Shown piece after piece: positions 1 through 64,000 of a stretch of DNA of 64,000 nt. The translations under genes were made by a program, and so were the position numbers. The notes under the pieces were generated by a model. That model saw nothing but the letters and a program-made list of their open reading frames with translations, made no database searches and had not been told where the DNA came from. Origin of the DNA: Zopfochytrium polystomum (lineage: Eukaryota > Chytridiomycota > Chytridiomycetes > Chytridiales > Chytridiaceae); NCBI GenBank assembly GCA_025765615.1, contig JAIVFJ010000011.1:434001-498000 (forward strand), in the 5' to 3' direction. The first letter of the stretch is position 1. Each line of letters opens with the position of its first letter.

Positions 1-1388
1 AAGAATGGGGGAAAACTGAGGGGCTTCCATGGGATTGCAATCAGCATAGTCCTGTATAGAGCTTGCGAACACAAACGAATAGGAAGAGCTAAACTTAACC
101 TGATAAGTTATGCATTGCCCATGTGAAGTAGCGGCGAAGCAAGGGATGTTTGTGTAAGTAGTGGTCACACTCGTAAGAATTGTGTCCCACTTACAAAATC
201 ATTGACGCGGAATTGTGGAATGATTGAATTTGGTTCCTCTTGATCAAAGAAGATGCGAACTTCCTCGTTATACAATCGAACTGTAGTGGCAAAAAATATT
301 TAGCAAGTTATGCTCCCAAGGCGAGCGCACACTACACGTACCTGACACTGTCAACTGCTGTGGGGCTAACACGGTCTATGAGTAACAGATGCGAGGACAA
401 AATTTCTTACTTGTTGGAAGATCGACTACACGCAACACGAAATGCCCTAATTTACCCTGGCAGGATTCCCCATTTACGCTTCCAAAATAGTAGTTCCCAG
501 ATTCGGTAATCGTCCAAACGGTCGTTGTTTCACTTCCGTTGAAGTATAAACCTGATTCCTGACCACGGCATTTACACTGCTGATAGTCAGAATATGACAT
601 GCATTGGCCAAGGGCATTATTAAAGAGTGTGAAGGTGATCTAAAGTGGAAACACGCCAGCAGCAGTTAAAAATATGGCGAGTGCACAGAATCCAAATCGA
701 TGTTACCGTGTCCCCAACGGCAGCAATGTGGTCTCCAGTGTAAGGGTCCACTGCCCAGTCTGCTGAAAAGGTGTAATTGTCATAAAATCCATCCGCAGTA
801 ATGGTGGTGAGCCCTGTGAACGTTTAAACAAGTAGATGGAGAAGAATTAAGAGCAAAGAAGCCAATGCGTGTGAACCCACCGTACACAGTGTAGGGCTGG
901 TGCCCTGCGGTCACTTTGCTGGCCAGACCCGAACTTGTTAGCACTTGTCCATTGAACCAGCGGCTGGTTGCGCCCGCGGCGAGTAGAACCCCGGTTACAG
1001 CAAGAATTGCTGTAACCGCCACCAACAACGCCTTTCGGGCGCAAGAGGTTCGCCGGCAAGTTGGACTGATTGGCCCATAATCGCACTTTTCACGGGAAGC
1101 CGCGCGGAAGAAACGAAGCGGGGCGAAGAAGGAAGCGGATGGCGGTGGTGAGCGGCCAGGAACCAGCCGGTTGAGGAAGGGCGATGACGGTCCAATTTCC
1201 GGTTTCGCGTCGGGTGCAAACGGCTCAACGCAGCGGTGATGGTGAAGGTGCGAGTCAACTGATCCAAACGGTGGTGGATGCCGACCTGTAGCAGCATTGG
1301 CAATGCAAAAGGCAGTGGAGGACGGTGAAGACGGCAATGGCGGTGACAATGACGCCAAGGGCACTGTGGTGGTGGTAGAGGTAGAGGT

Positions 1389-1439
<51 letters not shown>

Positions 1440-1619
1440 AAGGAGGAAGGGAGTCGCACTCCCACTGGCGTTGTCGTCGTCGCCGCCGGCGCGGTGGTCG
1501 TCGTGGTGGTCGTGGTTGTCGTCGTCGTCCTGGTTGTGGTCGAAGCTGCAGGGCCTGAGCATGATTGAGGGAGTCGATTGCGAATGTGGAGGGAAAAAAA
1601 GGAAAAAGGAACTAGACAC
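1..1619 (-). CDS. Single-pass membrane protein with cupredoxin-like ectodomain (3' end beyond window)
   Basis: Spliced model, exons 881-1619, 707-813, 411-639, 195-280, 1-51, all in phase with GT-AG introns; it runs off the left edge. The first ~190 residues are low complexity (Asp/His-rich, then a long Ser run encoded by a trinucleotide repeat at 1391-1437). A hydrophobic segment near residues 195-217 (core LLVAVTAILAVTGVLLAAGA) follows basic residues, suggesting a type II anchor. After it comes a beta-rich region with VGDTITFTLFNN, GNYYFGSV and CQGKLGHFVLRVV. This order (strand, aromatic-Gly, Cys, x, Gly, x2, Gly-His) resembles phytocyanin/plastocyanin folds, so an extracellular blue-copper-like domain is inferred. 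Copper ligands are not proven. Residue 1 could instead be the Met about 20 residues in (MLRPCSF). Confidence 0.6.
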
Positions 1620-1880
1620 GGCGACTTTTGGGACAGACCGACAGACAGCAGACAGGCAGACAGGCAGACAGACAGACAGTCAGACAGACAGCCCAAAATA
1701 GGGATGGAGATGATTGACGAAGACGAGGGTGGCGTCCCAGTCCCAGTGGGGGCTGGGCGGCTTGGTGAGTGGGTGGCGCACAGCCTCGCGACAGAGCGCG
1801 CGCGCCAGCATAGCAAGACTTGTCATCTCTTCACACACACACACTCTCACACCCACACGAGCAGTGCGAGACTTGTCAGC
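1620..1880. promoter_or_regulatory. Divergent intergenic promoter region with CAGA-type repeats
   Basis: This 261 bp gap lies between the start of the leftward membrane-protein gene and the rightward FRA10AC1 gene. It holds a run of GACAGACA/CAGACAGG repeats (about 1637-1691) and a short CA/TCACAC run near 1834-1858. No convincing TATA box was seen. The shared-promoter role is inferred only from head-to-head orientation. Confidence 0.4.
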
Positions 1881-3281
1881 ATGTCCGCGTCACGGTCGTC
1901 GGCTGCGGCTGCGGGCTCCTCCACTACTTCAACGACGACGGCGACGACCTCGGCGGTCTTCCGTCAGACCCTTGCTGGCCTCAACGCATTCGAGGTGCGT
2001 ACAGAGTGGGCGTGGCGCGGGGCGTGGGGGGCGTGCGTGCGTGCGTGGGACGTTTGCTTGTGGACGACGATCGACAAGGGGGTTGAAATAAAAAAATCAG
2101 ACCGGCCTTCGCCGACTCTTTTCTGAGCGAATTCTACCCCCGCTATATTGATCCGTTGGCTAACGATTCTGATGGCCCGACGATCGCAACCCACGGCAAC
2201 AACAACGGGGAATCAAAAAACCACACACACACACGCACACACACACACACACACACGAACACGCGTGCCCGCATAACCAATACCCACAGCGCCACAAGAA
2301 GTTTATGAACGATTACTTTTTCCACTACAACCCCACCCGCGCTGCCGCCGACGTTACCGCCGCCGCAATAGGTCCTCGCCGTGTCGGTCCGTCCGAGATT
2401 GACATTCTCAAAAAACACCATCGGTAAAGGACCACTTCAGCCCCTTTCTTTTTTTTCCTTTCTTTTTATTTGTTTCGGATCCCTTACACGGCAACCCTTC
2501 GAACAGATTCCTCCACGACGACACCGACCTGGACCCCGCCACCACAACGTGGGAGCAGCGCATCGCTCTCCGCTACTACAACAAACTCTTTAAAGAGTAC
2601 TGTATCGCTGACATCCGCCCGCCCTCATCATCCTCATCATCGACAAAACGCGCCCCGCCCCCAGGAGCCATCGCCCTCCGCTGGCGCACCCAGCGCGAGG
2701 TCGTCTCAGGCTTTGGCCAGTTCGTGTGCGGCAACCTCAGCTGCGCGACAAAGAAGGGCGGCGGTGGCACGTCGTCGTCGTCGTCGTCGCAGGCGCTCAA
2801 GAGCTGGGAGGTCAACTTTGCGTACGTCGAGGACGGCGTCAAGAAGAACGCGCTCGTCAAGCTGCGGCTGTGCGGCGCGTGCGGGGAGTGGCTGGCCGCG
2901 GCGCGGAGGCGGGGCGGCAGCGGAGACGGCGGCAGTGCCAGCAGCAGCAGCAGCAGCAAGCGGGCGGCCGACGACGACGACGACGACGACGACGTGGATG
3001 GCAAGGGAGGCGGGCGGCGGAAGCGGCTAGCTGCGGATCGGCGGAGGCGGAAGCGGCGCGAGGGCGGGGAGGAGGAGGAAGAAGAGGAGTTGGAGGAAAC
3101 ACGGCGAGACGAGGGCGAGGGTGAGGGGCGCCGGGAAGAACAGGATCGCGATCCCGCAGCAGCGGCGGCCGCCGCCGCTGCCGCGGACGCGTCGCGGATA
3201 TGGACTCAGCCGCTGGTCCTGGAGACGGAAAAAACTCGCGAGGAGGAGATGGACGAGTTCTTTGCGGATTTGCTGGGCTGA
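1881..3281 (+). CDS. FRA10AC1: FRA10AC1-family protein
   Basis: Three exons, 1881-1994, 2290-2423 and 2507-3281, give 340 residues with in-phase joins. Family hallmarks appear in order: RHKKFMNDYFFHYN, WEQRIALRYYNKLFKEYC, the GQFVCGNLSC...C..C zinc-finger-like core, SWEVNFAYVEDGVKKNALVK, LRLCGACGEW, and a charged C-terminus ending MDEFFADLLG. Human FRA10AC1 is a nuclear protein linked to the spliceosome; a similar nuclear role here is by homology. The chytrid copy has Ser, Asp and Gly runs inserted between conserved blocks (for example a Ser run after the CGNLSC motif) and a basic nuclear-localisation-like tail near residue 250. Start chosen at the ATG that opens exon 1 (MSASRSS); the first intron of about 295 bp contains CA repeats. 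Confidence 0.88.
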
Positions 3282-3568
3282 GGACTGAGGACAAAAAAAA
3301 AGCAAACGGCGGGAATGCTCTTTATCTTTCCACAACTCTCTGTGTCCGTCCGATTATCCGAATGCTCTCCTTTACTTGTGTAAAAGAGATGTCAAGAAAG
3401 GTTCTTGGCAGTGGCTATTTGAAGAATGACCTGTGCGCGAGAGGGGCTAAAGTAGGTTGCTTTGTCAAAGTGTCTTTGTGCGGTGTTCTTGTAGCCTCAA
3501 CTCAGAATTGTGTGTATTATTTTTCATCTCCAGCAAAAGCTTTCCTCCTGACCCCCAAAACCCCACCA

Positions 3569-4178
3569 TTATGGCAACGGCGCCCCCGCCGCTGCCGTGG
3601 CCCGACCAAACACCTTGCCGTTAACCGCAATCAGCCAAGGGCGGTCCACCCGCAACAGCCGCACGACCGACGACGGCGTCCCGCTCGGCCCCGCAAACTC
3701 GCAATTCCGCACGTACGGGCTCGCGACGAGCAGCTCGTCACCGACCGTCACCGCGTTCGACGAAACGTTGTAGAGCGTCACGACGACACGGAAGCCGGCC
3801 TTATCTGCCGCGACAAAGAGGCTGAGGCGGGGACGGCGAAAACAGCAAGGGAAAGCACATCGAAAAAAGTTGGCAGAGTTTTCGGGTTTTCGCGTTGTTG
3901 GTAGCGACGAGTGAAGGAAATAGAAGGGGCAAATAATAAAAAAAGAGTTGTTCACGTTAAGTTTTTTGCAATTCGAGTCAGGAAGGAAAAAGCCGCCACA
4001 AAAGAATCAAAAGAAAACCGCGACGTACCGAGACAGCGGGCAGTTCAGTTCCCTCAGAATCTTGACGCGCACTGCCTTCCGCGCAAATCTCTCCTCTGGC
4101 GCTGTCGTCCCGCCCTGTACGTTCCCGGCGTCGCACAGCACGCTGTCGATGCCATCCACTTCGGTCAGCGCCGGTAGA

Positions 4179-4214
<36 letters not shown>

Positions 4215-6239
4215 GGGACTCCGGCAGCGCCAGCGGCAAGTGCGCTTGGTATCCCGCTGCCCCTAGGAATGTCGGCCGAGGTCGTGGTGTTGGCGGTATC
4301 GCTCGAGCCAGACCCTATCGCCGCTACCACATTGAGCATCATGGCCTCAATACTGCGAGCCTGTTCCACTGAGTCGGGTCCCACGCCGACAGGGTCCAAC
4401 TCTGCCGCGCGAAGGTGGTCGGCGACTGAAAGTGCGTAGTTTTCCAGGTAACAATGAACCTGGGGATGGGGGGAGTTGGCGGGTTTGCGCCAAAAAAAAG
4501 CTCGCGCCGGTCAGCAACGAGATATGAGCAAGAGTCGTGGCACAAATCTGGCCCCGGTTGCGCAAACGACGAACTAACAATCGCTCGGTTCCGATACAAG
4601 TCTGGGTTGTCTCGAAGTTGCTTGAAAGTTTCCTGTTGAGCACAAATAACGTCTTTAGAACAATATCATTGTGCCCTGTGCCTCATAAAAGAACAAAAGC
4701 GATCCAAAAAACTTTGCACCCCAACCCACAACTCTCTTCAGAAGCTGGCTCCGTTCACCCAGCGCTTACCGCCTTCTTGTACGCATTCAACGCCTTTCGA
4801 AGCTCCGCCAACCGGAACGTCACGGAGAGGAACTGCCGCAGGTACGTTGAGCCTAGTCCCACTAGGTAGATTGAGCAGAGGTCAGGGGCGAGACAATCAA
4901 ATCGCCTCCTTCTTTCACATCGACTCACACCACGCTTTGCCGTCTGCAGCGTCCAGGAGCAGCGCCTCTTTGCACAGCTTAGCGCTCTCTTCAAGATTCC
5001 TTGCCGTTTCCTCTCCCGATGCGCCTGCATGGGTTAGGAATTGTACGAACGGAAGAGGGGTGGTGTCGGTTAAAGCGGAAAAGCAAAACCCCACCAACAA
5101 ACCAACCCGCAACCGGCTCACGCAGCATCTGCGCAACGCTCAGAATCCCGACCGCGTTTCTCCGCACCCTGAGCCCGCGCTCAAAACACGCGAGCGCCCT
5201 CGCCCGGCCCTGCTGCGCCGCCGCCCCTGCCGCCACTTCCGCCCCCGCCGCCGCCGACGTCGTCGTCGTCGCCGTCGGCGGCACCTGCTCCGCCTCGATC
5301 GCCAGCCGCCACCAGCAGTCCCCCGCGCCGTTCCACCCGTCCACGCACCCGGGGTCCAGCTTGACGCAGCACCCAAAGTCCTCGAGCGCCCGCGCCGCCG
5401 GGTGGTACTGGCTGCCGTCGCCGGCGGCCGCCGGCCCTGGCGCAGGCTCTGCCGCAGGATGAGGAGGAGGAGACGGAAGGAGCGCAAGCAGCTGCGCGCG
5501 CTGCAGGTGGTACTGCGCACGCGCTGGCCGCCGGCAGCGTCGCGTCGAAGCGCGCCGGCGCGGCGGCGGGGGCGGCGGCGGGGGCGACCGCCAAGGATGA
5601 CGACGCGGACGGGGACGCAGCAGCGGCGGCGGCGGCGGCGGCAGCAGCGGCGGCGGCGCGGCGGCGCGAGCGGGCTGGCGGCGAAGTCAGGAGTGCGAGG
5701 TGGTCGAGCGCGGCGGCGACGACGGCGGCGACGCGGCGGTCGCGGGTGCTCGCGGCAGCAGCAGCCGCAGTGGCGGCGGCGGCGGCAGAGGCAGAGGCGG
5801 GGACGGCGGGGAGCGGGTAGCGCGACCAGTACGAGTCGGCGAATGCGGCCGCGGCGGCGACGATTCCGGCGAGCTCGGCCGAGTGGGCGGCGTAGTCGAG
5901 CGTCGGCGTTGTGAAGGACGGCGCTGCCGTGGGCAGGCCGAGGACGGCCGCGATGTCGAGGTCGTGCAGTGAGTCAAGGTCGTCGCCAGCGGCGGCGCCG
6001 ACTGACGGCGGCGGCGACGACTGGCTCGTTGACGAGGGGCTGCGGCGGCCTTTGATGGCTCGGCCGGCGCTGCTGCTGTCCCTGGGCTGAGAAGAGGCCT
6101 TTGGAGCTTCTGGCACCCCCGGCGCCGCCGTCGCCACCATCGTCGCCGTTGCCGTCCAAGCGCTCGCGGCGGTGGTGCCTCCTTGGCTTTGGCCTGCTTC
6201 CGCTGCTGTGATCATACCTTTTTCTGCCGGTCTGTACAA
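3569..6239 (-). CDS. TTC5: TTC5/STRAP-like TPR protein with C-terminal OB fold
   Basis: Exons read from the minus strand: 5589-6239, 5107-5512, 4929-5024, 4770-4861, 4579-4632, 4029-4459, 3569-3821 (about 660 residues, phases consistent). TPR-like blocks match TTC5 in order: ALEDFGCCVKLDPGCVDGWN, ALACFERGLRVRRNAVG, KLCKEALLLDAADGKAW, NPDLYRNRAIVHCYLENYAL with HLRAAELDP, then the C-terminal OB-fold strand pattern TLYNVSSNAVTVGDELLVAS and PWLIAVNGKVFG. TTC5 in animals is a p300/JMY cofactor and tubulin-autoregulation adaptor; the role here is inferred from family. The N-terminal 200 residues are Ala/Ser-rich. The frame changes near 5513-5588; a 76 bp GC-rich intron (weak donor GTCGCC) restores phase, but an assembly indel is an alternative. 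The true start upstream of 6239 is uncertain. Confidence 0.75.
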
Positions 6240-6536
6240 ATTTTAAGCACCTCAACTCCAACACCTCGCCGGGCCGTTCTTGCCGCAAATAACGGGTGCG
6301 AACGCAGATGCTACGCGACGCGATTACAACTTCTTACTTAGTATTAAAACAACAACACCAACAGCAACAACAACTCCACACTCACAATTATCGTTTCACG
6401 ACCCGCAGGCGCACCACCACGCGAAAGGAAGAAAACAAACAAAAAAAAAAAAAAAAGAATGGATTCAATCTACAGCGCGAGCCGGACTCAAGGCCCCTCT
6501 CGTCCTCTTCAGTCCTCGCGCATCGCCTCCCCAGCG

Positions 6537-9500
6537 TTACGGTCTTCGAACTTGGGACGGCGCATCCTTCGCTCTCGCAGCATCTGGCACCATCCCCGCG
6601 GCGGGGGCGGGCGCGGCGGGCAGGCCAGAATTCGGTCCGCCACCCTCTCCGCCGCCCGACCGCGCTAGCCGCGCACCCGCCGTCGCGCCAGCCGGTGCCG
6701 CCGCACAGCTCCCGACGTAGCAGCCCGTCAGAAAGTCGAACCTCGGATCGCTGGTCGCCGCACGGTGCACGTGGAGCGGGACCAGCAACCCCGTGTAGCG
6801 ATCGCTGATGCTGCCGCCACCGTCCGTCGGCTTTGAAGGGGCGGCTTCGTTGCTGGTGGACACGGCGTCCGCTGCAGAGCCCTCTGTAGGTTGCGAATCG
6901 GGCGGAGGTGGAGGTGGAGACGGCAGCATAGACTTTGAGTGCGTTGCGGAAGAGGTGGTGGCGGCCGAGGCAGCGGGAGCGCGGGGGAGTTGAGCATCCT
7001 CGCGAAGTGCTGTTTCCGCGCGCTTGAGGAGCTTCGATAGGAAAAGCTTGGTAGCCTGAGGACCACCACCGCATTGAGTGGCAAGAACAAATCAAAATGA
7101 TAGGAGAATAAATAAACGGGTCAAGCTTTACGTTAGTGGCATGTTGGCATGAAAAAAAAAAAAGAAGCAGCAAACTACGTACCTCGAACAAAAGTCCACC
7201 CACAACCTCCCGTGCTGCAACAACCAAGCCATCACCATTCACTCCAGACGAACCGCCATCCGCATGCTGTCCAATGCGCACCACATCCAAAGCACCTGGA
7301 ACGGCGACGCCGACGCGCGACGCTTCCGCCAGCACCCAGGCCACTCCATTCGGGTTGGCGCAACCTCTCATCCACGTCCGGGGACCAGCAGCTGCAACAT
7401 CCCAAGCCGACGAGCCTTTGTTGGGCGGAAAATGTGCAGACAGTGCAGGTAGCGGCGGAACGGCGCGCAATGCGGCGAGAATCGGGTTTGGGCGCGAGAG
7501 CGTGGACACACTTGGAATCGCTGCGGGCGCTGCCGCGGAGGTGGAGGCTGGCTGTCCCGAGGAGTCGCCGTCTGCGACGGCCAATTCCGCAGTCCGGGTC
7601 GCGCCGAAGCCGTGCTTGGTGAGGACTGGGCATGTCAAAGGGGCAGCGTCCGTTTCGCCTTCTACATGCCACGGGCCGCCGCACGCCCAGCAGTACGGCA
7701 CCAGAGTAGATCCAGCATCTTTCGGTTCCGTCGCGCTCGAGCTGCCACTTGCTTGTGCTTCTGCTCGAGTCTCGGGCTTGGCCACCGCTCCCTGCGACAG
7801 TCCTGACACAATGTTCGAACTGGACTTTGTTCGAGCAACTTTCCCCTTTCCTCCACCCTTCTTTCCACTCGTGGCTGAAGGTGGCGGTGGTGGTGGAGCT
7901 GCGGAAGGAGCACGCGGTGGTCCGAACACGGTATTACGATCAAGTTCGATGTCGAACCACTCCTCTCCGCCAAGGACTTGCGTGCCGAGCTGGAGGCGGT
8001 CGAGCTGGAAAGAAGGGAAGCAATTACGCCCAGGCACACAATGGCGAGTGAAGGGGACGTTGAAAAGAACTGAAGAAAGTCACCTTCAAGGCATAGATGA
8101 GATCCTTAGGTCTGTTTCGCTCTTTGTCCACAAAATACAGGCGAATTCGAATTGTAAACTCACCCCATCCGTATCTCGTGAGGTGAAATGGCGGGGCGGT
8201 TACACCAACTACATCATTTGGTGCGTAGTCACGATGGAGAAAAATGACGATGCGATCAACAAATGTGGAGATGTCGGGATCCTGTCAGAGACGCAGTTTG
8301 GGAGGAGCGAGTGAATTTCAGTCAGTTCTTGCAACTTGGATGTTTAAGAAGAGATGGACTGTACGGTTGGGGGGCAACGGAGAAAGAGCATCCACTTGTA
8401 TTGATACTTGTCGAAACCACGCTTTTCTGTTCAGTAGGTAATGTCAAAGTTGTACCCGTCACCAATAAACGCAATTAACCTTCGGGAATGTATCGGCTAA
8501 CGTTGCCAACCAATATTCTTCGAGTGATATAAAAGCGAGACCCTTCCGCGCCGGGGCGGATCGCAATTCCACCAGTAAAAAGGGCATTTGCGGGACTTGC
8601 ACTGCTGCTGTTGCTGTGGAACAGTCAAAAGCGATGCGTCAGGCACGACTTGGTCAAACGATCGCAAAAATTCAACCAGTAAAATGTTTACCTTGAACCA
8701 GCACCGTCAGCTGCAACTGCCGAGTGCATTTCCACATCTTCGTCTCTACTTCCCATGGCCTTCTCTTCACCCAGATCGTCGGCGTGGGCTGTCGAATCTG
8801 GCTTTGCGGTCGGACTAACGGGATCCGGGGAGAGAATAATTTGCTCGGCCGGAACCGCGGCGTCCTCGTCCCCAATGTCTATGTCACCGGAGGGTTCGTA
8901 GACATTGATGCGCGCAATCTACGGCGTGGACCTCTAATATCAGATGGAGAGAAGGCCGATTTCGGAGCACAACAGCCACGATGAAGACTAACCCGCTTTG
9001 GACGGATCTTACTGTTTACAGAGTTGCTGCATGAAAATGAACGAGTTCCTGCTGATTAAAGATTCACTCCTTCCACAAGGATACGAGAGGATTGACCCAA
9101 AACGGGGTACTCAACAGATCGCTTTCCCTCACGACGGGTCCAGCGGGCCGATCGAAGGCTTTTGGAACCAATGAGTTAAGTCGGGCCGTCTCCTTAGCCT
9201 CCGTCACTCCCGGCGCGACCTTTGAATAGGACAAGCAGCAAAAAAATCAGCAGCGGATTTTTAATAGAATGGAACAAAAGCAACGTCAAAAGAGTGCTAC
9301 CTCCACGCCGCACATTCGGACGGCTTGCAGGTGTCCAGTCAGTTCGATTTGATGCTTGTTACGACAATGATTAATGAAGCCTTGGAGGCTAGCAAAGTCA
9401 GATCGACGGCAGGATGGGCAGATCACTCTTCGTCAGGAGGCAGACCAAGTACCAACGGAAGTCGTTTTGCATGACAGCGGAAAGTGCGGTTGTCGCAAAG

Positions 9501-10909
9501 TGTGTTCGATTCGTGTTTTACACAAGAATGAGGGAATCGGCAGGCGTCAATGGGAGATAGAACAATGTACACTATTCGTTTCACGTACTTGACCGTGACA
9601 CCGTCTTCGCGTTGTGCGAAAAGGTCCTTTCCATTGCTGCCGCTCCGCCGACCTACGGGCGTCTCCAGATGCGGCGGTAAGGCGGGAATAGCCTCTACCG
9701 GGGGAGCAGCCGCCACTGCGCGAGCCGCGTCATTCGCCGTACCACTGCTCTGAGATGCAAGAGCGCGGGCTGGTGGCCCGGCTGTTCCACTTTCCAATGT
9801 AACGGTCGTGGGTGCAAGTGTAGTTACGATCGCGCTTGCGCTGTGAGCTCCAGACTGCCTTCCTCCAGCCGCGCCCGTCGATCGGCGCGTCCTTGATCCC
9901 ACCGCTTGAGCATTCCCCGCGAAGGCCCCACCATCCCCAGGACCGGTCCCTGCACCCGCCTGGGTTGCAGGACTGGACGAAGCTGCTAAAGACGCGACAG
10001 CGCTGCGTATCAAGTTCATGGCGTCCTCTCCTTTCGAAATCTCGTCGCGGATTGACTGAATCTCCCGACGCTTGAGAAGAATCTCGAAGTCGAATTGAGT
10101 GCGAATGATGTGGGAGATGCGGTCCAAAGTCGTTGGATCTGAAGGAGAAGGTTTGGAAACAGTTTCAGCAGGCAGGACATCTCACCTTCGATCGTGGCTC
10201 GCTGCCGATCATGTCGAGCCGGCTGTACAATCGGAGTCGTCTCCCCTTGCTGTCCACGTCCTTCCTCGTTGTTGAATAAAGTCTCGGCGCCAGAAGAAGC
10301 AGTTGAGGAGTCTTTCACTCCGTTTGGGTGTTCGTGACGCGACCGCTTTGCCGGGGGATCCTGCTGCCCAGAGTTCACCGGTGCTGGCCGCTTCTGGGCG
10401 GGCGAAGAGTGGCCTCCGCGAGGAGAATTCGGCTGCTGAGGTCCGGTGGAGATGGGAGCAGGAGGGAAGTGCGACCGCGCCTCGTCCGGCGAACCCGCGA
10501 AAGAGTCTGGCGCCGCAAGAACCGATCCGGGAGGCGGAGACAGTTCCTGCATAAGTGGCTGACCAGTTTGCTGCACTGGCGAGGAGGTCGCGAGCGACGA
10601 CGCCGTTGCGGAGGGTGACGGCGGCTGGGCAGGCTGCGGTGGTGGAAGTGGTGGTGGTTGAGGTTGTCCTGACAGCGATGGCGGCACATGTGCTGCCGGC
10701 AGGTCGTGCGGGATCGGGGCGTTGCCGGAGGGCATGGTTGCAGGAGCTCGAGGAGCAGCAGTAGGGGGCGCAGCAGCCCGCAGGGGCTCAGGTGCGGTTG
10801 CGGGTGCGGCGGGGACCGACGCCGACGGAAGAACGAGTGTCGCGGCGGCGGCCTCGGCGGCCGCTACGGCCAGGTCGGCCAGCGAGAAGAGCGGGTTGGA
10901 GCTGTCCAT
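6537..10909 (-). CDS. YEATS2: YEATS2-like chromatin reader (ATAC-type subunit)
   Basis: Ten exons (10186-10909, 9589-10138, 9301-9427, 9133-9219, 8692-8918, 8480-8613, 8365-8426, 8084-8281, 7183-8004, 6537-7055) give about 1149 residues, all phases closing. Visible parts: a disordered Pro/Ala N-terminus; a helical segment ISHIIRTQFDFEILLKRREI as in YEATS2; a finger-like block CPSCRRSDFASLQGFINHCR (CX2C...H/C); the YEATS domain with ILVGNVSRYIPE, YKWMLFLR, DISTFVDRIVIFLHRDY and PPFHLTRYGWGEFTIRIRL; and a C-terminal histone-fold-like block with HVHRAATSDPRFDFLTG. YEATS domains bind acylated histone lysines; YEATS2 is a scaffold of the ATAC acetyltransferase complex, so a nuclear role is expected. 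The start could be an upstream in-frame Met at 11017. Confidence 0.88.
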
Positions 10910-11383
10910 GTCACGCTCTTTATTTTTTGGATGGCTTCTGGCGGTGGGCGAGGACGGTTCCTTATGCCCCTTCACCAGGCTTGCTCCTCCTCCTGGAGGC
11001 GTGGAGAGGCCGTTCATTCATTCATTCAGCTTCAACAGCAACTCTCCGTACCCGTCCGCCCTTTTTTAGCGACGCGCGAACGAATGGGGGGCGAGCAAGC
11101 GAAGCAAGGAAAGGAAGTCCGGGGGAGTGCTGCACGCATGTCGCGCTAGCGTTCGCGCAACTACTACCCGGCAAGCATTCACCCACCGACAGCAGATAAG
11201 TCACGAGCGTTTCGGCGGTGTCCCGCCCTGCTGTTGCATCCATCCACCGCATGTGGCCATCCCATCCATCCTATCCACCATCCATCCGACCATCCACGAC
11301 AACAATCTGGACTGGACAAGTCAAGTCCGAAAACCGTTTTCCTTTCTGCGCTCGCAACAAAGAATAGACCTTGCTTTTCCCGT
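10910..11383. other. Intergenic region, YEATS2 promoter side
   Basis: This gap lies between the start of the YEATS2-like gene and the end of the methyltransferase gene, both on the minus strand. It contains CATCCATC-type repeats near 11239-11300 and a small in-frame extension that could add 36 residues to YEATS2. No gene or clear TATA box was seen. Confidence 0.5.
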
Positions 11384-12778
11384 TCACGCCCGGCTCGCCT
11401 CGACCGCACTGTCTCCCCTCTTTGTGGCGGTCACAACCACAAACCGCAGCACCCCGGCCTCATGCGCGCGGCCCAGCACCCTCCGCATCACGACGTACCG
11501 CCACGGCCACGCGGCGCCGCACGACTGCGCCGCGCGCCGCTGTCGTCCCAGAAACCGCGCGAACCCCGGGCACACCCGCGCCCCGACGCCCTCGATCTCC
11601 ACCGCCTCAAACCCGGCGTCCCGCAGCGCGGCCCGCGTCCCCAGCTCCGTCGCAAGCCCGGCGCCCGCCAACGCGCACACCGCCCGCAGCTCCACCTGCG
11701 CCAACCACCTCGCCGACGGCCGCCCGACGAAGAAGATATCCGTGTACGACAGCCGCCCGCCGCTCCGCAGCGCCCGCACCGCGGCGGCCAGGAACCGGCG
11801 CCGCGGCGAAAAGTGGTACGCGCTGTCCGTCGCCACCGCCAGGTCGCACTGAGGGCCCGCCATGCGGTTCCGTCGTCGGCGCCGGCATCGCCGTCGCAGC
11901 ACTCGACGCCGCATCCGACGCGCGCCCACGCCGCGTCGCCCGCCGCCGCCGCCGCGTCGCCGCAGTACACGTGCAGCCGCCGCGCGGTCGCCGCTCCCGC
12001 CGCGTGCGCGCGCGCGTGAATTGCGGCCGCGTGCGAAGCCTCCAGCGTCACCGCCGTCACCGTCGCCGTCGGCTGCCGCGCCAAGTACAGGAGCGCTTGG
12101 TCGCCGCAGCCGGCGCCAAAGTCTGTTGCGGGGGTAGAGGGGCGGGGTGTTTTTTGGTAGGCCCAAAAACGCATATTATGTGGGAAAAATCCCCCTCACC
12201 GCACCCTCACCAATGATGCGGGTGTTCTCGTTGAGACAGCCCTCGGCGACCTTGAGTGCTAGCCGCTCACACGCCGACGTGTAGCTCTCCTCGTGCTCGT
12301 CGTCGTCGTCGTCGTTGTCGTCTTCGTCGTCGTCGTCATCCGTCTACAGGCCCTTGATGGAGGTTGGGGGTAGTTGGAAGGGGCGGGACGGGTTTACGTG
12401 GGTGTGTGGGGGAGGCGAGAGGAAAGGCCAAAAAAAATCCCCCGAAGGAACCATGCTGAGCCAGAGCGAGTCGACGCGCATGTTCAGCACGCGGTGGTCC
12501 ATCCCGAACCGGAACCACGCCGCCGCCGGCCTGCCTGCGTCGACACGGTCGTGCTGGGCTGCGCGCACGACCGCAAGTGTTGTTGCCGCGAATGCGACGG
12601 CGGCGGTTGCGGTGGCGAATGCACCGAGGCCGCCGCCAATGAGCAGCAGCAGAAGCAGCAGCAGCAGTAGCAGCAGTAGCAGCAGCAGGAGGAGTATCGC
12701 GCAGCTGCAGGCCACGAGAGAAGCGCCTCCGCCGCGGCCGGCACGGGTCAAGGTGGCGGCGGCGAGACAGTTCTTCAT
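11384..12778 (-). CDS. Membrane-anchored class I SAM-dependent methyltransferase
   Basis: Four exons (12452-12778, 12211-12343, 11908-12122, 11384-11848) give 379 residues, with all joins in phase. Residues ~25-75 form a long poly-Leu/Ala hydrophobic segment (core encoded by CAG/CTG repeats), a signal anchor. An acidic Asp/Glu run at the exon 2 start precedes SYTSACERLALKVAEG, then the SAM-binding motif I DFGAGCGDQALLYLA, acidic motif II region TVTAVTLEAS, GDAAAAA (motif post-II) and CDLAVATDSAYHF (motif IV-like), followed by LRSGGRLSYTDIF (motif V/VI). The catalytic core is the usual class I length; the substrate is unknown. CERLA...GDQ resembles small-molecule methyltransferases rather than protein methylases. 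The last intron is only 59 bp, and without it the SAM fold changes frame. Confidence 0.72.
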
Positions 12779-13113
12779 GGTTTGGGTTTTTGGAACACGA
12801 CAAAATTCTGCAAAATATAGTCCCTTTGGTTAAATAATTGGAGAATGCCTCTCCCATGATGATTGATGATGGGAAAATGGTCTCCGCAAACTCCTCTTCG
12901 TAGTAGTGAGTGAGGGAGTTGAGGGCCGTTTGGTAAGGAAAATTTGATTGTTGTGTCTTCTTCAAACCGGAGAACGCCTCCAAAACTGAATTTTCCCAAA
13001 AGCAGTTCGCGGTTTTCATGCAAAGAGAAGAGAGAAGAATATGGCCAAGCGACGTGGCGGGGTGGGCAGATAGATGCAGCGACAGAGAGAGACAGAGAGA
13101 GCGAGAGAGAGAG

Positions 13114-13168
<55 letters not shown>

Positions 13169-13952
13169 GAGAGAGAGAAGAGACAGACCGACAGAGACAG
13201 AGACGGACAGACAGAGGAGGAGCAGCAAACTGCCTCCCAAGCAGCTGACGCGACGGGCCGCCCCCACAACTCACCCTCGATCGCCCCACCCCCACCCACC
13301 CACCCACGCACGAGGACTGCAGCTGCTGAGGGGGGGGGGAAGCGCTTGGCGACGCCCCCATTCACCGGCCCCCCAGTATCATCATCCCATCCGCACACTC
13401 CCATCCTCCCACCCATCCAATCCATCCAATCCAACTTCGCCCTTATCCGCCACGGCCTGCTGAAGCACCCACCCAACCAACCACCACCACCCACCGCCTC
13501 CGCTACCACCGCTGCCTACAGTACTGCCGCCGCCGCCGCCGCCGCCGCTTCCGCCCCTGCGTTATCGATCGCTGAACCCCACCACCCGGCCGCACACACC
13601 TCTCCCCCTGCATCCCACAACCCATTCGCCCATAACATCGGCTCTGCAGCTGGCTGGGTGGTGGTGGCCTGCAGGCTTTCATACAATCACCCAATCTCAT
13701 CCTTTTTGGCCCGCCTTTTTTCATTCAGTAGCCCGCGTAAACAGTGCTTCGGCCACCCGCACCCTGGCCTCGTAAATAGCTACAATCCATCCCGGTCTCT
13801 CCAGATTCCCTACTCCCCCACACACATACGTAAAAACAGACCAGTAAAACCAATCCTCCGGACAGCTTCTCACCGCGCGCTTCCGGCACCGACTTCTCCG
13901 CGCTACGCGATCCTGCCAGCCCAACCCTGCTGTAACTGTTCTTGGCTTACGC
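12779..13952. other. Divergent intergenic region with (GA)n tract
   Basis: This head-to-head gap of about 1.2 kb lies between the methyltransferase (minus) and the villin gene (plus). It carries a GAGA tract at about 13080-13185 on the plus strand, a CCACC-rich stretch near 13280-13310, and a GCC repeat near 13529-13550. Apparent ORFs across the GA tract are repeat translations. An unspliced 5' exon of the villin gene could lie here but was not identified. Confidence 0.45.
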
Positions 13953-16900
13953 GTGGCGGCAACGTCGCCCGGTCGGAAGGTACGTCGCGCGACCGTCGTG
14001 CCCTCTCCGTACCTGGCCAACGCATTCCGCTCTAACTTCCTCTTTTTCAAACCGGCGATTACGCCACTCTTCCCCTCACCCCGACTCCTGAATCCCCCAG
14101 ACCTCTCGAACGACATCATGATTGGACACAGCCCTCATTCCCCTACGCTTGTCGAACCAGCGACAATACACGGCAGCAGCAGCGGTGGCGGCAACGACAG
14201 CAGTAGCGCCAGCAGCACCAGCAGCGTCAGCAGCAACAGCAAATACTTTGGCGGCGGTGGCAGAGCTGCCGGCCATGCGCGCAGCTTTGACGATGCACAC
14301 GACAGCCTCATCGACTCGACTCCGCCAGAAAGCGTACGCGAACCGCCCGTGTTTGACCTCGCGTGCCCCGTTCCGGCCCCGCACTTTAACCTGGCCATGG
14401 ACATTTTGCTGCCACCACTCTCCTCGCCGCATTCATCCACATCGGATGTGGTTGGCCTGGCAGCCGGCAACGTGTGGATCTTGCCGAAGGCGTCCACACC
14501 CCCTGGCGTCCAGTCAGCTGAGGACAGCGGCGGGGGTGGTATTACCGGCAGCGGAGACCTACACCGCGAACGCTTCGCAGACACTGCAGCCGACCCGACT
14601 TCCACTGACCAAGCCGGCCACTGGGAACGGACCGAGCCATTTTTGAAGTCGCCGCTCAAAGCTACTCGAGATGAGCCGACGAAAAAGGGTGACACGAGCA
14701 ACATTGGCGGGGAGTGCGTCGACGACGCGAACGAGGACTTACTGCACGAACAGCCCGCGGCTGTCATGCAGTTTCTCACCCCAAAGCTGGAGGCGAGCAC
14801 CAACGGCTGGACCAAGGCCAGCGGCACTATTGAAACACCCATGCCGTCCGTTGAGGAATGCAGCAATCGGCCCCAAAACCCAACACAAACAGCGACGCTC
14901 AGCCAAACGGCCCCCACGACTACCACCTCGCAACCCGCCCACTTCACCCCCAGCTCAATTCCGGCTGGAGCCTCCGGGACAGGATCTGCAGCGTCGGCTG
15001 CTGGGTCTTCCCACGACTCTCTGACAATGGCCTCAACAACGTCCACATCACCGCCGCAATCGCCTCCCGACAGTGCCTCTGCAACGAGAACCGCCACACT
15101 GGGCCACAACTCTTCGACGTCCCCACCTCCCCGGGCTGGCCCGACGTTCGCATTCGACGAAAGGCCAAGCCACATCATGATGTTTTCTCCAGACTCCGCG
15201 TCTCGCCTTCATTTTCTTCCTCCCTCCAGTTCCTTGTCGCTGCCGCTACTTTCGTCGGCAGAGGCCCATTCCGATGAGCATCATAATGGCAGACATTTAC
15301 CGCCCGCTTCATTCTCGTCCATCTCGCTGTCTACAATCGGAGGGGCGCCTGGATCGCTCGGTGACGCAACTATTTCCACTACGCAGGCAGACAGCAGGTC
15401 GTATGCAACAAAAGACGGAAATGATGAAAGCGACCGCGGCACCAGAGGAGACTTGACCCGTCGCCAGTCCTCCCCGGTCGATAGTAGCCGCATAGGTAGC
15501 AGCAACCAAGGCGGTCATGGCGGCGATGGGACAATGGAACCGGAAACGTCCAGGACGCCCGCCAGATCCGACCGCGACCTTCAAACTCACGGCCGAGACT
15601 CAGACCCTGCGAGGCAACACATGAACCAGCAGCCAAATTCCCTTCTGGAGGGAGATCACCGCCGTGGAATACTCGACAGCCTGCTTACGTTATCTTTGAC
15701 AACCTCAGAGAGCCTCGAGAAGCCGCACTCGGAGGCAGACCTTGCAGGAGTTGCTGGCGCTCCCACCGAGTCGTCCGACCAGGACAGCGAGTCCCGGTCG
15801 TCGAATGCAGACTATTTCTACTACTTTCAACAGCCGCACTACATGGACCAAGAAGGAAACGATACCAGCGCGTACTTGCCCCCGATTCCGAATGACATTG
15901 TCGCGGGCCCTAGGCCGCTAACGCCACCGTTTCAATCGTTATCTCACCACGCTGGCGGACGGGAACGGAACGGCGGGAGAACAGCTTACGACCTCGGCGG
16001 CGGTGGCACATTTTCTTCCAACGCGACGGCCACGACAGCATCCACCGCCACGACGCGAAGCACTGCGGGAACTTTGGAGACGCGAGACGATCTCTTCTAC
16101 ACGTCGAATCGCCCAGAAGGAACGGATATCTTACCGTATCGTCTCGCCGTGGGCGGCCCCGCCGATGACGGCCCACCAATGCCGGGACCAGTGCTCTCCA
16201 TAGGTGCTCAGGGTGTCATTGCCGTCGAGACGGGAGGTTGGATAGCGCAGCCGAAGAACGCCAGGATTCAAAAAAAGGGCTTGTTCCCGCGAAGTGCTGC
16301 GTTTCAGGTCGAATACCAGCTCCATCGCCCAGAAAGCACCGATCTGGACGCGCTGTTCGGTGAAGACGACGACGAGGACGATGACCGCGGCCAGCAAGCG
16401 GTTGGCGGACAGGGTAGCGCCGATCCTTCTCTTGCACGTGGTTCAAACGTATCTGGAGCTACTGCAAGCGCCAGCGTGCGCGCCTTAGCCCTCAACGCCA
16501 AAGCCTCTGTCCCATCGCCGAAGGGCAGACCAAAGCCGCCGGTGCTCACGACAGTCGCTCCTCCAAAGCAACGCACCAGCCGTGACCGGCCGAGTGCAGT
16601 CGACACAGTCGCCATCGCTCGCAATTGGCAAAGTTCCTCGGCCCACAGCGGCAGCGGTAGCGGCGGTGGAGGAGAGGGCAGCGAAAATGACTCCAACACC
16701 GGGAGAGACCGTGGTAACGCTGGCGGCACCCCGAGCGACGATTCGGACGCGGACGACACGAGCGATTCGCGTGCGGAGGACATAAAAGACACTCCTGCGA
16801 CGGCAAGTCGGCCACGCGTTGCTGGTGCGATGCTGCAGAGCGGTCCCGTGGCCAAGGGTGTGAACGTTGAAAGGGCAAAGAGTCGGTTGGACCCATCGTC

Positions 16901-19345
16901 TTCAGGGTCGGTGTCCACGTCAGAGTCTGACACACCCCTCATTGGACGTGCCGGAAAAGGCCTTGGGGTGCTTTCCACGGCTGCTCCCGCCGCTGCCCCC
17001 GTTCGAAGAAGAGAAGACAGCATCAGCCAGCGGGCGGCCCCGGCGGCCGAAAGCGTGGACGACGATAGCGACGAGAGCGACCCGGGGATGGTTGTGCCGC
17101 CGGCGCTGGACGCTGACCACCCTGCCGTGGTTGCAGGATATGCGGCCCGGCGTCGACGGAGCGGGGACATTGGGGCGCCGTCCACGCCGGCCCTGTCCCA
17201 CGGTGCTGTCGAGCCGACACCAAGGACTAGCCGTCCACCGCTGCCCGCGCCGGCTCAAGGTATAATCGGATTGCGATTGGAGAGCGGCGTCTTTGGCCAG
17301 CCAGGTGCTGTGCCGCATATTTATCAGAGGCACCTTGGTGCCGGCGCAGACGGCGGTGGGCCGCCGCCACCTCCCATGCGACTTTGGAACAACCCGCTCG
17401 TACTTCCAGACATTTCTGGAAACACTATTGTCACAACGACCATCCTGCATTTGGACGACGACGAGGACGACGACGGTGACGATGAGGGCGGAGACGACAG
17501 TGGCGACGTGGAGTCTGCGAAGGCCGCCCAGACGGAGAGCGCTGGTGCAGTCACCTCCATCCACGAAGGAGGCGGTGGCGGCGGCAACAGCGGCAAAGGC
17601 GAGCGCGACTTGTCAACCAGCGACGGCTACGCGGGAGCAGGAGGCGCCAGCGGCGGTGGTGGTGGGAAGAGTGAGAGCACCGAGACACGAACGCGCATGG
17701 TCGGGAGCGGCTTCCTGCTGCAGGTTGCGGCGCGTACGTCGCACGACTCGATCACCAGCTCCGGCGGAGCTGAATCGTCCAGCACAACGTCTGCCGCCGA
17801 TGATGATGATGACGACGACGATGAAGGCGGCGATGTCGACAATGCGGTGCTGCTGCCGGCCGTTGAGTCCCGCGGACGCATTCTGGATGCTGTGGAACTG
17901 GGCGGCTCTGCGAGGTCGATGGCCGCCGCACGACGCGCCCTGTCCCAAGCCTCCTCGTCGTCTTTGTCTGCGCCTTCCTCGTCCTCCCCGCAGCCCGCGT
18001 CCTTGCTGTCGCTGCCCACGCTCGAAGTTGGTGTGCTGGTGCCAGATCGCATTGATGGCGGGGGTGTCGGCGGCGGCAGCAGCGGCGGGGGCATTGGCGT
18101 TATTTCGCGGTCTGCCGGCAGCGGCGGCGGCAACGGCAGTGGCAGTGGCAGCGGCAGTGGCGCAGGGAGCGGCAGCGGGGGCAGCGGCAGGGGAGGCGGT
18201 GGCGGCGGTAGTGGGGCCAGCAGCGCGGGCAGCGCGGGCAGCGCATCGGCGGTTGCGGCGTTCGCGTCGGCCGGCTTGGTGGTGATTCGCGAGGACGAGC
18301 TGATGGAGGCTCCCCTGCTGCTGACGCCGAGGCAGCACAGGTCGCTAACGCGGGATTCCGGAGGTGGTCCACGTCGTGGCGAGAACGGCGATGGCGACGT
18401 GGACGAAGATGGTAGCGACGAGTCCAGTGGGTCTATCTTGTCCACAGAAACGGAGGAAGGCGGAGGAGGCGGCGGAAGGAGTGCTGGTGGTGATGGTAGT
18501 GACGGCGCTCCTCCTGGTGATGGCGACGGTGCGGCTGGCGGAGGCGAAGCGGGATCAGCGCCGAGCGAGCCAAACGAAGAGCCTGGAGCCCTTCCAGGGG
18601 GAGCGGCACCGCTGCCACCGTCACACGAAGATGCCACCAGCGGCGGCGACGGACCAGGTGGGTCTGCGCTTGACAGCCGGCCAGAGCCGGAGCCTGCTTC
18701 GGTGTCGACGCCTGCACGTCTCGGACCGGCGGCGGGGGGCTTTCAGTGCGCGCAAGACAACAACGGGGACGATGATGGCGGCCAGACGCTGCCGCCGCCG
18801 CCGCAGCCGCCACCATTGGCACCAACGGCAACGCCCGATGAAGGGACGAAGATGCAAAATGCATCCACGCAATTGTGCTCGCCCGCAACGCCGTCCGGGG
18901 CGGGGGGAGCGGCGGTGGGATCGGCGGCAGGACAGGCGGCAGTACCGCACTTTGAGCGACAGCCGCCGGGGCTGGCGCGCAGCCGGACGTCGTCGCGCGA
19001 CCGGCGTCGGCCGGCCGCAACGACGACGGCGAGGTCACCGTCGTCCCCGCCTGGCTCGCCGCGGTCGAAGGTGAGGAGGCATCTCTCTCGGTCTTCCTGA
19101 AATCTCTCTGTTTGTCTGTCTGTTTGTCTTGTCTGCCTGTCTGTCTGTCTGCCTGTCTGTCTGTCTCTCCCTCGATCTGTCTTGTTGCTTCATTGCGGTT
19201 CCCTTGATGTTTTTTTATTTTATTTATTTATTATTTATTTTTTTTTTGGTTCTTTGTCTTCCTCTCTCATCACCAATCAATCTCCTTGCAAACAGGCCGC
19301 CCAACTGCTGGACAGAGTCTTCCCCTTCTTCAAAATCATGACCTC

Positions 19346-19404
<59 letters not shown>

Positions 19405-22400
19405 CGCAGGCGACTTCTTTGACAACGTCGGCAACGACGAGAAGAACCGCAAGCCCCGATCGCACCACCACCACCACTGCCCTTGAGGCCCGCTCCGACT
19501 TCGATGCATCCCCGCCACAGCCGCCGCCGCAGACTTCGACGTCCCATCCCTCCATGCCTCGTCACTCCCCACCACCGTTGACCCATTCGGCAAGCGCAAT
19601 GAGTCTCCGCGAGCGCATCAGTCTCGCCGAACGGAGAGACGCTGCAGCCGCTGCATCGGCGTTTCCCTCAAAGCTGAACAAGGGACCCTCCTCGCTCGGC
19701 CCTCGGAGCAACACGGGCAGCTCGATCGCCCCGGCCGTTGCGACGGTCGCAGCGGCAGCCGCGGCAGAAAAGACCAGCCCCTTCCCCTCTAAACCAGTCG
19801 CTCGCTCCGGAAGCAGGTCGAGCCTGAAGAGCACCGGAAGTAGCGGCGGCGGCAGCGCGGCCGGCTCTTTTTCAGAGCCCGTGCTGCCACCCGCTGTCGT
19901 TGGCTCTCCCTTGACGTTGCCAACCCCCGTCATCCCACGCTCGGCGCGGACTCTCTGGCGTGTCAAGGGTCGCAGGCGAATGCATTTCCACCGCGTCGAG
20001 TGCTCGGCCGCCTCGTTCAACTGCGGCGACGTGTTTGTGTTAGAGGTCCCGCTCCCGGTGACCCCGGCGACGCCCGCCTCTTTGCAAAAGCTAGCAATTG
20101 TGTACGTCTACTCCGGCCGCGATGCCGGGAAGGTCAAGAGAGCACGCGCAAGGGAGCTCGCGCTCAGGATCGTCGACAGAGATTGGAAGAGGAAGGCGAG
20201 CATTGTGGAAATTGGTGCAGATCTCTCCATTGCTGTTTCTTGTTGATGTTGCGTTGTTGTCTTCGCGACCTGACTTTGTCTCTCTCTTCATTTTCGGTCG
20301 CCAGAGGACGATGGCCGGATGAATGCAGACCAGCGCGCATTCTGGAACGCGGCACTGGACAGGACGTGGACCTCGGACTCACCTCCGGAGTGGGCACCGG
20401 CTAACAGCGGAGGAGACGATCTCGAGTTTGAGCGATCAATGGACTACAGCTTGGTTTTGTACGGGTAGGTGGTTTTTTCAAGCTTTGAGCAACGCCCACA
20501 ACGCATCTTCTCCGCCAAAAATTGATTCTTGGCTACACAAGCCTTGACGTTGAAACAAAGACTTTTGCGCCTGTCGTTGAGCCGGGCAAGCATCTCTCGA
20601 TGAAAGTGCTCCAGCCGAATGCTGCTTACGTGCTCCAATGCATCGGCGATTGCGTCTACGTCTGGTACGGGCGGCAATGCGGCGCCGGCGCAAAGGACGA
20701 TGCGATTCGTTTTGCGGAGGTGAGTGTGGTAGGGAGGAACAAAATGGTGACCAACAGGGAGCCCCCACTTGTTTTGGCTCCATCACTCGTTTTTTTAATA
20801 TGCTGTTCGTTTAGACTCTCATCTCGGTCCCTCGCGACGAATCAGTCGCCGGCGTGCACTGGCAGGAATGCCAGCACCCTTTTGTCGAGCGCGACCTTGC
20901 CGAAAGCGCCCTCTTCATGGAGCGGTTCGTAGACTGGTCCGATGGCCTGTCTGTCCAGATTCGGGCGGCGTCCAACGTTGCCGTTAAAGACAGGTCACGC
21001 TATGTTTACGACAGGGGTGGATGTGCGTTCATTTAGCTTCACTTCCATTCCTACTCAGATGCTTCTGTTTGGTGCTGTTCATCCTAGTAGTTTATTAACC
21101 TGCACAACATATCTGCAGTTTCAGCCGTTTCAGACAAGATTGATGTTGCTCGCATGTACGACCCTCCGCCGCCACCTGCGTCGTGGGAGCGCAACGCCGA
21201 CGGCACGCTGGCCAATGGCGAATCAGAGCCCGGTGGCCCACCAGCCCTCCGCGAAGACCTCGGTCGGATAGACCTCAAGGTATGGATGGCCGTTGGTTCA
21301 GATCTCGTTGAGATCCCGAGTGTCGAGCACGGCGTCTTTTACGAGGGGGAATGCTACGTGCTGCTCTACGAACATCTATCCGGGCGCGAGGGATCCGAAA
21401 AGGTGGTGTTTGTCGTCTACTTCTGGATCGGGGACGCGTCGAGGGCGGTATGTACCTTTTTGCTTCGTTGTAACTCGATCTTTGGCAAGTTCATTCTCCC
21501 GCTGACTGTTGGGACGAAAAAAGACGGAACAGGGAACTGTCGCTTATGCGGCAGTCGATCTTGAAAAGAAGCACAAGGGCCGGCAGGTCCGCGTCGCACA
21601 GGGCCATGAGCCGGAGCATTTCTTGACCCTGTTCAACCAACCTCGCAAGAGTGCCGACAGTCCGTTGGGGAGATCCGCCTCGCCTACGGACGGCCTTTCA
21701 CCCTCCTCTCCGTCGTCTCCGGTCTCTTCAAACCCGCCAGACTCACCCCGGGTTGACCCCCCACCGTTACAATCTTCGCAGTTAGAGAGCCCCAGCTCGC
21801 CGAAACCTCGGTCGTTGTCGTCACCCTTGCCCAGCTCTCCGTCGTCGCCCATCCCCTTTTCTCTCGCCGTCTCGCCCACTCTCCTGCTGAGCAACCCGCG
21901 CCCACCATACCTGGTGATACGCCGCGGCGCTCGTCCCGCATCGTCACCACCCCCGGCCCTGAGTGCAACCGCATCCTCGTCAGGCTCAAAGTCCGTTCCC
22001 TTGTCGCCCGCAAAGACACTGTTCCACGTTGCAGGTTTCAAGCGGTCTCTCGTGCGCGCTGTGGAAGTGGCATGGCAGCCGTCAAGCCTATGCAGCGGCG
22101 CTTGCTTTGTCGCGCGAATGTCGGACCGCGTCTACGTATGGGTCGGTAGGGGTGCGTTTGCCTTCGAGCGGAGCGCATCCGTCGACCTAGCTGGACGGAT
22201 TTCGGTAATGTGTTGCCTGGAGAATTGCGGGTTCCTTTCCTTGTTTTGCTTATCTCCGTGAATTCTCATTGAAGACTTTCATTTTTGTGGGACACTGGCA
22301 GTCCGGCCTCCCCGTTCTAGAAGTTGACGAACTCCACGAGCCCAGACATTTTTGGACAAAGCTCTCTGGCCGCACTGAGTGGCTCCGGTCTCAGCACGAA

Positions 22401-23612
22401 GGAGAGTACGCTTCAATGGACTACTTTTCAGCCAAACCTGAGCTGGCTGGCCAGTATCAGTGCCGCCTGTTTCGTATTTCTCATGTTGTCAATGGCGGAC
22501 CATCGGTAGGCATCGTTGCTTAACCACTGACTCACCACTGTGTTGATGTCTTTGCTGAAACTGTTTGGCCCATCCATTTGTCTCGATGGTGAATACTGAC
22601 CATGGTGTTTCGCCATTTACCTCACAGTCCGAAGAGATTGCGCCCTTCACTCATTCCGACCTCGACGACTCTTTTATTTTCGTCGTCGACGCATTTTTTG
22701 AGGTTTTTGTCTGGATCGGCGCCGAGGCACGCCAAAAGCACAAGGACATACACCTTGCCTGCGTCACTGCCCTTGAGTACTCCGCGTTTGCCTCCTCCCG
22801 GCAACCAAGTCGAGTGTTCCGACACGGCGGCAGCGGCGGCGGCGGTGACGCCGCCAACCCAGACGACGCTATTCCGGCGTGGGTCGTCAAAAGTGGTGAA
22901 GAGACGCACGGGTTTCGGGCGGCGTTTGTCGGATTTGACGACGGCGCCGTCCTTTCTGCCGGCGGTGCGGGTGGTGCCGCGACGGAGCCGCCCGTCGGCT
23001 TCTTGAACCGGTTTCGCCGCACAGGGAGCCTGAAGCGACGCAGGCGCGCTGAGCCTAAGGCTGAGCCAGTGAAAACAATGCTCGAAAAGGTATGAAACGG
23101 AGATTTTTGGTATCCCCTCTCCAAGCCATCCCCTTGTTTAGTACACCTTCTTTGTCTCATTCGGGCTCGCCTTTCTTCAAACTTGTCAGATGACAAGTGC
23201 ATCTTACACTCTGGACGAGCTGCGACGCAGGGACGAACTTCCCCTGGGCGTCGACCCGACTCGTCTGGAAGCCTACCTGTCGCCCGCAGAGTTTTCAAAG
23301 GCCTTCCAGACAGACTTGGAAACTTTTAACGCATATCCGGCGTGGAAACGCGCAGAGCTGAAAAGAAAGGGTGAGGAGGAATTTTTCCGTTTCTTCGCCG
23401 TTTTTTTTTTCTTTCTTGAATGAGTAGAGGAGGAGAATCGCGTTCGGTTTTTGCAAATTCAGCCATCTAACGCCTTGTTACTTTCTCTCGCAGCCGATCT
23501 TTTTAGAGCCGAAAATGCGGCTGGCCGTCTTTCTCAGCATTTGTGTTTTTTTTTTCTTAAATACCCTTCCAGTACCGCCCGTATAGGCCATTTGCGCGTA
23601 TTCGCCGCTTGA
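13953..23612 (+). CDS. Villin/supervillin-like actin-binding protein, giant disordered N-terminus
   Basis: Eleven exons: 13953-19070, 19296-20214, 20305-20464, 20542-20719, 20815-21022, 21119-21447, 21524-22204, 22302-22505, 22628-23089, 23190-23370, 23494-23612. The summed length is divisible by three (about 2852 residues). Exon 1 alone encodes ~1706 residues of Ser/Gly/Asp-rich, probably disordered sequence. Exon 2 has an 18-codon CAG (Gln) run. Gelsolin-type repeats follow: TLWRVKGRRRMHFHRVECSA, IGDCVYVWYGRQCGAGAKDD, VVFVVYFWIGDASRA, MSDRVYVWVGRGAFAFE, DDSFIFVVDAFFEVFVWIG. The C-terminal villin headpiece reads RLEAYLSPAEFSKAF and WKRAELKRKADLF. Gelsolin repeats sever, cap or bundle actin in a calcium-dependent way; the headpiece binds F-actin. 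The predicted C-terminus extends ~35 residues past the usual LF end, or terminates at 23423 if the last intron is retained. The start may be the later Met at 14118. Confidence 0.85.
19350..19403 (+). repeat. (CAG)18 coding microsatellite (polyGln)
   Basis: Eighteen uninterrupted CAG codons lie inside exon 2 of the villin-like gene, just upstream of the gelsolin repeats. The tract is in frame and would give a polyglutamine stretch whose length is likely to vary between isolates. Confidence 0.95.
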
Positions 23613-24088
23613 TCACCTATCCCCTACTATCACCTTCCCCCCCATAAACTATTTCTCTTTCTTTTTTTGCCTCCTCTCGCCTACCTGACTGCCATGACCT
23701 CTGGGTACGCACGGAACGGACGCAGTCCCTGAAACTGCGAACTCCGACTCTGGAACGCACACACAAACACACGCACACACGCACACATATTCGCACTCCG
23801 TCTGGCTCTCTGTCCCGCTCTCTCTGTACGTGATCAAATCCCGGAAGCGCGTGCTTGGCTTCGTTCCCTGAAGTGCGCTCAGCCGTTTCCACACCTCTCG
23901 TCTCTTTGTCTCTTACTGTGTATGTCGCCAACACCGGCCTTCCTTTTCCTCTCCTCCCTATCCTTTCCTGTTCTTTTCTTGTACCTTTTTTCCTCCCCCT
24001 CGTCCCGCGGTGGGTGGGTCGCGGTGCGGTGCGCGTTCCGCTGGGTTCAATTTGCCCGCCCTCCTCTCCCTCCACACGTTCCGATAAC

Positions 24089-24094
24089 AATAAA
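24089..24094 (+). terminator. Candidate polyadenylation signal AATAAA
   Basis: A canonical AATAAA lies about 480 bp downstream of the villin stop, on the sense strand and before the convergent UFD1 gene. It is a plausible 3' processing signal for the villin mRNA. The stretch 23613-24391 otherwise holds pyrimidine-rich and CA-repeat sequence and no gene. Confidence 0.45.
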
Positions 24095-24391
24095 GAGTGC
24101 TGAACTAGTATTCTGAGGTTCTTTCACCTAAGTTAAGCAAAGACACGCAATCGTTCTCGTTCTTTGCAGTGTGTTACTCCCTATAATGCATTGGTGTTCT
24201 CCCGCCCCTGCCGTTTCTCGTTGCCGAATCCCGACTTTCTCTCCTTCCGGGAAACTCGATTCCAAAGAGGAAGAGGGTTGCGAGAACACCGAAACATAAA
24301 ACAAAATTTAAGAAAAAAAACAACAAACAAACAACCACCCTCGTGGCCCCCTCAAACGCCTTTTTTTTTTTTTCTTCATTTTTTTTCTCGC

Positions 24392-26336
24392 TCAGGGCCG
24401 CTTGCTGGAAGAAAACGACGACGACGTCGTCGACGAAGGGGTGCCTCCGCCCCCCGCCGCCTTGCGCGCGGCGCGGAGCGTGTTGCCCGAGCCGGAGAAC
24501 GTGTTTGGCGCCTTTGTTTAGATTTTTTTTTTGTTTTTTTTTTTTTTTTTTCGAAGGGAGTTGGTTTTTTTCACTGCTCGTTAGCAAAACGAGATAAGGC
24601 CGCCCTGCGCCTCCTCTCGCTCCAAGCAGAGTCCTGCATATTCTTACCGATTCGTCCGCATCGCCGGGCTTCTTAAGTGGGACCACCGGGTATCCTTTTA
24701 TCAAGGTGATCATTTTCAATTTTGTGGGAGGAGGTGTGCATGCGAGCGCAGAGCGGCAGCCGCAACAAATTGCCAATGAAATTATGATTTAAAATACACC
24801 CCGACGACAGATAATTGAAGCTCACCAAAAAACAGCTTTCCGGGAGGCAGCTTCAGGGCTGCCGGGGCATTGGAGCCACCGCTGCCGCCTGCTGTCGTGG
24901 GGGCGGCCGAGCTGTGAAATCAAAGCGCGTGAGCGTCGATTTTTGTTTTCTTCTCTTCTTTTCTTTGCAGATCGTGTAAAACGCCGTTGCCGCCAAATCC
25001 TCACCTCCGTGAGCCGTTGGCAGTGGAACTGCCCGCCGCGGCCGAGGACGACGATGACGACGATGACGAAGACGAGGCAGCCACCGAAGACGAAGAAGAC
25101 GACGCCGGCTTCAGCCGCTGCCCGGACCCGCCGAACGGAACAAACTTTGGCGCATCTTCGACCTTGTGCTCGTCGACGCTGGTCGTGGATTGGTGCAGCT
25201 GGGGGGCGGAGAAGTAGCAAGCGCAAAAGAAAAAAAATATGGGTCAACACCAAACCGCGCGCCCGAGCCCAACGACGAGACTGACCGACTCCGGCTTTCT
25301 CGGCAACCTCTCCGGCTCCTTGTACCCCAACGGCGGCGCAAAGTCGACCTCCAGGTCGGTCTCAATGACCGAGATGCCCTTTCCGCCGGGCTTTGTCTCG
25401 ACGATCAGAATGTCGTAGAGCTTGCTGTTGTACTTGATGGTGATGATGTCGCCCTCGGTCAGCGCCGAAAAGTTGCCGATCGCGCGCTCCAGGACGGCTT
25501 TCGGATCGGAAATATCGAGAAAGTCGACAGACTGCGGCTGAAGTTTGACAAACTGGCCGAGAGGCAGCGTCACGTTTTTTACCCGGACGAGGCTGCCTTC
25601 TGCGAGGAGAAGAGTCGACATCATCTGCCCCATTCTGGTGAGTTTCCAGGCACAGCAAGAAACTAACAAAAAATAAAGGAATCGCGAAAGAAGGTACTGT
25701 ACCCATTGTGGCAAGTAAACCTTGCCTTCTTCAGCGGTAAACTCGAGCACACCAGCGTGTGACGACTTCTCCTTGTGCTGCTCGTTCACCAGTTGAAACT
25801 GCATGGGGTAGGCAATGTTGAGGGTGGCTGTTGTATTGTGTGTTTTTTTAATGTTTGCCGGTCGGGAACGCTGCTCGTCCCAAAGAAGAGGAGAGGAGAG
25901 TTGCAACTTACAGAGTTTGGCGAGGGCAGACGGCGGTAGAAAAACTGTAATACGTGCAATGTGTGTGAGCAGTGGTTTAACAAATACCCGGCGCCACTAA
26001 AACGGCTGACCCCCACCCCCCCGCCAGAGACTCAACTCTTTCCCCCGAAATTCGCGTCGTCTCGTTCGTGCCCGGGCATCATTGCCATCGAATAACACCG
26101 AAAGTACTCGTTCTAAAAGAAAAGGAGAGCAAGAAAAAGCGGGTTAGCCATTTGAAACGAGCCCCTGCGGAGGCCAAAGCGCCGACCTCCGACTCAAAAC
26201 CGGGTTAACTTACAAACCCGCGGCGCTGTGCGCCAAATAACCCGCCCATCCCGCCGCGCCCAAAGCCGCTGGGGCCGTGCAGCGTGTCGAAATCGTCGTT
26301 GTTGAACTTTAGGCCGGTGCAGGGGGGAGATTGCAT
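24392..26336 (-). CDS. UFD1: Ubiquitin fusion degradation protein 1 (UFD1)
   Basis: Nine exons (26214-26336, 26037-26112, 25912-25944, 25703-25827, 25286-25624, 25005-25198, 24826-24911, 24648-24694, 24392-24511) give 380 residues. The N-terminal double-psi-barrel is clear: NEYFRCYSMAMMPG, FLPPSALAKL, YPMQFQLVNE, HAGVLEFTAEEGKVYLPQW, then FVKLQPQSVDFLDISDPKAV, GDIITIKYNSKLYDILIVET and VDFAPPLGYKEPER. The C-terminal tail carries KFVPFGGSGQRLK, LPPGKLFFGYPVVP and FSGSGNTLRAARK, as in UFD1 (the p97- and NPL4-binding part). UFD1 pairs with NPL4 as the Cdc48/p97 adaptor for ubiquitylated substrates. An Ser-rich repeat lies between GQRLK and LPPGK. One exon is only 33 bp. The start is the ATG directly before QSPPCTGLKFN. 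Confidence 0.95.
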
Positions 26337-27137
26337 GCAGGATTCACAGAAGGGGGGGCGGCGTTAGATTTCGATCGCTAGGTGGCTTGCAATTTGAGGG
26401 AGACGATCGGTCGAGAATGTGGAGATCGGATGTCAGGGACTGGGGGCTTGATGTCGTGGGATCGCAGGCTTTGGGGCGCAGTCGATGCTAGGTTTGCCGC
26501 CAGCCGGCTTGGCGCTTTGCCGCCAGGCAGCCAGCTCCCAGCCGCATCGGGCACGCAGGCAGGCAAGCAGGCAGGGAACAGTTCGGCGCGCGGAGCGCCT
26601 TGCTTCGCTCGAGCGGCCCCGGGGGGAAAGGGGGGTCGCCCTTTCGCCGTCGAAGTTCGCCGCTGAGGGCCGTGCCGGCGCCGCGCGTCTCTCTTCTCAC
26701 CATTCGTTCCACGTGTTCGTCGGTTTGTCGTTTTCTTTTTTTCTGACGAAGTTGTTTATTCACTTGGCCTCTTTCCCGGGACGGTATCCATCCACTCACA
26801 CTCATCTCACTTACGTATTCGCTACCTGCCCCAATCGACCCTGCCCACGATACGAGAAGAGGATCTGTGCGCTTCTGTATTTGTCAAGGACTGGGGAAAA
26901 AAAGAAAAAAGAGTATGTAGTTCAAAGAAATGGGCAAATGAAAGAAAGTTGAACGAGGTCCATCCCCAAGCGACAGAGACGCGAGAGTGAGGAGAGAGAC
27001 TGAGACTGAAGGATTGCGTCAGAGGGCCGGAGGCGGAAGCTGGGGTAAAGTGCGAAGAGAGGAGACGAGATAAGGTGCAGGCACCGCTGCCACGACGCGC
27101 GACCGCCCCCTTCCTCTTTTTCTCTCACTAACGCGGC
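26337..27137. other. Intergenic region between UFD1 and SDR genes
   Basis: This is the upstream side of UFD1 and the downstream side of the SDR gene. GCAG/GGCA repeats lie at about 26550-26580. Short ORFs on both strands lack recognisable domains or consistent splicing, so no gene is called. Confidence 0.5.
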
Positions 27138-28454
27138 TCACTCCGCCGCGAGCTTCTCCTTCACCAGCGCGTCGGTAAAGTCCCACAGCTTCTTTGCGAG
27201 CGCCATGTCCGTACCCTGCGGGATGGTCGGCTTGGCCAGCTTCGCGATCGGCACAAAGTACTCGCCCTTGTACTTCTTTTCAACAATCTCGGGGTCCGTC
27301 GCGAGGTAAAGAGACGTCGACGCGCCTTCGTCCTGGGCTGGTAGTTTTGTTGGGTTTGTTGGGTTTGTTTGTTTGTTTTTGTTGAACAGGGAGTAGGTAT
27401 GCGTGTGCGTGTGTGTTTTTGTCGTTGTGAAATCGGAGATCTGTCAGCCCAGCGGACGAACCTGAAAACAAAAAACAAAAGCAAATGAGAGATCAAGAGG
27501 CAACACCTACAAATGATGTTCGGGTTAACCCTGTAGTAGACGCCAACCATGAACTTCATGACAACGTTGGAGGCAATGTGGCGCGAGAGTTCCGTCTGAA
27601 TGATGCCCGGGTGCACCGAGTTGACGTAAACGTTCTCGACGCCGCGCGCCTCGAGATCTGCAGCCAGCTGTTTTGCGAAGAGGATGTTTGCGAGCTTGGA
27701 CTGGCCGTCTAGATTTGGCAGGTGAGTGGTGATGGGAAGGTGATGATGATTAATTGGTTATTCGCCGAACAACTACTGCTCGCCGAACGAGTGATCGCCG
27801 CAACAGGCACGCACGAATGCCTGCCGATGCACGATCACACGCGCGCACGCACGCAAATACGCAAGATCGCACGAACGAGCGTTCGCGCGCGCACGCACAT
27901 GCATTCACGTACCAAACGATGCACGCGCGCGCGCACGCACTCACACTCATTCACGCGCAGTAGGCAAGCACGCACGCACGCACACTCTACACACTCGAAA
28001 ATGAAATACAAGGGAGCCCCAACTCACACGCTGTTGTGGGGTTATACGATGCCTTGTCGTTGATCTTGTCGAACCGGATTCCCTCCGGGGCGGGGGCCTT
28101 GTCGTGCAGAAGCGACGATAGTGAGACGACCCTCGCTTCGCCGTCCTTTGCGGCGGTGCGCTCCAGCCACGGCAGCAGCCTGTTTGTCAGGTGAAAGTGC
28201 GCGACGTGGTTGGTAGCAAACTGCGTCTCGATGCCGTCGCGTGAGAGGGCGAACGGCGACATCATGATGCCGGCGTTCAGCACCAGGCCGTGGAGCGCCG
28301 GGTGGGTCGCCATGAACTGGGTCGCGAACGCGTCGACGGATTTGAGGGAGAGCAGGTCGAGGTGCATGTAGTGGACCGAGGGGTTTTTGGTCTCGGACTG
28401 GATCGCCTGCACTATTGGGAGCGTTTTTTCCTCGGAGCGGCTGGCGATGATGCT

Positions 28455-28493
<39 letters not shown>

Positions 28494-28739
28494 CGTTCCG
28501 TTAGGTTGGGAAAGAGAGGGGTTAGAGGCAGGAAAGTTGGGAAGAGGAGGCGGACACTTTGATCGCGGCGGCGGTGTCCTCCCCTGTACTCACACGACGG
28601 CGTTCTTGCGGGCGAGCTCGCGGGCGGTGACCCTGCCGAGGCCCGTGTTGCCGCCTGTGACGATGAACGTCTTGCCGGCGAGGTCGGGGATGCGGTCGAA
28701 CGTCCACGTCGTCGCCGTCGTCGTCTTTTGGCCCGGCAT
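27138..28739 (-). CDS. Short-chain dehydrogenase, retinol-dehydrogenase/WWOX-like
   Basis: Four exons (28594-28739, 28028-28452, 27511-27708, 27138-27337) give 322 residues with exact phases. The Rossmann motif is DLAGKTFIVTGGNTGLGRVT (TGxxxGxG), followed by IIASRSEEK, the LVLNAGIM motif (NAG), a TNHVAHFHLTNRLLP stretch, the VVSLSS serine, the catalytic YGQSK (YxxxK), and VNSVHPGIIQTEL. Length and motifs match the classical SDR subfamily of retinol dehydrogenase-like NADP(H) enzymes. The substrate cannot be set from sequence; lipid or aldehyde carbonyls are likely. Intron 1 contains a ~39 bp poly-T/poly-A tract, and a CA repeat sits right upstream of the start. Confidence 0.9.
28455..28493. 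repeat. Poly-T tract in SDR intron 1
   Basis: A run of about 39 T (A on the coding strand) sits just before the 3' splice site AAACAG of the SDR gene. On the sense strand the acceptor is preceded by poly-A rather than a polypyrimidine tract, which is unusual for splicing. Confidence 0.9.
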
Positions 28740-28761
28740 GGTGTGAGAGAGTGAGTGTGCG

Positions 28762-28763
<2 letters not shown>

Positions 28764-28812
<49 letters not shown>
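28764..28812. repeat. (GT/CA)n microsatellite upstream of SDR
   Basis: A near-perfect GT run on the plus strand (CA on the coding strand) starts about 25 bp upstream of the SDR initiation codon. The remainder of 28813-29289 shows no gene. Confidence 0.9.
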
Positions 28813-28813
<1 letters not shown>

Positions 28814-29289
28814 GGCTCCTTTTCTTTTCTTCTGATTTTTATTATAGTATGTAACCCCAAACTTGCTTGTCTCAAGATCTGCAAGACCGATTTGTTTTTT
28901 CAGCCGCAGTTCAGCCGGAAAAATTGGTTTCGTCCACGAGCTCAGCGGAGAAATGCACAGCACACAACGAAAAAGAGAGAGAGGAAGAAAAAAAACAAAA
29001 ATGACACACCCAAACACGATGGAGACCTCTGTTGCTCAATTGGTGCGCTCCTTCCGTCCACGGCCTGCTGCAAAGGTCTCGGGAATCAGACTTATTTAGC
29101 AGCGAGAGATTTGAATTGGGACTTGAAGACCAAGATGCAAGTCTGAAGAGTATGTCACTTGTGTTTGGAAGGAATGAGCCATGCATGACATCATTATTGC
29201 ATCACTCTGATTTGGCCAGAACCCATGGAGTATGTGCGCAATGAAGTAAGCCCAAGCGCCCAAAATCATTCTTATCATTTTGCTCATAT

Positions 29290-29695
29290 TGTCAGGCAGA
29301 ACTGACTGGTTAGCAGCAAGCGGCACAAGACAGACCCAAACCTATTGTGACTGTCAGTTATCGTTCTCGCAATGCCCATGGGAGAGCGAGTCACCGCTTA
29401 TGCAGACCTGGGCACTGGCTTGCACTGATGACAAATACTCCAAGTATCAAGTGGAACAGAAACCTGGTGTCAACAGTTTTCCTCCTCCTCTGCTCAAGCA
29501 GATAACAGAGGAGAGGTTTTTTCCCTGTGCCAGTCACGCTTGCCAAGCAACTATTACAGCGTGCAAATCATGTATCAATAATTCATAACAGAGTTTTTCT
29601 CTTTCTTTCCAAGTTGGGGAGAAGGACCACCCACAAACACACATCTCCACTTCATTCACTCCTTCCACTCACTCACTCAGAGTAGACTGTTTACA
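29290..29695. repeat. Direct repeat copy 1, LTR-like (TG...CA)
   Basis: This ~406 bp unit begins TGTCAGGCAGAACTGAC and ends AGACTGTTTACA. A second copy at 30320-30753 shares most bases in the same orientation, including GTGACTGTCAGTTAT, CAAGTATCAAGTGGAACAG and TGTATCAATAATTCATA. TG...CA ends and same-orientation pairing fit long terminal repeats, but no target-site duplication was found outside the pair, and the 0.6 kb between them has no ORF. Confidence 0.7.
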
Positions 29696-29975
29696 TATGA
29701 AGCACGCTGATGTGCTCTGCACTACCGGAAAAGGATCAAAAAAAGTCTGGGGAGTGATGATTGTGATCTGGCAGCCACAGCAGCAGAGATCAAAAGGTCA
29801 AGAGCAAAGATTGGGATCTAGCAGATGAGGTGGCAGAGAGCAGTCAGGTTCTGGGGATCACAATCTGGCAGGGAAGTTGGCAGAGCAGCCTGTAACCAGC
29901 AGAAGGCTTTTTCCTGCGGCGGGAAGGCAGCGGCAGAGAGCAGTCATGTTATGAATCACCCTCTGGAAACCTCTG

Positions 29976-30028
29976 GAACCTTCTAGAACATTCCTTCATG
30001 GAACCTTGTGGAACCTTCTGGAACCTTC
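29976..30028 (+). promoter_or_regulatory. Heat-shock element array
   Basis: Two runs of four alternating GAA/TTC units at exact 5 bp spacing are present: GAA 29976, TTC 29981, GAA 29986, TTC 29991; and GAA 30011, TTC 30016, GAA 30021, TTC 30026. This is the known consensus for trimeric HSF binding (nGAAnnTTCn). A further GAA lies at 30001. The array sits 111 bp upstream of a TATA box. Confidence 0.7.
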
Positions 30029-30138
30029 TTTGCTTTCCTGACTTGCCTTGTTGTCGTTGGTATCATTGGTATCATTGTATTACTAATTGCTCTTTCTGGA
30101 ACTTTCTTTGAGTCTTGACAAGGAACACTCTCAAAAGG

Positions 30139-30145
30139 TATAAAA
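30139..30145 (+). promoter_or_regulatory. TATA box downstream of heat-shock elements
   Basis: TATAAAA followed by GGGGG lies 111 bp after the last heat-shock unit. The next ATG on this strand is not until about 30402, inside the second direct repeat, and opens only a short frame, so the transcript, if any, is non-coding or belongs to a decayed element. Confidence 0.6.
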
Positions 30146-30319
30146 GGGGGATGGGGGACCTGTCCCATCCCTCAAGTGAATTATTGTTTCCAATTCAATC
30201 ATCACTCCTCTCAGTTCCTTGTCTGCCTTGTCCTGTCCTGCCCTGTTCCTGACACCCCAGCACATTGTACTTGTCGAAAAGAAAGAAAACACTGGCAGTT
30301 TAACTTTGGAGACTCCGAT

Positions 30320-30753
30320 TGTTTGGCAGAACTGACAGGTTAGCAGCAAGAGGCACAAGACGGACCTGAACCTATTGTGACTGTCAGTTATTGTTCTCAC
30401 AATGCCCATGGGGAGAGAGAGCCACTGCCAATGCAGACCCAGGCGATGGCTTGTGCTGTTGACAATACTCCAAGTATCAAGTGGAACAGAAGCCTGGTGT
30501 AAACAGTTTTCCTCCTCCTCTGCTCAAGCAGATAAGATAGGAGAGGTTTTTGGTTTTTGCTGGTCACACTTGCCTTGCAACTATTATAGCACGCACATCA
30601 TCATTATGTATCAATAATTCATAGCAGAGTTTTTTTTTTCTCTTTCTCTCCAAGTTGGGGAGAGGACCACCCAAAAAAAAAAAAAAAAAAAAACGCATCT
30701 CCACTTCATTCACCCCTTCCACTCACTCACTCACTCAGACTAGACTGTTTACA
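30320..30753. repeat. Direct repeat copy 2, LTR-like (TG...CA)
   Basis: This is the second copy of the ~0.4 kb direct repeat, TGTTTGGCAGAACTGAC to AGACTGTTTACA, with a poly-A stretch near 30674-30694 that copy 1 lacks. Sequence drift between the copies suggests an old insertion. The 30754-31224 stretch after it contains CA repeats but no gene. Confidence 0.7.
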
Positions 30754-31224
30754 GTGATGGCATTTTACTTATTGTTTACTCTTGAAGAAACGTCAGAGGA
30801 CAGAGGATCTTGGAAACACAGAGCGTGATGACTTCGCTCTGCATTCCATATCAGATTTTTCTACCTTTTTCTTTTTCGAGCCAGCAAACTTTCGCCGCTC
30901 TGGGAAGGAGCTCCTTCACAAGAAATGCAGCGTACTTCTGCATTCTCAGGACTTATGAGAGCATTTGATAATACGCAGAGCTCTCCGAGGGAGGGAAGTG
31001 TCTTTCTCTGATTGATGATGCCTTTTTGGGAAGAAACGTTTGGAAGGAAAGAAAGACACAGGAAAGACAGGATCGACACACACACACACACACACGCACA
31101 CACTTGCCTCCACGAGTCCTCGGGGTGGCTTGCGTTCAACTTGGCAGTTATTTATTTTTTGATCTCACAACAGACAAACAAAAAAAATTTTTTTTTTTCT
31201 TAATTAATATCGAGTCGAGGCCAC

Positions 31225-32352
31225 ATGGCCACAGCAACAACAACAACGGCAACCACGACGGCGACAACGGCAACTGCGACTCCCACCGTCCTGCCGTGCG
31301 TCGCCGTCGTCAACTCGACGGGCGTGATCTGCGACGCCTATGGCTACTGCAAGACGAACGTCGAGCCCGGCAGCCTCTGCTTCTACGGTGGGTACAAGCC
31401 GGACGTCTGCTCCCCGCACTGCTTCGCGCCGTCGCAAATGGACCCGTGGATCCGCACACCCGACACCGTCGGCTGCCAAGTCTCCCCGCAAATCTACACG
31501 CTCGGCAAGCTGTTCCCACTCCTCGCCGCCGTCGCCGCCGCCTACCTCGTCGTGAACGCCGCCGTCTTCGTCGCCGCGCCGTTCGTCCGCCGCGCCCGCC
31601 GCGCCCGAACGGCCCCCGGCACCGCCGCCCTCACCCCGCTCAGCGCCCTCGTCCTCCGCGAGCTCCCCGGGTTCTTCACCATCGCGCTGCTGGCCGACGT
31701 CGCCCTGGCGCTCTTTGCCGTGTACACCCGCCAGTACTCGGTGGAGTTCGCCTACTCGCTGTGCCGTTTGTACGAAGAACCGTCGATTTTAATGTACGCG
31801 GTTTTCGGCGGGCTGCTCCTCGTGGTCCCACTGACGGCGCCGTTTTACGTTCTCGTTTCGGACCTGTTTGGCTTGCTCTGGCGCGCGGACGGCAAGTCGG
31901 CCGACGTCGACGCGTTCGTGGCCGCCTGGGAAGCGTTCGTCCGGAACCAGTGCGAGACGGGGAGGCTGCAGAAGCGAAGGGACGCGACAAGCGGGTTAAT
32001 TTGGCGGAAGCAGCCGCTGCCGGGCCGCCACCTCGGTGGAAATGGCGCTCACACGGATGTTCCCATCGCGCTGGAGGCGTTCGGCGGAGACGCGGCGACC
32101 GCGCCGTACACGGTGGAGCTCGATATCTTGGAAGGCCGACTGCCGTCGTCCCTGACTGTGATCCGCATAACTGCTTTTTTGCCCGACGGCAGCGTGGCGG
32201 AGGAGGAAAAGATTCTGCTCGGGACCAGCGCCAGCCAGTGGATTTGGCGCATTGCAAACGTGTTATCTCAGTGGGTTCTTCTTCGGTATGTCTTTGAGGC
32301 GGTTGTGAGAATGCGGTGGACGAGGGTCGAGGCGGCGGTGAGATACCGATGA
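31225..32352 (+). CDS. Predicted multi-pass membrane protein, unknown family
   Basis: One intronless ORF of 375 residues. After a Thr/Ala-rich start (ATATTTTATTT) there is a Cys-rich stretch of ~80 residues (VLPCVAVV, GVICDAYGYCK, LCFYGG, VCSPHCF, GCQVS) that looks lumenal or extracellular. Three hydrophobic segments follow: LLAAVAAAYLVVNAAVFVAA (res. ~95-115), FFTIALLADVALALFAVY (~150-170) and YAVFGGLLLVVPLTAPFYV (~190-212). The C-terminal half is soluble, with WRIANVLSQWVLLRYVF near the end as a possible further amphipathic or membrane helix. I do not recognise the family. Translation shows consistent high-GC third positions like its neighbours, supporting a real gene. Confidence 0.7.
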   Translation: MATATTTTATTTATTATATPTVLPCVAVVNSTGVICDAYGYCKTNVEPGSLCFYGGYKPDVCSPHCFAPSQMDPWIRTPDTVGCQVSPQIYTLGKLFPLLAAVAAAYLVVNAAVFVAAPFVRRARRARTAPGTAALTPLSALVLRELPGFFTIALLADVALALFAVYTRQYSVEFAYSLCRLYEEPSILMYAVFGGLLLVVPLTAPFYVLVSDLFGLLWRADGKSADVDAFVAAWEAFVRNQCETGRLQKRRDATSGLIWRKQPLPGRHLGGNGAHTDVPIALEAFGGDAATAPYTVELDILEGRLPSSLTVIRITAFLPDGSVAEEEKILLGTSASQWIWRIANVLSQWVLLRYVFEAVVRMRWTRVEAAVRYR

Positions 32353-33331
32353 GTTCCTTGATTGGGGGGTTTTTTTTTAGGTCGAAAAGCAATAGGCGAA
32401 TAGAACAAAGAAAGTTCACCCAACACTGCCAACAATACCCAACCAGAGAGGGGGCCAATAAATAGGCTCCTCTTCCGACTTCCTCCCTTCAAGGGAAAAC
32501 TTGTCCACGGCGAAGAGGATAGAGGCTCGCATCGCGGCACGGGCCTCCCTCATCACCGCCTCCTCCCGCGACTGGGGGCACGCACAACAACACTTCATAC
32601 AAGTGCTGCACTCTTTTCCTTGGCCAGCGGGGATTTTTATACTTTGCTCAGTCCTAGAGCTCCCACCAGTATGGCTCCCACAAGAAGTTCGCAGGTGAAA
32701 GAGGTTCATGCTCCTCCTCTTCAAAACAAAAAAAAAAAAAAAAAAAAAGGTGAGAACAACTACTGTTTGAAACAGTGACTACTAACCTTTCTCGCGCTCT
32801 CTTTCCTAGTTATTCACCTCGTCCACACCACAACTGCCAGTTGTCCTGCCGTGCCGGGCAGTAGGTTTTTGTAACTTTCTTACTTCTTTCTGCCTCGTTG
32901 GTCGCAATTGCTCAACATCACCAGTGTCTGGCAAGCACCCTTGTCAATCAATGTTTATTGACTTGACATCTGTCTCGTGGTCACTTGTCTTGTCTTGTGC
33001 GACAAATGAAAATGAAGATCGAAACAAAATCGGCACAGTTTCTTGTTTCTTTTCTGCCTGCAAATATGGTCGGATCAACAGCTGGATGCGTACCTGCTGT
33101 CTCTGTCTCTGTCTCTGTCTCTGTCTGCGTCTTCAAGTCGCGCGCTTCGCCAGTGGCATCCGTGTCTGTCTCTTCGCTCCTGTGTCTGTCGGTCTTGCCT
33201 GCCTACACAATCACTGCCTATTTTGGATTATAATACAGAAGTCGAAAAGGGGAGGGAACAGAGCGCGAACAAAAAAAGAAAAAAAAAAAAAAAAAAAAGG
33301 GAAGAAGAAGAAGAAAAAGAGATAAACCTTA
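32353..33331. other. Intergenic region upstream of lectin-HET gene
   Basis: It contains poly-A (32728-32748), a TCTGTC repeat (33098-33130) and an A/GA-rich purine tract just before the lectin-HET start (33270-33325). A minus-strand 102-residue frame at 32416-32724 with a CSTCMKCCCACP cluster is possible but unsupported by homology or splicing signals. Confidence 0.45.
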
Positions 33332-36300
33332 ATGGAGGCAGGCTCGGAGATCGTCGTTGTCGCCGGCGACGCCGCCGCCGCGGCAGCGTCCGTCGCGAGC
33401 CCCAACGGCCGATACCACCTCGCCTTGCTCGAGGACGGCAACCTCGTTCTTCTAAAGTCGTCTTCTACGCGTGCCGGCGTCCCCACCACTGCCACTACCA
33501 CCAACAATGGCACCATCATCAACAACAACCGCATCGCTTGGAGCACCAACACTGCCTCCGACAACCCGGAGCTTGGCTTCGTCCTCGCGCTGAGGGGGGA
33601 TGGCAACCTTTGCCTATACCAAGGGGATAAAGTACCTGAAAACTTGCGCTGGAGCACAGACACTTGGCAGCATGGTGAAGGCCACGCATATCGCCTCTCG
33701 GTCCAAGACGACGGAAACATTATCCTCCGGAAGGACGAAGCCGAGGTTATCTGGGAGTCAAACCCTTCCCCGAGGATCCTTCCCTCCAATGTCCTCAAGT
33801 ACGGCGAAACCATGCGTCGCGGCGACGCCCTCGTCAGCCCAAGCGGCCAGTACCGTTTCGTGTTTGAAGCCAACAGCGATATAGCTCTGTACGACCACGG
33901 CGCCGATGGCAGCAGCGCCAACCGAATTTGGTCTGCGAAACTCGACGGAGCGTTTGGCGATGTCCTCAAAATAACCGAGTCCGGTAGCTTTGACATGTAC
34001 ACGGCGTCCGGAAGCACGTGCCGGTGGAGCACCAGCACGAACGCGCACGGTAAGGGCCACAAGTACCACATAGCTGTGGAGGACGAAGGTCGGGTCGCCC
34101 TCTTCAAAGACAACGACTCGGTCATATGGGAAGTGAGCGCGGCGGTCGGACTCTTTTACAACACCCCGTTGTGCACCAGACAGACGGTGCCCAGCCCGTC
34201 CGGCCGGTTCCACCTCGTACTCCAAGAAGACGGCGACCTCGTCCTGTGGGATCGCGTCTCGGGGTCCCGCGCTTGGTCCACTAGCACCTTTACCTGCTCC
34301 CCGCCGCCGGACTCTCTCGTGCTGAAACGGAACGGCGACCTGTGCCTTTACGCGGGCGACAAAGTCTGCTGGAGCACCGACACTGGGCGGTTTGGTGAGG
34401 GTTACTGCTACTGCCTTATGGTCCAAGACGACGGAAACATTGTGCTACACAAACTCGGGGACGCAGTCATCTGGGAATCGAACCCGCTCCAGCACTTTCT
34501 CCCGTCGAACGTGCTCGAGCGGGGTGCGACGATGAAGCGCGGCGATACCCTGGTCAGCCCAAACGGCCGCTACCGATTTGTTTTCGAAGCCAACAGCGAC
34601 CTGGCGCTGTATGAGGACCCCGTTGGCGGCGGTCCTTCCCAACGTCTCTGGACCGCCAAGACGGACGGACTCTTTGGGAATTTGATGACCCTCGAGGCAA
34701 ACGGCCATTTCCGCATGTCCACGTCTCCAAAGGGAAAAGTTTTGTGGAGCTCCAACGTTTTCAAGCACGGCACAAACCACGAGTATCGCATCATGTTGGA
34801 AGATACAGGCCGAATCGTCACGTACAAAGACGGTGCTACCGTCATTTGGGAGGCGAGCTCCGCCGTCCTGTGTCGGGAGACGGCTTTCAAACCTGGCGAA
34901 AGTTTGACGAGTCTCTCGGGCCAATTCCAACTCACATTACAACGGGACGGCGATTTGGTCATGATTGATAGAACAACAGGATCGCGCGTGTGGGCGACCA
35001 ACACCACTGGATTTTCGCCTCCTGCCGACCTTCTCGTCGTGCAAGAAGATGGGAACGTGGTCCTTTACACTGGCAAAAGAATCCAAGACAACTGCCGGTG
35101 GGCCACTAACAAGTGGCCTGGCGCGGAACACGACTATCGACTCTGCGTGGGGGACGACGGCAACATCCAGCTCATCATGGACGGCGTGGAGACCATATGG
35201 GAGACGAAACCGGTCGCGCGAGTCCTACACTCGAACATTTTGAAACGCGGCGAGTCCTTGAGGCGTGGCGAGTCGATTGTGAGCCCCAGCGGTCGCTACC
35301 GCTTCGTTTTCGAGGCCAACAGCGAATTGGTGCTTTACGATGACAAAACTGCAGACGGCGGCAGTCCAAAGTGCGTCTGGTCCGCAAAGACTTCGGGACG
35401 CTTTGGAGAGAGGCTGACCATGCAGGAAGACGGCAACCTCTGCATGTACACCAATTTTGACGAATGTCGCTGGTCTTCCTACACCTGGGGACACGGTGCC
35501 GGACCAGACTATCGCCTCGAGTTGGAAGACACGGGTCGCGTTGCGCTGTACAAAAACAATACCACCGTCATTTGGCAAGCAGATTCTGACCCAGTACTGC
35601 CAGTTGGTGTTAAGTTTCACCGAGGAGAGACCCTACCCAGCCCGTCTGGTCGCTTTCAGCTTTTCTTTCAGAAGGATGGGGACCTCGTTTTGTGGGACAG
35701 AGACATTGGAGCTAGGACTTGGACCAGCAATACGGGTGGCGTGTCGCCCCCGACCGACCTGCTCCTTGTGCAAAAGGATGGGAACCTTTGCCTGTACGCC
35801 GGAGAGGCGGTGTCAAAGAACTGTCGGTGGAGTACGGCTACTTGGGTGTACGGGCTTGGCAAGTACAACACCCTCTCGGTGCACGACGACGGTAACATTG
35901 TGCTGTTCAGGCATGGGGAGGGCATTCTATGGCAGTCCACTCCTCCGCCAAAGCTCCGACCCTCATCTTCTCTCCTTCGTGGGGAGTACATGCAGCGCGG
36001 AGAGTACATGGTGAGCCCGAACGGTCGCTTCCGCTTCGTCTTCGAGGTCAACAGCAACCTTTGCCTCTACGACCATGGTGAAAGCAGCGAGGACGGCCTC
36101 GAAATCTCGCCGAAAGTCGTGTGGTCAGCGATGACGGAGGGCCAGTTTGCCGATCGCTTGACGCTGCAGGACGACGGCAATATCTGCATGTTCAAGGCGA
36201 GCGGAAAGGGTGAGCGATGGGCTTCTAACACAGACATGTACAATCGAGGCCACGATTACCGCCTCTCCATCGAAGACGTGGGCCGTGTCGCACTTTACCT

Positions 36301-39300
36301 TGATGATGACAAGGTTATTTGGGAGGCGAGCGGCACAGCAACAGGCCGCGTCCGCAAGGGCAGCGAATCGACCCTGGACCCTCCGCTGCGCCGCTTCGAA
36401 GCCATCTCGAGCCCGTCTCTCCGCTTCCACCTCCTCCTCCAACAAGACGGCGACCTCATCCTCTGGGACCGGTCCACCGGCACCCGCGTCTGGTCCTCAA
36501 ACACCGCTAACTCGCTCGCAAACAGCCTCACCCTCCGCAGCGACGGCACTCTGTCCCTCTACGCAGACCTCGGCGGGAACAAGACGAGGCAGTGCTGGAC
36601 GTCCGGAGGCGCCTCCCCGCGGTCGCCGCCAAGGTCAGACAATCGCAACTATGTCGTCTGCGTCCAGGACGACGGCAGGGTGGTCGTCCTTAGGGACTCA
36701 ATCGACGTTGTCTGGTCGAACGACGATGTCGCCGAATCCGCCCGCGGCGACGGAATGGGCGCGCGTCTCAATTTGATGCCCCGCTCCTTCCGTCACCGCC
36801 CAGCGGCGTTTGTCTTAAACGACCGCGTCGCGCCAAAGAGGCTTGTTAACCTCCATACAATGCGCGTCGAGCGGCGCGACGAGGGCAAAGAGCCTCCCGG
36901 GGGGTGGGAGGAGTATGCCGCCGTTTCTTACGTGTAAGTTCTGTTCACCCTCCTTAGCAATGCCAACAAAGCACCTCATCTTGTCTTTCCCTTTGCCCAG
37001 ATGGGGTTACGTCGAGATGCATGATGGGTCCAAATATGGCGTCAACTGGCCAGTGCCGCACGCAGCAATTGAAGAACTTCAATTTAAACTGGACGTTTGG
37101 TGAGTGTATTCAACCGTAATGGACTCAACTGAATTCTCAAATAATCTTTGCTTTCTTTTAGCCGGGACTGCGGCTACAAGTACGCCTGGGTTGATGTTCT
37201 TTGCCTGAACCAAGGCTCCGACGAACAAAGCAAAGCCGAGCGGTACTCTGAGCTCCCACTGATGGGCTCCTACTACGAACACGCGCGCGGCTGCTTTGCC
37301 TTTGGCCCGCCCAAAGAAGTGATTGACGTTGGCGACGGGCCGGCCGCCTTGCTTCCAGATTTCTCGGTCGTCCGATCGATGGGCAAGGCCGCGTCCCTCG
37401 AACACGTCCTCGCTCTCACCGCCGAAGTGAACCGGCTGTCCCGCAAGTACAACTTTGGCGAGAAGTGGACTGGCTTCAGCCGCAACGACGCTGGACTCAT
37501 CACCCGCTGGTGCGATACCAAGCTCCTCAAGATGAACCTCAAGTCGGAGATGGAAGCCTTTGCACGCGCATCGGTCGCGTCCTCCAGCGAAAAGGATGCT
37601 GCGGTCGGAACGGATGCTATGGCGCTCGTTGTGAGCACTCTGAGAAACCTTTTGGAGCTTTTTGCCAGAAGCGATTGGTTTGGGTGAGCTGATTTTTATT
37701 TTTTCTTTTTGTTTTGCGTGGGCTGGCATCTTTTTCTTTTTGAATTCTCCACAGATGCAACCGTCATTAACTGTACCGAATACATTTGGCTCATAAGCCG
37801 CATTTGGACCTTCCAGGAGTGCCTCCTCCCCGACAGCGTTGCGATGGTTGTGAAAATCATGGATCGAAAAGAAAACAAGATTGTCCCGTGCGCCGTCGAC
37901 ATGGACGCCATGGCACTGGCCGCCCAGGAGCTCCAGTTCAAGGGCCTCGACATTCTGAACACCCAGGCATTGCGCTCCGATATCGTCAAACTGAAAGGGC
38001 TTGTCATGATGCACGTCAGCCTCGGCCAAGGGCTGCGCCAGAGCTATTATCTCGAAGATCGCTTGTTTGGTTGGTAGTTCACTCTACATTATTTTTGTTT
38101 ATGTTGGACTTTGAGGCCAACTGCTTGACAACTCCTTTCGGTTCAGGCGCTCTGGGTCTCCTTCGTCGAAAGTTCCCATTCCGCCAGTTATATGGGTCAC
38201 ATCCGAACTTGCTTAACGCGCAGGTTGCTTGGCATTCAGTAAGTTTTGGTTACCACGAATATGAACCGGAGAAAGAAACTTAGACCACACCTCAGTCGCA
38301 CCACGAAGACCACATTGGACTCGAGAGCATCCTCCTTCAGCGCGACTGGTCCTTCCTGACCGGCCGGTTCCCCGCCGGAACCAAGATTGGCGCCGGCGTT
38401 CCCGTCCCAAAAGCATGGCTCGCCCCCGACGGCTTCGGGGTCGAAGCCCGAGTCATCCAGGTCGCCAACCGCTACCGGCCCAGCCAGCGCGCCCGCTGGG
38501 TCTGGGCGAGTCCGAAAATGCCGTCCATGACCGGCCCCGCCGTTCTCATGCCCTGCCGCCGGCTCGATCGCAATGAGCGCCCGCTCGTCTTTGTCGTCAC
38601 CAACCCCGCGTCAGGTTTGACCCTCCAGGTCAAGAGCAAGTCGTGGAACTCGGAGACTGTCCTCTCCGTTGGCGCGCGGCTGCCCACGGATCTGAACGAG
38701 ACGCAACGGTTTGAGCTGCGCTTGATTGAGAAGGGTAGCCCCATCCACAAGGAATCGGCAATACAGGGACGCATTGTTTCGATGTGGCACTCGAGAGAGC
38801 TGGCCAGAGAGAAGGAAAAAATCACCGAGGTATGGAGATTAAGGCTTCATCTCCGCTGCCGGTTTATTGACTCTCAAACTTCAAATCACAGTCATGGTTC
38901 ACCCCAGAAGACGACGAAGAGGCGTTCAACGAAGGCGTCATATTTGATTTGACAGAGTGCTTCCAGCCGCTGTCTGGCGAGACGACCATCGACCTGCGCA
39001 GCGGCCACTACCGCGCAGTTCCCGGCCGCATCTTTGTGGGCGGCGACGCGTTCCTGGCAACCACGGAGTTTGAACTCGCCAAGTCCCCGCACCTCGTCAC
39101 CAGCCGCGGCGGCCCCAAGAACGGCTGGGACCGCCTCTGGCTGCTCAGCGAGGCCCCCGAAGATTTTGACACCCGCGGCATCACCGACAACGACTGGGCC
39201 ACCGGAATCCGCTGGACCGCGTTCCTCCTCCGATCGTTTGGCGTCACGGGGCCGGAGGACGCGGATGCCTATGCGCGAGCCGCTGCGTTCTCAATACAGA

Positions 39301-41817
39301 AGGCCGCGTCCGCCACTCAGGCGGACTTGTACTCCGCCCGCACGGCTTTTGATGAGAATGCCATCATCGCGTCGTCGAGCCACACCAAAGAGATCCAGCC
39401 GCCGACCGACGGTCCGCTAAGGTATTCCTCTTTGAACCTCGCATTACTCCACCCTACTTTCCTCCTCTCATTTTCCAATCGACAAAGTGCTAATTTGTTC
39501 CCCACCTTCCCATCCGTCACAAGGAAGATCAAACTGCGCGTGAGCCAAACAATCGGCGACGAGGAGTACTTCTGGCAAGCCGTGGGCAAGGAGCGCGGGA
39601 GTCAGATCACTCTCAGCGAAGACGTGCCCACGCGAGACATCCAGCTGTTTGAGCCAGAGCTCGTCGACGACCCGGCTGCATTACGGCAGAAAATGTCTCC
39701 GGTCGTGGTGTCGCCTGACGCGCCGCCGCCGGTGCTTGTTCGGTTGAAAGCACCTTCGGGGTTATACTGCGAATGCTCGGATAAGGTGTGCACTTATACG
39801 CTTTATTTCCCCCTTCCAATTCGTTTCTTCTCATATTACAACAATTTTTTCGTGAAAGATCCTTCGGCAGGAATTGCGAAAGGACCACGACGAAGAGGCG
39901 TGGGAAGCCGGGCAGATATTCGACCTGTCCGAGCTCCTGAGTCTGAATCTTACACCCTTGAACGTTCCCTGCTACCAAGGCCACATCAAAATGGCAAGCG
40001 GGCAGCTGCTGTACAAGCCAGTCAAGCGTATGGCGGACGCCGGTTTCACTATTTGGTATGACAAGCGCATCACGCTGAAGCAAGGAAACTACCTCTGGCG
40101 GCTGTTCGAATACGTTCCCGAGACACTCCCCCTCCCTAAGCAGCTCCCGCGAGACTTTCCCGTCAGCGACGGCTTTTTCGTGCGCGAGCGCGTCGAGAAC
40201 GGCAACGTCCTCGGCTTGGCATTCTCCAAAACGGACAACGACGACTGGTACGCCGCCGAGATCCCCGGCATGTTTAACCTGCGCACGGACGAGCTCGTCG
40301 TCAGGCTCGGAAACACAAAGTTTGGGTGGGACTCGTGGAACTCCGGCACCTACCAAATCGACGCCAGAATGGGACTCGCCGAGCTCAAGCCCGGATCTCA
40401 GAACCAGTCGTTCCGCGTGGAGCTGGTTCAGGACCCCGTCGGCCTCTTGCGAGCGGTTGGTTTTTCGTGGGCAGGGGATCGTCCCCCGATGCTGGCGCGC
40501 ATCCACTTGAGCAACGAGCGTCTTTCCTGCCAGGTCACTAAACATCAGGTAGGGGGCCATGACGATGCTTCGACGGACTCATTGCTTTATTAATTGGACT
40601 GTTGCTCTTTAATTGTTCGTCACATTAAGGGAATGATCCGATCGCTCAGAATTTCTGACGACGTGGAGGCGTGGTACAGCGGCCAGATTTTCGACCTCAC
40701 CAGTGTTTTGGACCGTAAATTAACGACGGGGAAGCCGCGGAAAGGAAGCATTCGCGTTCGCGGAAAAGACGTGATCGTTCTTGGCGACGTCAACAGCCGA
40801 TCGCCCGTCTCCCTGTCGAGGGGCGGGCAACGCAAAGGCGAGCACTCTGTCTGGACTTTTGAGCTCCGGGCGCCGAAGAAGGCACCCAGCAAACCCGACC
40901 TGAGCTCTCCGTTACTGACGTGGGCGCTGCACCGCTTCGACAAGACGGACGCTGCGGGGTCGCGCTTCTTGTCGTACCTCTTCTCGCTGGAAGACAGCAA
41001 CGGGACCGCGCGGCTTGGCGCCGACCGCCGCGCTGTCGCACCGCTCTCCCAGCAGCCAGGCCGGGAGCCGATCCCCGCGGTCGTCGCAAACTCGTTTGCC
41101 TGGTCGACCACGGTGCCAGAGTCAACCTGGGACCGTCTTTTCCAGTTCCGTCTGCAGCCAGTGAACACCGGCAGCGGCGGCGCATACCACCACCTCGAGC
41201 GCGAAACCGCTCGTGTCCGCGGACGTATCGTGTCGCGGGCGAATCCTTCGCTGTGCCTCCAGGCCGCGGTCGCCATGGTCCATGCCGCAGAATCAAGCTC
41301 CGAGCAGCCGCATCTGGCCGAAGAACCCTTTCTCGCAGCCGCAGCGACCACTACCACATCCCCCCCCACCGCCATCACATTTGCCCCATGCATCGGCGAC
41401 CCGGCCGCGGCTCTCCGCGCCGGCCAGATTTTTGACCTCACGGAGCTCGCCCACACGGGCGCCGGCCGCATTTTTGTCTGCGACGGCTCGGTCGGTGCCG
41501 GCCCCTCCCGCGTCCTGCAGTTCGGCGGTGACGGCAGCGATGCAGCAGCACCCGTTGCAGTGCCTGTCGGCGCCGCCTCGTCGGGCTCCGGCGAAAGAGA
41601 CTCGCGGCAGCAGTGGCGTCTGGCGGCGACGGGCGTGGCGTCTAGCTGGCGCTGGGACGGCGCGGCGCTGATCTTAGGCGCGGACTCGATGCGGGACGAG
41701 ACGGACACCGCTTTGGTGGACCATCTGCTCGGCGACGAGCCGGTCGCGCCGCGCCCACTCGAGCGCATCCTCGTCGCCGTTGTCGACGACGCGGTCCCTG
41801 AGACGGTGACTCGTTGA
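33332..41817 (+). CDS. Giant bulb-lectin repeat / HET-domain fusion protein
   Basis: Ten exons: 33332-36933, 37001-37099, 37162-37683, 37798-38069, 38147-38223, 38296-38829, 38892-39421, 39524-39785, 39859-40548, 40630-41817. Total 7776 nt, 2591 residues, every junction in phase. Residues 1-1140 hold nine bulb-type (D-mannose-binding-like) lectin modules alternating two forms, for example FHLVLQEDGDLVLWDR and YRFVFEANSDLALYE, with a ~241-residue double period. Residues ~1194-1420 form a HET domain: YAAVSYVWG, YAWVDVLCLNQ, MGSYYEHARGCFAFG, RIWTFQECLLPD. Residues ~1700-2591 contain four copies of a module marked AWxxGQIFDLxEL (near 1716, 1980, 2209, 2459). No signal peptide or membrane segment, so a cytosolic protein is expected. 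HET domains trigger programmed cell death in fungal allorecognition; linking one to a lectin array suggests a recognition/effector protein. The ligand and outcome are inference. Confidence 0.85.
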
Positions 41818-41979
41818 AACCAAAAAAAAAGAGAAAAAGATGGGTGGCCTGTGCTGGAGAGACGGGCAAGAAAAGAAGGGTGCCGCCTCTCTGGACAAGC
41901 GCTGTTTTGGCGTCTTCTCGACATAGTATGTAACAAACCAAGTATTTTTGCCTTACTATTTTCATTCATTCTATGGATG

Positions 41980-41985
41980 AATAAA
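41980..41985 (+). terminator. Candidate polyadenylation signal AATAAA
   Basis: AATAAA lies about 165 bp after the lectin-HET stop codon, on the sense strand, and fits a normal fungal 3' UTR length. Confidence 0.45.
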
Positions 41986-42146
41986 GGACAAGTAACCCTC
42001 TTGAGATGCACTCTGACATGGACTTTCTCTTGGTATGGCGTGCGGTGCATGCCGCATCTGCACTTTATATTGTGTGCAAGTCGCAATATACGAACTGTCA
42101 GGAAGAAAACGGACATATTCAGACAACCCTACCCAAGCAGCAAAAC

Positions 42147-42218
42147 GGGGCTCGCCGGGGATTGAACCCGGGACCTCCTCCACCCGAAGGAGGAATCATA
42201 CCACTAGACCACGAACCC
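42147..42218 (-). tRNA. tRNA-Pro (anticodon CGG)
   Basis: On the minus strand the 72 nt read as a standard cloverleaf: acceptor stem GGGTTCG pairing with CGAGCCC (one G-U), D-loop with GTCTAGTGGTATGA, anticodon arm CCTCC-TTCGGGT-GGAGG with CGG at loop positions 3-5, and T-arm CCCGGGTTCAATCCCCGG. The anticodon is CGG, proline. No intron interrupts the anticodon loop. Spacing and conserved bases match eukaryotic tRNA-Pro genes. Confidence 0.93.
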
Positions 42219-42649
42219 ATGGAAAGAAGTATGATTTGCTGGCAATCCAACCTTAAAATTTAAGGATCGGATGTAGACAGAACCTTCGCCACTATGGGTA
42301 GGAGGCGCAATATATGTATCTCACGCCCATTTGCCCTGCCGTTGGCTCCATGAAGGGGATGCAGTGGAGGCGACAGAGCCGGTTTGCAACTGCACGTGGC
42401 TTTGACTGTTTGTCTTTCATGGGCAAAGAAGACGCAGATTGTAAGCTCATCGAGCTCGCCCGCGTCTCCAGCCATGTACTCCGAGTGCGCGTCACTCTTT
42501 CTCCAGTGGGCCGGTCTTCCGCGTGCCTTCTGCATGCCGTTCGACCTCACTCCGCGTCCGCGCGTGCGCGGACTGCCTTCAACGCGGAACTGGGCACTCG
42601 CTCTGAGTGGGGGACGAACCCGAAGATCTGGTTGCAGCGTTCCCTTCGT

Positions 42650-43217
42650 TAAAGGCCAGCGGCGAATGACATCGAAGCCACTACCTTGTCCGAAGGGATG
42701 ATGAGAAAGAGTGGGGAGAAAGGATCGCGTCCGAGCAAGGCGAACGGGACGGTCTAACCAACGTCCTCGCCTTGCTGCGCGCAGAGTCCAACGCCATGAC
42801 TCAGGTTGAGCAGGCCTTCTCAAAGTTGGAAAAACGCAAGCTGCAGTGGTGGCCGAACGACTGGGTGCTTCAGCCGCGACTCGCAGAGGCAGAGCGCGCC
42901 TTCCGCGCTCTCTGTGGCCAGCGGAACTGGAGGCGGACCTTGAAGAGGCCATCAAGAGCGGGAGCGAGTTTCGCAAACTGCGGCAAGACATCAAAGAAAC
43001 CTGCTGGTGCCGAACAGCGCAGCGGGTACGCTTGGCCGTGGAGGAGGCGACCGGGATTAAGCAAGAAGCTCTGGAGAAGCGATTAAATATAGTCGCTGCG
43101 CAGGAGGCTCTGAAAATGCAACTGAAGGTCGCCCCTGCGCGGGACGCTGTTGAGCAAGGGCTTCATGCAAAAAGCTACGATGAACATTTACCCGAACTGG
43201 AGGAGAATTTAGAGTGA
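42650..43217 (+). other. Possible coiled-coil coding remnant with frame change
   Basis: One frame reads ERIASEQGERDGLTNVLALL, then QVEQAFSKLEKRKLQWWPND up to about 42915; the neighbouring frame continues with ELEADLEEAIKSGSEFRKLR, TGIKQEALEKRLNIVAAQEA and ends at 43217. Both parts are charged, Leu-heptad-like and would form one coiled coil if a frame change near 42915 were bridged. No intron fits cleanly, so this is either a decayed gene or one with an assembly indel. No family recognised. The rest of 43218-43827 holds no clear gene. Confidence 0.3.
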
Positions 43218-43827
43218 ATTTGGAAAAGCTCATTCCAAGAATTCGAAGATATGGACGATCCATATCCTACTGGAAGATGGTTATCCCGCCAGGAGTCCGC
43301 GGAGGTGATCAAATCTGCAGTGGTTGATGAGATAAAGCTTGTCTAGAGAGTTCTCATGTGGAATCGCGACGGAAACAAGGTGGGACCCTCGGGGTGCAGC
43401 TTCTAGCCGAGGCCACGCCCAAAGTGCGGACAAGCGAGCTGAGAATAAAGGTACGAGGGGTGGCAGGTCCGCAGGTCGAAAGTCTTCTACTGCATTGAAG
43501 AAGCAAGAACCCGCTGCCCTGAAGACGAAACTTGAAGCGCATTTGAGAGGCCGCATCGAGGCCGAATGCAGAAATTCTCATCTCTTGCTTCAATCAAAGA
43601 ATTAAGTGCATCGATATGAGAACTGGCTTGGAATGGAAACGCCGATCGATAATTCTTTGCTTCTATTTCTGGGCTTGCACTCAGTCAATTTGCTCCATTA
43701 AAATTTTACACGCGAAAAAAGCACAACATGAATCTAGTGTTTGTAGAAAGAAAATGAATCGGCTCCGCCGTGACTCCAATTCTCGCGGGCAGCGCGTCTT
43801 GCAGCATCGTTATACTCACGCTTTAGC

Positions 43828-44939
43828 TCACACGTACTGGTAGTTCGCGTAGCTGCACAACGGATGATCAGTGTCACGTCTTGTCATAGAGCAAATTGCT
43901 CTCACCCGTACTGGATCTTGTCCCTGTTGATCCGCCACGCTTCCCCAAGCAGGCTCTCGCTCGCCCGCTCCCGCCGCGCGATTCGTACAAATAGCAGCGC
44001 CGAGAACACGATCCCGATAAACTCGACCACGCCCAGTCCAACACCGGCGCCGCCAATGAGCGAAAGGGAGGAGCGGAGGGCGTCCAAAAGGACGGAGTAG
44101 CAGGGGTTTGGGTAGCCGAGGGTAAGCGGGCAGTCGGTCGCCGGCACAGAGAGGGTGGTGGGGGTGCGGTAGCCGCAGCATTGGAACTGATATGCAGTGG
44201 GGGAAAAGTGTTGATGATCAACGAGGGAAATCAAAGGAAAGAAAAAACATTTCGGTGGGAGGTAACGAACAGTGTGTTCGATTTGGAGGATCGTGTTCGT
44301 TGACGCCGTCGTGTTGTCCGCGATCAGCTTCTCCCACTGCCTTTCAACGAGATCGGCCACCTTTCCCAAGGTTCATCAGATTCGAATATTTGCATAAAGT
44401 TAGTAAAGGACCCCGGCCTCACCGCGTCTCGCTTCACATACGCCGCACCGCCGACACCCAGCTCCAGCACCACCAGTGCACATAGTAGCCCAAAGTACGT
44501 CTTGAGCATCATGCCCTTCTCGTTCGCCGCACCAAAGCACCCGAGGAACGATACGACCACAACCACGATCCCGACGCCGAGGGAACCCGCAGCGATCGTA
44601 GTTGAGAGGTGAATCAGGTCACCGGTGGAGGGTGCTGAGACTTGAAGATAGGCGCCCGCGGCGATGAGAAGGATGCCAGCGAGCTAGTGGGGAGTATTTT
44701 TCCGTTGATCAGTGGGAGGGTGGGGATGACGGCAAAGTGGGTACGCGAGTTTTTGGACGAGGAGCGAGGAGTTGAGGAATTGGGGCTAGTTTTAGGAAGG
44801 GGCGAGAAAAAGCGTTCCACTTTACCAAGGCGAGAAAGTTGATGAAAAGCAGCAAGTTCTTGACGATCATGAACCCGCCAACGGTCCAGAAGGTCTCCTT
44901 GTTGAAAGAGAAGGTAGTGATGCGCGAGAGGAAGGGCAT
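43828..44939 (-). CDS. Tetraspanin-family membrane protein
   Basis: Five exons (44826-44939, 44423-44683, 44271-44360, 43906-44186, 43828-43852) give 256 residues with exact phases. Four hydrophobic segments: GGFMIVKNLLLFINFLALVK (TM1), LAGILLIAAGAYL continuing into the small loop, GIVVVVVSFLGCFGAANEKG (TM2 with the conserved GCFGA turn), TYFGLLCALVVLELGVGGAA (TM3), and GVVEFIGIVFSALLFVRIA (TM4). The large loop carries the diagnostic FQCCGY (CCG) motif plus further cysteines (DCPLTL, NPCYSV). Tetraspanins organise membrane microdomains; in pathogenic fungi some are needed for penetration structures. The last exon is only 25 bp (ends YANYQYV); reading through its donor would stop one codon later, so the C-terminus is slightly uncertain. 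Confidence 0.88.
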
Positions 44940-45048
44940 GGTTTGGGGGAGGGGCTGTGCCGTGGTAGTGCTCTGTACAGTTGGGTACGGCGGGCGTGGA
45001 GGTGCCGCGTCGGTGGGCAGTCCGTCGCGTCGCGTTTGGTTTGTCGGT

Positions 45049-45182
45049 CTTTTTTTTTTTTTTTTTTTTTTGTTTTTCTTCATTTTTTTTTCTTCATTTT
45101 TTTCTTCGTTAGCGCGGACCTCTCTGTCGCTCTCTCTCTCTCTCTCTCTCCCTCACTCTCTCTCTCTCTCTCTGTCTCTCTG
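45049..45182. repeat. Poly-T and (TC)n tracts upstream of tetraspanin
   Basis: A T-rich block (45049-45105) and a TCTCTC run (about 45127-45182) lie 110-240 bp upstream of the tetraspanin start. On the tetraspanin coding strand these read poly-A and (GA)n. Confidence 0.85.
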
Positions 45183-45401
45183 TCTGTCTGCCTATCTCGC
45201 GCTCATGGTTCGATTTTCTTTTACTCAAACCACGCTGTTCACAGCGGCATGCAAAACGGAAACTCCTCGGAGCAGGCCTTGGTAGTTTCAAAGACTGCCC
45301 AACGCCAGGTGATGATTGGCTACTTTTATTTCTCAATAAAATGAGAAACAAAAGGAAAAGGACAAAAAAAAATTTTGTGAAAGACACGATCTTCGCCGGC
45401 T

Positions 45402-47195
45402 TTAGGGACTCTTAGTTCGCTGTGAAGGCGGTGAGGCATCAAAGTGGACCAGGCTGCTCGAAGATGGCAGGGTGTTCTCCTTACGATCTGGAAAGAGGGC
45501 CGCAGCTTTAGCTTTCACCTTGCTGAAGCTCCGAGCAGTTGGGATTGGCATTTCGCATGGGTCTGTGCGAATAGATTTTGTTTGTTTCTTCTCTCCTGCC
45601 GATGACTTAAATATTTTCGGCAGGCGGGATTGTGACCTCAAATCTTCCTCTGCAGTCTTATCAATATAGGTTTTTCCTGATGATACTCTTCCAATAGAAA
45701 ATCCATGCTTTTCATTGGGTATGTTGACATACTTTTCCGCAACCAGAACAGCATTGACTGATGACTTGAGTTCTTCTGCATTTGATTTATCATTCCTTCC
45801 ACATCCACCAGACCTATCCTTTTCCCGCACATGATTGAAGGTTTGTTCAACTGGTTTTGTTCCAAGGCTGCGAGTATTCAAGACTGGGAAAGGAACTTCA
45901 TCCTTTTTCTTTGCATCTTCTGCATCCTGAATATTCTCAGGTAGGCTCAGCAAATTCTTGAGAAGAGCTTTCAAAGCCGCTGCATTCATTAGGACCCCCA
46001 CACAACTTCACTGTTCAGACCAGAGAATTGTGACTTTGTTGCAGTTAGAGGGGATGACAATTCGCTTCCAAGCTTTGCTTGGAAGTAGTGCATGACTTCA
46101 TCACATACTGCCACCTCAGTGTCAAATGCATCATAAAAGCGAGCAATCATGCCAGCAAATTCTGCCTCCTTGGGATAGCCGAGATCAGTAAGCTGTTTGA
46201 TGACTGGTTTGCTAATGCCAGCTGTCCTTGCTCAACATCCATTGCATCATGATCCCACCACTTTCTTGGAAGAATTTTTGAGTCTGAATCTGATTCTGTT
46301 ACTTGTTTCCACGCTTCACTGGGGCTGAGATCTGCAAATTCTTTGAGCTTGAGAAAGATTCGGACCAGTTGTTTGCACTTTAGGTGAGCTGGGTCCTCAA
46401 AAAGGTCAGCAAGTGCTTTCCAGATGGATAATGCTGGTTCTTTGGTGGAATGTGAAGGTCTTTCCAAATGTCCTGTCCAGGAAAGTGTTTCACTTCAAGG
46501 CTTGTTGCCTCCACATCAAGAAAGTCATTCTTCATGTCTTTGAGCAGAAAAAGCTCCTTTGATAGGTTTGCCCTGCTTCCTGACTGCATAAGTTGCTGTT
46601 TAAGTATTTTATAGTCTGTGAGGTGCCATAGACAGTCTCGCAGTGTGCAATCATTGGCAAGCTTGTTACAAATGTCTTCAAGTCCTTCCATTTGACATAA
46701 CCCATCCACAACAGAAGCAAAGCTGGTTCTGCAAAGCTTTTCATACTCCATTCTTTGGCCAACTGCTGCAGTGTGCTTACTTACTTGAATCCATTTCCTC
46801 ATCTCTGCAGAGCCACTGTCATTCATTTTCAGACAATCCTTGCCAGATAATATGATTGATGTAACGGACTTAAGAGTCATTTTGTGCTGCTGAATTAAGC
46901 CTGCTGCTACTTTCTTGGCGTTCTTCCATATATCTTTGTTGGCTGTTTTGAAGCCATGGAGTGCTTCTCTCACCTTCTGTTCTGCAAGACCCTCCTGCGT
47001 TTTGGCAGAATGGAGATTCCTTGTTGTTTCAAAAAGATTCTGTGCAGGCAGTAGGGGTGTTGGCTCAATATCAGCAGTTGTTAGGTTTGAGCAGCCTGGA
47101 TGAATGCTTGCACAGACGCTGAGAAGTGGTCTAATTTCAGCAGTGGGATTTGAGTTGTCACCAGACCAAGCACTGGTGCTCAATCTTTTCCGCAC
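45402..47195 (-). pseudogene. AT-richer island with broken ORFs of unknown family
   Basis: Minus-strand coding potential changes frame at least twice. Segment one (46380-47195) reads ...LHGFKTANKDIWKNAKKVAA and SVTSIILSGKDCLKMNDSGS; segment two (about 46147-46467) has PSEAWKQVTESDSDSKILPR; a third frame near 46010-46220 has AGMIARFYDAFDTEVAVCDE; segment four (45402-46001) is a charged tail with DAEDAKKKDEVPFPVLNTRS. Base composition is visibly lower in GC than the neighbouring genes and the codon bias differs. No transposase, kinase or other motif was recognised. Frameshifts without matching splice sites suggest decay of a single ~590-codon gene, perhaps from a mobile or foreign source (inference). 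Confidence 0.45.
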
Positions 47196-48165
47196 TCATT
47201 TGCAATCAGGTTCGCGAGGTTTTGCCGGACACGACACCGTCGATCACACCGCCTATCACCATCGACAATTCAGAGGCGTCCTTGAAAAACAGTGCCGAGC
47301 CTTCCCCAGTCCCCACCACCAACACCAGACCGAAAAGAAAAATAGCGAGAGAGGATGCCGCCGCCATCGACGTCGGTGCCCACAACGAACCCGCAGACGC
47401 CGGTCCCAAAACAAAGCTCAGCAGGGACTGCCGTTACCGCCATCACCAGTCCCACTGCTTGTCAGCTCAAAAGCTGGCGGTTCGGGTTCAAGTGCGCTTC
47501 CACCGTATACGGAGCCGCAGCGAGTCCTCGTTGGTCCGCGTGTTCCGGGGGGATTGCGTTCCCGACAAAGCCCGGGTTCCAACCTGCAGACGCGATGGAA
47601 AAAAAAGGTGAAGTGCCCTATTTTTTCTCCAATGAGTTGAGAATGCTGCAAACTTCTTACCAGGATGTGTGCTTTGGGGCCGGCACAGATCATCGAGTTG
47701 TACCGCAAGATACTAAATCGAAGGTGATTCCTTTGAAGGTGCGGTCGGCTGGCGAGAAAATTCTCGTCCTTGGGTACGACTCCAACGGATGGTCATCCGA
47801 CGGCAGATTCTAAAAAGGAAAAACCATTGAAGCCAACGCCAAGAATTGTAAGTGCCAGTGCGGAATTGCCGCTACGACGTGCAGTGCCCGATGCTACGCG
47901 TTACTGTCCTCGATGTTTGAGCAAAAGGATACATTTACAGCGGCTTGAGTTCCCCTTTTTCCTGCAAGTTCTGGTTTTCTTTCCAAGTTTTTGAAGTTTT
48001 TGGATATTTCTTCTCCATCATTCAAATTGCGTCACTACTTTCTTTCTACTCGCCTTTTTGGACGTCTGATTTCAGAGCTGTGACCTCACTGTCAGTACAT
48101 TCGCTTGTTACCCTCCTTCGTGGTTATACACTTCCTACAAGCACGTTTATTCCTATTCGAATTAA

Positions 48166-48198
<33 letters not shown>

Positions 48199-48486
48199 TT
48201 TTTCGTTTCAAATCCATTACCCTGCGTGTTTCATATCTGTGTGTACTCAGAACTACTCCAGCAGCAGGTTGTTGTAAGTCGCACACGGCGTACCGACAAC
48301 GGCGAGATCCAAACCAGAGAGGGAAGGCAGGGTGGAGCGATCCATCGATTCGCTCCTGAGTGAGGAACGATGGCTGCGACATTGCAAGGGAAACGGAGAT
48401 GCAGACAGACACTCGCCACCACGGTGGAGGAAAACGGAAAGAAAGACACCACCCAGAGGATGCGCCACCCAGAAGAAGACACGCCC
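47196..48486. other. Region without a convincing gene
   Basis: A plus-strand frame at 47355-47813 (152 codons; includes NELRMLQTSYQDVCFGAGTD and EKILVLGYDSNGWSSDGRF) shows no known domain. A GT run lies at 48167-48192. The stretch may hold decayed sequence related to the adjoining AT-rich island. Confidence 0.35.
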
Positions 48487-48558
48487 AGAGACAGAGAGAG
48501 AGGGAGAGAGAGAGGGAGGGAGAGAGAGAGCGAGAGGGAGAGAGAGAGGGAGAGAGAC
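48487..48558 (+). repeat. (GA)n tract upstream of secreted-protein gene
   Basis: A purine run of AGAGAG/GGGAGA units ends about 19 bp before the TATA box of the next gene, on its sense strand. Confidence 0.9.
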
Positions 48559-48576
48559 GCGCGCACCACTGGCCAC

Positions 48577-48583
48577 TATAAAT
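48577..48583 (+). promoter_or_regulatory. TATA box of small secreted-protein gene
   Basis: TATAAAT within GGCCACTATAAATCCCCGG, 132 bp upstream of the start codon and directly after a GA tract, a typical core-promoter arrangement. Confidence 0.6.
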
Positions 48584-48714
48584 CCCCGGCGCCTTAGCAC
48601 AAACTTCACTCTGCATCCGCACTCGCAAGCCCTGCCTTCTCCTTGTCCCCGCAATAGTCTCCTTATAGTCATCCCCTGTCCTCCTTCCCGATTCCAACCC
48701 AAAGAATCAACGCA

Positions 48715-49276
48715 ATGCACCTCTCCCTCCCCTCGCTGTCAGTTCTCGTCATGCTAGCAGTTACTTGCGTCGTTCAGGCGAAACCAATGTGAGACTATCG
48801 TTTGGTCACCTTCCACCCTGCCCTCAACAACCCAGTTCCTTCCGAAACCCGCCTATCGTTCCCAACCTTTGTCCAACTGGGAAGGCCAACCATCATCCGG
48901 GCACAATAAATAACGAAAACCTCACGTCAACCCATTCCCTCCCAGTCCCCAACCTCCCGAAGCGCCGGCGCCGTGGAATGGAATCGACGAGAACGCCGCA
49001 TATCGAGGCCGCGACAGGGGATCGGGCGTCGCCGTACCGAAATGGGATGAGAACGACGACAAAACCGCCGACCGAGGCCGAAACAGAGTCGTGGCCGTCT
49101 CACACCAAACATCGCCAGTCAAGGAGCACCACTCGATCGAGGAGAACGTGCAAAAGCACAAGGACAGAGACGGCAGGGCTATGGCTCGCTTCGACGAAAA
49201 CAGCTCGCACGCGCAGCACAAGAAGAAGGGACAGGAGCTTAAGAAAAAGGTGAACGAATTGGCGAAGCATACATAA
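48715..49276 (+). CDS. Small secreted, highly charged protein
   Basis: Two exons, 48715-48788 and 48946-49276, give 134 residues. The start MHLSLPSLSVLVMLAVTC with VVQA forms a clear signal peptide, cleavage likely after QA. The mature part is Lys/Asp/His/Asn-rich without Cys: PQPPEAPAPWNGIDENAAYR, EHHSIEENVQKHKDRDGRAM, HKKKGQELKKKVNELAKHT. It ends in a short amphipathic Lys-rich helix. No family recognised. The size, secretion signal and charge fit small secreted fungal proteins; effector function is not shown. The splice join (AT|T) converts the unspliced frames into a single open product. A TATA box and an AATAAA flank it properly. Confidence 0.72.
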
Positions 49277-49313
49277 ATGGGACGTGATTGTCGACTTTGT
49301 AATTTTTGAAGGG

Positions 49314-49319
49314 AATAAA
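49314..49319 (+). terminator. Candidate polyadenylation signal AATAAA
   Basis: AATAAA 38 bp after the stop of the small secreted-protein gene. The following 49320-49819 contains no recognisable gene. Confidence 0.45.
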
Positions 49320-49819
49320 TACATTTCGTGGAGAAGGACCAACTGAAGAGTGATATGGCAGGGCGCGACGATGCAGTGGGAGCCTGCAAAACAGCGTAGC
49401 GAAGGCCTTTATTTTGGAGCTAGGAGCATACCTTGTTGCTTGGCCGTTGGCTTCCCTGACACCAGGCGGTCGAAGAAGAAATGAGACTCCTTATCGAACC
49501 GTGGACTCAGAGACACGTCATCGGGACACCTTCGATGCACAAAGGACGATCTGCGCAGCGATGCTAATCAGGCCTATCCTTCACATTCACATCAGTTCCT
49601 CACAGCGAGCATGAATCCGATCGCATACAGCAACACACCCAGAATCCTCGGCGAGCCTGACGCGTCCAGTGGAGTGGAGTGGGAAAAAGGGCAGCGCAAC
49701 AAATTCTTTGGTTGTATTTACTCAACCAACCTCTTCTCAATCGGAAAAAAAAGGGTGCAGAGCTCGGTGGCATGTACAACAGGCTGTCCACAGAAAGCTA
49801 CAGAGGTTTCACTCAACCC

Positions 49820-51045
49820 TCAACGACTCTCCTTCCTCTGCGCTCCTGCGCCGTAGCGCAACTCGCGAATGGTGGGAATCCTCAAGTCCTCCCGGCGCGA
49901 CTTGGAGGCCGGGTCGAAGTACGGCCTCTCACCCAGCGACACGACGCGGTCGCCGACCCTCAGCTCCTCCCCGTAATCAAACGTGGCCGAATGCACCGAG
50001 CTGCGGTTGTCCCAAATGGCCACGTCGTTCTTGCTCCACTTGAACCGCACCTGCAGGTCGTGGTTCTCCGCATTCAGCCTGAACAGGTACTGCAGGACGG
50101 CGTCCGACTCGTCCTTGGACAGCTCGTTGATCTGCCGCGTGAAGCCGCGGACGGCATAGACGCCCTTCCACCCCGTGACAGGGTTGGTGCGGATGAGCGG
50201 GTGCACCGCCTGCAGGCTGTCGCCCGCGTTCTCAGGCGCGCCGCGGACCTCGCGAATCTTGAGCCCGCGGAGGTCGGCGATCGTCTTGAAAAAGTCGGCG
50301 TTGTGCGTCGCCGTGAGGCCCTCGAGGAACTTTGCGAAGGCAGGGGTCAGCCGATCGTAAAGCTCGTAGGCGCTGGACCAGAGCGTGTCGCCGCCGGTGG
50401 TGGGGAGGGTGTGGATTTTCAGGATGGCGTAGTCGCTAGGGACCGGCTCGAAGGTGATGTCGCTGTGCCAGTCGACGCTGGCGAGTTCCGACCGGATGCC
50501 GGCAGCGTGGTAGTCGTTTCGGCCTTCGGAGGTGATCTGGCTGATTTCTTCGCCGTGCTTGGAGAACGAGATGATTGGGTGAACGTGCAGCTTGGACGTA
50601 GCTGGCTTGCCGGTGAGCTCACCGAGACGGCGGCCGAGCTCTTTCTGCTCCTCGATGTTGATGTCTTGGTTGCGGAAAAAGATCACATTGCGACGCGACG
50701 CCGTGATGGCGAGATCGCGGATGAGATCGTCGGAATTCTCGGCTGCGAGAGGAGCACCGCGAGGTATTTAAGACAGTTAGCGCGTTGAAAATTTGATGGA
50801 GTCGGCTGGCTGCCAACTGCAATCCTCTCACCTTTCAGCAGGTCCGACAGCTGCACTCCGGTCTCAAACTCGGTGCCGATGTGAGGCGTCACGTCGAAAC
50901 GCTTAAAAATTTCCAGGGCACCTGAGAGCTCAAGTGGCTTTCTCAAAAGCGTCGAAGGCTGCGGCGCGACGGTCTCCTTGAGGTTGGCGATGGCTGTGCT
51001 AGACTCGGTAGCGACAGTCTCCGCAGAGGAAGGGGGTGGCGTCAT
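49820..51045 (-). CDS. TauD/TfdA-family 2-oxoglutarate-dependent dioxygenase
   Basis: Two exons (50832-51045, 49820-50742) give 378 residues. The fold is the TauD/TfdA jelly roll: NVIFFRNQDINIEEQKELGR at the entry strand, the iron-binding HxD in ASVDWHSDITFEPVPSDYAI, LPTTGGDTLWSSAYELYDRL (conserved 2-oxoglutarate region), VYAVRGFTRQINELSKDESD, the distal His in NRSSVHSATFDYG and an Arg in GERPYFDP for 2-oxoglutarate. Such enzymes hydroxylate sulfonates such as taurine, or other small acids, releasing sulfite or aldehydes; the substrate here cannot be fixed. The N-terminal ~70 residues are an extension (Ser/Thr-rich, then ALEIFKRFDVTPHIGTEF). Usual TauD length is ~280, so this is a longer fungal form. 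Confidence 0.92.
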
Positions 51046-51189
51046 GATGCTTGGGGATTTGGGGGTGGGCAGTTGTGGGTTAACAAATCTGGAGTGTGTG
51101 CCGAACGTTCAACCCTTTTATTCTGCCCGGAGAGATGAGATGTTATGGGAGGCAGAGCAATAAGGAGAGGGCGAGGGAGTGAGACTGCA

Positions 51190-51225
<36 letters not shown>

Positions 51226-51789
51226 CGTGTGAGTGTGTTTCAAATCAGTCGCGCCAGCACGCAATCCTTCTCTCTGATTGCACATGGCTCACGTACACAC
51301 AGATCCGTCGCCGCCCTCGCTCGATTGGTCCGCTTCGAATTCGCTGAAGCTTTGCCGATCCCGCGCCAATTCGCGGACGGATGGCATAAGTTGTTCAGTG
51401 AGCGAGTGAGTCACAGGATAGGTTAGCGGGCAGTCGCACGACGCAACGAGCACGGAAGCCGGAAAGGACGAGACCTCCCCGCCCTTCGCGTGCAACAATG
51501 CGCGGGAGCTTAAGCCGCGACCATGCACGCGAGTGCGCGAGCCCGTCCAATCCCGCAATCGGTTGCAATCGCGCCACTGGTGGCTGAATGGCGTGCCCAG
51601 CAAAAAGCTCACGCAATCGAAGACACATTGTCGGGTGGCACAGTTCATTTGCTAAATATTCACGTTCGTCGAAGAAGGATTACCCTAGTTCAAAAACGTC
51701 AAACGCAACCGTCTTGCAAATGAAAGGATCCAAGGCTTTAAGCAGATTGGAGTTGGGGATGCACGGGTTTTTGATCTTGACATCCGGGC
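51046..51789. other. Intergenic region with (GT)n
   Basis: A GT/GC run at about 51190-51230 lies 150 bp upstream of the dioxygenase start (CA on its coding strand). Remaining sequence shows no gene. Confidence 0.5.
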
Positions 51790-52443
51790 TATTCAGCATT
51801 GAAACCAGAAATCCGTCGCCGCGGCCACAAGCAGCATGATAGCACGGGACTTTGGCAACTTGAAGACGTTTGCAGGTGGGACGGCAGGGTTTTCGGGTGC
51901 GGGCGGTGGGTTTTCGGAAGCTGTTGAAGCGCGTGCGCGGACACTGTAATAGCGAGGATCTGGTTGACGGCAACGTCAACGCGGACGACGTCGAGCCCGG
52001 CGGTTGGTGCCGTCAGCTGGTCCTCGTTCGCAACAACGCGCACGGCAAGCGCCGCGCTCATCGGACTGGAGGCGTGCCCGAAGCCCCACGCCCTTCTCGG
52101 GAATCGCACGGCCGGACCGACCGTTTCTAGTCAGATGGTGCGGAAGGCCTTGCCGTGCAACTCGCGCCCGCTCTGCGGAGCGAAGAGGGCGTTCACGCAG
52201 GACTTGGCTACGTCTTTGCCTCGAAGTATGTTTAACCCACAGACGCTGCAGCTCCGCGGGCAAGCGCTGGAGCGAGTCCGCCGTCTTTCCTCGCACGATT
52301 GCAGCTACCTGCAGCACGTTAAACGAACGGTCTGCCAGAAGACGGTGCAAAAAGAGAGCAACGCCGACAAAACCCGCCACGCCAGTGATCAATATTCGGG
52401 CGCCACTCCTGGATGCTTGAATGATGATGAAATCGGTCGCCAA
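51790..52443 (-). pseudogene. Relic of an extended-SDR acyl reductase (male-sterility/FAR-like)
   Basis: The upstream part reads ARILITGVAGFVGVALFLHR (TGxxGxxG NAD(P) motif of extended SDRs) followed by VLQVAAIVRGKTADSLQRLP, as in fatty-acyl-CoA or thioester reductase domains. In another frame further on, GLDVVRVDVAVNQILAI resembles the VPVDxVVN stretch of the same family. Stops and frame changes separate them and the central catalytic part is missing. It abuts the copia element, which may have destroyed the gene. Confidence 0.45.
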
Positions 52444-52482
52444 CGTCGCTTGAAGCTAGGGATGTCGCCGAAGCTGCGGTGA

Positions 52483-52827
52483 CTATACCACTGCGATCAG
52501 TGTTGCCACCGGGCGACTTTGAACTCTGCATGAATGGAAATGAGAGTGGGGTGAAGAAGGAGCTGACGGAAGCCGAAGGGCAAGAAGTGTATCGCTGCTT
52601 TGTTTTCCCTTTCGCGCAGAATATCCAGAGTTTCCAAGGAAGAATACAAATCCATCGACAGACTTTGCAGACAATTTGTCTGAGGCAAAGTTGGAATCAG
52701 AGTATCCCACAAGTTGCACATCGGCAGTTCCCTTGACGTAGTGTAGCACGTCTAGACCTGCCTCCCAGTGTTTGTCTCTTGCATTGGCCATAACTTGGCC
52801 CAACCGTCCAACAGCAAATGATAAGTC
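52483..52827 (-). mobile_element. Ty1/copia RNase H segment (3' part of split element)
   Basis: The minus strand reads LSFAVGRLGQVMANARDKHW, LHYVKGTADVQLVGYSDSNF and DGFVFFLGNSG, the start of a copia-type RNase H region. It is the continuation of the reverse transcriptase at 54233 onward, separated by a 1.4 kb insertion. The usual downstream TEAEY part is corrupted, so this copy is dead. Confidence 0.8.
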
Positions 52828-54228
52828 TGTGAGACTATACTCACTCCTTTGACCCTGGAATCTGGGCACTAGAGTGAGGGAAAGCAAATAATGGGCTAAA
52901 AAATAACTTTATTGGGCTGTTGTCCAGGGGGTGTTTCAACCCTACTACTTGCCTGGTCCACAAAGTATCCCTACTGATCTGTCTAACAGGGGTCTCAAAC
53001 ACAAAGAATGAACATTCAGAGGGACAATCCTCTGAGGGATTGGTGCTGGAGCACTGATTACTCACATGGCTGCAGGCCGATGCGAGGGGAAACAGAAGGG
53101 CACTCCTGAGGGCGCAACACAACTGCAGAATAAAGAGAGAGAAGAGGGAAAGGGGGTTTTTATCTCAGGAACCTAATCTCAAAAACAACAGGAGCGGTTA
53201 ATAGCGACGGGGCGGACAGGGCACTACCTAGCACCCCTCGTCGCAGACAGTGCTGAAGGAGCCCTCGTCGTCGCCAGTGACAGGGGAAAGAGAGAGAAGG
53301 GAGTCAACTATGTAGGGTCAGAAGGTCGCCAGCAGGGAACTTGCACGCAGAAACACCTGCAATTGTACACGCACCCCACCAGGATGCGTCAGTACGATCA
53401 CTGGACCAATGGGCTTATCACATCGCACTCGTACTCACACATCTCACCCTCACAGCAATAGGACTGAGGCAGGCACTTGTAGATCGAACTCTCAGGTGTC
53501 AGGGACCGTGCAGGGCACAGCCACCAACACCCTCACAGGGTCGACAACGCCACCGTCGTCGCCTCTGCAGCAGGCAAGTGTCTGTGATCCTCACTCCACA
53601 CATAGTCGGTGGTGGGTCCAGCTGCATTCCCCACCTGCAGCCCCTTAAGAGGAGCCCCCAAAGAGACCATGTACTCACCTGGGTGTGTACCACCTCTCAC
53701 TACCCTCACCTCTGTGAGCCAGATGGATTTGAAGGGACTCTGTATTGGTGCCAAAGGACAGAAATCAGACTGAAGGAAAACGGAAAACGAGAAATGGCCC
53801 AAAAACAGAGAGAGAGAAAATTGACAAGTCAACTCCCCTGACTTGGAGCATCCACCACAAATGCTCTAAGTTCCCCCAACCCTATGCATGTATGTACAAG
53901 TGCTGAAAATAAATAATAAATTAGGCAGGCTTGGGGCACAGCCTGTCAGGTACCCATCCCAAGACAGTCAGGCAGCTCTGTTAGTCACCAAAAAAGAAAA
54001 TATGTTGAGAAAACCCTGGCGCAACGGAAACTGTTAAGACGAAAGTAGTAATAGCAGGCCCAATAATAAAGAAAGGTTAACCGCAAATACACTTTGATAA
54101 CGCCTTGGAAACTAAAGAACTGGGAATTATAATAGGGGTCCCGATCCTTGCAGTTTTATGACAGGTACGCTAGTTTTTGTGAATAAAATCCCTAGACTTT
54201 ATCACTGAGACCTCAGTGTAGTCTCACA
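52828..54228. mobile_element. 1.4 kb nested insertion with inverted ends and 4 bp target duplication
   Basis: The segment starts TGTGAGACTATACTC and ends GTAGTCTCACA, giving a perfect 10 bp terminal inverted repeat (TGTGAGACTA) that continues imperfectly to ~15 bp. AGTC flanks both sides (52824-52827 and 54229-54232). Deleting the insert and one AGTC rejoins the copia frame (TRPDLSFAVG). No transposase is visible; one 166-codon frame at 53341-53841 has no recognised domain. It could be a non-autonomous DNA transposon or a solo LTR with TG...CA ends. Confidence 0.75.
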
Positions 54229-54232
54229 AGTC

Positions 54233-57200
54233 TGGTCGAGTTCAAACTGCTGGGAAATTCAAGCAGCCCACCAATTCTTGCATGGGCTTCTCTGTTCGTG
54301 GCTCTTCACCACGCTTCTCCAGAACACGCCCTGGCACCATTGGGGTGGAGATAGCCTTGGCATCCTCCATCCAAATCTGGTCAGGAACTCGTGGAATTTC
54401 GATGAGTTGCTCAATCGAATCTCCCCCTTCTCTTGGTCCTGTTGCACACCGATTCCAATACAGTGCTCCAGCCTGCCCACATCACGCAGCTCAAAAGTAG
54501 CGTTCAGGTGAGTCCAGAACTTCTCAAAGTTTGCCTTTGCAGAGGCATAATAGAATGTCAGCATATCATCTGCAAACAGTAGGACTGCCATAAAGTCTGG
54601 ATTCCCTAGCTCGCCCTTTAGGAAGAGGCAAGGGTCGTGCTTCGATGGTCAGAATCCATTCTCCTCCAACCACTTGCGAGTGGTCTTGTACCAGATCCGC
54701 CCAGTCTGTTTTGTCCCATACAAGGCCTTCTGTAATAGGCAATAGAGCTTCTCCTCAATTGGCCAAAATACCTCATATCCATCCAGCTGTTCCATATAGA
54801 CTTCCTCATCCATTAGCCATTCAAGTAAGCTGCACAAATATCTCTTTGGTGAATTTCCATATCAAACTCCAGAGCCAGTACAAGCATCAGCTGAAAAGTC
54901 TGTGCTCGTGCTGTCGGCGAGTATGTCTCAGTGTAATCAAGTCCATAAATCTGGCTGAATCCTTGCCAACCAGCCGTGCCTTCCTCTCCAACAAGTTTCC
55001 ATCTGCGTCTTTCTGCCTCTCCAGGTGCCACTTTGACCCAATAGGTTTGCGACCTGGTGGGAGTGATGTCCATGTCCCATATTCGTCAAGTGTTTTCATC
55101 TGCTTATCCATAGTGGCTTTCCAACTCTTCCATTCAGGGTCACATTTGACCTCTGCAATGGAAATGAAAGCAAAGTTTGCTTGCCCCCCAGTTGCTTTCT
55201 TTCACTTCTTCTTGCGTTCCAGGAAATCACGTACTGCTTGTTCTTGCTGAGTACGCTCACGGTCTTGTTGCATCTGTATGCGCTCGCTACGGTACTCCTG
55301 TGGTGAGTGGGGTGGTGAGTGAGGTGGTGATGGCTGACTCACAGGGGTGCTTGGTTGTTCTGTTGACGGCACGCATACTGGCGAGCCTGGCTGTGGACTT
55401 ATTGCTGCATTTTCCCACGCTTCTGAGTCTGTATCACTTTCACTCATACTCTCACTGTCTCTGCCTGCAGCTGGTGCTCCCCCTTTGCCAGTGAGAGGGA
55501 CGTCATCATCATCCAAATCAGATCCTGTATTGGAGTGATGACGCCTTTGGCTTGAGTGTGAGGAAACAGTAGCTTTCGAGGTAGAATCGCTCAGGTGACC
55601 AGTGAGAGTCTCGTCAAACCGCACATTTCGAGCGACAAATATTTCGTTTGTGGAAGGGTTCAGAACATTGTACGCCTTTCCACCTTGTGCATATGATAGC
55701 ATGTGCATAACCCGACTCCGCTTATTCAACTTGTTCTTACCAGTCAAATGCTCAGCAGGATAGCGAGCCCATCCCAGGCCCCAAATACCCATATGCTCGC
55801 CAAGTCAGGTTTGATTTGAGTGAATAGCTCTATAGGTGTGAGAGAGAGTCCCTTTACAGGCAATCAATTACTCACGTAAACAGCAGTTGCGTGAGGCCAC
55901 CACTTCTTATCCATCTGAGCATCAAGCTGGGCTGAGCCTTCTTGGTCCAACAAATTCCTGTTTGCAATTTCCGCTTTTCCATTCTGCTCATGCTCATAAG
56001 CGATAGGAGCTTGCAGTGTGACTCCAATTTCTTTCATCTTGTCTGCAAACCACCCCAGGTAGAATTCTTTTTGCATTGTCACACTGAATAGCTTTCAGCG
56101 TCTGGTTGCATGCTCGCTCTGCCCATCGGAGCCACGGCATAAAATTGGACAGTATATCCTCCCCTGAATGGCCCTTCATGGGAAAGGCAACCTTCAGATC
56201 AGAGAAGTCATCTGTTAGGACTAGAGCCATCTCCTCGCCTTCAACACCTTTTGCCTTGATTGGTGTGAAATCCATGTGGACCAGGTCAAGTGGATGCTGT
56301 GCTCTGGGGTTCTTGGATTGTCAAAATGGCAGGCGTGTAAGCTTGCGTGCTGACACACATCGCATAGTGAGTCTGACTCTGGTGCAATGGGCTCAAATCC
56401 ATCCACCATTCCTCAAGCCGCTTTGCCACATCATGCGATGTGTGGCACAGCCAGCGATGTTGGATGTCTGCTATCAACAGAACCATGCTTGTTGACTTTG
56501 AAGCTGTAGAATGCTTCCTAGCAGTTATCTGCATCTCCAGATTTCGTCCAACAAGCTTCCCAACAAGTACTTCAGCATTCTTTGTCTGATACGCAATGTG
56601 CTCCCCCTTCCCATGCAACTCAAGGCCTGCAAGGGTGAGAGGTGTGTGGGAAACTAGATTGGCTGTGATGTTGGGGCAGTATTGTACTCCCCGCAGTGTG
56701 ACTTCCACCACTTTCCAGACGAAATTGTTGAGTCAAATACAACATTCCCCTCAGCAGCAATCTTGAGTGGTTTTCCATCTCCAATAGTACCCTCATCCGA
56801 CATTTCCCTGTAGGTGCCTGAACCAAAGAAACAGGGGTCGTTTGTGAGGTGGTATGATGCACTGCTGTCATGGTACCATTCGTCCTTGCTTGGTACTCTC
56901 GACTTCACTGTGAAAGCATAGCGTGTGTCTAATGCGTTCACTTCGCTCTTAGCTTTGGTGAGTTGATCACCTTGCTTTTGTCCTTTTCCTGCTGCACCAC
57001 CACCTTTTGCCCAGCAGTCCTTGCGAAGGTGTCCAGGCTTGCTGCAATTTAAGCAAGTTTGCTTCTTCTTGTCTGCTTTGGATGCAGTGAAAGCAGCGGA
57101 TTTTGGCAACTCCTTCTTTGATGCACCTTCAGGACTTTCTGCCTTGAAGCTTGTGCGTTGTGCTTTTTTCTCGTCAGTGCATTCGCCACATATGCCACCT

Positions 57201-57360
57201 TAATGGTATCATCAGAACCTGTGTATGTGTTGTTTTCACGCTCTACGGTGTAGAGCATTTCTTTGATTTCCAAAAAAGTCGTGAATAGACAGCTGAAGTC
57301 AGGCCAGTTGTCTGTCAACGCCTCAAATTCCGGAATATTTTCGAACTCCTTGTCTGTCAT
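54233..57360 (-). mobile_element. Degenerate Ty1/copia retrotransposon (gag, protease, integrase, reverse transcriptase)
   Basis: Read on the minus strand from 57360: a gag start (MTDKEFENIPEFEALTDNWP), a CCHC knuckle (CLNCSKPGHLRKDC), a protease-like WYHDSSASYHLTNDP, the integrase core (VHMDFTPIKAKGVEGEEMAL, LVLTDDFSDL, QCDNA, YEHEQNGKAEIANR), a Ser/Pro linker (near 55250-55560), and reverse transcriptase (WKSHYGTWTSL-like region, QRDICAAYLNG, QKALYGTKQTGRIWYK, VLLFADDMLTFY). Domain order gag-PR-IN-RT-RH defines Ty1/copia. At least six frame breaks and stops make it non-coding. LTRs were not recognised at either end. Confidence 0.88.
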
Positions 57361-57547
57361 CGTGATCTAGTAGCCGACCACTCAGCAACCTCGCTGTCCT
57401 CACCAGGGAGGGATCATACCAGTAGATTTTTCTTGTGTTGGGTTGCAATCACACAGCTGTCGTCAATCGTGACTGCTTCGTCGCGATCTTTTTGTCTGGC
57501 AAGTCGTCCTTTTCAGAACGACGAGAACAACAACACAGAAGTGCAAG

Positions 57548-57815
57548 CATGAACTCCCACACTGAGACGCTAAACGAAAACGCTTCGAAAAAGGAGAACC
57601 TCAGCAGCGTCGATCCTGCCACGGTCGAGCATTTCTTAAAACGCAAGTTTCATAATTACAACAAGGTTTGGCGGATGGATGGTAAATTGAAAAGTGAAGC
57701 ATCCAATTAGCTTTCGAAAGGGCAAGTTTTTCGTGTCGCGGACCTTCGACGTGCTCGGACACCGCATTTTCACTGTCGACGGAGACGAGTGGCGTTTGGG
57801 TCAGTGGCCAGCCCA
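57548..57815 (+). pseudogene. Cytochrome P450 fragment
   Basis: VDPATVEHFLKRKFHNYNK and, after a probable small intron, FDVLGHRIFTVDGDEW match the N-terminal P450 region (VEHxLKxxFxNYxKG...LLGxGIFxVDGExW, CYP52/CYP86-like). The rest of a P450, including the heme-binding loop, is absent on both sides. It lies between the copia element and a short tandem repeat, so it is a truncated remnant. Confidence 0.5.
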
Positions 57816-57831
57816 CTGGTTTATAGGTCGT

Positions 57832-57908
57832 ACTCAAGACATGAGTTGCTTAAGGGAGCCTTAAGTCGAACTCAAGACATGAGTTGCTTAGGGAAGCCTT
57901 AAGTCGAA
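57832..57908. repeat. Tandem duplication of a 38 bp unit
   Basis: Two adjacent copies of a unit starting ACTCAAGACATGAGTTGCTT and containing GCCTTAAGTCGA, differing at two bases. They sit at the break point of the P450 fragment and may mark a local repair or replication slippage event. Confidence 0.85.
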
Positions 57909-58044
57909 GTTTATTTCACCGTTAACATTTTCAAAGGGAGTTGGCAAATAATAACCCATCTAACTCGATAGCAGACTACAGTGTTAACAAAAAACAACAC
58001 ACTCGTTTCTCGAGGCATGCTACTCTTTTCCCCCGAGACATGCT

Positions 58045-59701
58045 CTAAACATCGCAAGTCCACGATGCATTCCTCGGCGTGGGCTGCCCCACGTCGCGGT
58101 ACTTAGGCGCACCGCCAAGGCAATCCGCCACCGTCACCATCGTCAAGTTCTTGCTCTTTGCCCAGTTGATGATGAACGGCACCATATCCGACACGGTCTT
58201 TGCGACGGTGCTGTGCTGCAGGAAGACGTGCGGCGTCCCCAAGTCCGCGTTATTGTATGTCGCCTTCTCGTTCGCGACGTCCGCGTCCGTGCTCTGGTCC
58301 CGTCCGTTCGACATCTCCTGCGGCGTCATGTCCCACAGCACAAAGTGTGTGTACCCCATGGCGGCGACCAGGTCCGCCGACGTCCTGTTGTACGAGCCGA
58401 ACGGTGGGCGGAAGTAGTTTGGCCGCGCGCCCGTGATCATCTTGATGGCGTCCTCGATCAGCTGCATCTCACGCAGCAACTCCGCGACCGACAGCGTGGC
58501 AATGTCCGGGTGGCTCCAAGTGTGCGCGCCGATCTGGTGCCCGTCGTTGTACGCCGCCGCCAGGTCCGCGGCGTGGTCGTACACGCAGTCTGCGTTGTTG
58601 CCGTTGATGAAAAACGTTGTGCGCCCGCCCGCGGCTTTGAAGGCGTTGGCGATCGTCGCCATCGACGTGTACGGCCCGTCGTCGAACGTGATAGCCACTG
58701 TCCCAGGCACTTGGCAGCGGTACACAATGTTGATGTTCTTGTCCTGAGGGAGGCCGTCGCAGTCACCAAAGAGCGGGTTGCAGCCGCTGCTGACGCTGCA
58801 GCTGCTAATATCGTTGCCACACCAGCCCCACTGGCCGCAGCAGAGACCCTGTATCGTTTGGACGAGGAAGGGGAAAAGTGGAGAAACTAATAGGTCAGAC
58901 TCTTTGAACGCCGTGAGTGCAACCATTCAAACTCACCAGAGGGCACAATCCCGCCGTCGAACCGCACTGGCCCGTGGTGGACACAAACGTTGGCACCACC
59001 ACGGGCGACGTAGTCGTCGGCGTCGCTGACGCCGTCGTTGTGGGCTTGATGATGGTCGAAATATTTCCGCACAGCCCGTACGCCGTCTGGCACCCGGTCC
59101 CGCAGTAAGCGTCGGTCTGTCCGCAGTACCCGTACTGCGAGCAGCAGAACCCGTCGAAGCAGCTGCCTTTGCCGGACCCGCACGACCCGTCGGTAGCATG
59201 CGTCACCGTGGAGGTTGCCGCGGAGGTGGTCGTTGTGTTCGTAGCCGGCGAGGACGTTTGAGCGGGAGTTGTGGTTGCGCTGGTGCTGGTGGAGGTGCCC
59301 GTCGTGGACTTGTTGCTCGAGCTCGAGCTCGTGGATGTGGTCTTGGACGACGACGACGACGACGTACTCTTTGCGCTACTAGTACTCGATGTTTTGGAGC
59401 TGCTGCTGGTGGTTGCGCTACTGGTACTCGTTGTTTTCGAGTTGCTGCTGGTGGTTGTCTTTGAGCTCGACGTCGACTTCTTTGCCACGCCGCCGCCGCG
59501 GCGGAAGAGGTGGTTCGCCGGCAGCTTGTCCGCGGTCAGGTTTGGGGGGTTGAGCGCGAGAGGGTCTGCGGCGAGGGCAGCGACGCTGTCGCCGACAATA
59601 GGGCCGAGGACAGCAGGTGCGAGCAGGGCAAAGACGGCGGCGGCGAGGAGGACGGAGGCGAACCGGATGAGAAGAAGTGGTTGGGCGTGCGGCGATGGCA
59701 T
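58045..59701 (-). CDS. Chitin deacetylase with two CBM18 chitin-binding modules
   Basis: Two exons (58937-59701, 58045-58848) give 522 residues. An N-terminal hydrophobic stretch (LLLIRFASVLLAAAVFALLA) is a signal peptide or anchor. A long Ser/Thr-rich linker (repeats of TSSSSKTTST) follows, likely O-glycosylated. Then two hevein-type CBM18 modules: GSCFDGFCCSQYGYCGQTDA and GLCCGQWGWCGNDISSC. The NodB/CE4 catalytic domain shows motif 1 TVAITFDDGPYTS, motif 2 HTWSHPD (metal His), motif 3 RPPFGSYNRTS, motif 4 VLWDMTP, and a final HVFLQHST region. CE4 enzymes remove acetyl groups from chitin, giving chitosan; the modules suggest wall-bound action. The exon junction falls inside the second CBM18. 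Confidence 0.94.
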
Positions 59702-59907
59702 GGTGACGGGTGAAGCTGTCGAGTCTATTTCTGTAGTGGTGCGGTGATGGGGGTTTCTACGGCGAGCCGGTCTAGGAAGGTGTGTGAAACAAAGAGTTAA
59801 ATGCAGCCGTGGCTATTTATTAAATATTTCATTCATGGAAGCGGCAAGGCGGGAGCTCCGAAATGAAAAGAAAAAAAGGAGGCGCCGCGATCGGTCTGAG
59901 ACGATCA

Positions 59908-60000
<93 letters not shown>

Positions 60001-60001
60001 T
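59908..60001. repeat. (TC)n tract upstream of chitin deacetylase
   Basis: A nearly pure TC run of ~90 bp, 207 bp upstream of the deacetylase start, reads (GA)n on its coding strand. Confidence 0.95.
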
Positions 60002-60269
60002 CTCTCACTCACTCACTCACTCTCTCTCTGTCTCCTCTCTCTCGGGCCGTGATTGGTGCTTCCATGTCTTTTTTCGAACAATTTTGAACATCTGTGGGAG
60101 ACAAAATAGGGCTCATTTCATTTCCGCCGATTGGACACTACTTCCGTGCCAAGAAAGCTCACTCGGACTTTGTGGTTGATTGGGCGTGCGGAGAGAGAGT
60201 GGAAGAACGCGCCCAATCAGCAGTGAGAGCGGGCTAGGGGAAGCTAGGGAAAGGGGAAGCGAGAGACAA

Positions 60270-60272
60270 AGT

Positions 60273-60304
<32 letters not shown>

Positions 60305-60357
60305 GGGAGGAGAGGGAGAACGAGAAAGAAAAAGGGAAAGGTACGGGAGACAGAGGC

Positions 60358-60419
<62 letters not shown>

Positions 60420-60420
60420 G
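60270..60420. repeat. (GA)n tracts downstream of WSC gene
   Basis: Two GA runs (about 60270-60310 and 60358-60415) lie between the deacetylase and WSC genes, opposite in purine strand to the TC tract at 59.9 kb. With it they form an imperfect inverted pair that could fold. Confidence 0.9.
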
Positions 60421-60511
60421 AAAATGGAAGAAAGAAACAGAAAGCAGAAAATTCAAGGAAAGGAAAGGAAATGACCAATGGAAGGAAAGGAAAAGGCCGA
60501 TGCCCATCAGG

Positions 60512-62109
60512 CTAGGCCACAATCCCAAACACCGAGAGCCTGTTCCCGGCCCCGCACTTCTCCGCCGGGCTCGCCGTGCACGGGAAGCTGCAGTCTGACA
60601 GCGGCGCGTCGACATTGGTCGTGTTGCGGAACTCGGTGTCGCACCAACACTCGCCCCCATACTCCAGGCCAAACATGGTACACCCCAAATCCACCGCCCC
60701 CGCGGCGCACGTCGCCAACGTGAACCCAGCGCCCAGCCCGTGCGAAAACGTCCGCGGCGCCTCGCCCACCGCGTCCAGCATACACCCCGTCCCCAGCACC
60801 GCCACACCCGCCGGAAGCGCCGCAGGCGTCGGAGGCGGAGGCACCGCCGTCGTGGTCGCCGTCACTACATCCCCGCCAGACCCGGCAACACCGACGAAAA
60901 ACGTCGATAGCCGGCTCCCTGCGCCGCATACCTCCGCCGCGTCCGCCGTGCACGAGAAGCTGCACTCGGCCGGCGCCGCGTCGACGTTGGTCACGTTCCG
61001 GAACACTGCGTCCGCCCAGCACTCGCCGCCGTACTCGAGCCCAAACAGCGCGTACCCGGCCGCGCTCGCCGCCGCCGCGCAGCTCTCGATCGAAAAGTTT
61101 GCCCCGAACCCGTGCGAGAACGTCCGCGGCGCGCCCGCCACCGCGTCCAGCATGCACCCTGTGCCGAGCACAGATACGCCTGCTGGCAGCGGCTTGGTCG
61201 GCGTCGCGGTACCCAGGGACCCGGAAGAGGTGGGCGTGGCGGGGACGGCGGTGGTGCTTGTCGCCAGGGGCGGTGCGCCGGCGGCGATGCGGAACGTCGA
61301 CAGCCGCCCGCCCGCGCCGCAGGTCTGGGTTGCGTCGGCTGTGCACGGGAAGCTGCAGTCTGACCCCGGAGCGTCTACGTTGGTGGTGTTGCGGAACTCG
61401 CTGTCGGCCCAGCACTCCCCGCCGTATTCGAGGCCAAAGAGCGTGTACCCGGCTGATTGCGCGGACGCCGCGCAGGCGGCGATCGAGTTGTTGGTGCCAA
61501 AGGCGTGCGAGAAGGTGCGCGGCACGCCGCCGACGGCGTCGAGCATGCAGCCGGTGCCGAGGACAGAGACGCCGGTGGGGAGGTTGAGTGGAGGAGGCGC
61601 AGGGGTAGGGTCGAGGGCCTGGGTGGTTGGTGTGGGAAGCAGAGTGTACTAGGCGAAAGGGAGGTAAGTTATGGCTTGTTAAGCTTTGAGGGCCTCTTAC
61701 GCTGGCTAAGTAGTATCCAGAAAGACGGTTTCCACCGCCACAGATCTGGCTAGGGTTGGCGTTGCAGGACATGGTGCAGTCACCGGACGGAGCCGTGACA
61801 ATGGTGATGTTGTGGAACTCGTTGCCGGCCCAGCACCTGTGGCAAGGTAAGAGAAATGATCAGTGCGAGATCTAGCACATTCTCAATCCAAAAAGACGAT
61901 GCTTACTCTCCCCCATACTCCAGTCCCGCGTAGCGGTACCCGCGGAAGGCGGCGAGGTCCGTGCACGTCGAGACGGAGAAGCCGGCGCCGAGGCCGACAG
62001 GAAGGGTGCGCGGCGCGCCGTTCACCGCATCGTAGAGGCAGCCCAGTACGCTCCAGGTGGACGTCGTCCCGTTGATCAGGCCTGGACCGGGATTTGCGAC
62101 ACCGGACAT
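60512..62109 (-). CDS. Four-WSC-domain protein
   Basis: Three exons (61907-62109, 61701-61836, 60512-61648) give 491 residues. Four WSC modules with the usual Cys spacing: LGCLYDAVNGAPRTLPVGLG, TGCMLDAVGGVPRTFSHAFG, TGCMLDAVAGAPRTFSHGFG and TGCMLDAVGEAPRTFSHGLG, each followed by GLEYGGECW and ending C(G/A)(A/G)G(S/N/G)RLS. The last three are closely alike, so they arose by recent internal duplication. WSC domains bind wall glucans or other glycans in yeast Wsc sensors and fungal oxidases. There is no catalytic domain, no clear signal peptide at MSGVANPGPG and no TM, so either a missed 5' exon supplies secretion or it is exported otherwise. Proline/Thr linkers separate the modules. Confidence 0.88.
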
Positions 62110-62267
62110 TCTGTTCTAATTGTAGGGGGTCGTTGCGTCGGAGAACGAGCAAGGCCAAGGGGCGATCTACCGCGGTGGGGTTCTTCTCTAGAATTTGTTT
62201 AGTCTACCTTTGGGAAAGTCGCTGGAAAGGAGTGAGAGTGTTGGCTGAATCGGGGGCGACGGGGGCG

Positions 62268-62276
62268 ATTTATATA
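62268..62276 (-). promoter_or_regulatory. TATA box of WSC gene
   Basis: TATATAAAT on the coding strand, ~160 bp upstream of the chosen WSC start, supporting that start and arguing against a far upstream secretory exon. Confidence 0.5.
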
Positions 62277-63485
62277 CCTTTCGATACTGAGTTTGCTTGA
62301 TGCGGCCAGTAGTTGTCTCGTATCAGAACTTCCAGCGAGGGCACGCGCTCCACCCTCGTCTGTCGGGCCACCAATGCTTTGATCATCTTGCTCGCCCCAG
62401 TGAGGCTTTTTCCTGCAAACAGCTTTTCTTTTTTCCTCTTCTGCAAAGCCGGTGATGCTTGTGAGTGTCGCACAAACGCGTCGCTCTGTGTCTGTCCTCT
62501 GGGCCAGAAATTGCTCCACCCCCTGCAAGTGCGAAGACACGCTTTTCGCTCTCTGGGCATGCCCGCCATTCAACCCCCCTTGCATTTGTTTCCACGCGCA
62601 GCTGCGCTTTGCGTGCCCACGCGAGCGCTTGTGGGTCTGTCTGTGTGTGTGTGTGTGTGAGTGCGTCTGCGCGCGCGTGAGTGAGTGTGATGGAGAAGGA
62701 AATATTGCACGAAGACCAGGGGTCCAGCAAGTGGGGCGAGGGAGGCTTCCAAATTCGATCCGTTTTCTCTCGGGACTTTTTTGTGGGAGTGACGCGCACT
62801 GCTCCGAAAGCGGCCGCTTCGTTCAAAGAATGATCCATCACGTGAACCGGCAGAATACAATTCAAAGAATCAAACCGTTCGACGGAGAGCAGATCTGGTT
62901 GCGGCATTCACGCCCCACACCTCTCCCCCTCCGCCACAGATTAAAGTGCTCATGCACCGTTTACTCGTGCGAAGTGTTGGTTTCGTAATAGCGGGGTTGC
63001 CACGCGACCGTGGCTTTTATTGGAAGGCGCCATTGTTTGCATCAACTTTGGGGGCAGTGAAGGGACGATAAATGGATATCACCGTGACTTTTCCGTATTT
63101 TTAATTTTGAAGGTTCAATCTGCTGACCACCAAGCCTATCTCCATGTACTCAAAGGATATCCCACTCATGCTGTACCACAGGAACGACAGTTCTTCGAAT
63201 CACCAGAATGTCACAGACCCTTACTCGAGTGCTTTCTACGTATTGGTGAAAAGTCATTGTCAAAAACATTCGATGCAGCTCCACTGAATCGAAAGCACAA
63301 AAAGTGAACAGTTGTTGAAAGAAATCAATTTGAAAACTTCCTGCAAACGAGAAGGAAAGCATCTCACGAAAAATGTCTTGAGGCATTCCAAACAACAAAT
63401 TTTGTCTGACCATCTGGCTTAACAGCACCGTGCACGCCAAAATGAAACTGTGGGAGCTTTGCCTCTCCATGATAAATCCATCAAC
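62277..63485. other. Intergenic region without a clear gene
   Basis: It contains a GT run (62640-62660) and several frames of 60-180 codons with no recognised domain. A plus frame at 63020-63307 ends KTFDAAPLNRKHKK but has no supporting evidence. Confidence 0.4.
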
Positions 63486-64000
63486 TCAAGCAGTACAATC
63501 AGAGCTTGACGCCAAATAATCTTGAAGAAATTTGGCAACGTTATCACGTCCCTTTCTTTTGGCGATGTCCAAGGGTTTCTCACCACCGGATGTGCTTGCA
63601 ATAGGGTTTGCATTCTGGAGGACCAACCACTTCACAACTTCCAAATGTCCACTAAGCGATGCAAGGTGGAGTGGTGTTGACCTCCTAATGTTTACAGCGT
63701 TCACATTGGCGCCTTGCAGCACCAACCACTCTACAACTTCCAAATGACCGTTCAGCGATGCAAAATGGAGTGGTGTCCACTTCTCCTTAACCTCAGAATT
63801 CACATCGGCACCTTGCTGGACCAACCACTTCACGATTTCCAAATGGCCAGAATCAGATGCAACATGGAGTGCTTTCCACTTGTCTGCTTCCTCTGCATTA
63901 ATATTAGCGCCACGCTGCACCAACCACTTTGCGACTTCCAAATGCCCATTTCGAGAGGCATTATGGAGTGGTGTCCACTTATTGTTGTTCTCGGCATTTA
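63486..64000 (-). CDS. Ankyrin-repeat protein (5' end beyond window)
   Basis: The minus strand stays open from the right edge to a stop at 63486, showing at least five ankyrin repeats of 33 residues: NKWTPLHNASRNGHLEVAKW, DKWKALHVASDSGHLEIVKW, EKWTPLHFASLNGHLEVVEW, RRSTPLHLASLSGHLEVVKW and a degenerate last one with GEKPLDIAKRKGRDNVAKFL. The protein ends QDYLASSSDCTA. Near-identical LVxxGANVNA linkers suggest recent duplication. Ankyrin arrays bind proteins; the partner domain is outside the window. Confidence 0.9.
   Translation of the reverse strand, partial: NAENNNKWTPLHNASRNGHLEVAKWLVQRGANINAEEADKWKALHVASDSGHLEIVKWLVQQGADVNSEVKEKWTPLHFASLNGHLEVVEWLVLQGANVNAVNIRRSTPLHLASLSGHLEVVKWLVLQNANPIASTSGGEKPLDIAKRKGRDNVAKFLQDYLASSSDCTA

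Follow-up and report, generated by a model that had tools for sequence, protein, structure and literature searches.

A chytrid HET-domain protein with two different lectin-type arrays in Zopfochytrium polystomum

Few gene families of fungal immunity are as abundant, or as poorly understood, as the HET genes, and those named as characterised in the available parts of the literature come from ascomycetes. According to the excerpts of two reviews, the HET domain alone suffices for cell death and is TIR-related, and allorecognition is the role of only a small fraction of HET genes (PMC10197012, PMC12881547). In Podospora anserina, the BH protein of the het-B locus (about 622 aa) combines a HET domain with HAD and a fruit-body-type lectin fold. 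The available portion of that report states that the C-terminal lectin fold sets allorecognition specificity, and that the HET and lectin-fold arrangement occurs in 13 of the 132 HET proteins of this species (PMC10890737). The WD40 repeats of HET-NACHT-WD40 (HNWD) receptors are described, in the excerpted text, as strongly conserved and in concerted evolution (PMC12881547).

Here we describe a chytrid protein that couples a HET domain to two different lectin-type arrays, and whose HET-repeat core is common to a second chytrid. If this is correct, HET proteins coupled to lectins are not confined to ascomycetes, and different lectin folds may have been coupled to HET by lineage, as if the sensor were interchangeable. 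The Zopfochytrium protein offers a concrete and testable candidate for the way in which fungi other than Dikarya recognise non-self.

Gene model and domain order

The DNA studied (the window) is a stretch of 64,000 nt from Zopfochytrium polystomum (GCA_025765615.1, contig JAIVFJ010000011.1, positions 434,001-498,000, forward strand), and all positions below are counted from its first letter. The features are as follows.

33332..41817, + strand: whole coding region, 10 exons, 2596 aa; translation identical to GenBank protein P0001 letter for letter
33332-36933, 37001-37099, 37162-37683, 37798-38069, 38147-38238, + strand: exons 1-5, annotated model
38296-38829, 38892-39421, 39524-39785, 39859-40548, 40630-41817, + strand: exons 6-10, annotated model
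38239..38295, + strand: intron 5 as annotated, donor GTAAGT
33338..36775, + strand: nine bulb-type (B_lectin) domains, residues 3-1148, all in exon 1 (Pfam, 4e-40; alignment of the nine units)
36815..38559, + strand: HET homology region, residues 1162-1617, exons 1-6 (Pfam HET; alignment with Blyttiomyces P0002)
38578..39164, + strand: repeat 1, residues 1624-1798, predicted beta-trefoil (structure model)
39165..39413, + strand: segment with ITDNDW, residues 1799-1881 (BLASTP, start against Blyttiomyces 565-595, 39% over 33 aa, E 0.004)
39414..40122, + strand: repeat 2, residues 1882-2059, trefoil-like by alignment (unit alignment; profile match 1975-2001, 6.2 bits)
40285..40881, + strand: repeat 3, residues 2114-2285, trefoil-like by alignment (unit alignment; profile match 2190-2258, 9.3 bits)
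40909..41634, + strand: repeat 4, residues 2295-2536, the most diverged, trefoil-like by motif order only (FDL motif at 2468; profile -4.3 bits)

P0001 is DFJ73DRAFT_956964 of Zopfochytrium polystomum (2596 aa, GenBank). The initial annotation had proposed ten exons in a single frame: its 7776 nt and 2591 aa are reproduced in one frame, and all introns between the ten exons are GT-AG. Its exon-5 splice site, however, is 15 nt off when compared with P0001. Ending exon 5 at 38238 instead of 38223, with the donor being the GTAAGT at 38239 rather than a site at 38224, gives 7791 nt and an exact match to P0001. Around this donor region, the residues QVAWH of the Blyttiomyces relative agree with the Zopfochytrium protein. 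The frame of the model has the fewest stops, or ties for the fewest, in every exon (the one stop in exon 10 is the terminal one). At third codon positions, GC is 0.72-0.80 in eight of the ten exons and 0.50 in exons 2 and 5, the two shortest, and the GC of the introns is 0.34-0.48. Retention of intron 7 (102 nt) would keep the frame open, and its support comes from the splice sites and the annotation.

Exon 1 has an open frame of 1203 codons, compared with 357 for the longest open frame across 20 shuffles of the window. Since this frame holds the nine lectins together with 39 residues from the start of the HET homology region, the lectin-HET join is independent of any splice. The earlier reading of the locus as one gene would have been put in doubt by transcripts ending between exons 1 and 2, but such an end would cut the HET domain itself, since HET homology begins in exon 1. 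A two-gene reading was rejected on this ground, and the single-gene model is that of P0001. Pfam, searched with the entire protein up to an E of 1, gave no match to NACHT or NB-ARC, in line with what had been claimed, and neither a signal peptide (also reported absent) nor a membrane segment is evident by a crude test, the highest 19-residue Kyte-Doolittle mean being 1.38.

The HET domain and its relatives

The HET domain (PF06985) scores 50.6 bits against a cut-off of 22.5, with the best Pfam stretch at residues 1195-1278, and the three blocks expected from the initial annotation are at residues 1194-1203 (EYAAVSYVWG), 1241-1251 (YAWVDVLCLNQ) and 1409-1415 (RIWTFQE). Glu 1415 of the R-x-W-T-x-Q-E block (codon at 37817) is conserved in ten of 11 aligned HETs, which include eight from other loci of the Zopfochytrium genome. 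The suggested relation of this domain to TIR folds was not reproduced. An AlphaFold2 HET model made from four sequences has a pLDDT of 32.2, too poor for a TIR comparison. The 11-HET profile matched no TIR chain among the PDB sequences, and flagellin alone was returned (E 0.74); a two-sequence HET profile matched no PDB sequence.

Two hypothetical proteins of Blyttiomyces sp. JEL0837, HDU76_001101 (P0002) and HDU76_001096 (P0003), have a HET domain and ricin-B-related repeats, four in P0002 and two in P0003. The Zopfochytrium HET region is 33% identical to that of P0002 over 487 columns (E 2e-64), a long insertion occupies the same position between the HET blocks of the two, and the C-terminal repeats of both proteins are of the same ricin-B-related kind. 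Residues 565-595, the Blyttiomyces counterpart of the start of the ITDNDW segment, sit between HET and the repeats there. Unlike the Zopfochytrium protein, P0002 and P0003 have no bulb-lectin match and only about 90 residues ahead of HET. A search of other chytrids for the same domain order, as had been suggested, recovered the HET-repeat order in Blyttiomyces but not the bulb lectins. In the searches made, the full bulb lectin-HET-repeat architecture was found in one species, Zopfochytrium polystomum, and it may be young or idiosyncratic.

The Zopfochytrium genome has at least 29 HET places, 28 from the search plus that of the window, which the exon-by-exon search missed; intron-split HET genes are undercounted because the search works in this way. 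Among these, and with at least eight B_lectin and at least 72 RicinB places, only the HET of the window is within 15 kb of any listed lectin place. The lectin array and the C-terminus had no TBLASTN match at 1e-3 in any of the 20 loci compared out of the 28 other HET loci. Of 14 single-exon open frames at HET loci scanned with Pfam (1e-3), 12 gave a match to HET and to no other family, and two gave no match. Within these comparisons, no second HET-lectin fusion was found. Other B_lectin places are C1, C160 and C514; the open frame at C1 carries ricin-B lectins, not HET, and what we take, reading by eye, to be a metalloprotease-like motif.

Two lectin-type arrays

The nine bulb-lectin modules of the initial annotation are supported by the Pfam score for B_lectin (PF01453; 137 bits against a cut-off of 32.4, E 4e-40) and by alignment of the array, in which the nine units are recognised. 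The domains are of two types that alternate (ABABABABA), with identities of 30-47% for A-A, 40-53% for B-B and 21-36% for A-B pairs (21-53% overall). For the first 523 residues, matches among the PDB sequences include pyocin L, putidacin L1 and GNA-type agglutinins. The canonical mannose site of bulb-type lectins is QxDxNxVxY. With three sub-sites per domain, the full motif is present in one of 27 aligned sub-sites; Q, D, N and Y are kept at three, in the adjoining domains 5-7, and this polar quartet is absent from 24. Given this single intact site, sugar binding is doubtful, including the mannose-type glycan binding proposed earlier.

The C-terminal region, previously recognised as repeated but left nameless, has four FDL-centred units and is a second lectin-type array. 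Judged by sequence comparison, the four repeats are diverged relatives of ricin-B-type lectins, with a predicted beta-trefoil fold (repeat 1 by model, repeats 2-4 by alignment). A profile of the Blyttiomyces repeats scores 45.6 bits on the protein, compared with 1.9 for the best of 200 shuffles. The model of repeat 1 is a beta-trefoil (pLDDT 77) that matches non-lectin trefoils no less well than lectins. With Pfam Ricin_B, the complete protein gave no match up to an E of 1 and repeat 1 alone gave none at 0.01, so we term the repeats ricin-B-related rather than ricin-B members. A search of PDB sequences with the repeat profile returned three weak rows (best E 0.06), and the trefoil assignment therefore leans on the homologues in Blyttiomyces and on the structure model. 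A hallmark of ricin-B lectins is that each domain has three QxW-type ends. Picked by eye, such ends are intact in 7 of 12 cases in the Zopfochytrium protein versus 18 of 18 in Blyttiomyces. The possibility that the C-terminus is a new domain was considered and rejected in favour of diverged trefoils. Repeat 1 matches beta-trefoils, and the presence of an actinoporin-like fold elsewhere in the protein is compatible with the match list.

Possible function and comparison with known systems

We suggest, with about even confidence for and against, that the protein is an intracellular receptor whose lectin-fold arrays bind a non-self ligand, upon which HET is clustered and activated and regulated cell death follows. 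In this scenario, the nine bulb lectins and the four repeats would bind the ligand, by analogy with Podospora BH, and binding would activate HET, presumably by clustering. Activated HET could then bring about regulated cell death, as tested ascomycete HET domains do. The protein probably acts in the cytosol, given that no signal peptide or membrane segment was seen. It is likely that sensor and executioner are in one chain; cell death and an NLR-like logic are what we infer for this protein. Degeneracy at most of the canonical mannose sites makes mannose read along the whole array a less likely ligand than a protein, a glycoprotein or a sugar bound at just a few sites (domains 5-7). We lean towards a virus, bacterium or parasite as the non-self rather than another strain, because the reviews, as excerpted, give most HET genes no allorecognition role. 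In favour of the proposal are the domain architecture with its match to P0001, the lectin-HET join within exon 1, the Blyttiomyces relatives with their shared repeats, the trefoil model, the precedent of Podospora BH, the sufficiency of HET for cell death in the excerpted reviews and the lack of a NACHT match. The proposal is weakened by the poor HET model and the lack of TIR matches to the HET profiles, by the divergence of the lectin units (21-53% alike, unlike the WD40 repeats of HNWD), by the single intact sugar site among 27, by the equal match of the trefoil model to non-lectins, and by the finding of the full architecture in one species.

A possible but rather unlikely alternative is that the arrays are a scaffold, which holds or oligomerises the protein or binds an internal partner constitutively, with a regulatory and not lethal HET output. 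However, the Q, D, N and Y kept at three sites in neighbouring domains 5-7 may hint at retained binding, and the lectin fold of Podospora BH sets specificity, according to the accessible part of the report (PMC10890737). We consider it more doubtful still that the protein is a true glycan sensor, with bulb lectins reading glycans, either mannose-type or from bacterial surfaces, that enter the cytosol when the cell is damaged or invaded. The B_lectin match at 4e-40, nearest solved relatives that include lectin-like bacteriocins and mannose agglutinins, and one full site with three polar quartets would fit such a role, but the quartet is missing at 24 of 27 sites. A strict allorecognition (het) gene governing fusion between chytrid strains is quite improbable. 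HET domains occur often in the genes for fungal allorecognition, yet few HET genes have that role in the excerpted reviews (PMC10197012, PMC12881547), and no PII-like Pfam match was found in the 20 scanned of the 64 other window ORFs of at least 120 codons, a partial test. That two or more genes were wrongly joined, or misassembled, hardly seems credible: the window and the GenBank protein may share one assembly, and intron 7, between repeats 1 and 2, can be retained without a stop, but the lectins and the HET start have the 1203-codon frame in common, exon 6 contains the end of HET as well as the beginning of repeat 1, and the HET-repeat order is seen again in Blyttiomyces.

A broader and more tentative scenario is that chytrids possess their own lineage of lectin-HET receptors, free of NACHT and based on a HET-trefoil core, which ascomycetes would have matched independently with a different lectin fold. 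The Zopfochytrium core might then have acquired another sensor array, unrelated to the first, and two ligand classes would converge on one HET death domain; we regard this as less probable than not.

Plant G-type lectin receptor kinases have a membrane topology. With their S-locus-type domains, they resemble the Zopfochytrium protein in having a bulb-lectin-type domain in a recognition receptor, but in the text available they are receptor kinases without HET (PMC12355970). Arabidopsis TIR-lectins such as AtPP2-A8 also pair an effector, there of the TIR family, with a lectin domain in one protein, although, in the excerpted account, theirs is a Nictaba-type lectin with a true TIR, in a plant (PMC10329053). 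The HNWD NLRs HET-E/D/R, as far as the excerpts describe them, share with the protein a cell-death HET and a repeat array in one chain (PMC4986451, PMC12881547), whereas the Zopfochytrium protein has no NACHT or WD40 match, and its repeats are old and diverged. Podospora BH also has HET and a C-terminal lectin-type fold in one chain. However, in the part of the report available, the HET of BH is N-terminal and is accompanied by one actinoporin-like lectin fold (PMC10890737), whereas the HET of Zopfochytrium is central (from about residue 1162), preceded by nine bulb lectins and followed by four predicted beta-trefoils. A BH-type protein would also have a PII-like gene next to it; none of the 20 neighbouring ORFs that were scanned gave a PII-like Pfam match.

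The initial annotation regarded the architecture as undescribed. Among the matches listed, no B_lectin-HET fusion is described in the open-licence PMC literature, where PF06985 and PF01453 are not mentioned together, but proteins with HET and a lectin fold are known in ascomycetes, as the accessible part of the Podospora report states (PMC10890737). The combination of HET and lectin is already known, and what is new is the presence of two different lectin-type arrays flanking HET, their size and the chytrid host.

Gene model and HET domain

The ten-exon model of the initial annotation proved largely correct, in that its exons, which lie in the window (C11 434001-498000, within an 80 Mb genome), join into 7776 nt that translate to 2591 aa with no internal stop, but one donor had been misplaced. 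Once this donor is moved from 38224 to the annotated 38239, the genomic translation is identical to DFJ73DRAFT_956964 (2596 aa; Zopfochytrium polystomum, Chytridiomycota), and the residues gained have counterparts (QVAWH) in the aligned Blyttiomyces relative. Eight of the ten exons have a third-position GC of 0.72-0.80, exons 2 and 5 have 0.50, and the introns are GC-poor (0.34-0.48). In the model as first drawn, retention of any one of introns 1-6, 8 and 9 leads to a stop ahead of the annotated end. Retention of intron 7 (102 nt, between C-terminal repeats 1 and 2) adds 34 residues in frame, and thus its removal rests on splice sites and annotation.

Pfam confirmed the predicted HET domain (50.6 bits, cut-off 22.5), with residues 1195-1278 as the best-matching stretch. 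Homology with P0002, a HET-repeat protein of Blyttiomyces sp. JEL0837, spans residues 1162-1617 (33%, E 2e-64). Given that exon 1 ends within codon 1201, the lectin exon carries 39 residues of this homology, including just the first six residues of the Pfam stretch. A long insertion between HET blocks is common to both proteins. An alignment of 11 HET domains (these two, P0004 of Aspergillus felis and eight encoded elsewhere in the Zopfochytrium genome) has nine invariant positions, and Glu 1415 is conserved in 10 of 11. Published accounts describe HET and TIR as related, with a conserved Glu as part of the relation (PMC9815663, PMC4986451). It was not reproduced here: HET profiles matched no TIR chain among PDB sequences, and the HET model was of low confidence.

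The bulb-lectin array

Pfam matched B_lectin in the protein (4e-40), and alignment resolves the nine bulb-lectin domains originally proposed, in residues 3-1148. They are of two types in alternation, with identities of 30-47% within the first, 40-53% within the second and 21-36% between types, a pattern suggesting that the array arose as a unit of two domains was duplicated again and again. Against PDB, residues 1-523 hit lectin-like bacteriocins and mannose agglutinins (26 sequences, E up to 0.01), and a PQQ_2 match also lies inside the array (6.8e-9, best stretch 466-565). The full QxDxNxVxY, the sugar-site motif of these lectins, occurs at one of 27 potential sites (residue 571). Its polar residues are kept in three, at the second sub-site of domains 5-7, and its D and N in ten. 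Because the sites are degenerate, it is unlikely that mannose is read along the whole array.

Relatives and genomic surroundings

Three protein searches were made, each restricted by length range and shared words. Among 7977 candidates, the matches were the protein itself and P0002; searches of 7994 found P0003, also from Blyttiomyces, and the A. felis HET protein P0004 (E 3.7e-4). The domain order sought in other chytrids therefore recurs in part: HET and repeats are present in Blyttiomyces, and the full architecture was found in Z. polystomum only in these searches. Of 23 pattern stretches in a bacterial and archaeal collection, a single one codes for a relative; it comes from a metagenome-derived genome of Deltaproteobacteria. 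Searching the Z. polystomum genome with HET and C-terminus gave 12 matches, ten being the gene itself and two weak HET hits. The lectin array lacks introns, whereas the following 4.9 kb has nine, and the ~90 residues ahead of HET in P0002 have no Pfam lectin match. From this we infer that the HET-repeat core is older, with the bulb-lectin array added at its 5' end.

P0002 and P0003 are each reported on a contig 33103 bases long, their gene numbers (HDU76_001101 and HDU76_001096) are close, and they are likely a local HET-repeat cluster differing in repeat number. Elsewhere in the Z. polystomum genome, some HET places agree exactly in score and in profile range (C109, C134 and C123; also C334 and C71), which suggests recent duplicates or haplotype copies.

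Neighbouring features in the window
25247-25996, minus strand, UFD1
27164-28589, minus strand, short-chain dehydrogenase
42147-42218, minus strand, tRNA-Pro
43905-44372, minus strand, tetraspanin
55205-55804, minus strand, match to retroviral polymerase, SH3-like (6.1e-12); probably a copy or relic of a retroelement

The 1750-codon open frame at 13848-19097 (plus strand) had no Pfam match at 0.01. Pfam NACHT places number at least 86 in the genome, all over the cut-off, 13 of these only with neighbours in frame (with 88 of 187 candidates scored; 11 of 14 control genomes also gave matches in this search, three of them over the cut-off). Many sit in open frames of more than 1000 codons, and the nearest are just outside the window (C11:427140-427604 and C11:499870-500337). 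On C344 and C99, a NACHT place (45293-45817; 229553-230077) has a weak RicinB place below cut-off (42064-42240; 233131-233316) ~3.05 kb upstream on the same strand, with identical geometry; the two may be a lectin-NACHT gene and a copy of it. An open frame on C1 (L014:571-2577) combines strong ricin-B lectin matches, a sub-cut-off B_lectin match and HExxHxLGLAH, spotted by eye and presumably metalloprotease-like; places on C160 and C514 are spaced likewise.

Comparison with known lectin-effector proteins

The initial annotation knew of no description of this exact architecture, a statement that needs qualifying. HET proteins with lectin-type folds are already known, making up 13 of the 132 in P. 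anserina and 4 of the 65 in N. crassa (PMC10890737), and plants have TIR-lectin proteins (PMC10329053). Among the open-licence matches listed, we found no published account of two different lectin-type-fold arrays flanking one HET, of 13 lectin-type domains with one HET, or of a chytrid setting.

Viruses are a conceivable threat to Zopfochytrium, nothing more, since a mycovirus survey prepared dsRNA from Z. polystomum strain WB228 (PMC7482067). Podospora BH shows that recognition specificity can be determined by the lectin-type fold of a HET protein, in this case through an interaction with a PII-like protein that is proposed to be direct (PMC10890737). HET by itself is able to kill fungal cells (PMC10197012, PMC12881547). 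By analogy with both, the lectin-fold arrays of the Zopfochytrium protein would likely be the sensor and HET the effector, with activation perhaps occurring through clustering.
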